Source: Serratia fonticola
GTDB lineage: Bacteria; Pseudomonadota; Gammaproteobacteria; Enterobacterales; Enterobacteriaceae
DNA: 64,000 bases
Reading direction: 5' to 3'
Assembly (NCBI RefSeq): GCF_001006005.1
Contig: NZ_CP011254.1
Location: 3,844,001 to 3,908,000 of the forward strand
Positions 1 through 64,000 of this stretch are shown here, piece after piece. Made by a program: the position numbers and the translations under genes. How positions within the stretch are numbered: position 1 is the first letter of the stretch; every line of letters begins with the position of its first letter. The notes beneath the pieces were generated by a model. That model did not search any database. It had not been told where the DNA came from and saw only the letters and a list, made by a program, of their open reading frames with translations.

Positions 1-1337
1 ATGCCTTTCTGCGTGAGCTGTTGCATCAGCTGATAGATTTCGGATTTGGCGCCGACGTCAATGCCACGGGTAGGCTCATCAAAAATAAGGATGTTGCAGT
101 CATTGTTCAGCCAGCGGGCAATGACCACTTTTTGCTGGTTGCCGCCGCTCAGGGTGCTGACGGCGGTATCCGCGTCCGGGGTTTTCACGCCTACCGCGCG
201 GATCAGGCGCTGAACGATATCGTCGTCCTTGCGGGCGTTAACGAATATCTTGCCGAACCGCTCGTGGCGGTTGAGGGTGATGTTTTGTGCTACGGAAAAA
301 GGCAGCACCAACCCTTCGGTTTTACGGCTTTCCGGCAGTAGGCCAATGCCTTGCTTCAATGCCAAAGCCGGGTTCCGCAGGGTGGTTGGTTGCCCACTAA
401 GGCTGACCTGCTTGCGATAGCAGGCGCTGGCACCGATCAGCGCAGAGACCGTCTCGGTACGGCCCGAGCCCACTAATCCGGCAAATCCCAGGATCTCGCC
501 TTTGAACAAGTGGAAGCGATCTTCCTGCTGATGCTTGGAGCGCTGAATGCTGGCTTCCAGCAAGCGAACCGAGGTATCGACAGGGTGCGATTTCACCGGG
601 AAGGCATTTTCGATTTTGCGCCCGACCATCAGCTTGACCAGTTCATCCACGTTGGTGTCGGCCGTGGGCAGCGTTTGCACATAGGTGCCGTCGCGCAAGA
701 CGGTGATCTGGTCGCAGATAGTGAAGATTTCATCCAGGTGGTGTGAGATGAAAATCATGCCGACGCCCAGCAGTTTCAGATCGTTCATTACGCTGAACAG
801 GTGATCGGCTTCGCCCGGCGTCAAGGTGGCGGTAGGCTCATCCAGCACCAGTATGCGGGCGTCCAGCGACAGCGCCTTGGCAATCTCGACAAACTGCTGC
901 TGCGCCACGCTCAACTGCGCCACCGGGCAATCCAGATCGATATTCACCGTCAGCCGCTTGAAAATAGCTTCGGCTTTCTTGCGCATCGCTTTTCGATCTA
1001 ATAATCCCCAGCGGTTCCTGATTTCCCGGTTGAGGAAAATATTGTCCAGAGCGTTCATATAAGGAATAAGCGAGAATTCCTGAAATATGATCCCCACTCC
1101 GGCGTTAATGGCCTGCCGATAATTATCAAACTGGCGGCTGGTACCCTCCATGATTATTTCGCCAGAGTCCGGTTGGTGAATACCACACAGGATTTTCACC
1201 AACGTCGATTTACCGGCTCCGTTTTCCCCTAGCAAGGCGTGTATTTGGCCGTGTTGAATGGTGAGGTCAATACCGTCCAATGCCTTCACGCCCGGAAAGG
1301 ACTTCTTGATCTGTTTTAATTCTAATAACGCCGTCAC
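1..1337 (-). CDS. Sugar/polyol ABC transporter ATP-binding protein (partial)
   Basis: Energises import of a sugar or polyol at the inner membrane; RbsA/XylG/MglA-type protein with two fused ATPase domains. The first half shows Walker [10 protein letters not shown], signature LSVAQQQ and Walker [10 protein letters not shown]; the second half shows LSGGNQQK and [14 protein letters not shown]. The C-terminus lies beyond the window edge. The start is a GTG at 1337 with GGAG a few bases upstream, giving an N-terminus [15 protein letters not shown] typical of the family. It is the third gene of an operon running dehydrogenase, binding protein, ATPase; the permease should lie to the left. The substrate is inferred from the dehydrogenase (a tetritol) and is not proven by this gene. 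Confidence 0.9.
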
Positions 1338-1411
1338 GGTTAACTCCTTCGGGTTTTATACCCACCGTTGTGAAATGGGGCGGGTACAAACCTCAACCGG
1401 CTCGTTGTGTT

Positions 1412-1436
1412 GTAGGGGCGCCGTATTCTGCGCCCG
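1412..1436. repeat. 25-nt palindromic repeat, degenerate copy
   Basis: Begins GTAGGGGCGC and ends CTGCGCCCG. It matches copies at 58167-58191 (same strand) and 60269-60293 (opposite strand) with a few changes in the centre. It lies between the binding-protein and ATPase genes and could form a hairpin in the polycistronic mRNA. It resembles a dispersed palindromic (REP-like) unit. Confidence 0.6.
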
Positions 1437-1519
1437 CTTTGATAATCAATGCGTTGGTTTGAGGCAAACTACACATTCAGCAGCATTGCCGCGTGGTCAT
1501 CAAACTCGAGGCCGGGTGT

Positions 1520-2437
1520 TTACCAGCTAAAGCCTTTGGCGTTGCTGCTGTCGATCAGCTTTACTTTCACCGGAATTGTGCTTGGCACGTTGGCACCCCA
1601 GTAGCGGGCCAGAGCAATCCCCAAGGCAATACGTGCCTGGTCGCGTGGGAACTGGGCGGAGGTGGCGATAAACGGCGAGTTCGGTTTCAGGATCTCCTTA
1701 ATCGCTTCAGGCTGGCCATCGACGCTGACCAACTTGACCTTGGCACCGTTACTCTCAATGGCTGCCAATGCGCCCAGGGCACCTACGTCGTTGACGCTAA
1801 AGATACCGGCCAGATCGGGAGTGGATTGCAGCATGTTTTCGGTTACGGTCAGTGCGGTATCACGCTCTTGCTTGCCGTTCTGCTTGGTGACAATCTTCAT
1901 TTCCGGGTGCTTTTTAATGGCGTCTTCAAAACCACGGACGCGTTCCAGGATCGGCACCACCGGGATACCGTCCAGGATCGCCACTTTGCCTTTGTTGCCC
2001 AGGGATTTGGCCAGGTATTCACCTGCCTGGAAACCGGCATCATAGTTTTCCGAACCGACAAAGGAATCCAACGGGCCTTCGGCCTGGGCATCGATCGCCA
2101 CGACCACCGCTCCGGCCTTGTGGGCCGAGATCACTGCCGACTGCACGCCAACCGAATCTGTAGGGTTAATCAGTAAAATATCGACTTTCTTTTGCAGCAT
2201 ATCTTCCACATCATTAATCTGCTTTGAGACGTCATGATGGGCATCCGCAATATACAGCTTGGCGCCAATATCACCGGCGGCCTGCTCTAATGCCTGTTTC
2301 ATGGAGACAAAATAGTCGTTATTCATTTCCTGGAATGAAACGCCAATGGTGATCTGTTTGGCTAATGCCGATTGGCTGGCCAGCAGCATGCCGCCGGCGA
2401 GCATCACGGGTAAGGTTTTCTTGAATAATGAAAACAT
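1520..2437 (-). CDS. Periplasmic sugar/polyol-binding protein of an ABC transporter
   Basis: Captures the substrate in the periplasm and delivers it to the ABC permease. The 305-aa product has a Sec signal peptide (MFSLFKKTLPVMLAGGMLLASQSALA, cleavage near residue 26, ALA-K) followed by a type-1 periplasmic-binding fold of the RbsB class: ITIGVSFQEMNNDYF, ILLINPTDSVGVQSA, VVAIDAQAEG, VAILDGIP and GIFSVNDVGALGAL are in the usual order. Start ATG is supported by AGGAGA upstream. It lies downstream of the polyol dehydrogenase and upstream of the ATPase; higher expression than the ATPase is plausible because the 180-nt gap carries a palindromic repeat. The ligand is not readable from sequence; a four-carbon polyol is inferred from the operon. 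Confidence 0.9.
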   Translation of the reverse strand: MFSLFKKTLPVMLAGGMLLASQSALAKQITIGVSFQEMNNDYFVSMKQALEQAAGDIGAKLYIADAHHDVSKQINDVEDMLQKKVDILLINPTDSVGVQSAVISAHKAGAVVVAIDAQAEGPLDSFVGSENYDAGFQAGEYLAKSLGNKGKVAILDGIPVVPILERVRGFEDAIKKHPEMKIVTKQNGKQERDTALTVTENMLQSTPDLAGIFSVNDVGALGALAAIESNGAKVKLVSVDGQPEAIKEILKPNSPFIATSAQFPRDQARIALGIALARYWGANVPSTIPVKVKLIDSSNAKGFSW

Positions 2438-2570
2438 AGTTTATTCTCCTGTTGTAGGGGCGGTATTTTTCTTTCAGTGTTATTTATAATAATTAGGTGG
2501 TTATCGGCCAGAGGTCGGCCTCGCCATCAAAGGGCGTTATCATTGTTTGCTTAAAACTAATCACTCAATA

Positions 2571-3638
2571 TTAAGGAACTAAAATAACCTTGATGGAATC
2601 CGTTGAATCGGCCAGGGCGAATGCCTGATCCCACTCTTTTAGTGAATAACTGTGGGTCACCACGCCTTTGGAGGTCACCAGACCGCGTTCAAAAAGATCG
2701 ATGGCAATTTCATAGCTGTAAGGTGCCAGGTGCGCACCGCGAATATCCAACTCTTTGCGATCGCCGATAATGGACCAGTCTACGGTGGTTTCCTTGCCAA
2801 ACACGCTGAACTCGACAAAGCGGCCGAGCTTACGGATCATCTGCAATCCTTGGGTCACGCCGATCGGTGCGCCGGTTGCTTCGATGTAAACATCACAACC
2901 GTAGCCGTCGGTTAATGCCTTGACGATTTTATCGGCATCTTCCTTGAGCGGGTTGATGACCACGTCGGCACCGAACGCTTTTGCCAGCTCTAAACGTTCG
3001 TCGATGGCATCAATCACGATCAGCTTTTTCGGTGTTTTCAACTTGGCAACCTGCACCATACACAGACCCAACGGCCCAGCACCGGCCAGCACCACAACGT
3101 CGTCTAACTGGATATCCCCACGGGCAACGGTGTGGATGGCACAGGCCATCGGCTCGATCAGCACGGCATCTTCATGGCTGAGGCTTTCCGGGATCTTGTG
3201 CACGATGGCATTAGCGGAAAAACGCATGTATTCCGACATTCCTCCCTCGGCCACGTCCTTTTGGAAGCCGTAGATATTGTGCGTTTCGCACATCCAATAG
3301 CTGCCGGACTTACAATAACGGCACTCCCAGCAGGGCACGATCTGTTCGGCAATGACGCGTTCGCCAATCTTGTACTTCTGCTCTGTGCCTTCTCCCATGG
3401 CAACAATGCGGCCGTAGAATTCGTGGCCGGGCACTACCGGCGGTTTTACCCAAGGGTTTTCACCCCAAAACATCTGGGCACCATTTTTACACTTACAATC
3501 GCCGGCACAGATCCCGCAACCTTCGACCTTGATCACCAACTCCTTGGCTTTAGGTAGTGGGGTAGGGACTTGTTCAAACCGGTAATCCTGCGGGCCATGG
3601 CAAACTACCGCGCTCATCTTTTCGGGTAACTGACTCAT
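2571..3638 (-). CDS. eltD: Zinc-dependent erythritol/L-threitol-type dehydrogenase
   Basis: Medium-chain NAD-dependent alcohol dehydrogenase that would oxidise a polyol to a ketose in the cytoplasm. Visible features are a catalytic zinc site (GICAGDCK with the GHEFYGRIV motif), the structural zinc cysteines in CWECRYCKSGSYWMC, and a Rossmann motif VLAGAGPLGL followed by VIDAID. The ends (VVCHGPQDYR, VDWSIIGDRKELDIRGAHLAPY) resemble, from memory, the erythritol/L-threitol dehydrogenase EltD of mycobacterial tetritol catabolism. I chose the ATG at 3638 (MSQLPEKM) over 3656 because AGAGG lies just before it. It is the first gene of an operon with the ABC importer. Exact substrate is an inference. 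Confidence 0.8.
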   Translation of the reverse strand: MSQLPEKMSAVVCHGPQDYRFEQVPTPLPKAKELVIKVEGCGICAGDCKCKNGAQMFWGENPWVKPPVVPGHEFYGRIVAMGEGTEQKYKIGERVIAEQIVPCWECRYCKSGSYWMCETHNIYGFQKDVAEGGMSEYMRFSANAIVHKIPESLSHEDAVLIEPMACAIHTVARGDIQLDDVVVLAGAGPLGLCMVQVAKLKTPKKLIVIDAIDERLELAKAFGADVVINPLKEDADKIVKALTDGYGCDVYIEATGAPIGVTQGLQMIRKLGRFVEFSVFGKETTVDWSIIGDRKELDIRGAHLAPYSYEIAIDLFERGLVTSKGVVTHSYSLKEWDQAFALADSTDSIKVILVP

Positions 3639-3675
3639 TTTCCTCTCCATTATCATGCTAGATAGCGATACGAAA

Positions 3676-3698
3676 CCAATGTTGACGTTGTCATTTTT
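3676..3698. promoter_or_regulatory. Operator-like half of a 23-bp inverted repeat (proximal)
   Basis: Core TGACGTTGTCA is a palindrome (TGAC-AAC-GTCA on the other strand). The full 23 bp recurs in inverted orientation at 3773-3795 with one mismatch. It lies 38 bp upstream of the dehydrogenase start, where a repressor would act. A binding regulator is inferred; none is encoded in the window. Confidence 0.5.
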
Positions 3699-3772
3699 AG
3701 TGAAATAAAAAGGATAATGCTTATTTAAGTTATATCATTCATTATCTTATGAACAAATTTGAACGATTTACC

Positions 3773-3795
3773 AAAAATGACAACGTGAACATTGG
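3773..3795. promoter_or_regulatory. Operator-like half of a 23-bp inverted repeat (distal)
   Basis: Inverted partner of 3676-3698 with core TGACAACGTGA (one change breaks the inner palindrome). Centre-to-centre distance is 97 bp, suitable for DNA looping by a tetrameric LacI-type regulator. Role is inferred. Confidence 0.5.
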
Positions 3796-4207
3796 CGATC
3801 ATATAACCAAACTGGAGAAAACATTTGTTTGATCAAACTCACACATCGTTAACATCTGGCGTAAAGATTCTACAAATTCAGATCATGATCACAATGTTAT
3901 GTCGGCTGTATGCAAGATAGGGGAGCGATGAGTCATTTAATTTATTGAAATTAAATCAATTATTATTCGACTGGATGGTCAGTTGGCTTACTCTGGGCTG
4001 TCTGGCTGCAGTTTCCGGTATCTACCCGACAGGTGGAAGGCTATCGCCAAAGCGACCTGGCTTGGAATTTCACGATTTGTTGATAGTTTCCCCCCGCAAC
4101 ATTGATGAATGTCATAATATCCTGTACTGATTTTCGGCAGAGTGTGGCGTTATTCGGCTGCTATCGGGCGATGAGCTGAAATAAAATAATTAAATCGAGG
4201 GATAACA

Positions 4208-5560
4208 ATGGAACTTCTGATAGGAGCCTTGGTGGCGGTGTTCGTTGGCCGTTACATCATCAAGGGCTATTCTGCCACCGGGGTGTTAATGGTTGGCGGC
4301 CTGGTGCTGCTGGCGGTGAGTGCATTTATGGGCAAAAATCTGCTGCCCGCCAGTGCGACTTCGACCGGCTGGCGCGCCACCGATATTTTCGAATATGTCA
4401 AAATCCTGCTGATGAGCCGCGGTGGCGATCTCGGCATGATGATCATGATGCTGTGTGGCTTTGCCGCCTATATGACGCACATTGGCGCCAATGACGTGGT
4501 GGTCAAGCTGGCTTCCCGCCCACTGCAGATGATCAACTCCCCGTATTTGCTGATGATTGCGGCCTACTTTGTTGCCTGCCTGATGTCACTGGCCGTCTCT
4601 TCGGCGACAGGGCTGGGCGTGCTACTGATGGCAACGCTGTTCCCGCTGATGGTTAACGTGGGGATCAGCCGCGGTGCGGCGGCGGCTATCTGTGCTTCTC
4701 CTGCAGCCATTATCCTTTCGCCTACTTCGGGTGATGTGGTGCTGGCAGCCAAGGCGGCCGAAATGCCGCTGGTGGATTTCGCCTTCAAAACCACGCTGCC
4801 TATCTCCATCGCCGCCATTGTCTGTATGGCGATTGCCCACTTCTTCTGGCAGCGCTACCTCGACCGTAAAGCCAACGAACAGCATCACATCATGGACGTG
4901 AGTGAAATCACTACCAATGCGCCCGGTTTTTACGCCATCTTGCCGTTTACCCCGATCCTGGGGGTACTGGTCTTTGATGGTAAATGGGGGCCGGAGCTGC
5001 ACATCATTACCGTATTGGTGATTTGTATGTTCATGGCCGCGGTGATCGAGTTTATACGCAGCTTCAATGCCAAAACGGTGTTTGCCGGTTTAGAAGTGGC
5101 TTACCGTGGCATGGCCGATGCGTTTGCCAGCGTGGTGATGCTGTTGGTCGCGGCAGGGGTGTTTGCCCAAGGCTTGAGCACCGTTGGCTTCATCAGCGGC
5201 TTGATCAGCCTGGCACAGTCATTTGGCACCGGCGGTATCATCATGATGCTGGTTCTGGTAGTGATCACCATGCTGGCGGCGATGACGACCGGCTCTGGTA
5301 ATGCGCCGTTCTATGCGTTTGTTGAGCTGATCCCGAAACTGGCGGCACAGATGGGGGTTAACCCGGCTTACCTGGTGATCCCGATGCTGCAGGCTTCCAA
5401 CCTGGGCCGTACGCTCTCGCCGGTTTCTGGTGTAGTGGTAGCGGTTTCCGGTATGGCAAAAATCTCACCGTTCGAAGTGGTGAAACGCACCTCGGTACCG
5501 GTGATTGTCGGGCTGGTGGTGGTGATTGTGGCTACTGAGTTGTTGGTGCCTGTGCACTGA
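4208..5560 (+). CDS. dcuC: Anaerobic C4-dicarboxylate transporter DcuC
   Basis: Inner-membrane carrier of the DcuC family, in E. coli mainly a succinate exporter during fermentation. The 450-aa protein is hydrophobic throughout with about a dozen membrane segments. Long stretches match E. coli DcuC as I recall it: YVKILLMSRGGDLGMMIMML, YMTHIGAND, SSATGLGVLLMATLFP, SPTSGDVVLAAKA, TTGSGNAPFYAF and LGRTLSPVSGVVVAV. Length is close to the 461 aa of the E. coli protein. Start ATG follows CGAGGGATAACA. It is transcribed alone, divergent from the polyol operon. No convincing FNR site was found upstream. Confidence 0.93.
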   Translation: MELLIGALVAVFVGRYIIKGYSATGVLMVGGLVLLAVSAFMGKNLLPASATSTGWRATDIFEYVKILLMSRGGDLGMMIMMLCGFAAYMTHIGANDVVVKLASRPLQMINSPYLLMIAAYFVACLMSLAVSSATGLGVLLMATLFPLMVNVGISRGAAAAICASPAAIILSPTSGDVVLAAKAAEMPLVDFAFKTTLPISIAAIVCMAIAHFFWQRYLDRKANEQHHIMDVSEITTNAPGFYAILPFTPILGVLVFDGKWGPELHIITVLVICMFMAAVIEFIRSFNAKTVFAGLEVAYRGMADAFASVVMLLVAAGVFAQGLSTVGFISGLISLAQSFGTGGIIMMLVLVVITMLAAMTTGSGNAPFYAFVELIPKLAAQMGVNPAYLVIPMLQASNLGRTLSPVSGVVVAVSGMAKISPFEVVKRTSVPVIVGLVVVIVATELLVPVH

Positions 5561-5573
5561 AATTAGATTCATA

Positions 5574-5616
5574 GAATGGAAGAGGAATAGCAGTTAGAAT
5601 TTTTTCTCTTCCATTC
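5574..5616. terminator. Inverted repeat between convergent dcuC and beta-helix gene
   Basis: Perfect 11-bp arms GAATGGAAGAG / CTCTTCCATTC separated by 21 nt, placed right after dcuC and before the convergent next gene. There is no clear T run after either arm, so termination is only a guess. Confidence 0.35.
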
Positions 5617-5621
5617 GTAAA

Positions 5622-7385
5622 TTATTGAAGAATTTTTATATTCGTAAAGTTTAAAATGTTAAAATTATGAGTTTCAATCACGATCTTAGCATAAAAAGCT
5701 GTAGTGTTTTTTTTTCCGAAAACTCTAATCTTGGTTGTGTTTTCATTTAAATTTATGTCTTTTGATTCTTTCTTTATCAGTATTAGTTTAGGTGTGATTT
5801 CGTTCATTCTGAAATCAAATAGCCGCATAGATATAACTAGTGTACCATTCGTTAAAGAAGATTGGTTGAAGTAAATATCTAATTCTAAAATAAATTCGTT
5901 ATTAATAATTTTAAACTCTTTACTTGTTATAGTAATCATTCCTTCTTCCGAGGACAGAGAGTATGACTGTTGGGTCCCGTTAAATAATGTAGAGCTACTC
6001 ACCTCGAAATTGGAATTTTTTGTTTTTTCTGTGACAAACCATCCTGATTCATCTATTTTTTTATTATCCTTAATGCTAAACCCTGTAGGATCAACGGAGT
6101 TAAGTATGTTGACGCTGTTATTTAAATTGATTATTGCTTTCTCTATGGTTTCATTGCTTAGTCTTGAGTTCCTTATGTTTAAATTACCCCCGCGTATAAA
6201 CCATCCATTTCCGCTGACTAAGTCCAGTGAGAACTCATGAAATAAACAGTTTATAATATCTAACGAGAAGTTGTGTGAGTGACACTCAATAAGGTTTGTA
6301 TAGTCATTTTGGGAGACCTTATTAGATCTGCGTACTCTTATATCATCTAACAATAATCGGCCAGATGCTTTTTCGCTAATTATAAAAGGTGTTACACCAC
6401 CGCTTCCAAAAAAGCCATTAACGATATTTTTTATTTCAACGGTGCCGGTTATATAGTTGGAACAGCTATATTCATGGATTCCTGAGAAAAAAAACATATC
6501 CTTACCATAAATGCAATATCCCTTGCGGCTGGCTCTCTGAAGTTCACAATTAGAGAAAACCAAAGTACCTACATCGCATCTTACACACCAGCCGACTTCA
6601 TCATCCCACCAGGAATCAGATGCTTCATTTTTTTGTGAGAGAATTAGAGACTTATCAAAATAAGTTATGCTATTAGATGCATTACAATATATTGGTCTTA
6701 AAACTCCACGCGTTTGGAACGCTGTGAACCAAATTTCCGATTGCGGTAGGTATGGTTGCTCCGAAACCCCAAAACTATTCCCAATGACAAGTCCATTTTT
6801 AAAGTTAGATATCATGATGTTGTCAAACCACATCATTTGAGATTTGTTTTTGCTGGATGTTTCTGAGTGGATTCGCAATGCGCATTCATAATTATTATGA
6901 TATGTACTATCAATCTTGTCACCATCACTGGTTATAATTACGGAACCTGTTAGAATTGTTTCTCTTGAGTTGTAAAAAGATATTATACAGTCTACCTTTT
7001 TTTTCGATATTCCATATATTCTTGCTCCGTCGCAAATTATGTAGTTATAAATGCTTGAGAATGTAATCTTTGAAACAGCATACCTCGCCTTGGGTATTTT
7101 GAGAGGCAGTTGGTTTTTTTGTGCATAATCGATAGCTTTTTGGAATGCGATTGTGTCGTCATGCCCTGTAGATGTTATTGGGTCCCAATCTCCGACCGCT
7201 CCGAAATCTTTAACATTAACACTATCAGTGCTAAAGTGTTCTTTTTTAATGGTTTTTTCTGATGGATTCACTTTGTCACTGGTATCTGTTTGAAGGTCAC
7301 TGCTGTTTTTTTTTGCATTGATAAGGCTTGGGGCCGCTATTAAAGAAAGTAGGGCGCTGCGTAAAAAATTTCTTCTTTCTTTCAT
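5622..7385 (-). CDS. Tat-exported pectate-lyase-like parallel beta-helix protein
   Basis: 587-aa protein of unknown exact function. The N-terminus carries a twin-arginine signal: RRNFLRS followed by the hydrophobic stretch ALLSLIAAPSLINA. Residues about 55-90 (VNVKDFGAVGDWDP, DDTIAFQKAIDYAQ) match the opening of the Pectate_lyase_3 / tailspike beta-helix family, which includes exopolysaccharide depolymerases and phage tailspikes; the middle is rich in short beta-strand repeats. The last 130 residues look like a separate beta domain. The gene is conspicuously AT-rich compared with dcuC and yegH on either side, which suggests acquisition. Position 2 kb from the capsule locus suggests it modifies or cuts a surface polysaccharide; this is inference. 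Confidence 0.7.
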   Translation of the reverse strand: MKERRNFLRSALLSLIAAPSLINAKKNSSDLQTDTSDKVNPSEKTIKKEHFSTDSVNVKDFGAVGDWDPITSTGHDDTIAFQKAIDYAQKNQLPLKIPKARYAVSKITFSSIYNYIICDGARIYGISKKKVDCIISFYNSRETILTGSVIITSDGDKIDSTYHNNYECALRIHSETSSKNKSQMMWFDNIMISNFKNGLVIGNSFGVSEQPYLPQSEIWFTAFQTRGVLRPIYCNASNSITYFDKSLILSQKNEASDSWWDDEVGWCVRCDVGTLVFSNCELQRASRKGYCIYGKDMFFFSGIHEYSCSNYITGTVEIKNIVNGFFGSGGVTPFIISEKASGRLLLDDIRVRRSNKVSQNDYTNLIECHSHNFSLDIINCLFHEFSLDLVSGNGWFIRGGNLNIRNSRLSNETIEKAIINLNNSVNILNSVDPTGFSIKDNKKIDESGWFVTEKTKNSNFEVSSSTLFNGTQQSYSLSSEEGMITITSKEFKIINNEFILELDIYFNQSSLTNGTLVISMRLFDFRMNEITPKLILIKKESKDINLNENTTKIRVFGKKNTTAFYAKIVIETHNFNILNFTNIKILQ

Positions 7386-7465
7386 ATTACTTGCCTCTTG
7401 TCAATTTTTAGTCTTTAGATGGATTTTTATTTTCATAATTATTATAACGAATTCACTTATAAATA

Positions 7466-7497
7466 ATACCGGGCACTCTGGGTTATTGCCCGGTATT
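7466..7497 (-). terminator. Rho-independent terminator of yegH
   Basis: Arms AATACCGGGCA / TGCCCGGTATT read on the minus strand are followed by a TTATTTAT tract. It lies 4 nt beyond the yegH stop codon. Confidence 0.75.
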
Positions 7498-7500
7498 GGG

Positions 7501-9078
7501 CTACTCTTCGTTAGGTGTCACTAACGTCGTGATCTTCACCTTCACGATGCGGTGGCTATTGATTTCCAATGGTTCAAAAAGATAGTCGCCAATCTTCAGC
7601 TGTTCCCCTTCGCGTGGAATGCGCTGGCAATGCTCCATCAGCAAGCCTGCCAAGGTATGATATTCCCGCTTTTCTTCTATCGGCAGTGGTACATACAGCA
7701 CCAGATCTTCCAGTGGCATATGGCCATTGGCAATCCAGTAACCTTCGCTGGTTTGTTGGATATCATGGCGTGCATCAACCTCTTCATCGGCCTCAGGCAG
7801 ATTACCAGCGATGGTTTCCATCACGTCGGTTAACGTCACCACACCTTCGACCGAACCAAACTCATCCACTACAAACGCAAAGTGGGTTTTGGCCTGGCGG
7901 AACTGCTCCAACGCAGACAGCAACGTTAACTGCTCCGGGAAGATCAGCGGCTGGCGCACCAAGGCCCGCAGATCCAGCGGTGATTGCTGCAACTGTTGTT
8001 TCAGCACATCAATGGTGTGGATCACTCCTAATGGCTCATCGCTGGCGCTATTTTCGGTTACCACGATGCGCGTATGCTGGTTTTTCTCCAACAGCTGCGT
8101 CAATTTATCCAGCGGACCGTTAAGCCCAAGGTATTCCACATCGTGCCGCGAAGTCATGATACTGCTGACGGTGCGCTGTGCCATGCCCAGCACCCGCTCG
8201 ATCATATGGCGTTCCTGCTGGTTGAAGATTTCACCATTCTCGTTATAGCTGTCTGCCAGCAGATGTGCCGAATGGCTGTCGATCTCGGCCTCTTCATGCT
8301 TACCGCTTAACATGCGCAATACGGCTTCTGCGGTACGTTCACGCAAAGGCCGCACCTTGGAAAGGAAACGGCGGCGGTTAAATTGGGCAAACTGGTTCAA
8401 GGCTTCGATCATCACCGAGAAACCGATCGCTGCGTAGAGATAGCCCTTCGGAATGGCATAGCCAAAGCCTTCGGCCACCAGGCTGAAACCAATCATCAGC
8501 AAGAAGCTGAGGCACAGAATAACAATGGTGGGGTGGGCATTCACAAAGCGCGTGAGCGGTTTGCTGGCCAGCAACATCAAACCAATGGCGATACATACTG
8601 CGATCATCATCACGGCCAGATGATCGACCATCCCGACGGCGGTGATCACCGAATCCAGCGAGAAGACGGCATCCAACACCACAATCTGCGCGACCACCGG
8701 CCAGAAACGCGCTCCTTTGCGTGACCCATGGTGTTCTTCGTCTTTACCCTCCAGCCGCTCGTTCAGCTCCATGGTGGCTTTAAACAGCAGGAAGATACCC
8801 CCGACCAGCATTATCAGGTCGCGGCCACTGAAAGCGTGCCCCATGGCCACAAACAGCGGTTTGGTCAGGGTGGCTAGCCAGGATATCGAGGCAAGCAGCG
8901 CCAGGCGCATCACCAACGCCAGTAAAAGACCGACAATGCGGGCTTTATCACGTTGTTTTTTAGGTAATTTCTCCGCCAAAATGGCGATAAAGATCAGGTT
9001 GTCAATGCCCAGTACGATTTCCAGTACAACCAGGGTGGCCAAGCCGGCCCAAATTGTTGGATCTGCGATCCATTCCAT
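7501..9078 (-). CDS. yegH: TerC-family membrane protein with CBS and CorC domains
   Basis: 525-aa inner-membrane protein. Residues 1-225 form a TerC-like domain with about seven membrane segments and the acidic motifs [13 protein letters not shown] and [13 protein letters not shown]. Residues about 300-420 form a CBS pair ([33 protein letters not shown]). The last 80 residues are a CorC/HlyC transporter-associated domain. Order and length match E. coli YegH (527 aa), which also sits beside the wza/galF polysaccharide locus. Function is uncertain; metal-ion efflux or extrusion is suggested by the domains. It is read away from the capsule genes. Confidence 0.9.
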
Positions 9079-9744
9079 ACGCCTAATTTCACCTTTTAGT
9101 TCGACGGCTTATGCCGCATTGAGAATGATGGACGCTGAGGGAGGGGATTTCAACATTAAATCCGCACTGGGTGCGGGTAATCTATGTTAGTAGAATAATT
9201 AGACAGTGTCAGGATCTGGTCATTGGGGGTAAGCACCAGAAAACATAGAACAAATAGCTGCTTATAAATTCTGCGCTTAGATAATAAGCATTATAATCAA
9301 TTTGTTATAAACTAGTTAAACGAGTAAAATCTTAAAAGTCGCGTATCCTTAGTAGTCTTATTCTGAAAAGGTCTTAATGCAGCCACTAAGACTTGTTTCA
9401 CCGGGTCAATAGTATAAGAATCTTAGCATCCTATAAATGATAGCAAGACTGACCACTTGGCCAGGAAGGCGCCGCCTTTTCCTTACTCTGCGACTTGCCT
9501 CTCATTAGATTCTGAACAGAACCTCAGGTTCATCTACGAGCGTGGAGTCGGTTGCACGCTTGTTAGTTAAAACATTGTCTACAGTGCATTGGTAGCTGCA
9601 AGCCAAGGGCGGTAGCGTGCCTAAAGCGTCACCTTATGATTTTAATTAATTGATTTTTATAGTTAAATCTCATTGTGACGTTAGGGTTAACCACTTTTCC
9701 TGGCTCTGTTACACTTACTTGTTATTTGTCGGTGGAAGAAATTT
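9079..9744. other. Upstream regulatory region of the polysaccharide locus
   Basis: 666-nt non-coding region between divergent yegH and galU. It contains the JUMPstart/ops element at 9582-9621 and must carry the promoter of the locus. I could not fix a sigma-70 promoter with confidence. No open frame in it has a convincing ribosome site. Confidence 0.6.
9582..9621 (+). promoter_or_regulatory. JUMPstart element with ops site (first copy)
   Basis: Contains CAGTGCATTGGTAGCTGCA followed by GCCAAGGGCGGTAGCGTGCC. The ops core GGCGGTAGCGTG is at 9608-9619. In enterobacteria ops pauses RNA polymerase and recruits RfaH, which suppresses termination in long polysaccharide operons. It precedes galU by 124 nt and should govern the wza-wbaP unit. 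Confidence 0.9.
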
Positions 9745-10644
9745 ATGCAAAAAAGATTGAAGGCCGTTATCCCAGTAGCAGGTTTGGGCACGCGTATGCT
9801 GCCCGCAACCAAGGCGATCCCTAAAGAAATGCTGCCTGTGGTCGATAAGCCATTGATTCAGTACATCGTGAGCGAATGCGTTGCAGCTGGCATCAAAGAT
9901 ATCGTACTGGTTACGCACTCATCGAAAAACGCGATCGAAAACCACTTTGATACCTCCTTTGAGCTGGAAGCGACGTTGGAAGCTCGGGTAAAACGCCAGT
10001 TGCTTGCTGAAGTACAAAGTATCTGCCCGCCAGATGTAACGGTGATGCAGGTACGTCAAGGGCAAGCCAAAGGGCTGGGTCACGCGGTGTTATGCGCTCA
10101 ACCAATGATTGGGGATAACCCATTTGTGGTGCTGTTGCCGGACGTGTTATTGGATGACTCTACCGCCGATCTGCAGAAAGAAAACCTGGCCAAAATGATC
10201 CAGCGTTTTGAGCAAACCGGCTTTAGCCAGATTATGGTTGAGCCAGTGCCAGAAGAGGACGTTTCCAAATACGGTGTGGTCGATTGCGGCGGCGTGGCGT
10301 TAGCCGCGGGTGCAAGTACGCCAATGACCGCGGTGGTAGAGAAACCTGCGCGGGAAGATGCGCCATCTAACCTGGCAGTGGTAGGGCGTTATGTCCTCTC
10401 AGCCGATATCTGGCCGTTGCTGGAGAAAACGCCTCCGGGAGCAGGCGATGAAATCCAACTGACCGACGCCATTGCCATGCTGATGGAGCAGGAAACGGTA
10501 GAAGCTTTCCATATGAGCGGCAAATCCCACGACTGTGGTGACAAACTGGGCTATATGAAGGCGTTTGTACAGTATGCCCTGCGCCACCCTTCCGAAGGCG
10601 AAAACTTTACCCAGTGGATGAAACAGACCCTGAACAGCAAGTAA
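9745..10644 (+). CDS. galU: UTP-glucose-1-phosphate uridylyltransferase
   Basis: Makes UDP-glucose from UTP and glucose-1-phosphate in the cytoplasm, the precursor for UDP-galactose through galE. The 299-aa protein has the intact nucleotidyltransferase signature [19 protein letters not shown], the LLPDVLLDD metal-binding region, the FVEKP-like VVEKPAR and [15 protein letters not shown] rather than GMR in the signature, and GAGDEIQ rather than GAWGRIQ, mark it as the catalytic GalU type. Start ATG follows GGTGGAAGAAATTT. It is the first gene after the ops element and directly precedes its paralogue galF. Confidence 0.88.
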
Positions 10645-10690
10645 TTGCCTGAGCCGGTTAGCACGACCACAAGATTTTAAGAGGAACACC

Positions 10691-11587
10691 ATGTCGAAGA
10701 AGTTGAAAGCCGTCATTCCTGTTGCTGGTCTGGGTATGCGCATGTTGCCTGCGACCAAGGCGATCCCAAAAGAGATGCTGCCGATCGTTGATAAGCCGTT
10801 GATCCAATATATCGTCAACGAATGCGTGGCTGCCGGGATAAAGGAAATCATTCTGGTTACCCACTCCTCCAAGAACGCGATCGAAAACCATTTCGACACG
10901 TCTTATGAGCTTGAGGCGATGCTGGAAGCGCGCGTGAAGCGTCAGCTGCTGGATGAAGTTAAATCCATTACGCCGAAGGGCGTAACCCTGATGCACATCC
11001 GCCAAGGACAACCGAAAGGGTTGGGGCATGCGGTACTTTGTGCCAAACCACTGGTAGGTGATTCACCTTTCGTGGTGGTGCTGCCGGACGTGCTGCTGGA
11101 TGACGCCAAGGCGGATATGCACAAAGACAACCTGGCGCATATGATTGCCCGCTTCGAAGATAACGGGCTGAGCCAGGTGCTGGTGCAGCCTGCAGATGAG
11201 AATGTGCTGCATGATTACTCGGTGGCGGAATGTGAGACCACTACCCTGCAACCAGGGGAAAGTTCACGCATGACTTCGATTATTGAGAAGCCAAGCCGTG
11301 AAGTGAAACTGAAATCCAATTATTCTGCTGTAGGCCGTTATGTGCTCTCTGCCGACATCTGGCCGATTTTGGAAAAAACTCAGCCAGGCGCCTGGGGCCG
11401 AATTCAACTGACTGATGCGATTGCTGACCTGATGAAACAACAGACGGTAGAAGCGATGGAACTGGTGGGAGAATCGTTCAACTGCGGTGAAAAACTAGGC
11501 TATCTGCGAGCCTTTGTTACCTATGGCTTACGCCACCCAACGCAGGGCAAAGCATTCCGTGAATGGGCCGAGAAGCTAAAATTGTAG
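10691..11587 (+). CDS. galF: GalF, GalU-like regulatory paralogue
   Basis: 298-aa paralogue of galU that in E. coli is thought to modulate UDP-glucose pyrophosphorylase rather than catalyse well. It carries the GalF hallmarks [14 protein letters not shown] (threonine of GTR replaced by methionine) and [12 protein letters not shown]. Otherwise it aligns with the preceding galU over its whole length, so the pair is a tandem paralogue. Ribosome site GAGGAACACC precedes the ATG. galF is the classical left boundary of enterobacterial capsule and O-antigen loci. A likely terminator follows. Confidence 0.88.
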
Positions 11588-11900
11588 TAATTTGTACTGA
11601 AAAAGAGCAGAAAAATCTTTATAGTTAGAGGCCTGCGGAAATCTCAGCGGGCCTTTTGGCTTATTCGAGACCGTTCGCACATGAAAACACTCCTGGTGCA
11701 TGCGCCACTCACTACGAGTTTGAGAGGCATCATAGCAAACCCAGGCTCAACGTTTGCTCAATGAGTGCTTTCATGCCTGTATCGCAGGACTGCCGTACAT
11801 AGCGCAAACAAAAAATTTTGCTAAGCCCCCCCCAAGTGGCCACGGTTGGCCAGGTGTTTAGCATTGCAAGTTTACTTACTTTGAAAGTGATGAAAATTCG
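11588..11900. other. Intergenic region galF-wza
   Basis: 313 nt. Holds the terminator at 11629-11657 and a run of eight C at 11826-11833. An antisense open frame (11730-12020) runs into wza and has no recognisable product. A promoter for wza is possible but I cannot place one. Confidence 0.45.
11629..11657 (+). terminator. Likely terminator after galF
   Basis: Arms AGGCCTGC / GCGGGCCT (one G-T pair) with a 10-nt loop, followed by TTT. The T run is short. Because it lies downstream of the ops site, it is a candidate that RfaH must read through to express wza. Confidence 0.6.
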
Positions 11901-13037
11901 ATGGCAAAGAAACAATGGAAGCTGATACCGCTCTTGGTATCGATCAGTGTGATTAGCGGCTGTACTGTCGTTCCGGGCACCCACCTGTCGACCAGTGGGA
12001 AAAACGTTGTCAAGCAGCAAGACAGCGACTTTAATCTCGATAAGTTAGTTGATATCTATCCGATGACACCAAGCTTGGTCGAAAAAATGAGGCCAAAGCC
12101 AGTTATCGCACAAACCAATCCCGCGCTAGAAGTTGAGCTGCAGAACTACGAATATCGTATTGGTGTAGGAGATGTACTGATGGTGACCGTTTGGGATCAC
12201 CCAGAATTGACTACTCCTGCAGGTCAGTACCGTAGTGCGAGCGATACCGGAAACTGGGTTAATTCTGATGGTACAATTTTTTATCCCTACATAGGAAAAG
12301 TGAAAGTCGTAGGGAAAACAATGGCACAAATTCGTACTGAGATTGCAGGTAGATTGGCTCAATACATAGAAAGTCCTCAAGTAGATGTGAGTATCGCTGC
12401 TTTCCGTTCGCAAAAGGTTTATGTCACAGGGGAAGTTGAGAAATCAGGGCAACAGCCAATAACTAATGTGCCACTGACAATTATGGATGCGATAAACTCA
12501 GCTGGAGGACTATCTGAGAATGCTGATTGGCGAAATGTAGTATTAACTCATGATGGTAAAGAGCAACATATATCTCTTCAAGCACTAATGCAGCGTGGTG
12601 ATCTGAATCAAAATAGGCTCCTCCATCCAGGTGATATTCTCTATATTCCTCGGAACGATGATTTAAAAGTATTCGTAATGGGAGAGGTTAAAAAACAAAC
12701 CACTTTGAAAATGGACCGAAGTGGTATGACATTAACTGAAGCATTAGGGAATGCGGAAGGGATGGATCAAAGTTTTGCTGATGCAACTGGCGTATTTGTC
12801 ATTCGACCGCTGCGTGGTACAGAAGGAAATAAGCTAGCGTCTATTTATCAATTAAACGCATCGGATGCAGCTGCGATGGTTATGGGTACTGAATTCCATC
12901 TACAACCCTATGATATTGTATATGTTACTACCGCTCCAATCGTTCGATGGAATCGTGTAATTAGTCAATTAGTACCGACAATTTCTGGTTTTAACGAACT
13001 GACAGAAGGTAGCTTGCGTATAAGAAATTGGCCATAG
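11901..13037 (+). CDS. wza: Wza, outer-membrane capsule export lipoprotein
   Basis: Octameric outer-membrane channel that exports group 1-type capsular polysaccharide together with Wzc. The 378-aa protein has a lipoprotein signal with lipobox ISGC (mature Cys near residue 21), a Poly_export domain ([19 protein letters not shown]), SLBB-type repeats ([15 protein letters not shown] and [15 protein letters not shown]), and a C-terminal segment ending IRNWP. Length equals the usual 379 aa. It begins the wza-wzb-wzc cassette; no wzi is present beside it. Codon use becomes more AT-rich from here onward. Confidence 0.95.
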
Positions 13038-13046
13038 GAACGCATG

Positions 13047-13481
13047 ATGTTTAAATCGATACTTGTTGTTTGCATCGGAAATATATGTCGTTCCCCAACA
13101 GGGGAACGTTTACTAAAAGAATCCTTGCCTGAGATAAAGATTTCATCAGCTGGATTGGGTGCTTTAGTTGGCCATTCTGCAGATGAATATGCAGCTGAGA
13201 TAGCTGGTGAAAATGATATTTCTTTGGATGGGCATATAGCAAAACAGCTGACTTCAAAGTTATGTAGAGAATATGATCTAATCCTGGTAATGGAGAGGAA
13301 GCATATCGAAGCAGTTTGCAACATTGCACCTGAGTCCAGAGGGAAAATAATGCTTTTTGGACACTGGATTGGAGGGCAAGATATTCCCGATCCATACAAA
13401 AAAAGTAAAGAAGCATTCAGTTTTGTGTTTAAGCAACTTAATGATGCGACTCGTGAATGGGTCAGAGCTTTGAATCGATAA
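13047..13481 (+). CDS. wzb: Wzb, low-molecular-weight protein tyrosine phosphatase
   Basis: Cytoplasmic phosphatase that dephosphorylates the tyrosine-rich tail of Wzc, a cycle needed for high-level capsule assembly. The P-loop CIGNICRS (CX5R) is at the N-terminus and the general-acid aspartate lies in QDIPDPYKK near residue 113. I chose the second of two adjacent ATG codons (13047), which has better spacing from AGGAA. It lies 9 nt after wza and 12 nt before wzc. Confidence 0.95.
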   Translation: MFKSILVVCIGNICRSPTGERLLKESLPEIKISSAGLGALVGHSADEYAAEIAGENDISLDGHIAKQLTSKLCREYDLILVMERKHIEAVCNIAPESRGKIMLFGHWIGGQDIPDPYKKSKEAFSFVFKQLNDATREWVRALNR

Positions 13482-13493
13482 CTAGAGATTGCT

Positions 13494-15638
13494 ATGTCAG
13501 ATAAAAAACGTGAATCTACCTTCCAGCAAGAAAATGAAGGTATCGATATAGGTAGAATTTGGGGCAGCTTGGTCGATCATCGCTGGATGATCTTGGGCAT
13601 GACTGCACTGTTTACAGTTATTGGTACCCTTTATGTACTATTTTCAACCCCGATTTATCGCGCCGATGCTCTAATTCAAGTTGAACAAAACTCTGGAAAC
13701 TCTATTTTAAGTAATTTGTCAGAAATCCTTCCATCAAACCAACCACCTTCAGCGGCAGAAATTGAGCTAATCAAATCTAGAATGGTTCTGGGCAAAACTG
13801 TAGATGACTTGAATTTAGATGTTGTAGTTGAGCAAAAGTTTTTCCCTATTTTTGGCAAAGGGTTTGCAAGAATAGTTGGAAAACCAAAGTCAGAATTAGC
13901 ATTGAGTAGATTTGAAGTTTCTGAAAATGATATAAATCAATATTTTGAAATAAAGTTATTAGATGATTCTCAGTTTTCAATTACAAAAGATGGTGAGGAT
14001 ATAGCCAAAGGTAATGTAGGGCAGCTTCTGAAAAATGAGCATGTTACAGTCCTTATCAGTGACGCAAAATTTGATGATGGCGAAGTTTTTGAAATCAAGA
14101 AGATTTCTAAGTTAGAAGCTATAAATGAGATTCTGAACGATTTAACGGTTACCGATAAAGGAAAGGATACAGGCGTATTGTCACTAAGTTTAACAGGAAG
14201 TGATCCATCAGAAATAAAAAAGATACTGAATTCGATTAGCCAAAATTATCTGCTCCAAAATGTTGAAAGAAAATCTGAAGAGGCAGCTAGAAGTTTAACT
14301 TTCCTTAAAGAACAGTTACCTGAAGTTAGGGGGGCTCTCGATGATGCTGAAACAAAGTTAAACAAATATAGGCAGCAAAATGATTCGGTTGATTTATCTC
14401 TTGAGGCAAAAGCAGCCTTAGAATCTGGTGTTGCATTAGATACTCAACTAAATGAACTTACATTTAAAGAGGCTGAGATATCTAAATTATATACAAAAGA
14501 GCACCCATCCTATAAAGCTTTAATGGAAAAAAGAAAAACCTTAGAAGACGAAAAAGGTAAGCTTAATAAAAAGATCAGTGGATTACCAAAAACCCAGCAA
14601 GAGATTCTTAGGTTGACTCGAGATGTTAATGCTGGGCAAGAAGTTTATATGCAGATGTTAAACAAACAGCAAGAGTTGAGTATAACAAAAGCTAGTACTG
14701 TAGGTAACGTACGAATTGTCGACTCTGCAATCACTCAACCGAAACCAGTTAAACCCAATAAGCCTGTATCTATTCTACTGTTTGCCATGTTAGGTATTAT
14801 ACTAAGTGCTGGCTATGCGATTCTTAAAACAGTTCTCCATAAGGGTGTTGAAAGTGCTGAACAACTTGAGGAGATTGGGATAAATGTTTATGCTAATATT
14901 CCTCTCTCTGAATGGCAGATGAAGGAGGATAAAAAGCTTGTAACTCGATCAAAAACAACAAAATCTAATATGTTGTTAGCAATAGGAAATCCTGCAGATT
15001 TAGCAATCGAAGCGATTAGAAGTCTTAGAACGAGTCTACATTTTGCTATGATGGAAGCTAAAAATAATGTTCTTATGATTTCAGGTGCCAGCCCAGGTAT
15101 AGGTAAATCTTTCGTCAGTACGAATTTGGCTGCAATAATAGCAATGTCAGATAAAAAGGTTTTGGTCATTGATGCTGACATGCGCAAGGGATATTTACAT
15201 AGTATTTTGAATTCAGAACACAACAATGGGTTATCTGAAACGTTAAGTGGCGTTATTTCACATAGCACTGCTATAAAGAAAACCCAGTTGGCTAACCTTG
15301 ACTTTATACCTAGAGGTATGATTCCTCCTAATCCGTCTGAGCTATTGATGAATAAGAGTTTCTCAGATCTTCTCGATTGGGCAAGCAAGAATTATGATTT
15401 TGTTGTTGTTGACACCCCCCCTATTTTGGCAGTAACTGATGCTGCAGTTATAGGACGCCATGTTGGGACTACACTCTTAGTTGCAAGATTTGGAGTGAAT
15501 ACTATCAAAGAGATAGAAGTTGGAATCCGGCGTTTTGAACAAAATGGAATTGATGTTAGAGGTGTAATTATAAATGCTATAGTTAAAAAAGCCTCTACGA
15601 GTTATGCTTACGGCAATTATGTGTATTCTTATAAATAA
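13494..15638 (+). CDS. wzc: Wzc, polysaccharide co-polymerase and BY-kinase
   Basis: Inner-membrane bacterial tyrosine kinase controlling polymerisation and export of capsule through Wza. The 714-aa protein has an N-terminal Wzz domain with a first membrane segment near residues 30-50, a long periplasmic coiled region, a second membrane segment near 420-445 after the PxxP stretch ITQPKPVKPNKPVSI, and a cytoplasmic kinase: Walker A ISGASPGIGKS, A' VLVIDADMRKG and B FVVVDTPPIL. The tail YAYGNYVYSYK carries the tyrosine cluster expected for autophosphorylation. Length is typical. Confidence 0.95.
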   Translation: MSDKKRESTFQQENEGIDIGRIWGSLVDHRWMILGMTALFTVIGTLYVLFSTPIYRADALIQVEQNSGNSILSNLSEILPSNQPPSAAEIELIKSRMVLGKTVDDLNLDVVVEQKFFPIFGKGFARIVGKPKSELALSRFEVSENDINQYFEIKLLDDSQFSITKDGEDIAKGNVGQLLKNEHVTVLISDAKFDDGEVFEIKKISKLEAINEILNDLTVTDKGKDTGVLSLSLTGSDPSEIKKILNSISQNYLLQNVERKSEEAARSLTFLKEQLPEVRGALDDAETKLNKYRQQNDSVDLSLEAKAALESGVALDTQLNELTFKEAEISKLYTKEHPSYKALMEKRKTLEDEKGKLNKKISGLPKTQQEILRLTRDVNAGQEVYMQMLNKQQELSITKASTVGNVRIVDSAITQPKPVKPNKPVSILLFAMLGIILSAGYAILKTVLHKGVESAEQLEEIGINVYANIPLSEWQMKEDKKLVTRSKTTKSNMLLAIGNPADLAIEAIRSLRTSLHFAMMEAKNNVLMISGASPGIGKSFVSTNLAAIIAMSDKKVLVIDADMRKGYLHSILNSEHNNGLSETLSGVISHSTAIKKTQLANLDFIPRGMIPPNPSELLMNKSFSDLLDWASKNYDFVVVDTPPILAVTDAAVIGRHVGTTLLVARFGVNTIKEIEVGIRRFEQNGIDVRGVIINAIVKKASTSYAYGNYVYSYK

Positions 15639-15699
15639 CTTTTAAACAGATAGATGCTGTTTATTTCAGCATCTATACTTTATCATGGTAGTCCCTAAC

Positions 15700-16842
15700 A
15701 TGAATGTTGTAACAATATTCGAACGCGCGGAAAATGTACATCTCAATAAAGATGTTGGGCAAATATTGTATTATATCAGTAAAAACAAAAAATATAATGC
15801 AGAGCTATGGAGTTTTTGTGAAATAAGCAATTCATTACCTGGTGTGAAAATTAGAAGAATAGAGACAGTTTGGAAAAGGTATAAGTTAAATTTCAAGCTA
15901 TTGCTATTGCTTGTGCAACAAGCGAAGAATATTGAATTGCTAAATTTATATCACGTGAGAGTGTACTCCCTTATTTATGCCTACTTTTATAAATTAATCA
16001 ATCCCAAAGGAGTTGTCTTTATAAAAGGGGACTTTGATCTAAATCAGATTAAGAATGAAGGTTTACTTTACAATAAAAAAAATAAAGGGGTGTTTGATTT
16101 TATTAAAAATCATTTAATCAAAAAAGTTGATATTGTAACTTTTGAGCACAAGTATATTGGCCAAGAGTTATTAAGACAAGGAATTAAATCTATATATATT
16201 CCGAATGGCGTTTCGGAAGATTTAAGCAAAGAATTAGACAGATTATCAGCTAAAGCAAGTAATAAGATTACTCCGTTAAATGTGCTAGTTGTAGGGAGAA
16301 TTGGAAGTTATCAAAAGAACACAGAGGAAGCATTAGATATTCTTTTGAAGTTGCACGCGAAAAATCATGAATTTTACGCAAATATTGTTGGACCAATTGA
16401 CTCAGGGTTTAAAAATGTTATCGATAAACTTTATTATGATAACCCTAGTGTTAGTGGAAAAATTAATTTTATCGGAGAAATATCCGATCTGAAAGTATTG
16501 GCTCGTTATTACAATGAAGCAGATATATTTTTGCTAACATCAAGATTCGAAGGCTACCCATTATCTGTAGTAGAAGCTGGCTATGCATGCTGCATACCAG
16601 TTGTTAGCCAAAATTCGGGAGCCGATGATCTTATAGAAAACTATACTACAGGGTACATATATAAAGATACCGACGATGCAGTTGAATTTATTATTAGTCT
16701 TATAACTGACATTAAAAAAATAAATATTGATAAAATTAAGATTAGAATAAGAAATAATATTATTGAAAACAATGATTGGGAAAAGAATATCTCTTTTTTA
16801 CTCAATAAAGTCGATGAGATAGTTGAGGAAAGGTGTGAATAA
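15700..16842 (+). CDS. Glycosyltransferase, GT4-like
   Basis: Probable cytoplasmic glycosyltransferase adding one sugar of the Wzx/Wzy repeat unit. The C-terminal half shows a Glyco_transf_1 domain: LNVLVVGRIGSYQKNTEEAL, INFIGEISD and the EX7E-type motif SRFEGYPLSVVEAGYACCIPVVS. The N-terminal half is divergent. Start is uncertain between 15685 and 15700; I prefer 15700 (MNVVTIF), with a weak GGTAG upstream. Strongly AT-rich like the next five genes, typical of transferred serotype-specific DNA. Donor and acceptor cannot be read from sequence. Confidence 0.85.
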   Translation: MNVVTIFERAENVHLNKDVGQILYYISKNKKYNAELWSFCEISNSLPGVKIRRIETVWKRYKLNFKLLLLLVQQAKNIELLNLYHVRVYSLIYAYFYKLINPKGVVFIKGDFDLNQIKNEGLLYNKKNKGVFDFIKNHLIKKVDIVTFEHKYIGQELLRQGIKSIYIPNGVSEDLSKELDRLSAKASNKITPLNVLVVGRIGSYQKNTEEALDILLKLHAKNHEFYANIVGPIDSGFKNVIDKLYYDNPSVSGKINFIGEISDLKVLARYYNEADIFLLTSRFEGYPLSVVEAGYACCIPVVSQNSGADDLIENYTTGYIYKDTDDAVEFIISLITDIKKINIDKIKIRIRNNIIENNDWEKNISFLLNKVDEIVEERCE

Positions 16843-18121
16843 AAAAATTGTGGGTAGTGCTGCCGCATATGCTTTAAGTAATATTACAGTACAGGTATTT
16901 AATTTTATTTCCACACTACTTTTGATGCGTCTGCTCTCACTTGAGATATTTGGTAGTGTTGGTGTCCTTACAGAAATATTCGCATTGTTCATGGTGATTG
17001 GCGAATCAGGGGTACGCAATTTTATCATTAATAAATTAAGAGAAAAATCAGAACCGTTCTCAAACATCAAGTTCTCGTTTCAGTTTCAACTATACAATGC
17101 TATAACACTCGCAGTAATATTTTATATAATTTTCATTTTCGTTTTGAAGGATGTAAATTATCTTGATCTACTTATAACACTATTTTTTTCTGCCGTTTAT
17201 ATTTTGACAGTACCTGCTCAAGCAACTTTTCTTTTTAAAGGAAAGAAAAATGAAATGATACTAAAGGATATGTTGACGGCAGGACTAAGGCTGTTATTTA
17301 TTTTAATTACATTCTATCTAAATTTAAAAGTTAACATACATGAAGTAATGATGCTTTGGTTAATTCCTGTTGCCATCAGTAGCATTTACTTGAATAGAAT
17401 GTGGCGAACCGCGGAAGGAAGTATCGGTGATCTACCCAGTCGAGTAAGTTCTTCGACATATATTGAAAATGCAGTTCTTCTAATACCATTTTTATCAATA
17501 TCAATAGTTAATGGTATATATAATCGAGTTGGAGTTTTTGTTTTACAATATTTTGGTTCGGTAAGTGAGGCTGGTTTATATATCGGAGCTGCAAAATTTG
17601 TATTGCCTTGTGTCTTTATATTGTTTGCATTTTCCAACTCATTAACTCAGACTTTTTCTAGTGATAAACTGCCTTTATTTAATTGGAAGTTTGCTTTACT
17701 ATGTATTTCACCAGCATTTTTTATCTATATATGTCTCAATTTTATCGTTCCGATTATATTTACTAATTTCTTTTTCGGGAAATATGATGGTTCGATAAGT
17801 ATACTAAGAATTTTATCATTATATGTTCTTATTGTATTTTCTTATGGTTTGTTTTCAAGTTATCTGATTGTCAACGGACATCAGAAGAAAATATTAAAAG
17901 TAAACATATGTTCATTAATAATGATTGTGTTTTTATCATTATACTTGGTACCTAGATTTAGTGCATTGGGATTGGCGTATGCCTTTATTTCGGTGGAAAT
18001 ATGTATTGCGCTATTCTATTTTATTACGATAGCCAAGATGGGGTTAAAACCCACATTGTTTTTCATTTTTCCGTCACTTTATGCACTTGTTTATTGTGCG
18101 GTCAGTATTTATCCAAGTTAG
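16835..18121 (+). CDS. wzx: Wzx-type polysaccharide flippase
   Basis: Integral membrane protein of the MATE/PST superfamily expected to flip the lipid-linked repeat unit to the periplasmic face. About 428 aa with twelve or more membrane segments; the opening KKIVGSAAAYALSNITVQVFNFISTLLLMR with RLLSLEIFGSVG is typical of Polysacc_synt (RfbX/Wzx). I use GTG at 16835 because GAGGAAAGG stands immediately upstream; a TTG at 16823 is also possible. It overlaps the end of the preceding gene by 8 nt, indicating translational coupling. Family assignment is firm, substrate unknown. Confidence 0.82.
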   Translation: MNKKIVGSAAAYALSNITVQVFNFISTLLLMRLLSLEIFGSVGVLTEIFALFMVIGESGVRNFIINKLREKSEPFSNIKFSFQFQLYNAITLAVIFYIIFIFVLKDVNYLDLLITLFFSAVYILTVPAQATFLFKGKKNEMILKDMLTAGLRLLFILITFYLNLKVNIHEVMMLWLIPVAISSIYLNRMWRTAEGSIGDLPSRVSSSTYIENAVLLIPFLSISIVNGIYNRVGVFVLQYFGSVSEAGLYIGAAKFVLPCVFILFAFSNSLTQTFSSDKLPLFNWKFALLCISPAFFIYICLNFIVPIIFTNFFFGKYDGSISILRILSLYVLIVFSYGLFSSYLIVNGHQKKILKVNICSLIMIVFLSLYLVPRFSALGLAYAFISVEICIALFYFITIAKMGLKPTLFFIFPSLYALVYCAVSIYPS

Positions 18122-18130
18122 AGGAAGGGG

Positions 18131-19099
18131 ATGGAAGTGGATAAAAATAACATATGCGCATTAATAGTCACATATGGTACAAGACTTGACCTTATTGATA
18201 AGGTTATCCAATCATTAATGATGGAAGATGTTAAAGGGATTATTGTTGTCAGTAATGGTCAGGATACAGTATCTAGGACCTCTCTATTAAAGATATGTAA
18301 CGACGAAAGAATAAATGTTATTTTAAATGATGAAAATATAGGTTCTGCAGGTGGATACTGTCAAGGATTGAAGTTTTTCTTGGAAAATAGGAAGGAAGAT
18401 TTTGTAATATTATTGGATGACGATAACGTTATATCTCGAAATGGATTAATGAAAATAGCAGATCAGTATAATGAAAATAAAAACTCAAAAATTGTTATTT
18501 GTGCCAATAGAAAAGATCGCAATATTCAGCAATGTTCCTTAGACAAAAAAGAAAATATTTTATATTTGAATGATAGTTTTCTTGGATATAATTTTTTGTC
18601 CTATTTTAAAAAGGAAAAATCAGATAGTGAGGACTATATTTATTCCGACATTGTACCTTATGGAGGCATGGTTTTAGATCGAGCAATAATTGAAGATGTC
18701 GGTTTGCCTGATAAAGACTTGTTCTTATATTCTGATGATTATGAGTATTCACTTAGGATCAGAAATAAAGGATACATGATAACTATTCTAAAAAGTGTTT
18801 CAGTAACAGATATTGACCAGTCTTGGCACGTGAATAGAAATGGTTCTGCAATTATAGATCCCGAATCGAGTGAAATGAGAGTATATTACACAGTTAGAAA
18901 TGGTGTCATAACTGACATTCGTTATAAGAAGAAAACACTACTTTTTTATATAAATATGATTTTCTTTATCTTAATTCAAATTCTTAAAGATATACGAGTA
19001 GGTAAACTAAATTTCATAAATCCTCGAAATTGGTCTGTTTTCATTAGGGCTTTCGCTGATGCTAAAAAAAATAAATTAGGGATGGTTAAGTTCTTATGA
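18131..19099 (+). CDS. Glycosyltransferase family 2, galactofuranosyl/rhamnosyl-transferase-like
   Basis: 322-aa GT2 enzyme. Visible motifs are ICALIVTYGTR, VSNGQDT, NDENIGSAGGYCQGL (donor-binding loop), the catalytic LLDDDNV and the acceptor-region DLFLYSDDYEYSLRIRNKGY. NxGxAGG with DDD and the SDDYEY box resemble GlfT-type galactofuranosyl transferases and related rhamnosyl transferases. No UDP-galactopyranose mutase gene is in the window, which argues a little against a galactofuranose donor. Start ATG is preceded by GAGGAAGGGG; the stop overlaps the next gene by 4 nt. Confidence 0.85.
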   Translation: MEVDKNNICALIVTYGTRLDLIDKVIQSLMMEDVKGIIVVSNGQDTVSRTSLLKICNDERINVILNDENIGSAGGYCQGLKFFLENRKEDFVILLDDDNVISRNGLMKIADQYNENKNSKIVICANRKDRNIQQCSLDKKENILYLNDSFLGYNFLSYFKKEKSDSEDYIYSDIVPYGGMVLDRAIIEDVGLPDKDLFLYSDDYEYSLRIRNKGYMITILKSVSVTDIDQSWHVNRNGSAIIDPESSEMRVYYTVRNGVITDIRYKKKTLLFYINMIFFILIQILKDIRVGKLNFINPRNWSVFIRAFADAKKNKLGMVKFL

Positions 19100-19884
19100 T
19101 TTTAAGTGTAGTAATACCTTGTTTCAATCGCGAGGCATCCATCAGGGATGCTGTAAAATCTGTATTATCTCAATCAGAAGTAAATATTAGTATTGAGGTA
19201 ATTGTTGTTGATGACGGTTCTACTGATAAAAGTTTGGAAATGATATCAGATTTGGATATAAAGATATTGTCCACAGGAGGACGAAAAGGTGCTTGTGCAG
19301 CTAGAAATATTGGTATAGCAAGTGCTAAAGGTAATTGGATTGCATTTAATGATAGCGATGATTTCTGGAGAGCGGATAAAGTTGAAAAAATTTTTTCACA
19401 ATTCGCAAACAAAATTAATGACGTTGAATATATAGTTCACTCATTTGCTCGGGGTGTTAACAGCTATTTTACAATCCATGGAAATCTCAATGGAGGCTGT
19501 CAGTATTTAGAAAAGGCACCTACATTATCTAAATTATTGAAAAAAAACTTTGTTAGTACACAGTGTTTGTTAGTGCGGAAAGATGCATTAATTTCTATTG
19601 GATTGTTTGATGAGAATTTACCAAGATTTCAGGATTGGGAAGTAGCAATTAGGCTTGCAGAAAAGTACAGAGGTTATTACATTGATGATATGCTTTCTAT
19701 TTGCATTGAAAGTCATGGCTCGATCTCAACTGGTTTTGATAAAGGAATATTTTCTAGAGAGTATATATTAGAAAAGCATTATTCAAATTATAAAGCTAAC
19801 TTTGTTGCTATGATTAAATTTCGCTTTGATTTACTCATAAGGAAACTTGTCCTATCTTTACGACAAGGATCGAAGGTAAAGTAA
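19096..19884 (+). CDS. Glycosyltransferase family 2
   Basis: 262-aa GT-A fold glycosyltransferase. Motifs LSVVIPCFNREASIRDAVKSVL, VIVVDDGSTDKSLEM, RNIGIASAKGNWIAFNDSDDFW and LPRFQDWEVAIRLAEKY are the usual GT2 landmarks, including the DXD-like NDSDD and the catalytic-region Q-D-W. Overlap of 4 nt with the preceding gene (ATGA) and a 2-nt gap to wzy show tight coupling. It adds a sugar to the growing repeat unit; identity of the linkage is unknown. Confidence 0.88.
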   Translation: MILSVVIPCFNREASIRDAVKSVLSQSEVNISIEVIVVDDGSTDKSLEMISDLDIKILSTGGRKGACAARNIGIASAKGNWIAFNDSDDFWRADKVEKIFSQFANKINDVEYIVHSFARGVNSYFTIHGNLNGGCQYLEKAPTLSKLLKKNFVSTQCLLVRKDALISIGLFDENLPRFQDWEVAIRLAEKYRGYYIDDMLSICIESHGSISTGFDKGIFSREYILEKHYSNYKANFVAMIKFRFDLLIRKLVLSLRQGSKVK

Positions 19885-19886
19885 TA

Positions 19887-21116
19887 ATGAATAATGATAA
19901 ATCATTTGAAATAGCGATATTTAAGAAAAAGGTTTTCATAAATCCAGCATTAATGCTTGTTTTAGCATGGATATTAGTTTCTTTTTTATACTTATTATCT
20001 CTATCACCCCGATTATATTTTTCAATGGATGCTGTGATAACTGTTTCTCTAGCTGTTGTTGTACCGGCTCTAGTAGCACATTATGCAGTTATCTTGATTA
20101 GGTATATGCTCGGCGGAAAAAAAAGAACTATGGTTTTGCGGTTTAGCAATTTTGAGTTAAGCCGTGTTAAATTTGTTTTTTATACTCTAGTAGCACTATC
20201 AATACTTGAGTTTGGGGTTGAAGGATATATTCCACTGCTTTCAAAAATAAAAGGGGCAAACGTTAGTCACTTTGATTTTGGAATTCCTTCTGTCCATGGT
20301 CTACTAATGGCTGGTTTCCTTAGTCTATCTACAATATCTATATTGCTTTATCAAAAAACCAAGGAAAAAATATATTTATGTATTATCGGGTACACATTTT
20401 TATGGGCGGTATTAATTGTCAGCAGAAAGATATTTATGGTGGGCATTACTCAATGGATATTTGTTTTTTTAACATTGAATAATGTTAGTTTATCAAAGTT
20501 TTTTAAAGTTTTTCTTATCGGCCTGATAGTCGTCATAATTTTTGGTGTCGTCGGTGACATTAGGAGTGGTGCTGGTCATATTGATGAGTTAGGTGGCTTT
20601 GCGAGTGATAGTGTCATTGAAATGATCCCAGGGTTTAATTGGGTGTATTTATATATGACAACTCCATTACATAACTTAGTATATGCAACACAGAATGCCG
20701 TCCCAGAGTATAATTTGTTTTTTAACCGTACATTGAGTTCTTTAGTGCCTTCGGTTGTTTTGGATTTAATCAGTGGAGGTAATAGCAGATATAATTTTGC
20801 CGCAGCTGCGTCAAATGTTGGTTCTTGGTTCGAAAGTGAGGCCTTCAACGTATCAACTGCGATGTTACAACCTTATATCGATAATGGTTGGTTCGGCATA
20901 AATATCTTAATGGTACTTCTTGGGTTTGTTTCCGGCGTCATTTATTCTTGTGGCAAAACTGCACTTGCTTTCTTTTCTCTGATTACAATATCGACCGCAT
21001 GTGTTTTGTCAATATATTCTGATAATTTCACTAACTTAAATTTCATTGGCCAGTTTATATTTTATTTCTTTATTTTTATTAAGATTAAGGTTAACGGGAA
21101 GTTGATTTTTAGCTAA
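19887..21116 (+). CDS. wzy: Wzy-type repeat-unit polymerase
   Basis: 409-aa polytopic inner-membrane protein with about ten to twelve membrane segments and a large periplasmic loop near residues 215-320 (VVGDIRSGAGHIDELGG through NVGSWFESEAFNVS). This topology and its place between glycosyltransferase genes and wbaP fit the oligosaccharide repeat-unit polymerase (OrfA/Wzy) family, which joins repeat units at the periplasmic face. Wzy proteins have little primary conservation, so the assignment rests on topology and context. Very AT-rich. Confidence 0.78.
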   Translation: MNNDKSFEIAIFKKKVFINPALMLVLAWILVSFLYLLSLSPRLYFSMDAVITVSLAVVVPALVAHYAVILIRYMLGGKKRTMVLRFSNFELSRVKFVFYTLVALSILEFGVEGYIPLLSKIKGANVSHFDFGIPSVHGLLMAGFLSLSTISILLYQKTKEKIYLCIIGYTFLWAVLIVSRKIFMVGITQWIFVFLTLNNVSLSKFFKVFLIGLIVVIIFGVVGDIRSGAGHIDELGGFASDSVIEMIPGFNWVYLYMTTPLHNLVYATQNAVPEYNLFFNRTLSSLVPSVVLDLISGGNSRYNFAAAASNVGSWFESEAFNVSTAMLQPYIDNGWFGINILMVLLGFVSGVIYSCGKTALAFFSLITISTACVLSIYSDNFTNLNFIGQFIFYFFIFIKIKVNGKLIFS

Positions 21117-21130
21117 AGTTAAGGTTATCT

Positions 21131-22060
21131 ATGAAAGTATTACTATTTATACCAACTTATAATGCAGTTAAAGGCGGTCATTGGTTAGAACTTTTGAACT
21201 CGATAATGACGCAAACTATTACACCTTATAAAACTATTATAGTTGATTCTGATTCAGGTGATGAGACTACAAATATAGCGTCAGATTTTTCTTTCAATGT
21301 AGTTAAAATAAAAAAAGAAGAGTTCAATCATGGTGGTACGAGAAATCTAGCTGTCAAAATGGCTGGTGACGCTGATATTGTGGTTTTTTTAACTCAAGAT
21401 GCTATTCTTAATAATGCGAATGCTTTGGAAAGGATTATAGATGTCTTTATTAATAACGATGACATAGCAGCAGCTTATGGAAGACAGTTACCTCACTTAA
21501 ATGCTAATCATCTTGCTACGCATGCGCGTTTATTTAACTATAAAGAGCACAGTTATGTTAGTGAAAAGAATCTGATACCAACGATGGGAATAAAAGCCGC
21601 ATTTATATCAAATTCATTTTCGGCATATCGGATATCTTCTTTTAAAGAACTTGGTTGTTTCCCTAACAACACAATTCTTTGTGAAGACATGTTTTTTGCA
21701 GCTAAACTAATCTTAGCTGGATATAAAATAGCTTACGTATCTGACGCAGAAGTAAGGCACTCTCATAACTACTCATGTACTGAGGAATTTAAACGCTACT
21801 TTGATATTGGTGTCTTTCATAATGATGAAAAATGGATAAGGGAATCATTTGGAGGGGCGGGTGGCGAGGGGAAAAAATTTATTATTTCTGAGCTAAAATA
21901 TTTATTGAAAAATTCTCCGATATCTATACCTCAAGCATTTATTAGCAATGGTGCAAAGTTATTAGGCTATAAATTTGGTCAGAATTATACTAAACTTCCT
22001 TTAAAATTAAGGCGTGCATTAAGTATGCACAAGCGTTACTGGGATAGTGTGATAGATTGA
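21131..22060 (+). CDS. Rhamnosyltransferase-like GT2 (RfbN type)
   Basis: 309-aa GT2. Motifs IPTYNAVKGGHWLELLNSI, IIVDSDSGDETTNIA, EEFNHGGTRNLAVKMA and FLTQDAIL, then LCEDMFFAAKLILAGYKIAYVSDAEVRHSHNYS. The FNHGGTRN and VxHSHNY blocks are characteristic of dTDP-rhamnose-using RfbN/RgpB-like transferases, as I recall them. Fits the two rml operons just downstream, which supply dTDP-L-rhamnose. Ribosome site TAAGG precedes the ATG by 7 nt. Linkage is not predictable. Confidence 0.85.
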   Translation: MKVLLFIPTYNAVKGGHWLELLNSIMTQTITPYKTIIVDSDSGDETTNIASDFSFNVVKIKKEEFNHGGTRNLAVKMAGDADIVVFLTQDAILNNANALERIIDVFINNDDIAAAYGRQLPHLNANHLATHARLFNYKEHSYVSEKNLIPTMGIKAAFISNSFSAYRISSFKELGCFPNNTILCEDMFFAAKLILAGYKIAYVSDAEVRHSHNYSCTEEFKRYFDIGVFHNDEKWIRESFGGAGGEGKKFIISELKYLLKNSPISIPQAFISNGAKLLGYKFGQNYTKLPLKLRRALSMHKRYWDSVID

Positions 22061-22087
22061 CAGTTTTGCCTAAGAAAGGATGATCAT

Positions 22088-23521
22088 ATGAGTGCTCTAA
22101 GTTACTCAAAGAAAACAACAGTTGTTAAGTTTTTATTGGCTATTTCAGATTTTATTTCTTTTATACTATCACTGGTGTTGGCAATTACAGTCATTGTTTT
22201 TTTTGAGAAAGATGTAAATAAGTATATACCTTCATCTGAAATGCCTGCCAGAATACTTACACATATTATGCTGGCAGTTCTTTGTGTTGCATGGTTTTGG
22301 GTCAGATTACGTCATTATAGCTATCGCAAACCATTCTGGTTCGAATTGAAAGAGGTTTTTAGAACTATTCTTATTTTTGCTGTGCTGGATTTAGCACTAG
22401 TCGCATTTTCTAAGTGGCAATTCTCGCGTTATGTTTGGGTGTTTACATGGTGCTCTGCGTTGATTTTAGTACCTTTGGCTCGTTCTATAACAAAAAAGTT
22501 ATTAATTAAATTTGGTATGTGGCAGAAGCATACTATTATTATAGGATCGGGTAGAAATGCTCGCGATGCTTATGCTGCACTTCAAAGTGAAGAAGTGTTG
22601 GGATTTGCAATATGTGGTTTTTATTCAAGCCAAGATGAATGCGAAAAAGAAATATTTGGTGTTCAAGTTATTTGTAATGAAGACGACTTATGGATGAAAT
22701 GTGATCCTGAAACAACTCAATTCATTGTCGCATTGGAGTTTGAGGAGCATTTTTTACGAGACTTGTGGTTAAAGAAACTTTCAAAACACCGTTGTCGTTC
22801 TGTCTCGGTAATACCTACATTGCGTGGTGTCCCTCTTTATGGAACTGAAATGTCTTTTATTTTTAGTCATGAGGTAATGATCCTAAGAATAAGTAATAAT
22901 TTAGCAAAAAGAACTTCACGTTTTCTAAAAAGAACATTTGATATTTTGGGGGCTAGTTTAATCATCACCTTGTTATCACCAATTTTATTGGCTTTAACAT
23001 ATCTTGTATCTAAAGATGGCGGGCAAGCAATTTACGGGCATGAGAGAATAGGACGAGATGGTAATAAGTTTAAGTGCTTGAAATTTCGTTCGATGGTTAT
23101 GAATTCACAGGAAGTACTTAAAGAGCTTTTGAGTAATGATCCTGACGCAAGAGCTGAATGGGATAGAGATTTTAAACTTAAAAATGACCCTCGAATCACT
23201 CGTGTTGGTAAATTTATTCGTAAAACAAGCCTCGATGAGTTGCCGCAGCTTTTTAATGTTTTGAAAGGTGAAATGAGTCTGGTTGGGCCACGTCCCGTTA
23301 TTGAAGCTGAATTAGAGCGTTATGCGGGAGATGTTGATTACTATCTGATGGCAAAGCCTGGTATGACGGGCTTATGGCAAGTAAGCGGACGAAATGATGT
23401 TGATTATGACACCCGCGTATATTTTGATGCTTGGTACGTGAAAAACTGGTCGTTATGGAATGATATTGCTATTCTTTTTAAAACGATTAATGTTGTCTTA
23501 AAAAGAGATGGTGCATATTAA
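22088..23521 (+). CDS. wbaP: WbaP, undecaprenyl-phosphate galactose phosphotransferase
   Basis: Inner-membrane polyisoprenyl-phosphate hexose-1-phosphate transferase that starts repeat-unit synthesis by putting galactose-1-phosphate on undecaprenyl phosphate. The 477-aa protein has four N-terminal membrane segments, a central CoA-binding-like domain (HTIIIGSGRNARDAYAAL), a further hydrophobic segment near 290, and the catalytic domain with KFRSM, DELPQLFNVLKGEMSLVGPRP, KPGMTGLWQVSGR and a C-terminus LKRDGAY. Length and tail match Salmonella WbaP (476 aa). galE downstream supplies UDP-galactose. Less AT-rich than the preceding genes, typical of conserved 3' ends of these units. Confidence 0.93.
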   Translation: MSALSYSKKTTVVKFLLAISDFISFILSLVLAITVIVFFEKDVNKYIPSSEMPARILTHIMLAVLCVAWFWVRLRHYSYRKPFWFELKEVFRTILIFAVLDLALVAFSKWQFSRYVWVFTWCSALILVPLARSITKKLLIKFGMWQKHTIIIGSGRNARDAYAALQSEEVLGFAICGFYSSQDECEKEIFGVQVICNEDDLWMKCDPETTQFIVALEFEEHFLRDLWLKKLSKHRCRSVSVIPTLRGVPLYGTEMSFIFSHEVMILRISNNLAKRTSRFLKRTFDILGASLIITLLSPILLALTYLVSKDGGQAIYGHERIGRDGNKFKCLKFRSMVMNSQEVLKELLSNDPDARAEWDRDFKLKNDPRITRVGKFIRKTSLDELPQLFNVLKGEMSLVGPRPVIEAELERYAGDVDYYLMAKPGMTGLWQVSGRNDVDYDTRVYFDAWYVKNWSLWNDIAILFKTINVVLKRDGAY

Positions 23522-23783
23522 AATTAAATATGCCTATGTAGTATACTATACTCATCATGTATATAATTGCGCTGTGATATTTGATGGCAATTTTGTTAAG
23601 TAATATAATCACAACATGTATTTTCTATCTAAATATGGTATGTTCCCTTTTATCTATGACAATGACGTTGTCATCGTGTTTTAAAATTCATTGTGTAAAT
23701 TAGTACTTGTGAGTGAGATTAACTTATTATTTTAAATGACAGGGTGGTTATTCAGGCCGCATCATGCTATTTATAGAGGGCTT
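23522..23783. other. Intergenic region wbaP - rmlB (first copy)
   Basis: 262 nt, AT-rich. It holds a short hairpin at 23656-23674 (arms ATGACAA / TTGTCAT, loop TGACG) without a T run. A promoter for the first rml operon is plausible here; none is clear by eye. Confidence 0.4.
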
Positions 23784-24848
23784 ATGAAAATTATAGTTAC
23801 TGGTGGTGCCGGTTTTATTGGCTCAGCCGTTGCACGTCATATTATCAACAATACTCAGGATCAAATATTGATTTTAGATAGCCTGACATATGCCGGGAAT
23901 CTAGAGTCTTTAGACACAATCGCTACCAGCGAACGCTACAAATTTGAATATGTAGATATTTGTAATCGTCAAGAGTTGGACCGTGTATTTGCCGAGTTCC
24001 AGCCTGATGCGGTTATGCACCTGGCCGCCGAGAGCCATGTTGATCGTTCCATTGATGGTCCTGCCGCATTTATCGAAACCAATATTGTAGGTACCTATAC
24101 TCTTTTAGAAGCTGCGCGTCAGTACTGGCTAGCTTTGGATGACTCGGCTAAAAAAGCTTTCCGTTTCCATCATATCTCAACCGATGAGGTTTATGGCGAT
24201 TTACACGGGACGGAAGACCTGTTTACCGAAACCACGCCTTATGCGCCAAGTAGTCCTTACTCAGCCTCGAAAGCCTCAAGTGATCATCTTGTCAGAGCTT
24301 GGCTGCGTACCTATGGCTTACCGACTATTGTGACCAACTGTTCAAACAATTATGGCCCTTATCACTTCCCCGAAAAGTTGATACCGTTGACGATCCTCAA
24401 TGCGCTCGAGGGTAAAGCTTTACCGGTATACGGTAATGGTGCTCAAGTTCGGGATTGGTTGTATGTAGAAGATCACGCACGGGCTTTGTACAAGGTTGTT
24501 TGTGAAGGTGAAATCGGGGAAACCTATAACATTGGCGGTCATAACGAACGTAAGAATATAGACGTGGTGCAGACCATCTGCCGATTGCTGGACGAATTGG
24601 TCCCTAACAAGCCTGGTAATCTGCTCAAGTATGAAGATTTGATCACCTATGTGACTGACCGCCCTGGTCACGACATGCGCTATGCGATTGATGCCACGAA
24701 AATTGACCGTGAACTGGGCTGGAAACCGCAAGAAACCTTCGAGAGCGGTATTAGAAAAACGGTTGAGTGGTATTTGGCTAACGAAGCCTGGTGGAGCCGC
24801 GTTAAAGATGGTTCATATGCTGGTGAGCGTCTGGGGTTAACCCATTAA
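23784..24848 (+). CDS. rmlB: dTDP-glucose 4,6-dehydratase, first copy
   Basis: Second step of dTDP-L-rhamnose synthesis: NAD-dependent dehydration of dTDP-glucose. 354 aa; Rossmann motif [10 protein letters not shown], substrate region [15 protein letters not shown], and catalytic [11 protein letters not shown] with [15 protein letters not shown] (YxxxK). The true start is ATG 23784 after AGAGGG, not the upstream in-frame codon at 23736. First gene of an rmlB-A-C-D operon; about nine residues in ten are shared with the second copy at 28604-29668. Confidence 0.95.
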
Positions 24849-24867
24849 TCTGATTTAGGAATCTGAA

Positions 24868-25737
24868 ATGAAAGGAATTGTACTCGCGGGTGGTTCAGGT
24901 ACTCGTTTGTATCCGATTACACGTGGTGTTTCTAAGCAACTGTTACCAATTTATGATAAACCGATGGTTTATTACCCGATCTCAGTGTTAATGCTGGCAG
25001 GTATTCGCGATATTTTAATTATATCTACCCCTGAAGATATGCCTTCGTTCAAACGCTTATTGGGCGACGGAAGTCGCTTTGGTATTAAGCTGAGCTATGC
25101 AATCCAGCCAAGCCCTGACGGTCTGGCTCAGGCCTTCCTGATTGGTGAAGAGTTCATCAATGGTGATCGTTGTGCATTGGTTCTGGGGGATAATATTTAT
25201 TTTGGCCAAAGTTTTGGCAAAAAACTTGAAAATGTGGTCGAAAAAAATTCCGGAGCTACGGTGTTTGGCTATCAAGTAATGGACCCTGAACGTTTTGGCG
25301 TGGTTGAGTTTGATGACAATTTCCGCGCATTATCCCTTGAAGAAAAGCCAACTGTACCGAAATCTAACTGGGCGGTTACCGGCTTGTATTTTTACGATAA
25401 TGAAGTCGTTGAAATGGCAAAACAGGTTAAACCATCCCACCGTGGTGAGTTAGAGATAACTACGCTTAATCAAATGTACCTGGACGCAGGTAAGCTAAAT
25501 GTTGAGTTGCTTGGCCGGGGTTTTGCTTGGTTAGATACTGGTACTCACGACAGCTTGGTCGAGGCATCTCAATTTATCCATACCATTGAAAAACGTCAGG
25601 GTTTTAAAGTTGCTTGTCTGGAAGAGATCGCTTTCCGCAAGGGTTGGCTTTCTCGTGAGCAAGTTGCTGAAGAAGCAAGATTACTTGGCAAAACACTCTA
25701 CGGCCAGTATTTGTCGCATCTAATTGGGGAGTTATAA
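24868..25737 (+). CDS. rmlA: Glucose-1-phosphate thymidylyltransferase, first copy
   Basis: First step of dTDP-L-rhamnose synthesis, making dTDP-glucose. 289 aa with the nucleotidyltransferase signature [39 protein letters not shown] and [16 protein letters not shown]. Ribosome site TAGGA precedes the ATG. Very similar to the second copy (29683-30552); both look intact, including [16 protein letters not shown] near the product-feedback site. Confidence 0.95.
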
Positions 25738-25738
25738 G

Positions 25739-26275
25739 ATGCAGGTAATAGACACAAAAATCGATGGTGTGAAAATCATCCAGCCGAAAGTATTTGGCGA
25801 TGCTCGGGGTTTTTTCCTCGAAACGTTTGAAAAGAAACGTTATCAAGAAATGCTAGATATTGACCTTGATTTTGTTCAGGATAACCACTCGCGCTCTGTG
25901 CGTGGTGTATTGCGTGGCCTTCATTTCCAAAAGATAAATCCTCAGGGCAAACTGGTTCGTGTTGTGCGTGGCGAAGTGTTTGACGTTGCGGTAGATATCC
26001 GTCATGGCTCTCCAACTTACGGTGCTTGGGAGGGGGTTATCCTCTCCGAAGAAAACAAAACCCAGTTCTGGGTTCCGCCGGGTTTGGCTCATGGTTTCGT
26101 TGTGCTTTCCGATGTTGCAGATTTCGAATATAAATGCACCGATTATTATAATCCAGCACATGAAGGCTGTCTGCTATGGAATGATCCACAAGTTGGTATT
26201 GAATGGCCGATCGATAATCCATTGTTGTCCGAAAAAGATAAAGTCGGCATGTTATTCCAGGATCTAGGGCTATGA
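25739..26275 (+). CDS. rmlC: dTDP-4-dehydrorhamnose 3,5-epimerase, first copy
   Basis: Double epimerisation of dTDP-4-keto-6-deoxyglucose. 178-aa cupin with DARGFFLETF, QDNHSRSVRGVLRGLHFQ (catalytic His in GLHFQ), VFDVAVDIRHGSPTYG and VPPGLAHGFVVLSD. Start ATG 25739 overlaps the rmlA stop region (TAAGATG). I count 12 differences in 178 residues from the second copy. Confidence 0.95.
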   Translation: MQVIDTKIDGVKIIQPKVFGDARGFFLETFEKKRYQEMLDIDLDFVQDNHSRSVRGVLRGLHFQKINPQGKLVRVVRGEVFDVAVDIRHGSPTYGAWEGVILSEENKTQFWVPPGLAHGFVVLSDVADFEYKCTDYYNPAHEGCLLWNDPQVGIEWPIDNPLLSEKDKVGMLFQDLGL

Positions 26276-27132
26276 GAATCTTACTAACTGGCGCGAAAGG
26301 GCAACTGGGAAGTTGCTTCCAGGATCGCTTACCAGCCGGGTGGGATGTGTGGGCAACTGATGCAGATGTGCTTGATATCACTGATCTTGCTAAGGTAAAA
26401 AGTGCTGTAGTTGATTATCGACCTAATGTTATCGTGAATGCTGCGGCATTCACTGCTGTTGATAAAGCAGAAACTGACCATGAAATCGCGGCATTGATTA
26501 ATGAAGTAGGTCCGAAGAATTTGGCTTTGGCGGCCAATGAAGTTGGGGCTCGCCTGGTCCATGTTTCTACGGATTACGTTTTTGATGGTGAGGCTACTAC
26601 TCCCTATATTGAAACCGCACCCACTAACCCGCTAGGGGTGTATGGCAAAACTAAACTGGACGGCGAAATTGCGGTTAGCCACCACCTACCGAATGCGTTG
26701 ATTATTCGTACAGCCTGGGTTTTTAGTGAGTACGGAAATAATTTCGTTAAAACTATGCTAATGCTTGCGCAGGATCGTGACACTTTAGGTGTGGTATCCG
26801 ACCAGTTTGGCTGCCCTACCTATGCAGGCGATATTGCTCAGGCAATTATCGAGCTCTTGCAGAGAAATGCAGCAGGTGGGGTCTATCATTTCTGTGGCGA
26901 TGAAACTGTGGCCTGGAGTGAGTTTGCTGAAGCTATTTTTTCAGCAGCAATCAAGCAAGGCGTTTTAGCCAAGGCACCGATAGTTAATGGGATTACAACG
27001 TCACAGTATCCCACGCCAGCCAGAAGGCCAAAGTACTCCGTCCTTAACTGCGAAAAAATACAAAACCAAGGTGTCATCTTGTCACCGTGGAAGGATCGCA
27101 TTGACGAGATTATCACCATTCAGCCTAAGTAA
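26272..27132 (+). CDS. rmlD: dTDP-4-dehydrorhamnose reductase, first copy
   Basis: Last step of dTDP-L-rhamnose synthesis, NAD(P)H-dependent. 286-aa short-chain reductase: LLTGAKGQLGSCFQ, VNAAAFTAVDKAE, STDYVFDGEATTPY, the YGKTKLDGE motif with catalytic YxxxK, and SDQFGCPTYAGDIAQ. Overlaps rmlC by 4 nt. It differs from the second copy more than rmlB, rmlA and rmlC do. Confidence 0.95.
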   Translation: MRILLTGAKGQLGSCFQDRLPAGWDVWATDADVLDITDLAKVKSAVVDYRPNVIVNAAAFTAVDKAETDHEIAALINEVGPKNLALAANEVGARLVHVSTDYVFDGEATTPYIETAPTNPLGVYGKTKLDGEIAVSHHLPNALIIRTAWVFSEYGNNFVKTMLMLAQDRDTLGVVSDQFGCPTYAGDIAQAIIELLQRNAAGGVYHFCGDETVAWSEFAEAIFSAAIKQGVLAKAPIVNGITTSQYPTPARRPKYSVLNCEKIQNQGVILSPWKDRIDEIITIQPK

Positions 27133-27216
27133 TTGTTAAATTCATCTAATTCCTTCCACGCAACTATAATGGGCGCAGTGGGCATAGTGAATGACCTTGA
27201 AACGGAAGACTTCGAG

Positions 27217-27245
27217 AAGGCTGCAGAGATGTGGCCTTTTTTTTA
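27217..27245 (+). terminator. Possible terminator after first rml operon
   Basis: Short arms AAGGC / GCCTT with a 12-nt loop followed by a run of T. The stem is weak, but the T tract and place are right. Confidence 0.45.
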
Positions 27246-27348
27246 AGTAAAATTTTTATCATGACTCAATACTCTTAGTGACCAGAAGGTTAGAATAGCA
27301 GCTCAAAATATTCATTTTCAGCGCATCAGGCGCTTGCAAGGAGTTCAG

Positions 27349-28362
27349 ATGGCAATTCTAGTCACCGGCGGAGCCGGCTATATCGGCTCCCACACCGTTC
27401 TGGCCTTGCTGGAACGGGGAGAGGAGGTTGTGGTTCTAGACAACCTCTCGAACTCATCCGAAGAGTCGCTGCACCGAGTGGAGCAACTAACAGGCAAGGC
27501 AGCCATCTTCTACCAAGGCGATATCCAAGATCCGGAATGTCTGAACCGCATCTTCGATGGTCACCGTATCTCGGCGGTGATTCACTTTGCTGGCCTCAAA
27601 GCGGTAGGGGAGTCCACCCGCAAACCGTTAGAGTATTATCAGAACAACGTCTCTGGCACTCTAGTGCTCCTGGATGAGATGCGTCGTGCCGGAGTTAATC
27701 AGTTTATCTTCAGTTCCTCAGCCACAGTTTATGGGGCTAACTCCCCAGTACCTTATGTTGAAACCACGCCTATTGGTGGTACGACGAGCCCGTATGGCAC
27801 ATCCAAACTGATGGTTGAGCAAATCCTGCAGGACTTCGCCAAGGCTGAGCCGCAGTTCTCGATTATCGCTCTACGTTACTTCAACCCAGTCGGTGCTCAT
27901 GAGTCTGGCCTGATTGGTGAAGATCCCAATGGCATCCCTAATAACCTGTTGCCTTACATTTCGCAGGTTGCTATCGGCAAGCTAGAGACGCTGGGTGTTT
28001 TCGGTGGTGATTATCCAACGGAAGATGGTACCGGCGTGCGTGACTACATCCACGTGATGGATCTGGCTGAAGGCCACCTGATGGCGATGGATCATTTGAA
28101 GAAGGTCGAAGGGTTCAAAGCTTATAATCTGGGGGCCGGTGTTGGGTTCTCTGTGCTGGAGATGGTGCATGCTTTTGAGAAAGCTTCAGGTGTCGCTATC
28201 CCTTATCAGATCTTGCCGCGTCGTGATGGTGATTTGCCTGCGTTCTGGGCCGATGCCAACCTGGCCAGGAAAGAGCTTGGTTGGGAGGTCTCTCGGGGTA
28301 TTGACACCATGATGCGCGATACCTGGAATTGGCAAAGCAAGAACCCAAAAGGCTATCGCTGA
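27349..28362 (+). CDS. galE: UDP-glucose 4-epimerase
   Basis: Interconverts UDP-glucose and UDP-galactose in the cytoplasm, supplying galactose for WbaP and probably for later transferases. 337 aa with [38 protein letters not shown], the [10 protein letters not shown] motif (YxxxK), [20 protein letters not shown] and [15 protein letters not shown]. Start ATG 27349 follows AAGGAG; the in-frame TTG at 27334 is less likely. It stands alone between the two rml operons, with less AT-rich codon use than the upstream glycosyltransferases. Confidence 0.95.
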
Positions 28363-28561
28363 TAGTCGCGTTTTATTTTCAATGCTGAACTTTTATTGCC
28401 TGTATTCTGATGGTGAATGAGTGTTGGTTCTTGTACAATATTACGCTTCTTTAACATAAGTAATGCTGTAGTTTATTGATTTTTAAGTGATTGAGTACTA
28501 AGGTCACTATAGCCAAGTTACTACAGAGTAACGTTTGGTTAATTTGAAATCATAGACACTG

Positions 28562-28583
28562 GCGTGGCTGCAAAGGGCCACGC
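28562..28583 (+). other. GC-rich hairpin before second rmlB
   Basis: Arms GCGTGGC / GCCACGC with an 8-nt loop, ending 20 nt before the rmlB start. No T run follows. It might affect translation of rmlB or be part of a promoter-proximal signal; its role is not known. Confidence 0.35.
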
Positions 28584-28603
28584 TTGGCTGTTTAGAGGGT
28601 TAT

Positions 28604-29668
28604 ATGAAAATTATCATTACCGGTGGCGCTGGCTTCATTGGTTCCGCCGTTGCGCGGCACATCATCAACGACACCCAAGACCAAATCTTGATCTTAGATA
28701 GCCTGACATATGCTGGCAATCTCGAGTCTTTAGCGCCAATAGCAAGCAGCGAACGTTACCAGTTTGCAGAGGTGGATATCTGTAATCGTCAGGAACTGGA
28801 CCGTGTCTTTGCCGAGTTCCAGCCTGATGCTGTTATGCACTTGGCAGCCGAGAGCCACGTCGATCGTTCCATTGATGGTCCCGCCGCATTTATTGAAACC
28901 AATATTGTGGGTACCTATACCCTGTTGGAAGCGGCCCGTCAGTACTGGCAAACTTTAGGTGAGCAGGCCAAGAAGGCATTCCGCTTCCATCATATCTCCA
29001 CTGATGAAGTTTACGGCGATCTGCACGGTACCGATGATCTGTTCACGGAAACCACACCTTATGCGCCAAGCAGCCCTTATTCAGCTTCGAAAGCCTCAAG
29101 CGATCACCTTGTCAGGGCTTGGTTGCGCACTTATGGTCTGCCAACTATCGTAACGAATTGTTCTAACAACTACGGTCCTTACCACTTCCCGGAAAAGCTA
29201 ATCCCGCTAACCATTCTTAACGCTCTTGAAGGTAAAGTGTTGCCGATCTATGGCAACGGTACTCAAGTGCGTGATTGGCTGTATGTGGAAGATCACGCAC
29301 GAGCACTGTACAAAGTGGTCTGTGAAGGTGAAGTCGGTGAAACCTACAACATTGGCGGTCATAACGAGCGTAAAAATATCGAAGTTGTGCAAACGATCTG
29401 CCGTTTGCTAGACGAATTGGTGCCGAATAAGCCAGGTAATCTGGCTAAGTATGAAGACCTGATCACCTTTGTTACCGATCGTCCTGGTCACGACATGCGC
29501 TATGCCATTGATGCCTCAAAAATTGATCGTGAATTGGGCTGGAAGCCTCAAGAAACCTTCGAGAGCGGCATTAGAAAAACGGTTGAGTGGTATCTGGCTA
29601 ACCAAGCTTGGTGGAGCCGTGTTAAAGATGGTTCATATGCCGGGGAACGTCTGGGTCTAACCCGCTAA
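28604..29668 (+). CDS. rmlB: dTDP-glucose 4,6-dehydratase, second copy
   Basis: Same reaction and length (354 aa) as the first copy, with the same [21 protein letters not shown] and [11 protein letters not shown] motifs. Start ATG after AGAGGGTTAT. Many silent differences from the first copy, with more G/C at third positions, show that the duplication is not recent or that one copy came by transfer. First gene of the second rmlB-A-C-D operon. Confidence 0.95.
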
Positions 29669-29682
29669 TTTAAGGTGTGAAA

Positions 29683-30552
29683 ATGAAAGGTATTGTTTTA
29701 GCGGGTGGGTCAGGCACACGTCTTTATCCTATTACTCGTGGTGTTTCAAAGCAGCTCTTGCCGATCTACGATAAGCCGATGATTTACTATCCGCTTTCAG
29801 TATTGATGCTGGCGGGGATCCGCGACATTCTGATTATCTCCACGCCAGAGGATATGCCGTCATTTAAGCGGTTACTCGGCGACGGGAGTCGTTTTGGCAT
29901 CTCATTGAGCTATGCCATTCAACCTAGCCCGGATGGATTAGCGCAGGCATTCCTGATTGGCGAAGAGTTCATCAATGGGGACAGTTGTGCTCTGGTATTA
30001 GGGGACAATATTTTCTTTGGCCAGAGTTTTGGCAAGAAGTTGACGTCTGTAGTTGATCGTAACCAGGGTGCAACCGTATTTGGCTACCAGGTCATGGATC
30101 CTGAACGCTTTGGCGTGGTGGAATTTGATGATGACTTCCGGGCATTATCTCTGGAAGAAAAGCCAGCGAAACCTAAATCCAATTGGGCCGTTACCGGGCT
30201 TTACTTCTATGATCATCATGTTGTTGAGATGGCGAAGCAGGTCAAGCCATCCGCACGTGGTGAACTAGAGATCACCACTCTCAACCAGATGTATCTGGAT
30301 AAAGAGGCTCTCAACGTTGAGTTGCTTGGGCGCGGTTTTGCGTGGTTGGATACCGGTACTCACGATAGTCTGATTGAGGCTTCCCAGTTTGTACATACGA
30401 TCGAAAATCGCCAAGGGTTCAAAGTTGCTTGCTTGGAAGAGATCGCCTACCGCAAAGGGTGGCTGACTCGTGAGCAAGTAGAGGCTGAGGCTAAACTGCT
30501 TAGCAAGACCCTGTACGGGCAGTATTTATTGCAACTGAGTTTGGAGAAATAG
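29683..30552 (+). CDS. rmlA: Glucose-1-phosphate thymidylyltransferase, second copy
   Basis: 289-aa protein with all motifs of the family intact ([45 protein letters not shown]). The ATG at 29683 has AAGG at good spacing; an in-frame GTG at 29677 is too close to it. Differs from the first copy mainly in the regions after residues 110 and 200. Confidence 0.95.
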
Positions 30553-30553
30553 A

Positions 30554-31090
30554 ATGCAAGTCACAGATACCAAAATCGATGGTGTGAAGATTATTCAACC
30601 CAAGGTATTTGGCGATGCACGAGGCTTTTTCCTTGAGACGTTTGAAAAGAGACGCTACCAGGAAATGTTAGATATCGATCTGGATTTTGTTCAGGATAAC
30701 CACTCGCGTTCATCACGCGGTGTGCTGCGTGGCCTGCATTTCCAAAAGATAAATCCTCAGGGCAAACTAGTGCGTGTAGTGCGTGGTGAAGTGTTTGATG
30801 TCGCGGTTGATATCCGTCCAGGCTCTCCAACGTACGGTGCTTGGGAAGGGGTGATCCTTTCCGAAGAAAACAAAACCCAGTTTTGGGTCCCACCGGGCTT
30901 GGCTCATGGTTTTGTTGTGCTTTCTGATGTCGCAGACTTTGAATATAAATGTACGGACTATTACAATCCTGCACATGAAGGCTGTTTGTTATGGAACGAT
31001 CCAGCGGTGGGAATCGAATGGCCATTAGAGAACCCGCTACTTTCTGAAAAAGATAAAATTGGCAAACTTTTTAAGGAGTTAGGCCAATGA
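30554..31090 (+). CDS. rmlC: dTDP-4-dehydrorhamnose 3,5-epimerase, second copy
   Basis: 178-aa cupin, about 93 percent identical to the first copy by direct reading (12 changes, five of them in the last 15 residues). Catalytic GLHFQ block intact. It begins 1 nt after the rmlA stop and overlaps rmlD by 4 nt, the same tight packing as in the first operon. Confidence 0.95.
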   Translation: MQVTDTKIDGVKIIQPKVFGDARGFFLETFEKRRYQEMLDIDLDFVQDNHSRSSRGVLRGLHFQKINPQGKLVRVVRGEVFDVAVDIRPGSPTYGAWEGVILSEENKTQFWVPPGLAHGFVVLSDVADFEYKCTDYYNPAHEGCLLWNDPAVGIEWPLENPLLSEKDKIGKLFKELGQ

Positions 31091-31953
31091 AGGTTTTGTT
31101 GACTGGTGCCAATGGGCAATTGGGGCGTTGCTTTATCGATCGCCTACCTGCAGGTTGGGAAATACTGGCAACCGACAGTGATTCTTTGGATATTACTGAT
31201 TTCGAAAAGGTTAAGAAGACCACACTCACCTTTCTGCCTGATGTGATAGTGAATGCAGCAGCCTATACCGCCGTAGATAAAGCGGAAAATGATTGTGAAA
31301 TGGCCAAGTTGATCAATGAGCAAGGGCCTAAAAACCTGGCTTTGGCTGCCAAAATCGCCGATTGCCGTCTAGTTCATGTATCAACAGACTATGTCTTTGA
31401 TGGTCTGGCTGATACACCTTACTGCGAAAATGACATAACTAACCCGTTAGGGGTTTATGGTAAGACTAAACTAGATGGTGAGATTGCTGTCATGGTTACC
31501 CAGCCAGAAGCTATCATTATCCGCACCGCTTGGGTATTCAGTGAGTATGGCAATAATTTCGTGAAAACAATGCTGCGTCTGGCGCAAGATCGCGACGTTT
31601 TGGGCATTGTATCAGACCAGCGCGGTTGCCCAACTTACGCTGGTGATATTGCTGCTGCCATCATCGACCTGTTGAAAGCTGATGCGGAAGGTGGCATTTA
31701 TCATTTTTGCGGTGACAAAGATGTTACTTGGAACGAATTCGCCGAATTTATCTTCACCTCTGCGTTTGAGCAAGGTCTTTTGACCCGTAGCCCGACGGTT
31801 AACGCTATCACCACCGATCAATACCCAACTCCTGCACAAAGACCTAAGTATTCGCTGTTAAATTGCGAAAAAATCAAAGCGTGTGGGGTTGTGCTATCCC
31901 AGTGGCAAGATAGAGTCGGCAGTGTAGTCAAGAGCTGTTCAGAACCAGCATAG
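31087..31953 (+). CDS. rmlD: dTDP-4-dehydrorhamnose reductase, second copy
   Basis: 288-aa short-chain reductase with LLTGANGQLGRCF, STDYVFDGLADTPY, YGKTKLDGE and SDQRGCPTYAGDIAA. It is the most diverged member of the duplicated set. Last gene of the second rml operon; a strong hairpin follows 24 nt after the stop. Confidence 0.95.
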   Translation: MKVLLTGANGQLGRCFIDRLPAGWEILATDSDSLDITDFEKVKKTTLTFLPDVIVNAAAYTAVDKAENDCEMAKLINEQGPKNLALAAKIADCRLVHVSTDYVFDGLADTPYCENDITNPLGVYGKTKLDGEIAVMVTQPEAIIIRTAWVFSEYGNNFVKTMLRLAQDRDVLGIVSDQRGCPTYAGDIAAAIIDLLKADAEGGIYHFCGDKDVTWNEFAEFIFTSAFEQGLLTRSPTVNAITTDQYPTPAQRPKYSLLNCEKIKACGVVLSQWQDRVGSVVKSCSEPA

Positions 31954-31976
31954 GAAGTCAATAAGTGCATTGCGTC

Positions 31977-32000
31977 GTGCCCAGCGAACCGGCTGGGCAC
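31977..32000 (+). terminator. Hairpin after second rml operon
   Basis: Perfect 9-bp arms GTGCCCAGC / GCTGGGCAC with a 6-nt loop. No T tract follows directly, so it may act as an mRNA 3' stabiliser or an imperfect terminator. Confidence 0.45.
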
Positions 32001-32360
32001 CGCGACTACGTTTAATATACTGTTCTCCTAACATCTAATAACCCATATCCCTATGATAGTATTCAATAAAACCCCTCTCAGTATCCCTCCGTCATTTGTC
32101 AACTGAACACCTACTCGAAGATGTTTCCTTACTCAATAGAAGCCGTGGTCCATATCACTGCTAGTGAGTTGGTTGTTTTTACTGCAATTCAATTAAGAAC
32201 ATACTGAAACTATCAAGAATCTAAAGGTGTTTTAATCGATATGGTGGTAGCATATGGCCCGAAGTTTTGTGTGGACGAACCCTATTAGTCTATTTTGGCT
32301 TTTATGGCAAGTAGTCGGGCTTTTCTCGGGGAAAAATCCACTCTAAAGTTGAGATATATC

Positions 32361-32395
32361 TATTGGCTACTGCATGCCAAGGGCGGTAGCGTGCT
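32361..32395 (+). promoter_or_regulatory. JUMPstart element with ops site (second copy)
   Basis: ATTGGCTACTGCATGCC followed by AAGGGCGGTAGCGTGC. It matches the first copy at 9582-9621 in nearly all positions; the ops core GGCGGTAGCGTG is at 32382-32393. It implies RfaH control of the wzm-wzt unit as a separate transcript. Confidence 0.88.
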
Positions 32396-32778
32396 TTTTT
32401 TTGGCAATCTGGTGGGTATATTTGTTGAAAATACCGAATTTTCATGGTGTTGATGTGATATTCAAAATGGAACGTTAATGGGATTTTTCTTATTGACTAT
32501 TTGGTTTTTATGTATTAATAGTGTTTCATTTTGTGGGGTGTTGATTCGATTTTTAAATGGCATAAACCGTAGGGGAACTAATGAACATGACAAGTATCCT
32601 CTATTATGGTAGGGGATGGAGATAAAACCAACCGGTTATCGTTTCTAGTAAATTACTCATATACATTTAAGGTTTATGAATGACCAATTATTATTTGATA
32701 TATAAACCCACGTGAGGCATTTCCAAGTAACCTTGTCAGTATTTGTGTGAGTTCAGCAATAATCATTGGAATATTTTG

Positions 32779-33600
32779 ATGAAAAAAAGCAACAGTTCAT
32801 CACCAATCGCTATAGTATCGAGCTTTTGGCTGCATAGAAAACTTATTCTTAATCTAACCAAAAGAGAAGTGTCTGGCAGATATAAAGGTTCGGTCTTTGG
32901 CATTCTTTGGTCTTTCTTTAACCCTATCTTTATGCTGGTGGTTTATACTTTTGTTTTTAGTTTTATCTTCAACGCACGCTGGAGTACAGAGAGTACCTCC
33001 AGAGCTGAATTTGCATTGGTGTTATTTGCAGGGTTGATTGTTTTTAACTTTTTCAGCGAGTGTGCAATAAAATCACCAGGATTAATATTATCTAATGTAA
33101 ACTATGTCAAGAAGGTGATTTTTCCATTAGAAATATTACCCATAATTAGCGCATGTTCCGCATTGTTTCATGCGGCAATCAGTATTGTTGTTTGGCTGAT
33201 CTTTTATACTATCGAAGCTGGCATTCCACATATCACTGTGTTTCTGCTTCCAGTTATATTATTACCATTGTTCATTTTTGTTACCGGTGTAGGTTGGTTG
33301 CTGTCTTCTTTAGGCGTATTTTTGCGAGATGTAGGGCAAATGATTACGATCTTGGTCACTGCACTCATGTTCTTATCACCTATTTTTTATCCAATCACCG
33401 CTATTCCAGAAAAGTATAGGCCACTGCTAAACCTTAATCCTTTAGCACCTGCTATCGCACAATTCCGAGATGTCATGTATTTTGGTGTTATTCCTTCATC
33501 GGTTAGTTATATCATCTATTTAGTTGGTTGCTTGGTTTTTGCCTGGTTCGGTTTTTTTGTTTTCCAAAAAACGAGAAAGGGATTTGCAGATGTCCTCTGA
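32779..33600 (+). CDS. wzm: Wzm, polysaccharide ABC transporter permease
   Basis: Inner-membrane permease of an ABC-2 exporter that moves a finished undecaprenyl-linked O-polysaccharide to the periplasm. 273 aa from ATG 32779 (MKKSNSSSPIAIV); an in-frame codon at 32743 lacks a ribosome site. Family marks are LTKREVSGRYKGSVFGILWSFFNPIFML, six membrane segments, and LSPIFYPITAIPEKYRPLLNLNPLAP. It overlaps wzt by 11 nt. Confidence 0.93.
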   Translation: MKKSNSSSPIAIVSSFWLHRKLILNLTKREVSGRYKGSVFGILWSFFNPIFMLVVYTFVFSFIFNARWSTESTSRAEFALVLFAGLIVFNFFSECAIKSPGLILSNVNYVKKVIFPLEILPIISACSALFHAAISIVVWLIFYTIEAGIPHITVFLLPVILLPLFIFVTGVGWLLSSLGVFLRDVGQMITILVTALMFLSPIFYPITAIPEKYRPLLNLNPLAPAIAQFRDVMYFGVIPSSVSYIIYLVGCLVFAWFGFFVFQKTRKGFADVL

Positions 33601-34951
33601 TAATATAGCCATCAGCATTAAAGATATAAGAAAATGTTTCTATGTCTATAATAATCCGCATGACAGATTAAAACAGTTTGTATTGCCGAAATTAAAACGC
33701 CTTATCACTAGTGAGTCAGAAAACTACTATAAAGAATTCTGGGCGTTAAATGGTATCTCTTTTGACGTTATGAAAGGCGAAACCGTTGGTCTTATTGGCA
33801 AAAATGGCAGTGGAAAATCCACCCTTTTGCAGGTTATTTGCGGTACGTTGACTGCGACAAGTGGTACAGTGGAGACTACAGGCCGAATAGCTGCCCTACT
33901 TGAGTTAGGCTCAGGGTTCAACCCTGAGTTTACCGGCAGAGAGAATATCTATCTTAACGCTGCAATTTTGGGTCTTTCCAAATCGGAAATCGATAATAAA
34001 TTCGATGCTATTGCCGCCTTTGCTGATATCGGAGACTTTATTGAGCAGCCGGTCAAAACCTACTCTAGCGGTATGGTGGTCAGGCTGGCCTTTGCAGTGC
34101 AGGCACAAGTCGATCCTGATATCCTTATTGTCGATGAAGCTTTGGCTGTTGGCGATGCTAAGTTTCAAGCGAAGTGTTTTGACCGTTTAAGACAGTTGAA
34201 GAATAATGGAACCAGTATCCTGTTAGTGACCCACTCTGGTGAGCAGATTGTCACGCATTGCGACAAAGCGGTCCTTCTTAGTGGTGGGAATAAGTTATAT
34301 CAAGGTTCTCCTAAAGTCGCTGTCAACAAATATATGGACATACTGTTTGGCAAAACCCAGAGTCCAGCCAAAGATGATGTGGTAACTGAAGCTAGTGCCC
34401 TAGGAAACAATACCCAAAACTCAGCGTCATCTGTTGCGGCGGGGTTGAGCTTGGATACAGACTGCTTTAATACCAAGGCTAATTATAATAAAAACGAATA
34501 TCGCTGGGGTGATCGTGCCGCTTCTTGGCTAGATTATCAATTATTTGCTGGGGAACGCCTTAACCCAGCAACTGTCTATGCTGACGAAAAAATAAAAATT
34601 CGTTGTTCAATTTATTTCGAAAAAAATATACATAACCCTATCATTGGTTTTGCAGTGAAAACCAAGGAAGGAGTGACGGTATATAATACAAATTCACATT
34701 TGCTAAATGAAGATACCCTTCAACATGGTAGGGAAAACACCCACTCAATTGTTGAATTTGAATTCGATAACAAACTAGGCGCTGGTGATTATTTCATTTC
34801 TTTAGGGATCGCCTCTATGAAGGATAATGAGGTGGTACCGCATGATAGGCGATACGATGTAATTCATTTCCTTGTGCCAACTGTGGAATCTTTTTCAGGG
34901 ATGACAAACTTAGAATTAAACCTAAAAATTAACTCTTCATTTGGTAAATAA
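33590..34951 (+). CDS. wzt: Wzt, polysaccharide ABC transporter ATPase with carbohydrate-binding tail
   Basis: ATPase partner of Wzm. 453 aa: Walker A GLIGKNGSGKST near residue 68, signature YSSGMVVRLAF, Walker B ILIVDEAL and the HSGEQIVTHCDKAVLL switch region. A second domain from about residue 300 (WLDYQLFAGERLNPATVYADEKIKIRCSIYF and onward) is a Wzt_C-type beta-sandwich. In E. coli O8/O9a this domain binds the capped non-reducing end of the glycan and licenses export. I start at ATG 33590, with AGAAAGGGA upstream, inside the end of wzm. Confidence 0.93.
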   Translation: MSSDNIAISIKDIRKCFYVYNNPHDRLKQFVLPKLKRLITSESENYYKEFWALNGISFDVMKGETVGLIGKNGSGKSTLLQVICGTLTATSGTVETTGRIAALLELGSGFNPEFTGRENIYLNAAILGLSKSEIDNKFDAIAAFADIGDFIEQPVKTYSSGMVVRLAFAVQAQVDPDILIVDEALAVGDAKFQAKCFDRLRQLKNNGTSILLVTHSGEQIVTHCDKAVLLSGGNKLYQGSPKVAVNKYMDILFGKTQSPAKDDVVTEASALGNNTQNSASSVAAGLSLDTDCFNTKANYNKNEYRWGDRAASWLDYQLFAGERLNPATVYADEKIKIRCSIYFEKNIHNPIIGFAVKTKEGVTVYNTNSHLLNEDTLQHGRENTHSIVEFEFDNKLGAGDYFISLGIASMKDNEVVPHDRRYDVIHFLVPTVESFSGMTNLELNLKINSSFGK

Positions 34952-34953
34952 TT

Positions 34954-36918
34954 ATGTTTTTAGATACTAATCTTTATTCTTTTCGCGAAGCTTCAGGTAT
35001 CTGGGCTCGTGTTGATTACACCGGTATTCCTTATAGTGATGGCGATGCTCAAGAGAATCTACTATTAAATATCGTCAGCAATACTAAAGATCGCAGCGTA
35101 TCATCTCCGGAACTTAGAGCTCGGTGTTCAGATTGGGTAACCACCTATCATTTTTCCAGCTTACGTTCTAATTTACTGCGGCCATTAAATTCGCTCTTCA
35201 CCCCAGGCGTCAAAATACTTGAAATAGGTGCCGGCTGTGGTGCGATTACTCGTTTCTTGGGGGAGTCGGGAGCCGAGGTTCTTGCTCTTGAAGGGAGCTT
35301 AAGACGTGCTGCAATAGCACGAGCCAGAACGCTGGACCTTGCCAATGTAACCGTTGTCAGTGAACGTTTCGACGACTTTGAATGTGAAGAAAAATTTGAT
35401 GTGATTACCTTGATTGGCGTACTTGAATACTCCAATTTGTTCAGCCAAGGTAGTGATAGTGCTATCAGCATGCTTAACAACATCAAAGCGCGTCTCAAAC
35501 CTGATGGTAAACTGTTGATCGCGATCGAAAACCAGTTGGGCCTCAAATATTTTGCTGGTGCGCGGGAGGATCATATTGGGCAGGTTATGTATGGCATTGA
35601 AGGTCGCTATACGAAACAGCAGGCTGAAACCTACGGTCATCATGTCTTGCTAGAGAAGCTTGCTACGGTAGGGTTATCTTCAGTACAGACGTTATTGCCT
35701 TTCCCTGATTATAAACTGCCCGTATCGGTGGTAACGGAGGTAGGAGCCAACAGTGATGAGTTTGATGCCTCTGTTTTTGCCACTCAGTCAGTTCGTGCCG
35801 ATATGCAGTTGCCAGAGAAGCTGCATTTAATTCCTGAGCTGGCATGGCCCGTTGTTTTCAATAACAAGCTAGCGGTTGAAATGAGCAACTCTTTCCTATT
35901 GGTTGCCAGTAATACCGCTGCGGAAGTTTTAGATAAAAATCTACTTGCTGTGCATTATGGTGGGGAAAGGCACCGTCCATTTAGCAAAAAGACGGTTTTT
36001 AAATATACCGCGGAAAATCAGGTTGTTGTTAAAAGAGAGTTGCTGAGTGACGTCTTGGCTCCGGATGATAAACTTATCGGCTTTAGACTTGATGGTTATG
36101 AAACCTATATCAAAGGCCCCTCATTATCGACAGAGTTTATCAAGATTGTGACGACTCCGGGGTGGTCGATGGAGTACGTAGCTGGCTATTTCCGTTATTA
36201 TATCGAGTGTCTGGAAATAGCACTGCGTGGTGAAGGGGTGAGCTATGATGAATTTACCCAGAGTACCATGTTACCACCGACTTATCTGGATGCTATTCCT
36301 TCCAACTTTGTCATCGATGCAGAAGGGCAGCCACGCTATTTTGAACGTGAATGGTTGGCAAAAGAAGGGTTAACTGTTGGCCACTTGGTTTTCCGTGCGG
36401 CCTTGTCCCTACTAGGTAAGATATCTTGCTTCGCAATTCCTGATTCTGGCTCTTCTCTTACACGGGGAGAGTTCATCCAGCAGCTTTTTGAGGCATTGTC
36501 TTTCTCTGCTGATAAATCCTTACTTGACGATTATCTTCAGCTAGAGTCTGCATTACATGCTTTCTCAACTGGTGAACAGGAAAGTTCACTCATAACCTGG
36601 TACCCGGAACATGTTTTACCCGGTCTCTATGAGGTGAATGATGCTGAATGTGTTTCCATGTCTTTTGCCCAGATAAAAGAGAACTTGCACCAAGCGAAAG
36701 AAGTGATTGCCAGCCAGCAGCAATCCAAAGACATTGCGGAAAAACTGGCTCATGACAGGCTCGCTGAAATTGCAGCTTTGCACAGTGCAAAAGATATTGC
36801 TGAAAGTTTTGCATATGACCGATTAGATAAAATTCATAAGTTGGAAGCAGAGTTACAGATGTATCAGTCTGGAATTTTAGGGAAATTATCCAGACTCATT
36901 AAAGGTAATAGGAACTGA
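34954..36918 (+). CDS. SAM-dependent methyltransferase with C-terminal coiled coil
   Basis: 654 aa. Residues about 85-215 are a class I methyltransferase: motif I VKILEIGAGCGAITRFL, acidic ALEGSLRRAAIARAR, and FDVITLIGVLEYS with LKPDGKLLIAIENQLG. The central 300 residues are not recognised. The last 70 residues contain a tandem heptad-rich repeat (SKDIAEKLAHDRLAEIAAL then AKDIAESFAYDRLDKIHKL) predicted to be a coiled coil. It starts 2 nt after wzt. By analogy to WbdD, which caps O9a chains and measures length with a coiled coil, it may methylate the chain end recognised by Wzt. That role is inference. Confidence 0.8.
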   Translation: MFLDTNLYSFREASGIWARVDYTGIPYSDGDAQENLLLNIVSNTKDRSVSSPELRARCSDWVTTYHFSSLRSNLLRPLNSLFTPGVKILEIGAGCGAITRFLGESGAEVLALEGSLRRAAIARARTLDLANVTVVSERFDDFECEEKFDVITLIGVLEYSNLFSQGSDSAISMLNNIKARLKPDGKLLIAIENQLGLKYFAGAREDHIGQVMYGIEGRYTKQQAETYGHHVLLEKLATVGLSSVQTLLPFPDYKLPVSVVTEVGANSDEFDASVFATQSVRADMQLPEKLHLIPELAWPVVFNNKLAVEMSNSFLLVASNTAAEVLDKNLLAVHYGGERHRPFSKKTVFKYTAENQVVVKRELLSDVLAPDDKLIGFRLDGYETYIKGPSLSTEFIKIVTTPGWSMEYVAGYFRYYIECLEIALRGEGVSYDEFTQSTMLPPTYLDAIPSNFVIDAEGQPRYFEREWLAKEGLTVGHLVFRAALSLLGKISCFAIPDSGSSLTRGEFIQQLFEALSFSADKSLLDDYLQLESALHAFSTGEQESSLITWYPEHVLPGLYEVNDAECVSMSFAQIKENLHQAKEVIASQQQSKDIAEKLAHDRLAEIAALHSAKDIAESFAYDRLDKIHKLEAELQMYQSGILGKLSRLIKGNRN

Positions 36919-36919
36919 A

Positions 36920-37966
36920 ATGAGCAAACTGCATTGGTCGATCGATTACTTTGTTCAACAAAATGGTACTATCTTCAGCTATGGATGGATTTTTCATGAA
37001 GATAAAAGTATTACCAAGCTTTGTTTATCTTTGCCTGAAAGTGATACTGATAATGTTCTGAAAATCGACTATGGGAAGTGCAGGGATGATGTTGGTGCTT
37101 ATTTTTCAAGCTTTAAGCAAGCCAAGCATTCCGGATATATTATTTATGGTTCATTTGGCTCAGAAGCTAAGATTGCAGATCTAAAATTGTTATGTACCTA
37201 TTCAGATGGTTCGACTGAGAGCGTTGACATACCAAATAGTTGTTTAAATGTGGCTATAGATGTAGATAGTGGCGGAGCAACATCGAAGAAACTGATTTTT
37301 AAACAGTTTACGGTGTTGCTCAAACGTGCCTTCATGTTGATAAAATCTGGCAAATTTTCATTGTTATATGAAAAGTTCAGCCGATATAAAAATAAAACCC
37401 CGAGTAAAAACCTTGGCTCAGCTGACGATATTGTTGCATTTCTCAATCCAGCGGAGAGAGAACGAGTCATCTTTTTAATCGATCATGATTTGGGTGGTGG
37501 AGTTAACCATTATAGAAATCGATTGATTCAAGAGAAGATGAGTGCTGGTTACTCGGCACTGGTGCTTTCTTTTGATATAACCACATTATCTTATAAATTG
37601 ATCGTTCGCGGTGAAAAAGGCGAGTTTAAGTTTAAAATACCTGGTTATAAATTTATCTATGACCTGCTTGCCTTCGTTAAAATAAAAGAGATCATCTATA
37701 ATACAGGAGTTTCATTTACGAGTCCGGAAGAAATACCGGGTTTTCTTATCGGTTTGAAAATGAAAACTAATGCTCAACTGATAACTCAGGCCCATGATCT
37801 CTTCCCGTTATGTCCATCCCACTTCCTGATTAACGACCAAGGGAAGTATTGTGACATACCGGATCCGTCAGTTTGCGCTTCATGTTTACGTAACAATACC
37901 TTTGGATTTACTACTTTATTTGAATCAAATGATATAGAAGAGTGGCGAGACAAGTGGGGGGATTGA
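36920..37966 (+). CDS. GT4-like glycosyltransferase, N-terminal part (frameshifted)
   Basis: Encodes 348 aa before a TGA. Residues 1-140 form an unrecognised beta-rich domain; from about 185 the sequence becomes a GT4 N-terminal domain (ERVIFLIDHDLGGGVNHYRNRLI). The reading frame breaks at a run of six G (37956-37961). With seven G it would read KWGGLMIASDKIV into the next frame and give one protein of 540 aa. As it stands the catalytic C-terminal half is separate. One nt after the methyltransferase stop. Confidence 0.8.
   Translation: MSKLHWSIDYFVQQNGTIFSYGWIFHEDKSITKLCLSLPESDTDNVLKIDYGKCRDDVGAYFSSFKQAKHSGYIIYGSFGSEAKIADLKLLCTYSDGSTESVDIPNSCLNVAIDVDSGGATSKKLIFKQFTVLLKRAFMLIKSGKFSLLYEKFSRYKNKTPSKNLGSADDIVAFLNPAERERVIFLIDHDLGGGVNHYRNRLIQEKMSAGYSALVLSFDITTLSYKLIVRGEKGEFKFKIPGYKFIYDLLAFVKIKEIIYNTGVSFTSPEEIPGFLIGLKMKTNAQLITQAHDLFPLCPSHFLINDQGKYCDIPDPSVCASCLRNNTFGFTTLFESNDIEEWRDKWGD
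37956..37961 (+). other. G6 tract at the frameshift point
   Basis: Six consecutive G between AAGT and ATTGATGATC. One additional G would restore the full-length glycosyltransferase frame. It could be a mutation, a sequencing or assembly error, or a slippage site. Confidence 0.8.
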
Positions 37967-38541
37967 TGATCGCCTCTGACAAAATTGTTACTTTTTCTCA
38001 AAACACTCTGGATCTCTATCGGCGTGTTTACCCGCAGATCCAAGAAGAAAATGCAGTTGTTATTCCTCATACTGTAGATTATCTCCCAGCTAAGGCGAAT
38101 ATAGAGCAGACACAGCAGTTGAAAATAGGTGTCGTCGGAATAATTGGCTATCATAAGGGGGCGCAAATTGTTAAGGAGTTGGCTCAAGAAATAAAAGATA
38201 AGCAATACCCTGCGGAAATAGTTATTATTGGCACTGTTGAATCATCCTGTCCTGCAGATATTGTTACTCAAACTGGGGCATACAAGCATGAGGAGTTGCC
38301 AAGTTTGCTTGAAAAGCATGGTGTTAATATCATTTTATTCCCATCTATTTGGCCTGAAACGTTTTCTTATGTGGTTCAGGAAATGATGGAGCTAGGTTAC
38401 CCTGTTGCTAGTTTTGATCTGGGAGCTCCAGCCGAACGCCTTAGAACTTATCAAGATGGTTTAGTCTTGTCTTCTATGTCAGCTGGAATCGTGTTGCAAG
38501 AGTTGGTAAAATTTCACCGGCAAGTATATTCAATCCAATGA
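37966..38541 (+). CDS. GT4 glycosyltransferase, C-terminal part (frameshifted)
   Basis: Continuation of the preceding gene in the +1-shifted frame. It contains the GT4 catalytic domain: LKIGVVGIIGYHKGAQIVKEL, IVIIGTVE, and PETFSYVVQEMMELGYPVASFDLGAP, the EX7E region that binds the sugar nucleotide. The first ATG of this frame overlaps the upstream stop as TGATG, so ribosomes could reinitiate and make a 191-aa half protein. Whether two halves could form an enzyme is unknown; the simplest reading is a frameshifted gene. Confidence 0.78.
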   Translation: MIASDKIVTFSQNTLDLYRRVYPQIQEENAVVIPHTVDYLPAKANIEQTQQLKIGVVGIIGYHKGAQIVKELAQEIKDKQYPAEIVIIGTVESSCPADIVTQTGAYKHEELPSLLEKHGVNIILFPSIWPETFSYVVQEMMELGYPVASFDLGAPAERLRTYQDGLVLSSMSAGIVLQELVKFHRQVYSIQ

Positions 38542-38548
38542 GGCAGAT

Positions 38549-39805
38549 ATGTCTGAAGTTCATGTTTTTACCAGTGCGGCATTCAATTACATTCCTAAAG
38601 TGAGAATGCTTTTTCAGTCCATTAGGAAATATCACCCAGAATGGACTATCCATCTTGCTTTAGCCGATGAAAAAAGGCCCGAAATTGACTTGAGCAACGA
38701 GCCTTTTGATGAAGTTGTTTCCGTTTCTGAATTGGATATACCTGATTGGAAAGGTTGGGCTTATTGCCATACCATCGTTGAACTGGCGACGGCCATCAAG
38801 CCTTTCATGTTAGCGCGGTTGTTACAGTTACCAGGCTGCAAGAAAGTTATCTATCTTGATCCAGACACAGTGGTTTTCTCACGCCTGGATGATATCCTGG
38901 AAGCTCTTGATTCAGCGAATGTGGTGTTGACTCCACATCAAACCAAGCCAGAGACTTCGTTGTCAGCGGTAATGGATAATGAAATTTGCAGCCTGAAGCA
39001 CGGTGTTTACAACCTTGGATTCTGCGCAGTTGCCGCGACTGATGTGGGCCTGTCATTCGCTAAATGGTGGGGGGAGCGCATCTATCACTTCTGCCGTGCG
39101 GACATTCCTAATGGTTTGTTTACCGACCAGCGCTGGATTGATCTGGTACCTGCATTCTTTACTGATGTTGCGATTATGCGTTCTAGCCGTCACAACGTTG
39201 CGACATGGAACCTGACGACCCGTGAATTTACTATTGATTCTCAAGGTAACTATTTTGTTGATGGTGAACCATTAGGTTTCTACCACTTTACCGGTTTCGA
39301 CAGTGGTGCGCATAGGATCATGGCATCCAAAAATGCGGGTGAAAACTCGGATGTGCATAAGCTTATTGATTGGTATGACGATCAAACCAAGAACTTGGCT
39401 CAAGATCCATTAGCTAAGGTGGTTTGGGCATACGGTCAGCACTCTGACGGATCGGCTATTTCTAAAGCGCAACGTATCGTTTACCGCGAACGAATTGACC
39501 TACAAAATGCTTTCCCAACGCCTTTTGACGTCACTACCTATAATCAGTGGTGGATTACGCAAGGTGCAAAAGAGTATCCAGAGCTGTTTGATCCACAAAC
39601 CAAAGATGAAGCTTTACGCCAATTTAGTATTGTTCTGACGCCTGGTTTCCGTGGTGGTAATGCCGAATTCGATAAAGACCGGTTTGTGAGTATGATAAAG
39701 CGTTCCCTGACAAATCCACGGGTTGGTATGACTCTGGGTAAAAGAGGGTGGGAAGTGCTTAAGAATGAAGGTATTAAAGGCATCAAGCGCCGCTTTCTAA
39801 ACTAA
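38549..39805 (+). CDS. Glycosyltransferase with DXD motif (GT8-like)
   Basis: 418-aa cytoplasmic protein. The first 270 residues resemble GT-A-fold retaining transferases: VFTSAAFNYIPKVRMLFQSIRKYHPEW, the metal-binding KKVIYLDPDTVVFSRLDD, and YNLGFCAVAATD with GLFTDQRWIDLVPAF and YHFTGFDSGA. The remaining 150 residues are not recognised. Seven nt after the preceding frame, and followed by a strong terminator that closes the wzm-wzt unit. Confidence 0.8.
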   Translation: MSEVHVFTSAAFNYIPKVRMLFQSIRKYHPEWTIHLALADEKRPEIDLSNEPFDEVVSVSELDIPDWKGWAYCHTIVELATAIKPFMLARLLQLPGCKKVIYLDPDTVVFSRLDDILEALDSANVVLTPHQTKPETSLSAVMDNEICSLKHGVYNLGFCAVAATDVGLSFAKWWGERIYHFCRADIPNGLFTDQRWIDLVPAFFTDVAIMRSSRHNVATWNLTTREFTIDSQGNYFVDGEPLGFYHFTGFDSGAHRIMASKNAGENSDVHKLIDWYDDQTKNLAQDPLAKVVWAYGQHSDGSAISKAQRIVYRERIDLQNAFPTPFDVTTYNQWWITQGAKEYPELFDPQTKDEALRQFSIVLTPGFRGGNAEFDKDRFVSMIKRSLTNPRVGMTLGKRGWEVLKNEGIKGIKRRFLN

Positions 39806-39826
39806 AATATCTGATTAATTATCTAT

Positions 39827-39869
39827 GCCCTGTATTAAACCAAACGTTTACCAAATACAGGGCTTTTTT
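39827..39869 (+). terminator. Rho-independent terminator of the wzm-wzt unit
   Basis: Perfect 10-bp arms GCCCTGTATT / AATACAGGGC followed by TTTTTT. It separates the unit from the next glycosyltransferase gene. Confidence 0.88.
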
Positions 39870-39975
39870 CTTTTCTTGATGATGAAGGTTTTTAACTACC
39901 TGATTTTAAACTATAATTGATACTGGCTGTTATATGATTTTTTGGATGACACATATTGGATTTTTAGGAGGTAAC

Positions 39976-40032
39976 ATGATGGAGTCGTTATGTGTTCGCC
40001 AGAATACCCACGTACTTAATTTGGTGTTTTAA
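39976..40032 (+). CDS. Short upstream ORF (18 aa) abutting a GTG start
   Basis: MMESLCVRQNTHVLNLVF, preceded by a near-ideal AGGAGG at 39967-39971 with 5 nt to the ATG. Its TAA stop is immediately followed by the GTG start of the next gene, in the same frame. The downstream gene has no ribosome site of its own, so translation is probably coupled through this ORF. Not a known peptide. Confidence 0.5.
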   Translation: MMESLCVRQNTHVLNLVF

Positions 40033-40881
40033 GTGAAAATAATTGCATCTCTTGTGTTGTATCGACATGAGTATCAATCTGTAAGCAGAACCTTGACTTC
40101 CTTGTTAGAGGAGGATAGTGTTTCAAAGCTGGTTATTGTAGATAATGGCGCGCATTGCCACTGGTTGCTAGAACTGGATAATCCCAAAATTGAAGTTATT
40201 CGTGTTGAGGAGAATGCAGGCTTCGGTGCTGGTCATAATCAGGTGTTTTCTCGCTTCCAAGAGCATTCAGGCCATTTTTTAATTTGTAATCCAGATATTG
40301 ATTTTAAAAAAGGTGAAGTGGATAAGCTATATCAGTTTTGCTTACAAGGTAATATTGACTTGGCTGTTCCCAAAATTGTTTACCCTGACGGGCGCTTACA
40401 ACATGCGTGTAAAACATTGCCATCACCTTATCAATTGTTTATGCGGAGATTTATCTCTCAATTTACAAGTTCGCTAAATCAAGACTACGAACTCCATGCT
40501 GCGGATTATAGTAAAGCATTCTTTGCACCTTCGCTTTCTGGTTGTTTTATGTTGGTGAGTAATAAGGCTATTCGTGACGTTGGTTATTTTGATACGCGCT
40601 TCTTTCTCTATCTTGAAGATGTTGATTTATCAAGAAGAATTTGCGAAGGCCATAAGGTAAGCTATTGCCCTGACTCGGTTGTTGTTCACGAGTCGCAGCG
40701 GCGTTCTTACAGAGATAAGCGTTTTTTGGCTTACCATATTATTTCTGCCGTGAAATACTTCAATAAATGGGGATGGTTCTTCGATCAACAAAGAACAGAT
40801 TTAAACAATCGTTGTTTAAGTAAACTCCCTAGAGCTGAAAATAACATGCCGCAATTTACTCGTGTTGAGGATGATAAATAA
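40033..40881 (+). CDS. Rhamnosyltransferase-like GT2 (WbbL family)
   Basis: 282-aa GT2. Motifs IIASLVLYRHE, VIVDNGAH, VEENAGFGAGHNQVF (donor loop), the catalytic ICNPDIDF, and GCFMLVSNKAIRDVGYFDTRFFLYLEDVDLSRRI place it with WbbL/WbbL-like rhamnosyltransferases. Start GTG 40033; the N-terminus KIIASLVLY is where the family begins. It lies after a terminator and so is its own transcription unit, together with the broken acyltransferase behind it. Linkage unknown. Confidence 0.85.
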   Translation: MKIIASLVLYRHEYQSVSRTLTSLLEEDSVSKLVIVDNGAHCHWLLELDNPKIEVIRVEENAGFGAGHNQVFSRFQEHSGHFLICNPDIDFKKGEVDKLYQFCLQGNIDLAVPKIVYPDGRLQHACKTLPSPYQLFMRRFISQFTSSLNQDYELHAADYSKAFFAPSLSGCFMLVSNKAIRDVGYFDTRFFLYLEDVDLSRRICEGHKVSYCPDSVVVHESQRRSYRDKRFLAYHIISAVKYFNKWGWFFDQQRTDLNNRCLSKLPRAENNMPQFTRVEDDK

Positions 40882-40980
40882 AGTAACTCGGTATTGGTAG
40901 GCGTTTTCTTACTACAGATGTAATCGATCAAAATAGTATGTCGTTCCTTGTTGGCTCTCTTATTAAAAGTAATAATAAAA

Positions 40981-41557
40981 ATGTCTGTGGCCAAAGCCGA
41001 AAAGATAAATGTCAAATATCACTTTGACTCTATAGATATTTTAAGAGGTTTCGCTGCAATATCTGTCGTTGTTTACCATGTGATCGAGCACTTCAATTGG
41101 TCATCATTTCCTATCAGCGGACCTCTTCTTTGGTTCCGATTTGTTTGGATGGGCGTTGACATGTTTTTTGTGATTTCGGGTTTTGTTATTGCTATGTCTG
41201 TTTTTAAACAGCTGGAGAACAATGGGAAAGAAAAATTCATATCGTCCTTTATGAAAAGGCGATTGCGTACTGGAACTATCCATGGATGGTGGTATTTTTC
41301 CGAACGTTGTTGGCATCAGCATTCGGCATGATAATTCTGTCTCTGTGTTCTCTTAAAGTAACACCGATTCTTAAGAGAGTTTTATATCCTCTTTACTATT
41401 GCGGCACTATCTCTTATGGCATCTACCCATTCTGCTATCAGTCAAAAAACTTGATTGGCTATCCCATGGGCAGTCGCTCACGCTAGTTTTAGCCTTAACA
41501 TTAGTGATGGCTTCGCTTTCATGGCACGTCTTTGAAAAACACTTTATGAAAAAGTAG
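40981..41557 (+). pseudogene. Acyltransferase 3 family pseudogene
   Basis: Remnant of a membrane O-acetyltransferase of the OafA type. The first 97 codons read HFDSIDILRGFAAISVVVYHV and WMGVDMFFVISGFVIAM, the conserved N-terminus with the catalytic-region His. After FMKRRL the central part of the family (usually 350-400 aa) is missing. C-terminal pieces then follow in other frames: ILKRVLYPLYYCGTISYGIYPFCYQ, and after another shift LSWHVFEKHFMKK with a stop at 41557. It would have O-acetylated the polysaccharide; it cannot now make a functional protein. Confidence 0.85.
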
Positions 41558-41746
41558 TGACTAACCAAGCGTCCAGTAGATGAGAACTTGAAGTCAATCG
41601 CCCAAGTATACTCTTTATGCAATTATGTGACCTATCGCACCAATCACTACCCAGCGAACACAATCCTGAGTTAACATGTTGGCCACATCAAAAACCTGTT
41701 GGCCAAGAGCCGTGATACAGGTGTCATCCTCAGACAGGAGTTCCTA
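41558..41746. other. Intergenic region before gnd
   Basis: 189 nt. Should hold the gnd promoter. It contains the short repeat TGTTGGCCA twice (41679-41687, 41698-41706) and a good ribosome site CAGGAG before gnd. Confidence 0.4.
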
Positions 41747-43153
41747 ATGTCCAAACAGCAAATCGGCGTTGTCGGCATGGCGGTGATGGGCCGCAATCTG
41801 GCTTTGAACATCGAAAGCCGTGGCTACACCGTTTCTATCTTTAACCGTTCAGGCGACAAGACTGACGAAGTTATCGCAGAGAACCCGGGCAAAAACCTGG
41901 TGCCGCACTATACCGTCGAAGAGTTTGTTGCATCGCTGGAAACACCGCGCCGCATTTTGCTGATGGTAAAAGCGGGCGAAGCTACGGACAAGACCATTGC
42001 CTCGCTGACTCCGCACCTGGATAAAGGCGATATCCTGATAGACGGTGGTAACACCTACTATCAGGACACTATCCGTCGTAACCGCGAGCTGTCTGCTCAG
42101 GGCTTCAACTTTATTGGCACCGGCGTTTCCGGTGGCGAAGAAGGGGCGCTGAAAGGGCCTTCAATCATGCCTGGTGGCCAGAAAGAAGCTTACGAGCTGG
42201 TGGCACCCATCCTGAAGAAAATCGCTGCTGTGGCCGAAGGTGAGCCATGCGTGGCCTATATCGGTGCCGACGGTGCTGGCCACTACGTGAAGATGGTGCA
42301 CAACGGTATCGAATATGGCGACATGCAGCTGATCGCAGAAGCCTACTCCTTGCTGAAGCAGGCGCTGAATCTGAACAACGAGCAGCTGGCTGAAACCTTC
42401 GCCGAGTGGAACAAGGGCGAACTGAACAGCTACCTGATCGACATCACCAAAGACATCTTCACCAAGAAAGACGAAGAGGGTAAATACCTGGTTGATGTGA
42501 TCTTGGATGAAGCGGCCAACAAAGGCACCGGCAAATGGACCAGCCAGAGCTCTCTGGATCTGGGCGAGCCACTGTCATTGATCACCGAGTCGGTGTTTGC
42601 GCGTTACTTGTCTTCTCTGAAAGACCAGCGCGTAGCGGCTTCTAAAGTCCTGACCGGCCCGAAGGTTGCAGCCTTCAGCGGCGAGAAAGCCGAGTTTGTC
42701 GAGAAAGTTCGTCGCGCTCTGTACCTGGGTAAAATCGTTTCTTATGCACAGGGCTTCTCTCAGTTGAAAGCGGCCTCCAAGGAAAACAACTGGGATCTGA
42801 ACTACGGCGAAATTGCCAAGATCTTCCGTGCCGGCTGCATCATCCGCGCTCAGTTCCTGCAGAAGATCACCGATGCCTACGTTGAGAATGCCGACATCGC
42901 CAACCTGCTGCTGGCACCTTACTTCAAGCAAATCGCCGATGAGTATCAGCAGGCGCTGCGTGACGTGGTTTCCTATGCGGTGCAGAACGGCATCCCAACG
43001 CCAACCTTCTCTGCGGCCATCGCGTACTACGACAGCTACCGTTCTGCTGTACTGCCTGCCAACCTGATCCAGGCGCAGCGTGACTACTTCGGTGCTCACA
43101 CTTATAAGCGTACCGACAAAGAAGGCGTATTCCATACCGAATGGATGGAATAA
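41747..43153 (+). CDS. gnd: 6-phosphogluconate dehydrogenase, decarboxylating
   Basis: Pentose-phosphate enzyme turning 6-phosphogluconate into ribulose-5-phosphate, CO2 and NADPH. 468 aa: [18 protein letters not shown] nucleotide motif, [10 protein letters not shown], the catalytic [21 protein letters not shown], and the substrate block [16 protein letters not shown]. The start at 41747 (MSKQQIGVV) follows CAGGAG; the in-frame codon at 41699 is not used. gnd is the classical right boundary of enterobacterial polysaccharide loci and sits before his as in E. coli. Confidence 0.97.
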
Positions 43154-43172
43154 TCCCGCACGTTGAACGATA

Positions 43173-43209
43173 AAAAAAGCCGCCGAGGTTAACGCCCGGC
43201 GGCTTTTTT
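43173..43209. terminator. Bidirectional terminator between gnd and hisI
   Basis: Arms GCCGCCG / CGGCGGC, with AAAAAA before and TTTTTT after, so it can end both gnd and the convergent his operon. Confidence 0.9.
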
Positions 43210-43227
43210 ATTTCCTGCAAAACAGGA

Positions 43228-43838
43228 TTATTTCTTCTCGTGCCGTTCGCGCAGGCGGCCAATCACCTTGCTCAAATCCAGCTCCTGATCCTGCAACAGC
43301 ACCAGCAGGTGGTAAATCAGGTCGGAAGCTTCGTTGGTCAGCTCTTCGCGATCGTTCACCGTGGCGGCCAGGGCGGTTTCTACGCCTTCCTCGCCCACCT
43401 TCTGTGCAATACGCTTGGTACCGCTGGCATACAGCTTGGCTGTGTAAGAGCTATCCGGGCTGGCGGTTTTACGCGAAGCCAACAATTGCTCAAGCTGGTA
43501 CAGGAAGCCCCAGTCGCTACTTGCCGGATGGAAGCAACTGTCGTTGCCCAAATGGCAGGTTGGGCCGATCGGGTTGGCCAGGATCAGCAGGGTATCGTTA
43601 TCGCAGTCTGGCGTAATGCTGACCACGTTAAGGAAGTTGCCTGAGCTTTCGCCTTTGGTCCACAGGCGCTGCTTGGTGCGTGAGAAGAACGTCACCTTGC
43701 CAGTTTGCTCGGTCACGTCCAGCGCGGCTTGATCCATATAGCCCAGCATTAATACTTCGCCGGAAACGGCATGTTGTACGATTGCCGGCATCAGGTTGTC
43801 GGTTTTTGCCCAATCCAGCTTAGCTTTCTGTTGTTCTG

Positions 43839-43845
<7 letters not shown>
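43228..43845 (-). CDS. hisI: Phosphoribosyl-AMP cyclohydrolase / phosphoribosyl-ATP pyrophosphatase
   Basis: Bifunctional HisIE, catalysing the second and third steps of histidine synthesis. 205 aa: HisI half with [31 protein letters not shown] and the zinc-site cysteines ([19 protein letters not shown]); HisE half with [29 protein letters not shown] and [10 protein letters not shown]. Last gene of the his operon, overlapping hisF by 7 nt. Confidence 0.97.
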
Positions 43846-45929
<2,084 letters not shown>

Positions 45930-45930
<1 letters not shown>

Positions 45931-46997
45931 CACAGCACTCCTTTCGAGCTAGGCAGCGTATTACCCTCAACGCGGATCGCCTGGCGCAGCGTGCGGCCAA
46001 ACACCTTGAACAGGCTTTCGACGCGGTGATGGTCGTTTTTGCCTTTGGTGCGCAGGTGCAGGGTGCAGCCCATGGTGTAAGACAGCGAGCGGAAGAAGTG
46101 CTCGATCATCTCGGTGCTGAGATCGCCTACGCGTTGGTAGTTGAACTCGGCTTTATATTCCAGGTGCGGGCGGCCGGAGATATCCAGTGCGCAACGGGCC
46201 AGGCATTCATCCATCGGCAACACGAAGCCGAAGCGTGCGATGCCGCGTTTGTCACCTAGGGCTTTACTCAAAGCTTCGCCCAGCGCCAATCCGGTGTCTT
46301 CTACCGTGTGGTGATCGTCGATGTACAGATCGCCGTTCACCTGAATATCCATCCGGAAGCCGCCGTGGGTGGCAATCTGATCCAGCATGTGGTCGAAGAA
46401 GCCGACGCCGGTTTTGATCTTGCTGCCGCCTTCACGATCCAACCAGACCTTAACGTCAATCTGCGTCTCTTTGGTCACGCGGTTAACGTGCGCATAGCGA
46501 TCGCGTTTGGTCAGTTGTTGGGTGATGGCCTGCCAGCCCAGCGCCTGGCGCTGATACAGCAGCCCCTGAATACCCATATTGGCTGCCAGTTGGATGTCGG
46601 TTTGACGATCGCCAATCACATAGCTGTTGGCCACGTCTATTACGCCCGGCTCCAGATAGCCTTTGACCATGGCGACCTTCGGTTTACGACATTCGCAATG
46701 GTCTTCCGGCTTGTGCGGGCAGATCAGGATATCGTCGAATTTGACGCCCTGTGAGCTTAGGATCTGCATCATCAGGTTGTGCGGTGGATCGAAGGTTTCC
46801 TGCGGGAAGCTGGCGGTGCCGAGGCCGTCCTGATTGGTGATCATCACCAGGGTGAAACCAGCTTGCTGCAAGGCCAGCAGGGCAGGGATCACCTCCGGCT
46901 CCAGCGCCAGTTTATCCAGGCGGTCGACCTGGAAATCTTCAGGGGGTTCAGCAATCAGCGTGCCGTCACGGTCAATAAAGAGATATTTTTGGCTCAC
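45930..46997 (-). CDS. hisB: Histidinol-phosphatase / imidazoleglycerol-phosphate dehydratase
   Basis: Bifunctional enzyme of gamma-proteobacteria. 355 aa: N-terminal HAD phosphatase with [22 protein letters not shown] and zinc cysteines [16 protein letters not shown]-terminal IGPD domain with [30 protein letters not shown] and [14 protein letters not shown]. Usual length. Confidence 0.97.
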
Positions 46998-47005
46998 GTT
47001 GGCTC

Positions 47006-49374
<2,369 letters not shown>

Positions 49375-49378
49375 GGCG

Positions 49379-50278
49379 TTACTCCATCATCTTCTCAATT
49401 GGCAGCACCAGAATGGAGCTGGCACCCAGGGCCTTCAGTTTTTCCATGGTTTCCCAGAACAGAGTCTCACTGCTGACCATGTGCATGGCTACGCGGTTCT
49501 GAGAGCCTGCCAGTGGCAGAATGGTAGGGCGTTCGGCACCCGGCAGCAGCGCGACGATTTCGTCCAGGCGTTCGCTTGGCGCGTGCAGCATGATGTATTT
49601 GGATTCGCGCGCCTGGATCACGCCTTGGATGCGGGTCATCAGGCGGTCGATCAGCTGTTGTTTGGCTTCCGGCATTTCACCGTCACGCTGGATCAGGCAG
49701 GCTTTCGAGCGGTAAATCACTTCCACTTCACGCAGGCCGTTGGCTTCCAGGGTTGCGCCGGTAGACACCAGGTCACAGATAGCGTCTGCCAAGCCTGCGC
49801 GCGGAGCCACTTCCACCGAGCCGTTCAGCAGGCAAGATTTAAAACGAACGCCTTGTTTATCGAGGTATTGCTTGAGCAGGTGCGGGTAAGAGGTTGCGAT
49901 GCGGGAGTCTTGCAGGCTTTGCGGGCCGGAGTATTCGCTATCCAGCGAGGTGGCCAGCGACAGGCGGCAACCCCCAAAGTCCAGGCGGCGCAGCGTGAAG
50001 TAACGCGGGTCTTCGCCCTGAGCACGGCGGTTGAGCAGTTCCTCTTCCAGCACGTTCTCACCGATGATGCCCAGATCCACCACGCCATCCATCACCAGGC
50101 CAGGGATATCGTCATCACGTACGCGCAGGATATCGATCGGCATATTCTCGGCGAAGGCAATCAGGCGTTGTTGCTGCAGGTTGATCTTGATGCCACAGCG
50201 GGCCAGCAATTCCTGAGACTCTTCACTCAGGCGGCCTGATTTCTGCATGGCGATACGTAAACGTGTTTTGTCCAACAT
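49379..50278 (-). CDS. hisG: ATP phosphoribosyltransferase
   Basis: First and feedback-controlled step of histidine synthesis. 299 aa of the long, self-regulated form: [68 protein letters not shown], and a C-terminal regulatory ACT-like domain. First structural gene after the attenuator. Confidence 0.97.
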
Positions 50279-50348
50279 GGTAACCTCTGTTTAATCTGTA
50301 ATTTTATGAATTTGTTATTAAAATTATATTTTCTGTCTGTCCGGAGCC

Positions 50349-50381
50349 AAAAAAAAACCCTCGGAAGATATCTTCCGAGGG
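50349..50381 (-). terminator. his operon attenuator
   Basis: A perfect 24-nt palindrome (arms CCCTCGGAAGAT / ATCTTCCGAGGG) at 50358-50381, followed on the minus strand by nine T (50357-50349). Placed between hisL and hisG it is the classical his attenuator, relieved when ribosomes stall on the leader His codons. Confidence 0.95.
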
Positions 50382-50459
50382 CTCTTTCTTGCGTTTAGTT
50401 CGTTCTACGCGCCACTGGAAGATTCGAGAATCGTCTTCCAGCACACATCGCCTGAAAGA

Positions 50460-50507
50460 CTAGTCAGGATGATGGTGATGATGGTGGTTGAACTGAACGC
50501 GAGTCAT
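50460..50507 (-). CDS. hisL: his operon leader peptide
   Basis: 15-aa peptide MTRVQFNHHHHHHPD with six consecutive His codons; E. coli has seven and a Lys where this has Asn. Stalling on these codons when charged tRNA-His is scarce lets the antiterminator form. AAAGAG upstream serves as the ribosome site. Confidence 0.95.
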   Translation of the reverse strand: MTRVQFNHHHHHHPD

Positions 50508-50789
50508 GTCATTTCTCTTTAAAATTGGGTCAGCCAGTGCTGAGGTGCTAATTAAGCTAAACTATCCGTTGTATAACTTGCAACCCTTTTTTGTGGTTAT
50601 GAATTTAATTTATTGAAAGTGCCTGAGTTATTAGCCGCACGCGGTTTACCCAACGTTAAGGTTAACCGATTGTAACCACCAGCGCGGTGGCGTAGCCTAG
50701 GGGAGTATCTCACTATCGCCTGCGGTGTGGCCGTTGGCCTTCCGCAACGGTGAAGTTGGGCTTGTTAGTCGATTCTTAGGGGCATACTG

Positions 50790-51614
50790 ATGAAAAAAGT
50801 CGCCATTGTGGGTCTGGGTTGGTTAGGGATGCCGCTGGCTTTATCGTTAATGGGCCATGGGTATGAAGTGGTTGGCAGTAAAACTACGCCGGATGGGGTA
50901 GAAGCCGCGCGGATGAGTGGTATCGAATGTTATCGCCTGGAACTGACGCCGGAGCTGATTTGCGAAGCTCACGATCTGGAACAGCTGTTGTACACGGATG
51001 CGTTGGTGATCACTCTGCCAGCCAGCCGCACCGTTGAGGGGAGCGCAAGCTACTTTGATGCCGTACGTATGCTGGTAGACAGCGCGATAGCGTTTGGCGT
51101 GCCGCATATTATCTTTACCAGCTCCACGTCGGTATACGGTGAAACCACCGGCACCGTTCGGGAAGATTCGCCGCTCAAGCCGGTGACGTCGGCTGGCCGA
51201 GTGCTGGAGGAGTTGGAGCTGTGGCTGCATCAATTGCCCAACACGTCGGTGGACGTTTTGCGCTTGGCAGGGCTGGTGGGTGGGGATCGTCATCCAGGGC
51301 GTTTCCTGGCGGGTAAGGTTGACGTCAAGGGCGGTTCACACGGGGTCAATTTGGTACATCAGGATGACGTGATTGCAGCCATTCAACTGCTGCTGAAGCT
51401 GCCGAAGGGCGGGCACACCTATAATCTTTGTGCGCCAGGCCATCCGCTCAAACGTGATTTCTACCCTGCGCTGGCCGAGCAACTGCAGCTGCAACCTCCG
51501 CAGTTTGCGCAAGAAGATGAACAAGAGGGGCGGCTGGTGGACGGTAGCCGTATCTGTAATGAGTTGGGGTTTGAATATCAATACCCAGACCCGAATCGCA
51601 TGCCGATCAGTTAA
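50790..51614 (+). CDS. yeeZ: YeeZ-like NAD-dependent epimerase/dehydratase family protein
   Basis: 274 aa, same length as E. coli YeeZ and in the same place divergent from hisL. The N-terminus KVAIVGLGWLGMPLALSL is a Rossmann motif; IIFTSSTSVYGETTGTV, TSAGRVLEELE and RLAGLVGGDRHPGRFLAGK follow the extended short-chain family, but the usual YxxxK is replaced (TSAGRVLEE), as in the E. coli protein. The substrate is unknown. Confidence 0.92.
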   Translation: MKKVAIVGLGWLGMPLALSLMGHGYEVVGSKTTPDGVEAARMSGIECYRLELTPELICEAHDLEQLLYTDALVITLPASRTVEGSASYFDAVRMLVDSAIAFGVPHIIFTSSTSVYGETTGTVREDSPLKPVTSAGRVLEELELWLHQLPNTSVDVLRLAGLVGGDRHPGRFLAGKVDVKGGSHGVNLVHQDDVIAAIQLLLKLPKGGHTYNLCAPGHPLKRDFYPALAEQLQLQPPQFAQEDEQEGRLVDGSRICNELGFEYQYPDPNRMPIS

Positions 51615-51937
51615 CCAAATCGAACTGTCCCGCTGCCTGCGGGGCAGTACTCCCCTAAAAAAACCTTGCTTCTTTTTAATCTGTCAGTTTGATTATTAAA
51701 CTCGACTAAATTACAGGGAAATTAATTTTACGCATTGATATTGAAAGTAATAATCTAAATCCTTCCTATTCCCTCTCCTGATATACATCATCTATATTTA
51801 TCATTTGTGTGAAATTCGAGTTAACGGAAGTTTGAGTTTCTCTCCGCTATTTTCAAATTGTTGCGATAAGTATTAACATACGCTCGGTTTTTTCTAAAAG
51901 GTACCTATCCTCTCAAGCGTCTAATGGCAGTTTTTAC
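51615..51937. other. Intergenic region yeeZ-pqqU
   Basis: 323 nt. A hairpin at 51624-51648 (arms ACTGTCCCGC / GCGGGGCAGT) follows yeeZ without a T run. The AT-rich remainder should carry the receptor promoter; no good Fur box was seen. Confidence 0.45.
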
Positions 51938-54106
51938 ATGAATTTTCTTAATAAAAAAAATACAGCGATCTCACCTATCGCCATTTCTGCGCTGTTACCT
52001 TGCGCTCTGTGTGTGGCGGTAAACGTACAGGCCAGCGATCGGGCAGTGGACCAATCTTCCATGGTGGTCACGGCCAAGCGCAGCGGTCTTTCAGAATTGA
52101 GTACTCCGGCAGCGGTTAGCGTGCTTAATGGCGATGAACTTCGTCAGGCCAGGCCGCAGATTAATCTCTCCGAAGGGCTGGGCAGCGTGCCGGGGCTGCA
52201 AATTCAAAATCGCCAGAATTATGCGCAAGATTTGCAACTGTCAATCCGTGGGTTTGGCTCGCGCTCAATGTACGGTGTACGCGGCGTGCGCATTTATGTG
52301 GATGGTATTCCTGCCACCATGCCGGATGGTCAAGGGCAAACGTCGAATATCGATCTTAATTCAGTGGATAAGATTGAGGTCTTGCGCGGGCCGTTTTCTG
52401 CTCTGTATGGCAACGCTTCTGGTGGCGTCATCAACGTAGAGACCGAAACCGGCCAACAGCCGGACAAGATTGAAGCGGGTATGTATAGCGGCAGTGACGG
52501 CACCTGGCGCTACGGCATGAAAGCCAGCGGTGCAACCGGCGATGGCACGCACGCAGGTGACGTGAACTACGCCGTCTCCGCGACTCGTTTTACTACCGAA
52601 GGGTTCCGCGACCACAGCGGGGCACGCAAGAACCTGGGTAACGCGCGTTTGGGTGTGCGCATTGATGATGTCAGCACGCTGACGCTGTTGTTTAACTCGG
52701 TGGATATTAATGCCGACGATCCCGGTGGTTTAACCGAAGCCGAATGGCACGACAATCCGCGCCAGGCACCAAGAGCAGGTCAATACAACACGCGTAAAAC
52801 CATTTCGCAAACCCAGGCCGGGTTGCGCTATGAACGCCAGATGAGCGCCAATGACGATCTGAGCATCATGACTTACGCCGGTGAGCGGGAAACCACGCAG
52901 TATCAGTCAATTCCTGTAGCCGTACAGCAGCGTAGTGAACAACATCCCGGCGGAGTGATCTCTCTGGCGCGTCATTACCAGGGCATCGATACTCGCTGGA
53001 CTCATCGCGGTGAAATCGCCACGTTGCCCTTCAGCGTGACGGGGGGGCTCGACTACGAAACCATGACTGAGCAGCGCAAAGGCTATGAGAATTTCACGGT
53101 AGTCAACGGCGTTAGCGAATTAGGGACCAAGGGTAATCTACGGCGGGATGAACGCAACCTGATGTGGAATGTGGATCCCTATCTGCAAACTTCCTGGAAC
53201 CTGACCCAACGTTTGACGCTGGATGCCGGAGTGCGCTTCAGCACCGTCAATTTCGATTCCAACGATCACTATATTACCGGCAGTAATGGTGATGACAGTG
53301 GTGACGCCCGCTATCACCAGTGGTTGCCAGTAGGCTCGCTCAACTATGCGTTGACCAAGGGCTGGAATGTGTACGCTTCCGCCGGGCGTGGCTTTGAAAC
53401 CCCTACCATCAATGAACTCTCTTATCGCCCAGGTGGCGTGGCGGGGCTCAATCTTGGTCTAAAACCTGCTACCAGCGATACCGTTGAACTGGGAAGCAAG
53501 ACCCGTATCGGCAACGGCCTGTTCAGCGCGGCGTTGTTCCAGACGGATACCAAAAACGAAATTGTCGTCGATGAGAGCAGCAACGGGCGCACCAGCTACA
53601 AGAACGCGGGGCAAACCCGTCGCCGTGGGGTGGAGTTAGCGCTGGATCAACAGTTCAGCTACGACTGGCGTCTGCAAATGGCCTGGACGCTGCTGGATGC
53701 CACTTACCGCGATGATGTCTGTGGCGACAGCACCTGTTCTGCCGCAAAGCAGGTGCCAAAGGGCAACCGCCTGCCCGGGATTGCCCGCAATATGGGGTAC
53801 GCCTCGCTGGCCTGGTCGCCGCCGCAAGGTTGGTTCGCCGGTGCTGAAGTGCGCTACATGAGCGATATCCAGACCAACGATCAGAATTCACAGCAGGCAC
53901 CGTCCTACACCGTGGCGGCGCTGAATACCGGATATCGCTACCCGGTAGGGAACTGGCAATTTACCGTTTTTGGCCGGGTGGACAATCTGTTTGATCGCCA
54001 GTACGTCGGCTCGGTGATTGTCAACGAAGGCAATGGCCGCTATTTCGAACCTGCTCCAGGCAGAAACTGGGGTGGGGGCATGAGTGTTGCTTATTCATTT
54101 GAGTAG
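51938..54106 (+). CDS. pqqU: TonB-dependent PQQ receptor PqqU (YncD)
   Basis: Outer-membrane receptor that takes up the cofactor pyrroloquinoline quinone using TonB energy. 722 aa: signal peptide ending VNVQA, TonB-box-like SSMVVTA, plug domain with LSEGLGSVPGLQIQNRQNYA, LSIRGFGSRSMYGVRG and VEVLRGPFSALYGNASGGVINV, then a 22-strand barrel ending in FE. It matches E. coli YncD (PqqU) closely as I recall it, including IYVDGIPATMPDGQGQTSNI and VNEGNGRYFEPAPGRNWG. The neighbouring gene encodes a PQQ enzyme, which supports the role. PQQ synthesis genes are not in the window. Confidence 0.88.
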   Translation: MNFLNKKNTAISPIAISALLPCALCVAVNVQASDRAVDQSSMVVTAKRSGLSELSTPAAVSVLNGDELRQARPQINLSEGLGSVPGLQIQNRQNYAQDLQLSIRGFGSRSMYGVRGVRIYVDGIPATMPDGQGQTSNIDLNSVDKIEVLRGPFSALYGNASGGVINVETETGQQPDKIEAGMYSGSDGTWRYGMKASGATGDGTHAGDVNYAVSATRFTTEGFRDHSGARKNLGNARLGVRIDDVSTLTLLFNSVDINADDPGGLTEAEWHDNPRQAPRAGQYNTRKTISQTQAGLRYERQMSANDDLSIMTYAGERETTQYQSIPVAVQQRSEQHPGGVISLARHYQGIDTRWTHRGEIATLPFSVTGGLDYETMTEQRKGYENFTVVNGVSELGTKGNLRRDERNLMWNVDPYLQTSWNLTQRLTLDAGVRFSTVNFDSNDHYITGSNGDDSGDARYHQWLPVGSLNYALTKGWNVYASAGRGFETPTINELSYRPGGVAGLNLGLKPATSDTVELGSKTRIGNGLFSAALFQTDTKNEIVVDESSNGRTSYKNAGQTRRRGVELALDQQFSYDWRLQMAWTLLDATYRDDVCGDSTCSAAKQVPKGNRLPGIARNMGYASLAWSPPQGWFAGAEVRYMSDIQTNDQNSQQAPSYTVAALNTGYRYPVGNWQFTVFGRVDNLFDRQYVGSVIVNEGNGRYFEPAPGRNWGGGMSVAYSFE

Positions 54107-54218
54107 TAAGCAGTAGTACAGCGGGGAACCTAACCCCCGTTGAGTTGTTATCTTGGGATGGTTATTTATTACACCAGTGAGTGCGCCAAAATTTGCGCGT
54201 TGCTAGCGGTGGGAGAAA

Positions 54219-56618
54219 GTGAATATGGCAAAGACAGGCAATAAACGAAGTATAGGGAATTACTTGATGTGGCTGCTGGGGGGGCTGATGGGTGTCATCG
54301 GCCTCGCGCTGGCAATCGGCGGCGTTTACCTGGCTTCATTGGGGGGGAGCCTCTATTTTGGGCTGATGGGCGTGGTGATGCTGATCGCTGCGGTACTGGT
54401 GATCAAGCTCAAACCTGCGGGCATATGGGTGTATGCGCTGGCCTTTGTGTTCACCCTGATTTGGGCGTTGTGGGATGTTGGCCTGGATTTCTGGCCGTTG
54501 TTCTCACGCTTGTTTATGTTCGGCGTGCTGGCCTTCCTGGCCGCGTTGGCCTATCCATGGTTGAAGAAACGTGCCGGTCATCCGGTTCGCGGCTTCGTCA
54601 GCTATTCTTTGGCTGGGTTGCTGGCGGTTGCGCTGGTGGCCGGATTTGGTTACACCTTTGTGCCTACGCCACTGGTGGCGGCCAAGGAAGATATCCCGGT
54701 TAAACCGGTGGCTGCCGGTAGTGAGCAGAAAAACTGGGAACATTGGGGGAATACCACCCACGGTGACCGTTTTGCCGCGCTGGATCAGATCAACAAGTCT
54801 AACGTCAGCAAGCTGAAGGTGGCGTGGATTGCCCATACCGGCGATATTCCACAAAGCAACGGTTCCGGCGCTGAAGACCAGAATACTCCGCTGCAGGTCG
54901 GCAATACCCTGTATGTCTGTACCGCCTACGGCAAAGTGCTGTCGTTGGAGGCCGATACCGGCAAACAACAGTGGTCATTCGATCCTAAAGCCTCAGCCCC
55001 TAACTGGCAGCGCTGCCGTGGCCTGGGTTATTACGACAATGCGGCTCAGCCTGCCTCATCGCCAGTGGTTGCCGCTAGCGCTACGGCACCAGCCATGTGC
55101 GAACGCCGTCTGTTCCTGCCAACCATCGATGCGCGTTTGATTGCCATTGATGCCGATACCGGCAAACCTTGCGCCGACTTTGGTGATAACGGCACCGTCG
55201 ATCTGAAAGCGGGCATGGGCGAAGTTAAACCGGGTTATTACCAGCAAACCTCAACCCCATTGGTGGCGGGTAACCTGGTGGTCGTCGGTGGCCGCGTGGC
55301 GGACAACTTCTCTACCGGCGAACCTCCTGGTGTGGTGCGTGCTTATGATGTGCATACTGGTGAACTTGCCTGGGCATGGGATCCGGGTAATCCGGCCATT
55401 ACCAAGCTGCCACCAGCGGGTGAAACCTATACGCGCGGTACGCCGAACGTATGGTCCGCAATGTCCTACGACGCCAAACTGAATCTGATCTATCTGCCGA
55501 CCGGTAACGCCACCCCTGACTTCTTTGGCGGCGAGCGTACCGCGCTGGATGATAAATACAGTTCTTCCATTGTGGCTGTTGATGCCACCAGCGGCAAAGT
55601 GCGTTGGCATTTCCAAACCACGCACCATGATCTGTGGGACTTTGACCTGCCGTCTCAACCGTTACTGTACGATCTGCCAGATGGTAAGGGTGGCACGACA
55701 CCCGTGCTGGTGCAAACCAGTAAGCAGGGCATGATCTTTATGCTCAACCGTGAGAACGGTCAGCCGGTGGCGAAAGTGGAAGAGCGTGAAGTACCGCAGG
55801 GCAATGTGCCTGGCGAACGTTACTCCAAAACCCAGCCGTTCTCGGTGGGAATGCCGAATATTGGCAACCAGACGCTGACCGAGTCAGACATGTGGGGCGC
55901 AACGCCGCTCGATCAACTGCTGTGCCGTATCGAGTTCAAAGGGATGCGTCACCAGGGCGTCTATACACCGCCGGGTATCGACCGTGCTCTACAATATCCT
56001 GGCTCGTTGGGCGGGATGAACTGGGGTAGCGTTTCGGTGGATCCGAACAATGCCATCATGTTTGTTAACGATATGCGTTTGGGGCTGGCCAACTCGATGG
56101 TGCCACGCAGCAAGGTGCCGACCGGCGCCAGCGGCATCGAAATGGGTCTGGTTCCGATGGACGGTACGCCGTTCGGTGCGATCCGTGAACGCTTCCTTTC
56201 CCCACTGGGCATTCCATGCCAGAAGCCACCGTTTGGCACCATGTCAGCGGTAGACCTGAAGTCTGGCAAGCTGGTGTGGCAGGTTCCGGTAGGTACGGTG
56301 CAGGATACGGGGCCGCTGGGCATCAAAATGCGTATGCCTATGGAAGTGGGCATGCCAACGCTGGGTGCTAGCCTGTCTACTCAATCCGGTCTGCTGTTCT
56401 TTGCTGGTACTCAGGATTTCTACCTGCGTGCCTTCGATACGGCAACTGGGAAAGAGATCTGGAAAGAGCGCCTGCCAGTGGGCAGCCAGTCCGGCCCAAT
56501 GACCTTTGTGTCGCCGAAGAACGGCAAGCAATACATTATCATCAGCGCTGGTGGTGCTCGTCAGGCCGTAGAGCGGGGTGACTATGTCATTGCTTATGCT
56601 CTGCCGGACGAAAAGTAA
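54219..56618 (+). CDS. gcd: Membrane-bound PQQ-dependent dehydrogenase (glucose/quinate family)
   Basis: Oxidises aldoses (glucose to gluconolactone) at the periplasmic face and passes electrons to ubiquinone. 799 aa: five membrane segments in the first 145 residues, then an eight-bladed propeller with WEHWGNTTHGDRFAALDQINKSNV, the catalytic-Asp region TTHHDLWDFDLPSQP, and DMWGATPLDQLLCRI near the PQQ site, ending YIIISAGGARQ and YVIAYALPDEK. Length is close to E. coli Gcd (796). The wider family includes quinate/shikimate dehydrogenases, so glucose as substrate is likely but not certain. Located 112 nt after the PQQ receptor. Confidence 0.85.
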   Translation: MNMAKTGNKRSIGNYLMWLLGGLMGVIGLALAIGGVYLASLGGSLYFGLMGVVMLIAAVLVIKLKPAGIWVYALAFVFTLIWALWDVGLDFWPLFSRLFMFGVLAFLAALAYPWLKKRAGHPVRGFVSYSLAGLLAVALVAGFGYTFVPTPLVAAKEDIPVKPVAAGSEQKNWEHWGNTTHGDRFAALDQINKSNVSKLKVAWIAHTGDIPQSNGSGAEDQNTPLQVGNTLYVCTAYGKVLSLEADTGKQQWSFDPKASAPNWQRCRGLGYYDNAAQPASSPVVAASATAPAMCERRLFLPTIDARLIAIDADTGKPCADFGDNGTVDLKAGMGEVKPGYYQQTSTPLVAGNLVVVGGRVADNFSTGEPPGVVRAYDVHTGELAWAWDPGNPAITKLPPAGETYTRGTPNVWSAMSYDAKLNLIYLPTGNATPDFFGGERTALDDKYSSSIVAVDATSGKVRWHFQTTHHDLWDFDLPSQPLLYDLPDGKGGTTPVLVQTSKQGMIFMLNRENGQPVAKVEEREVPQGNVPGERYSKTQPFSVGMPNIGNQTLTESDMWGATPLDQLLCRIEFKGMRHQGVYTPPGIDRALQYPGSLGGMNWGSVSVDPNNAIMFVNDMRLGLANSMVPRSKVPTGASGIEMGLVPMDGTPFGAIRERFLSPLGIPCQKPPFGTMSAVDLKSGKLVWQVPVGTVQDTGPLGIKMRMPMEVGMPTLGASLSTQSGLLFFAGTQDFYLRAFDTATGKEIWKERLPVGSQSGPMTFVSPKNGKQYIIISAGGARQAVERGDYVIAYALPDEK

Positions 56619-56640
56619 CTAGCTGGTAGTTCACCAATAA

Positions 56641-56674
56641 ATAAAGGGGTTAGCATTGCTGCTAACCCCTTTAT
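56641..56674. terminator. Bidirectional terminator gcd / rimO
   Basis: Perfect 15-bp arms ATAAAGGGGTTAGCA / TGCTAACCCCTTTAT with a 4-nt loop, followed by TGTTTT. It lies between convergent genes. Confidence 0.88.
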
Positions 56675-56695
56675 TGTTTTCCGCGGTGGTCGAAA

Positions 56696-58027
56696 TCAGA
56701 CCTTGGAACCCCAGAGATCGTACTCGTCGGCGTTCTCAATCTTCACTTTGACGATGTCGCCGACTTTGACATTGGCTTCACCGTTGAGGTAGACCGCGCC
56801 GTCGATTTCCGGTGCGTCCGCCATGCTGCGGCCAATAGCACCTTCCTCATCCACTTCGTCGATCAGCACCAGCACTTCGCGGCCAATCTTGTCTTGCAAG
56901 CGTTGGGCGGAGATTTGCTGCTGCAGCTGCATAAAGCGATGGAAGCGTTCTTCCTTCACCTCTTCTGGCACTGGGTCAGCCAGTTCATTAGCGGCAGCAC
57001 CTTCTACCGGGCTGAACTTGAAGCAGCCAACGCGATCCAGCTTGGCTTCGGTAAGGAAGTCGAGCAGCATCTGGAAGTCTTCTTCGGTTTCCCCAGGGAA
57101 GCCAACGATAAAGGTGGAGCGCAGCGTCAGCTCCGGGCAGATTTCGCGCCAGCGCTTGATGCGCTCCAGCGTGCGTTCAACCGCGCCAGGGCGTTTCATC
57201 AGCTTGAGGATCTTCGGGCTGGCGTGCTGCAGTGGAATATCCAGATAAGGCAGGATCTTGCCTTCTGCCATCAGCGGGATCACGTCATCCACGTGCGGGT
57301 AAGGGTAAACGTAGTGCAGACGCACCCAGGCACCCAGGCTGGAAAGCTGCTCACACAGGCTGACCATGCTGGTTTTTACCGGCTGGCCGTTCCAGAAACC
57401 GGTACGGTGTTTGACATCGACGCCGTAGGCTGAGGTGTCTTGTGAGATCACCAACAGCTCTTTCACCCCAGATTCCACCAGGCGTTTGGCTTCATCCAGC
57501 ACGGAGCCGATCGGGCGGCTGTCCAAGTCGCCACGCATCGATGGGATGATGCAGAAGGTGCAGCGATGGTTACAGCCTTCGGAAATCTTCAGGTAGGCGT
57601 AGTGCTTTGGCGTCAGCTTCACGCCCTGCGCCGGGGTCAGGCTGGTAAAGGGGTTATGTTCCGGTTTCGGCACATATTGGTGAACGTGGGACAAAACCTG
57701 TTCGTAGCTGTGCGGCCCGGTAATTTCCAGGACCTTCGGATGCACCTCACGGATTTGGTTTTCCTTGGCACCGAGGCAGCCGGTCACAATCACCTTGCCA
57801 TTCTCGTTCAAGGCTTCACCGATCGCTTCCAGTGACTCTTGAACGGCGCTGTCGATAAAGCCGCAGGTGTTCACGATCACCAGCTCGGCATCATCATAGC
57901 GAGGCACTACCTGGTAACCTTCGTTACGCAGTTCAGTCAGGATCCGTTCAGAATCAACCAGGTTTTTCGGGCAACCTAGTGAGACAAAGCCGACACGGGG
58001 GGCTTTTGGGGTCATAGTTTGTGACAT
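56696..58027 (-). CDS. rimO: Ribosomal protein S12 methylthiotransferase
   Basis: Radical-SAM enzyme that methylthiolates Asp89 of S12. 443 aa: N-terminal MTTase domain with three cluster cysteines ([21 protein letters not shown]), radical-SAM motif [32 protein letters not shown], and a C-terminal TRAM domain ([29 protein letters not shown]). Length typical. Transcribed alone, convergent with gcd. Confidence 0.96.
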
Positions 58028-58166
58028 AGCTCAATCCAAAATAGAAACGGGCGGATTTTACACTTGGGCAACGGGAAATTACACCGTTATATGTTGGCGG
58101 CGTAAACAAAAACGGCCTAGATTGATGACAAAGTGGCCGGATTTTTAACGGCCAAACTGTTCGACC

Positions 58167-58191
58167 GTAGGGGCGCTGCATGCTGCACCCG
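58167..58191. repeat. 25-nt palindromic repeat, left of mini-island
   Basis: Begins GTAGGGGCGCTGCATGCTG and ends CACCCG. It is the reverse complement of 60269-60293 with one mismatch, so the two copies flank most of the island in inverted orientation. A third, degenerate copy is at 1412-1436. Confidence 0.75.
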
Positions 58192-58245
58192 TCTAGACGC
58201 ATCAGCAGCAGTCTCAGCTATAGCAGTATAAGCCGTTTTGATGGC

Positions 58246-58288
58246 GATCTATAACCAGCCGGAACGCTTGAGTTTTTGGTACAGGAAG
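58246..58288. repeat. 43-bp direct repeat, left copy (corA 3' end)
   Basis: Identical over 43 bp to 60325-60367, which is the last eleven codons and stop of the CorA-family gene plus 3 nt. This copy is detached from any corA coding frame. The pair bounds a 2.1-kb segment, as expected of an integration target duplication or a displaced gene end. Confidence 0.9.
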
Positions 58289-58451
58289 CAAGCTAAGAGG
58301 TCCGGAATTCTAATGGGGTTAACTCTCTCAACGAGCTCAATCTCGCTTATGCGTAGACTCTCACTAGGTTGTTACAACGTTTAAGGTAAAGTTGTTCGCA
58401 CGGATGACGATAACAGCAGAAACGTATGGTTAGACTAAGGAGCGATTTTTT

Positions 58452-58835
58452 ATGAAGAAGTTGTTAATACTTTCGTTATTGTTCAGTTCACCGTTATATG
58501 CAGCAGAGGCTGATGTGGGGAAGGCCTGTAAGGCCGCAGCTGCTTCTATGTTCGGCCGCGATCACAAGATCATGAAATTGGACAAGGTTAAATCAGGTAT
58601 AGCTTATGTTCATTACATTAGGAAGGACGATAACTCCCGTTGGGGTATCAAGTGCAAGCTAATCGGCGATCAAGTTTTATGGGCTTCAGATAACCCTGAT
58701 AGCATTGGTCGTTGGCGTGATGATCCTATGGATAGTGTCGTGAAATACTCAATCAGTGGGGGGGATTTAACGGTCACTGAAACGTATAGTGATGGCTCCA
58801 GTACCAAAAATACCTATCCAATTAAGCAACTTTAA
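58452..58835 (+). CDS. Small secreted protein of unknown function
   Basis: 127 aa; a clear Sec signal peptide (MKKLLILSLLFSSPLYA, cleavage at YA-A) and a mature part of about 110 aa with two cysteines (GKACKAA, GIKCKLI) that could form one disulphide. The mature half is rich in beta-strand-like stretches (VKYSISGGDLTVTETYSDGSS). I do not recognise the family. TAAGGAG lies 9 nt before the ATG, so it is likely expressed. It is inside the 43-bp-repeat island, followed by its own terminator. Confidence 0.75.
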   Translation: MKKLLILSLLFSSPLYAAEADVGKACKAAAASMFGRDHKIMKLDKVKSGIAYVHYIRKDDNSRWGIKCKLIGDQVLWASDNPDSIGRWRDDPMDSVVKYSISGGDLTVTETYSDGSSTKNTYPIKQL

Positions 58836-59156
58836 GCGAAATAAAAAAGCTTTCTTGCCTACATTTGCAAGGAGGCTTTTATCCCCAAAATGAAAGCTAT
58901 ATTCTTTGGGGATTCATCAGGGTGTATCAGTTTTTTTATTAATTAATATAATAATCAATATCATAGCTATGTTTTGCGTTTGTTCTGGATCCTCGGGAAA
59001 ATCTCGCAATCGGAACTGATCGTTAGCTGTTGGGTGAAATTTCGTATAGGTATCTCTGTTTGTGGCATTGGTTGGAAATCGGATTTTTCTAAAAGGGTAA
59101 GCTTGATACCAAACAATGCTGCTGGCGGCCGCAAAAATAAGGCAAAAGGATACTTT
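58836..59156. other. Intergenic region within the mini-island
   Basis: 321 nt with the terminator at 58845-58880, then AT-rich DNA. The HNH-protein frame stays open back to 58974, but no ribosome site supports a start there. A promoter for the HNH gene is expected here. Confidence 0.4.
58845..58880 (+). terminator. Terminator after small secreted protein gene
   Basis: 14-bp arms AAAAGCTTTCTTGC / GCAAGGAGGCTTTT with two G-T pairs, ending in TTTT. Close behind the stop codon. Confidence 0.8.
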
Positions 59157-60212
59157 ATGAGTTTGAGTAAAACAGGTTATCCCGATGGGGAACGGGTCAG
59201 GGCTGTTTGGGATTGCTGCCACGATCTGTATGTTCAATTAGGTCGGGCACCAACCAGTCAAGAATTTAAGGCAGAGATCAACAGACGTGAACCTGACAGG
59301 GTTGGGATTAGCACCCATTCGCGACAATGGGGGGATTGGATGCGTTATCATGGATTTAGTAGTAATACTTTGCTTGATGATCATGAGATTCCTGATGAGT
59401 ACCTTGAACCTAACCGACTCAGAGTTGTTTATGCTGTTCGAAAGTTAGGCGAGGCTTCAGCCATCGATGTAATAAATTGGATAATGAATAGCAACGCCCC
59501 ACTAAAAGCGAATGAAATTCGCATTCAGTTGGACGCGTTAACTGTGAACAGTAATCATCGATATCGCTATTTACAAGGAAGAACAGATACGCGAAGCGAT
59601 AAGGGGCATCCTTGTGATACCTTTTACCGTTCAGGAGAGCTGAGAGCTACGCGCTATGTCGAATATATTCCTGAATTGCATGGTGTATGGGATATAGCTG
59701 ATGATGGAAAGACCCCGATTAAGATTGTAGATCCGTGGCATACCGATGCGATCATGCACCAACTCCGTATTGAAACTTGCGACAATGACACAGAAACAAC
59801 AGATGATGATTTCAACGATGCTCGCGTGAGGGCAATGCGTGAAGCTGTCATTCGCGAAGGGCAACCTATCTTTAGACGGCGGCTAATGGCGGCCTATCAG
59901 GGAAAATGTCCCGTAACGGGCTCAACTATTACGGCATTGCTTGAGGCTGCACATATCAGGCCTTACGCAGGAGCATGGCATTGTGAGGCAAAACACGGAA
60001 TTCTCCTTAAAACCGATATTCATACGCTTTTTGATAAAGGCCTACTTTGGCTTGATGATGATTTTCAAGTCTGTTTGGCCCCTATGTTATTAGATTCCGA
60101 GTATGCAGAATTGTTAGGCCGAAGGATTGATCTGCCAAATTCCAAGGGCGATTGGCCACTGAGAGAACATCTGGCTCGCCATCGAGAGTTTTGCACTGGT
60201 ATTTTGCAGTAG
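59157..60212 (+). CDS. HNH endonuclease-domain protein
   Basis: 351 aa from ATG 59157 (MSLSKTGYPDGERV), which has AAAAGGA just upstream. The C-terminal third is an HNH_2-type nuclease domain: RRRLMAAYQGKCPVTGSTI, LLEAAHIRPYAGAWH and HGILLKTDIHTLFDKGLLWL, with the expected His and Asp residues. The N-terminal 230 residues are not recognised; residues 1-75 (GRAPTSQEFKAEINRREPDR, WGDWMRYHGF) look like a helical DNA-binding region. HNH_2 proteins occur as restriction or defence nucleases, but no methylase or partner gene is adjacent. Second gene of the mini-island. Confidence 0.78.
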   Translation: MSLSKTGYPDGERVRAVWDCCHDLYVQLGRAPTSQEFKAEINRREPDRVGISTHSRQWGDWMRYHGFSSNTLLDDHEIPDEYLEPNRLRVVYAVRKLGEASAIDVINWIMNSNAPLKANEIRIQLDALTVNSNHRYRYLQGRTDTRSDKGHPCDTFYRSGELRATRYVEYIPELHGVWDIADDGKTPIKIVDPWHTDAIMHQLRIETCDNDTETTDDDFNDARVRAMREAVIREGQPIFRRRLMAAYQGKCPVTGSTITALLEAAHIRPYAGAWHCEAKHGILLKTDIHTLFDKGLLWLDDDFQVCLAPMLLDSEYAELLGRRIDLPNSKGDWPLREHLARHREFCTGILQ

Positions 60213-60268
60213 CTAACTCCTGAAACTGGAGTCATTGATTATCTGAGTAGGCGCAGCATGGAGATAAG

Positions 60269-60293
60269 CGGGCGCAGCATGCAGCGCCCCTAC
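60269..60293. repeat. 25-nt palindromic repeat, right end of mini-island
   Basis: Begins CGGGTGCAG-like CGGGCGCAG and ends CGCCCCTAC; reverse complement of 58167-58191 with one difference. A partial copy, GGCGCAGCATG, lies just before it at 60250-60260. Confidence 0.75.
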
Positions 60294-60324
60294 GTCGCGT
60301 ATCCAGTTGAGTAATGCCAGTACG

Positions 60325-60367
60325 GATCTATAACCAGCCGGAACGCTTGAGTTTTTGGTACAGGAAG
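60325..60367. repeat. 43-bp direct repeat, right copy (in corA)
   Basis: Perfect match to 58246-58288. It spans the stop codon and the last codons (LYQKLKRSGWL) of the CorA-family gene, so the gene keeps an intact 3' end at this copy. Confidence 0.9.
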
Positions 60368-61308
60368 AAGCAACCGGCGACGGTGACGCCCAGCGTGGTG
60401 TGGTAAGCCCAGGGGAACTTCAATTCGGGCATATCCGAGAAGTTCATGCCGTACAGGCTGAAGATCACCGTTGGAATGGCCAGGATCGCCCCCCAGCCTG
60501 CCAATCGCTTAACCACTTCGTTTTGCTTGACGGTCACCAATGCCAGATTGACGTGCATGGCGTTGGTCAGCATTTCGCGCATATCATCTATCGTGCTGGC
60601 GACCTGCCGGGTATGGTCCTGCACGTCGCGAACGTAGGCCCGCAATTCTTTAGGGATCACATCCTCATGCAGATGGATCAGTTGGTTGCAGATCTCATCC
60701 ATCGGCAGGGCGGCATTACGCAGGCCGAGCAGGTGGCGGCGCAGGCTGTAGACGTTTTCGATGGCGGTTTCGTCAAACTCCGACCTGAACATGTTGGACT
60801 CAATGTCTTCGATCATCGTTTCGAACTTGCCGACGATATGGCGATAGTTGTCGACGATAAAATCCAATACCGAATACAGCGCAAAACCAGGCCCGTGGCA
60901 CAGTTGCTTGGGGTTTTCCTCTGCCTTGGCGCGGATAGGCGCATAGCTGGAAGAAGCACCGTGGCGCACGCTGATCAGGAAGTTTTTACCAACGAAAAAG
61001 TGGGTCTCACCGTATTCGACTTCTTCTTTCATCCACTGTGCGGTTTTCACCACGATGAACAGCGAGTCACCATAGGTCTCTATTTTCGGCCGTTGATGGG
61101 CACATAAGGCGTCTTCGATCGCCAGATCGTGCAGGCCGAACTCCTCCTGGATCTTGCGCATGAACGCGTCTTCCGGTTGCCACAAGCCCAGCCAGATAAA
61201 GGTGTCCGGCTCCTTGACCACTTCACTGATATCTTCAATCGTCACGTCGGTCAGCCGTTTACCGGCCTTGTACGCCACGCAGTTGATTACCATTGCTTGG
61301 GTTTCCAT
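60328..61308 (-). CDS. CorA-family magnesium/cobalt transporter
   Basis: 326-aa inner-membrane divalent-cation channel of the CorA superfamily. The N-terminal cytoplasmic funnel is followed by a long helix (MREMLTNAMHVNLALVTVKQNEVVKRL), a first membrane segment ending in the signature YGMNF, and a second segment GVTVAGCFFLYQKL. Typical length for CorA/ZntB-type proteins; it resembles the YfjQ/CorA-like group rather than E. coli CorA itself, so ion choice is open. Its 3' end is duplicated 2.1 kb away (58246-58288). Confidence 0.9.
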   Translation of the reverse strand: METQAMVINCVAYKAGKRLTDVTIEDISEVVKEPDTFIWLGLWQPEDAFMRKIQEEFGLHDLAIEDALCAHQRPKIETYGDSLFIVVKTAQWMKEEVEYGETHFFVGKNFLISVRHGASSSYAPIRAKAEENPKQLCHGPGFALYSVLDFIVDNYRHIVGKFETMIEDIESNMFRSEFDETAIENVYSLRRHLLGLRNAALPMDEICNQLIHLHEDVIPKELRAYVRDVQDHTRQVASTIDDMREMLTNAMHVNLALVTVKQNEVVKRLAGWGAILAIPTVIFSLYGMNFSDMPELKFPWAYHTTLGVTVAGCFFLYQKLKRSGWL

Positions 61309-61319
61309 CGCGTTACCTG

Positions 61320-61739
61320 TCAGTCTGTGAGGGTTTTGGTGAAGAAATAGCGTTCATGTTCTACCGGATAATCGTGTAGCGTCATCTGAAGCTGATAGCC
61401 CAGTTTTTCGTAGAATGGCCGAGCCTGGAAGCTGAAAGTATCTACCCGAGCATAGCGGCACCCAGCGGCAATCGCCTGCTGTTCGGCCGCCTGGATTATT
61501 TTCCTGCCGACCCCTTCACCCCGCAATGTATCGGAAACCCATAGCAGCTCAATGCTCAGCCAGCGGCCTACGGTGCTGCCGGTTAAGCCAGCAATCTTAT
61601 TGCCGTTATCATCCAGGGCAAATACCCCGATGTTCTTATTCAGAATATCGCCGACGAATTGATGATTATAGGCCATCAAATGGTTACGGATTTCTGCGGT
61701 TTCTTCTGGCTGTAGTGCGTCTGTTACGGTGATCTTCAT
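61320..61739 (-). CDS. GNAT-family N-acetyltransferase
   Basis: 139 aa; cytoplasmic acetyl-CoA-dependent transferase. Motif A is LLWVSDTLRGEGVGRKIIQAAEQQA (R-G-x-G-x-G), followed by VDTFSFQARPFYEKLGYQL. Start ATG 61739 follows a perfect AGGAGG; an in-frame upstream ATG at 61760 lies before that site. It lies 11 nt upstream of the CorA gene and is probably co-transcribed with it. Substrate unknown. Confidence 0.88.
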   Translation of the reverse strand: MKITVTDALQPEETAEIRNHLMAYNHQFVGDILNKNIGVFALDDNGNKIAGLTGSTVGRWLSIELLWVSDTLRGEGVGRKIIQAAEQQAIAAGCRYARVDTFSFQARPFYEKLGYQLQMTLHDYPVEHERYFFTKTLTD

Positions 61740-61870
61740 TGTGCCTCCTGGACGGTTCAACTAACTTAAGCACAGCAAAGAAAAAATGCAACATATTGAA
61801 ATTTAGATTAAAGCACGAACTTTACCGTCTGGGCTAAACTCATTGGACTCTACCAATTTAAGGAGATGAC

Positions 61871-62974
61871 ATGTTGCGGCCTTTTTTGATTGCGGGTTGG
61901 TTGCTGTTCGGCAATGGCCTGCTGCATGCGGCACCGGTAGTGACTGAATTACAGGACAGCCTTGAGCATCCCTGGTCGCTGGCCTTCTTGCCGAACGATA
62001 GCGGTATCCTGATAACGGAACGTCCTGGCCGTTTGCGGTTATGGCAGCCGTCTGCCGGGCTTTCCTCACCAATAACCGGTGTGCCAGACGTCTATGCGCA
62101 GGGGCAAGGAGGATTACTAGACGTGGTGCTGGCTCCGGATTTTGTCACTAGCCGCCGGGTTTACCTTAGCTTTGCAGAGGCAGGGGATGCAGACAAGGCC
62201 GGTACCGCTGTCGGTTATGGGCGCCTGAGTGCAGACAATAAACAGCTGGAAGATTTTCGTGTCATTTTTCGCCAGCAGCCCAAGTTGTCTACCGGCAACC
62301 ATTTTGGCTCTAAACTCGCCTTTGATCGCCAGGGCTATCTGTTTATTACCTTGGGTGAAAACAACCAACGAGCGACGGCTCAGGAAACGGACAAACTGCA
62401 AGGCAAAATTGTTCGGCTAACGGCAGAGGGCAAGGTACCCGCCGATAACCCGTTTGTTGACCAAAAGGGCAAGCGACCGGAGATTTGGTCTTATGGCCAT
62501 CGCAATCCGCAAGGATTGGTGCTGAACCCCTGGAGTGGGGAGATTTGGGAGCATGAGCATGGCCCACGCGGCGGTGATGAAATCAATATTCCTCTACCGG
62601 GCAAAAACTATGGCTGGCCGATAGCGACCTATGGAATTAATTATTCAGGGTTAGCCATCCCTGAAGCTAAGGGCCAGGTTGTGCCAGGAACCGAACAGCC
62701 GCTGAATTATTGGAAAGTTTCGCCGGGGGTCAGCGGGATGGCGTTTTACGATAACCCGCGATTCCCCCAATGGCAGCACTCTCTGTTTATTGGCGCGTTG
62801 GCACAACGGGATCTGATCCGTTTGACGCTGGACGGTGACAAAATAGTGGCAGAAGAGCGGCTATTGGGCGATCGCAATGAGCGTATTCGCGACGTGCGCG
62901 TCGGGCCGGATGGTTACCTTTATCTGCTGACCGATGACAGTAATGGGAAACTGCTGCGGGTTGGGCGCGATTAG
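61871..62974 (+). CDS. yliI: PQQ-dependent aldose sugar dehydrogenase (YliI/Asd-like)
   Basis: Soluble periplasmic quinoprotein that oxidises aldoses with PQQ. 367 aa: signal peptide (LIAGWLLFGNGLLHA), then a six-bladed propeller of the GSDH family with LEHPWSLAFLPNDSGILITERPGRL, VYAQGQGGLLDVVLAPDF, LSTGNHFGSKLAFD, GENNQRATAQ, SYGHRNPQGLVLNPWSG, EHGPRGGDEINIPLPGKNYGWP and GPDGYLYLLTDDSNG. Close to E. coli YliI (371 aa). AAGGAG precedes the ATG. Together with pqqU and gcd it makes the window rich in PQQ functions. Confidence 0.92.
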   Translation: MLRPFLIAGWLLFGNGLLHAAPVVTELQDSLEHPWSLAFLPNDSGILITERPGRLRLWQPSAGLSSPITGVPDVYAQGQGGLLDVVLAPDFVTSRRVYLSFAEAGDADKAGTAVGYGRLSADNKQLEDFRVIFRQQPKLSTGNHFGSKLAFDRQGYLFITLGENNQRATAQETDKLQGKIVRLTAEGKVPADNPFVDQKGKRPEIWSYGHRNPQGLVLNPWSGEIWEHEHGPRGGDEINIPLPGKNYGWPIATYGINYSGLAIPEAKGQVVPGTEQPLNYWKVSPGVSGMAFYDNPRFPQWQHSLFIGALAQRDLIRLTLDGDKIVAEERLLGDRNERIRDVRVGPDGYLYLLTDDSNGKLLRVGRD

Positions 62975-63104
62975 CGCCCAGTCAGATGAGTTTGAGATCG
63001 GCGGCGGTGATGACCTCTCTGGAGTTCATTCGGATAATCCGCCGCACGATTTCGTCGTCTAGCCCTGCGTTGTACGAAGAGCCTCGGTAGGGGCACTGTG
63101 GCAA

Positions 63105-63725
63105 TTAAGTGAGCGGTATCATCACCGCGTGCTGGTAAGCAGGGCGTGCGCATAACCGCTGATACCAGCGTTCCATATGCGGGCTGGGCTGGCGTTCGAT
63201 CGGCATGGAAAACCAGGCGTAAACAAAGCTGCCGAGCGGAATATCGCCGATGCCGAACTCTTGGCCTGAGAGGAAAGGCTGCTCAGCCAACGTCCGTTCG
63301 ATGATAGCAAAGTGTTGCTCCAGTTCAGCAATGCCAGCCTCAATCAGGGCCATATCACGCTTTTCGGGCGGAGTGCGAACCATGCCCCAGAACACGTTGC
63401 GGAAGGGGCCGGTGATGGTTGAGGTATTCCAGTCCATCCATTTTTCTGCCGCAGCGCGAGCCTGGAGATCCTGCGGGTAGAATGGCGTCTGGCCGAACTT
63501 GGCCGCCAGATAACGCACGATGGTATTGGATTCCCACAGCACGAAATCCCCATCCTGCAACAGCGGTACCAGACCGTTGGGGTTGAGCGATCGGTAAGGT
63601 TCTTCGTTAACCTTGCCGTAGGCACCACCGGCGTTGATATGGGTGTAATTCAGCCCTAACTCAGCGGCACACCAGCGCACTTTCTTGACGTTGTTAGAAT
63701 TTTCACGGCCCCAAATGGTCAGCAC
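63105..63725 (-). CDS. Glutathione S-transferase family protein
   Basis: 206 aa from GTG 63725 (MLTIWGRENSNNVKKV), which has AAGAGG upstream; an ATG at 63740 lacks a ribosome site. N-terminal thioredoxin-like domain with NSNNVKKVRW, NPNGLVPLL and the glutathione-binding ESNTIVRYLA; C-terminal helical domain with FLSGQEFGIGDIPLG. Cytoplasmic detoxification or reductive role expected; substrate unknown. Confidence 0.9.
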   Translation of the reverse strand: MLTIWGRENSNNVKKVRWCAAELGLNYTHINAGGAYGKVNEEPYRSLNPNGLVPLLQDGDFVLWESNTIVRYLAAKFGQTPFYPQDLQARAAAEKWMDWNTSTITGPFRNVFWGMVRTPPEKRDMALIEAGIAELEQHFAIIERTLAEQPFLSGQEFGIGDIPLGSFVYAWFSMPIERQPSPHMERWYQRLCARPAYQHAVMIPLT

Positions 63726-63798
63726 AAAGCACCTCTTCATCGACAGATAAAAGTAACTCTCATACCTACGCTACAAAGCCGTTTTTGTCACCTTGAAA

Positions 63799-64000
63799 TC
63801 AGCGTTCCCAGTGGCAGACTTCCCAACCGTGCAGCTCTGCCAACGCGCCAAGATCGCTATTCGGGTTGATAACGGTGGCGCTGTCGACGTATTCCAGCAT
63901 GGCTTTATCGTTAATGGAGTCGCTATAGCCGTGGCTATGGGCAAATTGCAGTTCAGGGTGTTGCTGTAACCACTGTTGCAGGCGGATGACCTTACCCTGC
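63799..64000 (-). CDS. HAD-superfamily hydrolase, C-terminal fragment
   Basis: Only the last 67 codons are in the window: QGKVIRLQQWLQQHPEL, then the HAD motif IV region HSHGYSDSINDKAMLEYVDSATVINPN, ending VCHWER. GYSDSxND is typical of HAD subfamily IB phosphatases. The active-site start of the protein lies beyond the window. Identity of substrate cannot be given. Confidence 0.72.
   Translation of the reverse strand, partial: QGKVIRLQQWLQQHPELQFAHSHGYSDSINDKAMLEYVDSATVINPNSDLGALAELHGWEVCHWER

Follow-up and report, generated by a model that had tools for sequence, protein, structure and literature searches.

A small two-gene island at the 3' end of a CorA-family transporter gene in Serratia fonticola

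Genomic islands located at the 3' ends of genes usually encode an integrase, though this is not required, as remnants and passive units without one also occur. The icd gene is a phage integration site and is used by phage 21 and e14. Another route, insertion with long target duplication, was reportedly described for restriction-modification genes by Nobusato et al. in 2000. Passages in three papers describe insertions of restriction-modification systems with long, variable target duplications of the order of 100 bp (PMC3874152, PMC3031569, PMC1643837), with Helicobacter pylori named for this process in a passage of the last. Among HNH nucleases, SruGXI and HhiV4I are presented in PMC11037411 as wH-HNH or PUA-wH-HNH enzymes, and TagI is listed as modification dependent in a PDB title.

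The locus described here lies in a 64-kb stretch of the Serratia fonticola genome (hereafter the window) and consists of two genes between two direct repeats (Table 1). The initial annotation reported these repeats as perfect, and they are confirmed to be identical at all 43 bases, with a start-to-start distance of 2,079 bp; a 74-base query holding the repeat finds two places in the whole 6.0-Mb genome, both belonging to this pair. The right copy comprises the last 40 nt of the corA-family gene, including its stop codon, and the 3 nt that follow. No corA similarity is detected by blastn beyond the left copy, which upholds the reading of the left copy as an orphan end and rules out a longer corA pseudogene at the left repeat.

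Table 1. Features of the island and its surroundings (positions in the window).
Feature	Position	Strand	Description
rimO	56696..58027	-	Left neighbour, outside the island
Old corA-rimO spacer	58028..58245		Holds a second REP at 58166-58191; now separated from corA
Left 43-bp copy	58246..58288	-	Orphan corA 3' end in the pre-insertion corA-downstream context; left flank colinear with corA-downstream sequence of the sister species G004
Inserted cargo	58289..60324		2,036 bp, 44.2% GC
SP gene	58452..58835	+	Secreted protein; 127 aa; apparent signal peptide (by eye); AAGGAG 9 nt before ATG
HNH endonuclease gene	59157..60212	+	351 aa; AAAAGG 7 nt before ATG
REP palindrome	60269..60294	-	Part of the island; lies shortly after the corA stop codon
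Right 43-bp copy	60325..60367	-	3' end used by the corA-family gene
CorA-family transporter gene	60328..61308	-	Insertion target; 326 aa, Pfam CorA 4.4e-55; ORF intact

When 2,079 bp (58289-60367) are removed, the window aligns to the sister species (G004) in one alignment with no gap across the junction, with identities of 317/333 in corA, 42/43 in the repeat and 102/118 downstream; the left copy is thus the original corA end, still in its former surroundings. The CorA protein of the sister species is 99% identical, and its contig extends 449 bp beyond corA. In another genome of the genus (G003), corA and rimO are ~0.1 kb apart and the interval is empty. The 2,036 bp of cargo and a second corA-gene end were added at the old corA end, a real insertion with duplication of the gene end. 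Directly observed are the insertion with its precise borders, the unoccupied site of the sister species and the intact target frame; they bear out the proposal that an element had entered at a gene 3' end and left the gene whole. A purely local or tandem duplication, which the initial annotation had also considered, is excluded, since the copies flank 2 kb of DNA that is missing from the single-copy site. The locus therefore has what identifies a genomic island: direct repeats, of which one is the intact 3' end of a host gene, and a single-copy uninterrupted site in a close relative.

The repeat is more than a chance match, being rare for its length and spacing in the part of the genome surveyed. 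The genome is a single contig, so that assembly collapse is an unlikely source of the two copies. In a survey of 1.6 Mb of the genome (27%, window included; 24-mers with more than six places per stretch skipped), 128 exact direct-repeat pairs of at least 30 bp were found 0.3-20 kb apart (119, 8 and 1), nearly all of which proved on inspection to lie in a repetitive adhesin-like gene, tRNA or tandem clusters, multi-copy interspersed repeats or larger duplicated blocks. By the same inspection, the corA pair is the sole one in the 1.6 Mb of at least 40 bp and 1-20 kb apart that falls outside a repetitive gene, duplicated block or multi-copy repeat. Other pairs include a 35-bp repeat at 3980535/3983209 and a duplicated, putatively paralogous block of ~0.5 kb at 1162624/1166226. 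Within the window, a 32-bp pair (25922/30737) falls within duplicated rmlC-like genes; the duplicated rmlA/rmlC-like genes (24868-26275 and 29677-31090) and two adjacent galU-like genes (9745-11587), all named from sequence starts, lie in or near a low-GC surface-polysaccharide region. By eye, the 43 bp show no clear inverted-repeat core. Immediately inward of the left end, an inverted stretch resembling corA (AAGAGGTCCGG) was suggestive, but in local alignments of the 163 bp adjoining the left copy, two of three corA ends scored no better than shuffles and the third was equalled by 34 of 500, and the candidate was set aside.

The GC content of the cargo is below that of the 2-kb bins of the 42-58 kb region (49-60%). 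Against the whole window it ranks 246 of 620 and is no outlier, the low-GC polysaccharide region lying further left. Within the cargo, a non-coding stretch at 58836-59156 falls to 37.4% GC. There are no tRNA genes in the 64-kb window and no Rfam matches at E up to 1 in 54000-64000, leaving no tRNA or Rfam target at the site. The REP palindrome GGGCGCWGCATGCWGCGCCC, found once in the cargo and once in the old spacer, belongs to a family found at 191 places in the genome when up to one mismatch is allowed. REP-mediated transposition was rejected: the left REP is in the old flank, the sister species has one too, and the family is abundant. The host-family REP within the corA-side island end suggests that this DNA came from, or stayed in, this or a related genome.

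Among seven genomes of the genus, including that of the host, all of which carry corA and rimO, the interval between these genes takes several forms. Different cargo fills it in G001 (2.5 kb) and G002 (2.8 kb). By Pfam, both insertions encode a T6SS Hcp protein and that of G002 also a DUF4225 protein, and recombinase-like fragments are seen by eye in the frames near rimO (L094, L095). In the sister species, the start of a similar DUF4225-like gene appears by eye to be cut by an IS (L097, L098), and the contig that ends near rimO carries a piece with a Resolvase N-terminal domain (7.5e-13). G006 has a different gene order. In G005 the interval contains a contig gap, with the ends of contigs C56 and C78 (L099, L100) broken, by eye, within short GGGAGAGGG-type repeats. 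The insertions in G001, G002 and the sister species are placed beyond the corA end and have no corA-end repeat, and the ends of those in G001 and G002 share no exact match of at least 11 bp. A degenerate 20-mer of the corA end (up to one mismatch) was also sought in 40 genomes and in 30 of the sister genus, amounting to 67 distinct genomes with three in both sets. It matched somewhere in 37/40 and 27/30; with the host genome counted, it matched at the corA end itself in 27/40 by comparison of coordinates and apparently in 26/30 by resemblance, coordinates being available for three of the latter. No second corA end occurs in the ~49 other genomes in which the pattern was able to recognise the first, making the host genome alone in having one. 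Nor was the 43-bp core found in viral contigs, searched with its last 26 bp exactly and with a degenerate 27-mer. The corA-rimO interval is therefore variable and permissive, while the corA end is seen in use only once. The suggestion of an empty site and of different cargo in relatives is borne out by the sister species and by G001 and G002, whereas a hotspot at the corA 3' end itself is not supported; different cargo between the same repeats, as the initial annotation had envisaged, was not encountered in these genomes.

The two cargo genes were described from the outset as a secreted protein and an HNH-domain protein, each with its own ribosome site, and both are indeed complete ORFs with plausible sites upstream. 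The secreted protein (SP) is probably periplasmic. It has no match at E up to 1 in Pfam, PADLOC or NCBIfam, and its predicted fold has no match in the PDB at E 0.001 and matches one unnamed viral-protein model (TM 0.71/0.82). SP relatives are scattered among Enterobacterales. Some are carried by predicted viral contigs or by a CP4-57-like island; none is present in annotated phage records. Elsewhere in the protein database, the clusters of SP are at 98% on 1 contig and at 91% on 16 contigs. The gene is present in one of the seven genus genomes, that of the host, so the relatives do not all share the two genes and both repeats. Long residence of SP beside rimO was considered. Among the 12 genomes with rimO found (15 of 28 other SP-bearing genomes examined), SP lies ~0.2 kb from rimO in two and 7.5 kb away in a third (G251), and the arrangement with SP ~0.2 kb upstream of rimO (L120, Providencia rettgeri PROV023, 6446-8339; G095, G281) gives SP the neighbour that lies on the left side here. 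Recent gain is preferred because six of the seven genus genomes lack SP.

The HNH protein, whose mechanical ORF begins earlier at a TTG (58974), has an N-terminal helical part, a winged-helix-like part at approximately residues 79-176 (weak DUF7669 match) and a C-terminal HNH_2 nuclease domain. Residues E263, H266 and H289 are invariant in 41 aligned proteins, and the HNH domain is related to the VcaM4I and TagI enzymes by sequence and predicted fold. Its Pfam matches include neither an EVE nor a PUA domain. We infer that it is a restriction enzyme, probably a modification-dependent (type IV-like) nuclease, which would sense foreign DNA through the N-terminal and winged-helix-like parts and cut it through the HNH part. 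A search of three of the seven genus genomes found a full-length relative in the host alone, with distant HNH-domain matches elsewhere in the genomes G004 and G006; the remaining genomes were judged from the corA-rimO interval alone, where complete. Clusters of the protein elsewhere in the protein database are at 99% on 10 contigs. No relative was confirmed in viral contigs, and the nine annotated phage records with a match all have 21-35% coverage. At two loci (L087, 7671-9404; L106, 7212-8704), HNH relatives are followed directly by a small tyrosine-recombinase gene, possibly forming a mobile pair; the L087 recombinase has 200 aa (Phage_integrase 6.8e-17), and the L106 version is shortened. 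Two further relatives (L103, L109) lie 3' of a gene that is isocitrate-dehydrogenase-like, judging by the start of its sequence, at a distance of 2.8 kb and ~1.2 kb respectively.

In Escherichia coli I4 (L153, record 2870018-2873132), SP and HNH relatives keep the order and orientation seen here, separated by one 274-aa gene. As read from the annotation, they sit in an island that has intA, adjoins ssrA and also carries a CBASS-like set. At the other loci examined SP and HNH are apart, and G272 has both on different contigs. Because they lie close together in E. coli I4 yet apart elsewhere, SP and HNH are accessory cargo that can combine and form no fixed pair. A 141-aa partner gene precedes SP in E. 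coli I4, E. coli USDA-51408, Serratia proteamaculans, Ewingella and Citrobacter (136 aa in the last). No exact direct repeat of more than 18 bp spans the gene at 12 HNH and 5 SP relatives (8-17 kb examined; 104 bp on one side at L109), and hence these genes do not carry long repeat ends everywhere.

On balance, we lean towards the view that the locus is a small island (2,036 bp plus one repeat copy) that arose by site-specific integration, with the final 43 bp of the corA-family gene region as its target. The main argument for this account is the border 3 nt past the stop codon, which fits a gene-restoring attachment site and would be coincidental under random duplication. On this view the repeat would represent the identity block of attB and attP; the island would bring a copy of the corA-family gene end, restoring the gene, while the displaced end would stay on the far side as the left copy. 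Integration in this manner would deliver a probable modification-dependent HNH nuclease together with a periplasmic protein. The unit lacks the integrase gene that defines an autonomous integrative element. As first noted, none is present among its ORFs or beside it, and none of the 15 places in the genome with PF00589 is in the window. We infer an integrase as the agent, which would have acted in trans or been lost afterwards. Standing against site-specific integration are the missing integrase, the lack of other users of the site in the genomes searched and the absence of the core from the viral contigs, together with the lack of a clear inverted-repeat core by eye and of long flanking repeats at the 12 HNH and 5 SP relatives.

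Other origins are less probable. It is possible, if doubtful, that a nuclease gene of restriction type came in with no integrase involved and that its target was copied on both sides. The island does hold a gene of putative restriction type flanked by a long target repeat and no recombinase, the two copies are identical, and restriction-modification systems are reported to insert with long, variable target duplications. However, a random duplication does not require an edge 3 nt past a stop codon, 43 bp is shorter than the order of 100 bp, such repeats are found at none of the 12 other HNH loci (8-17 kb stretches), and the process is reported for restriction-modification systems, whereas no methyltransferase gene lies between the repeats. 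An unlikely origin is that of a remnant, in which a larger island or prophage lost its integrase and other genes by deletion, leaving both attachment sites and two cargo genes. This would give the same borders as site-specific integration, such cargo sits in larger elements elsewhere, and the low-GC non-coding stretch of the cargo is consistent with it. Yet the DNA between the repeats has no recognisable gene fragment, the deletion would have had to stop exactly short of both ends, which is an extra step, and comparison of 58245-58451 with the stretch before SP in six other loci gave short local alignments only (scores 14-25, without shuffle control). Slightly more improbable is a repair accident, in which template switching or short-homology crossover with incoming or distant DNA copied the 43 bp as the cargo was inserted; the abundant host-family REP inside the island end agrees with it, since the DNA was probably earlier in this or a related genome, but it would leave the clean border at the gene end to coincidence. 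It is very improbable that the two-gene unit is itself mobile, a solitary HNH restriction-type gene inserting without an integrase and duplicating a long target at gene 3' ends, for which the nuclease would possibly make its own break and which falls outside the restriction-modification systems described for such insertion.

The locus provides a very small integrase-free island whose borders are exact and whose empty site is known. Island finders keyed to integrases or tRNA genes easily miss units of this sort. The locus also marks a protein-coding 3' end as a candidate for attachment and is a further example that bears on the movement of solitary restriction-type genes. No title among the literature matches listed names a CorA-family transporter gene as an island target, a term that also matches other words.

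Comparison with known systems places the locus closest to genomic islands, with partial likenesses elsewhere. The Hcp/DUF4225 insertions of G001, G002 and partly the sister species occupy the same corA-rimO interval with foreign cargo; they differ in having no corA-end repeat, in the recombinase-like pieces near rimO and in cargo unrelated to SP and HNH. With long-target-duplication insertions of restriction-modification genes, the locus shares a restriction-type nuclease gene, a long direct target repeat and the lack of an integrase or transposase, whereas here the repeat is 43 bp and not of the order of 100 bp, the nuclease has no methyltransferase and the edge fits a gene end. The HNH protein resembles the EVE-HNH nucleases (VcaM4I, TagI) in the sequence and predicted fold of its C-terminal domain and the wH-HNH or PUA-wH-HNH nucleases (SruGXI, HhiV4I, in PMC11037411) in the winged-helix-like part before it; it differs from these enzymes in its extra N-terminal helical part and in having no EVE or PUA match in Pfam. 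Compared to islands at the 3' ends of protein-coding or tRNA/tmRNA genes, such as the CP4-57-like island beside ssrA, the unit has no integrase, spans only 2 kb and targets a CorA-family transporter gene; it shares with them a direct repeat that equals the gene end, a gene left whole, accessory cargo and a single-copy site in a relative. It looks like a genomic island of a known kind, set apart by its unusual target and by being very small.
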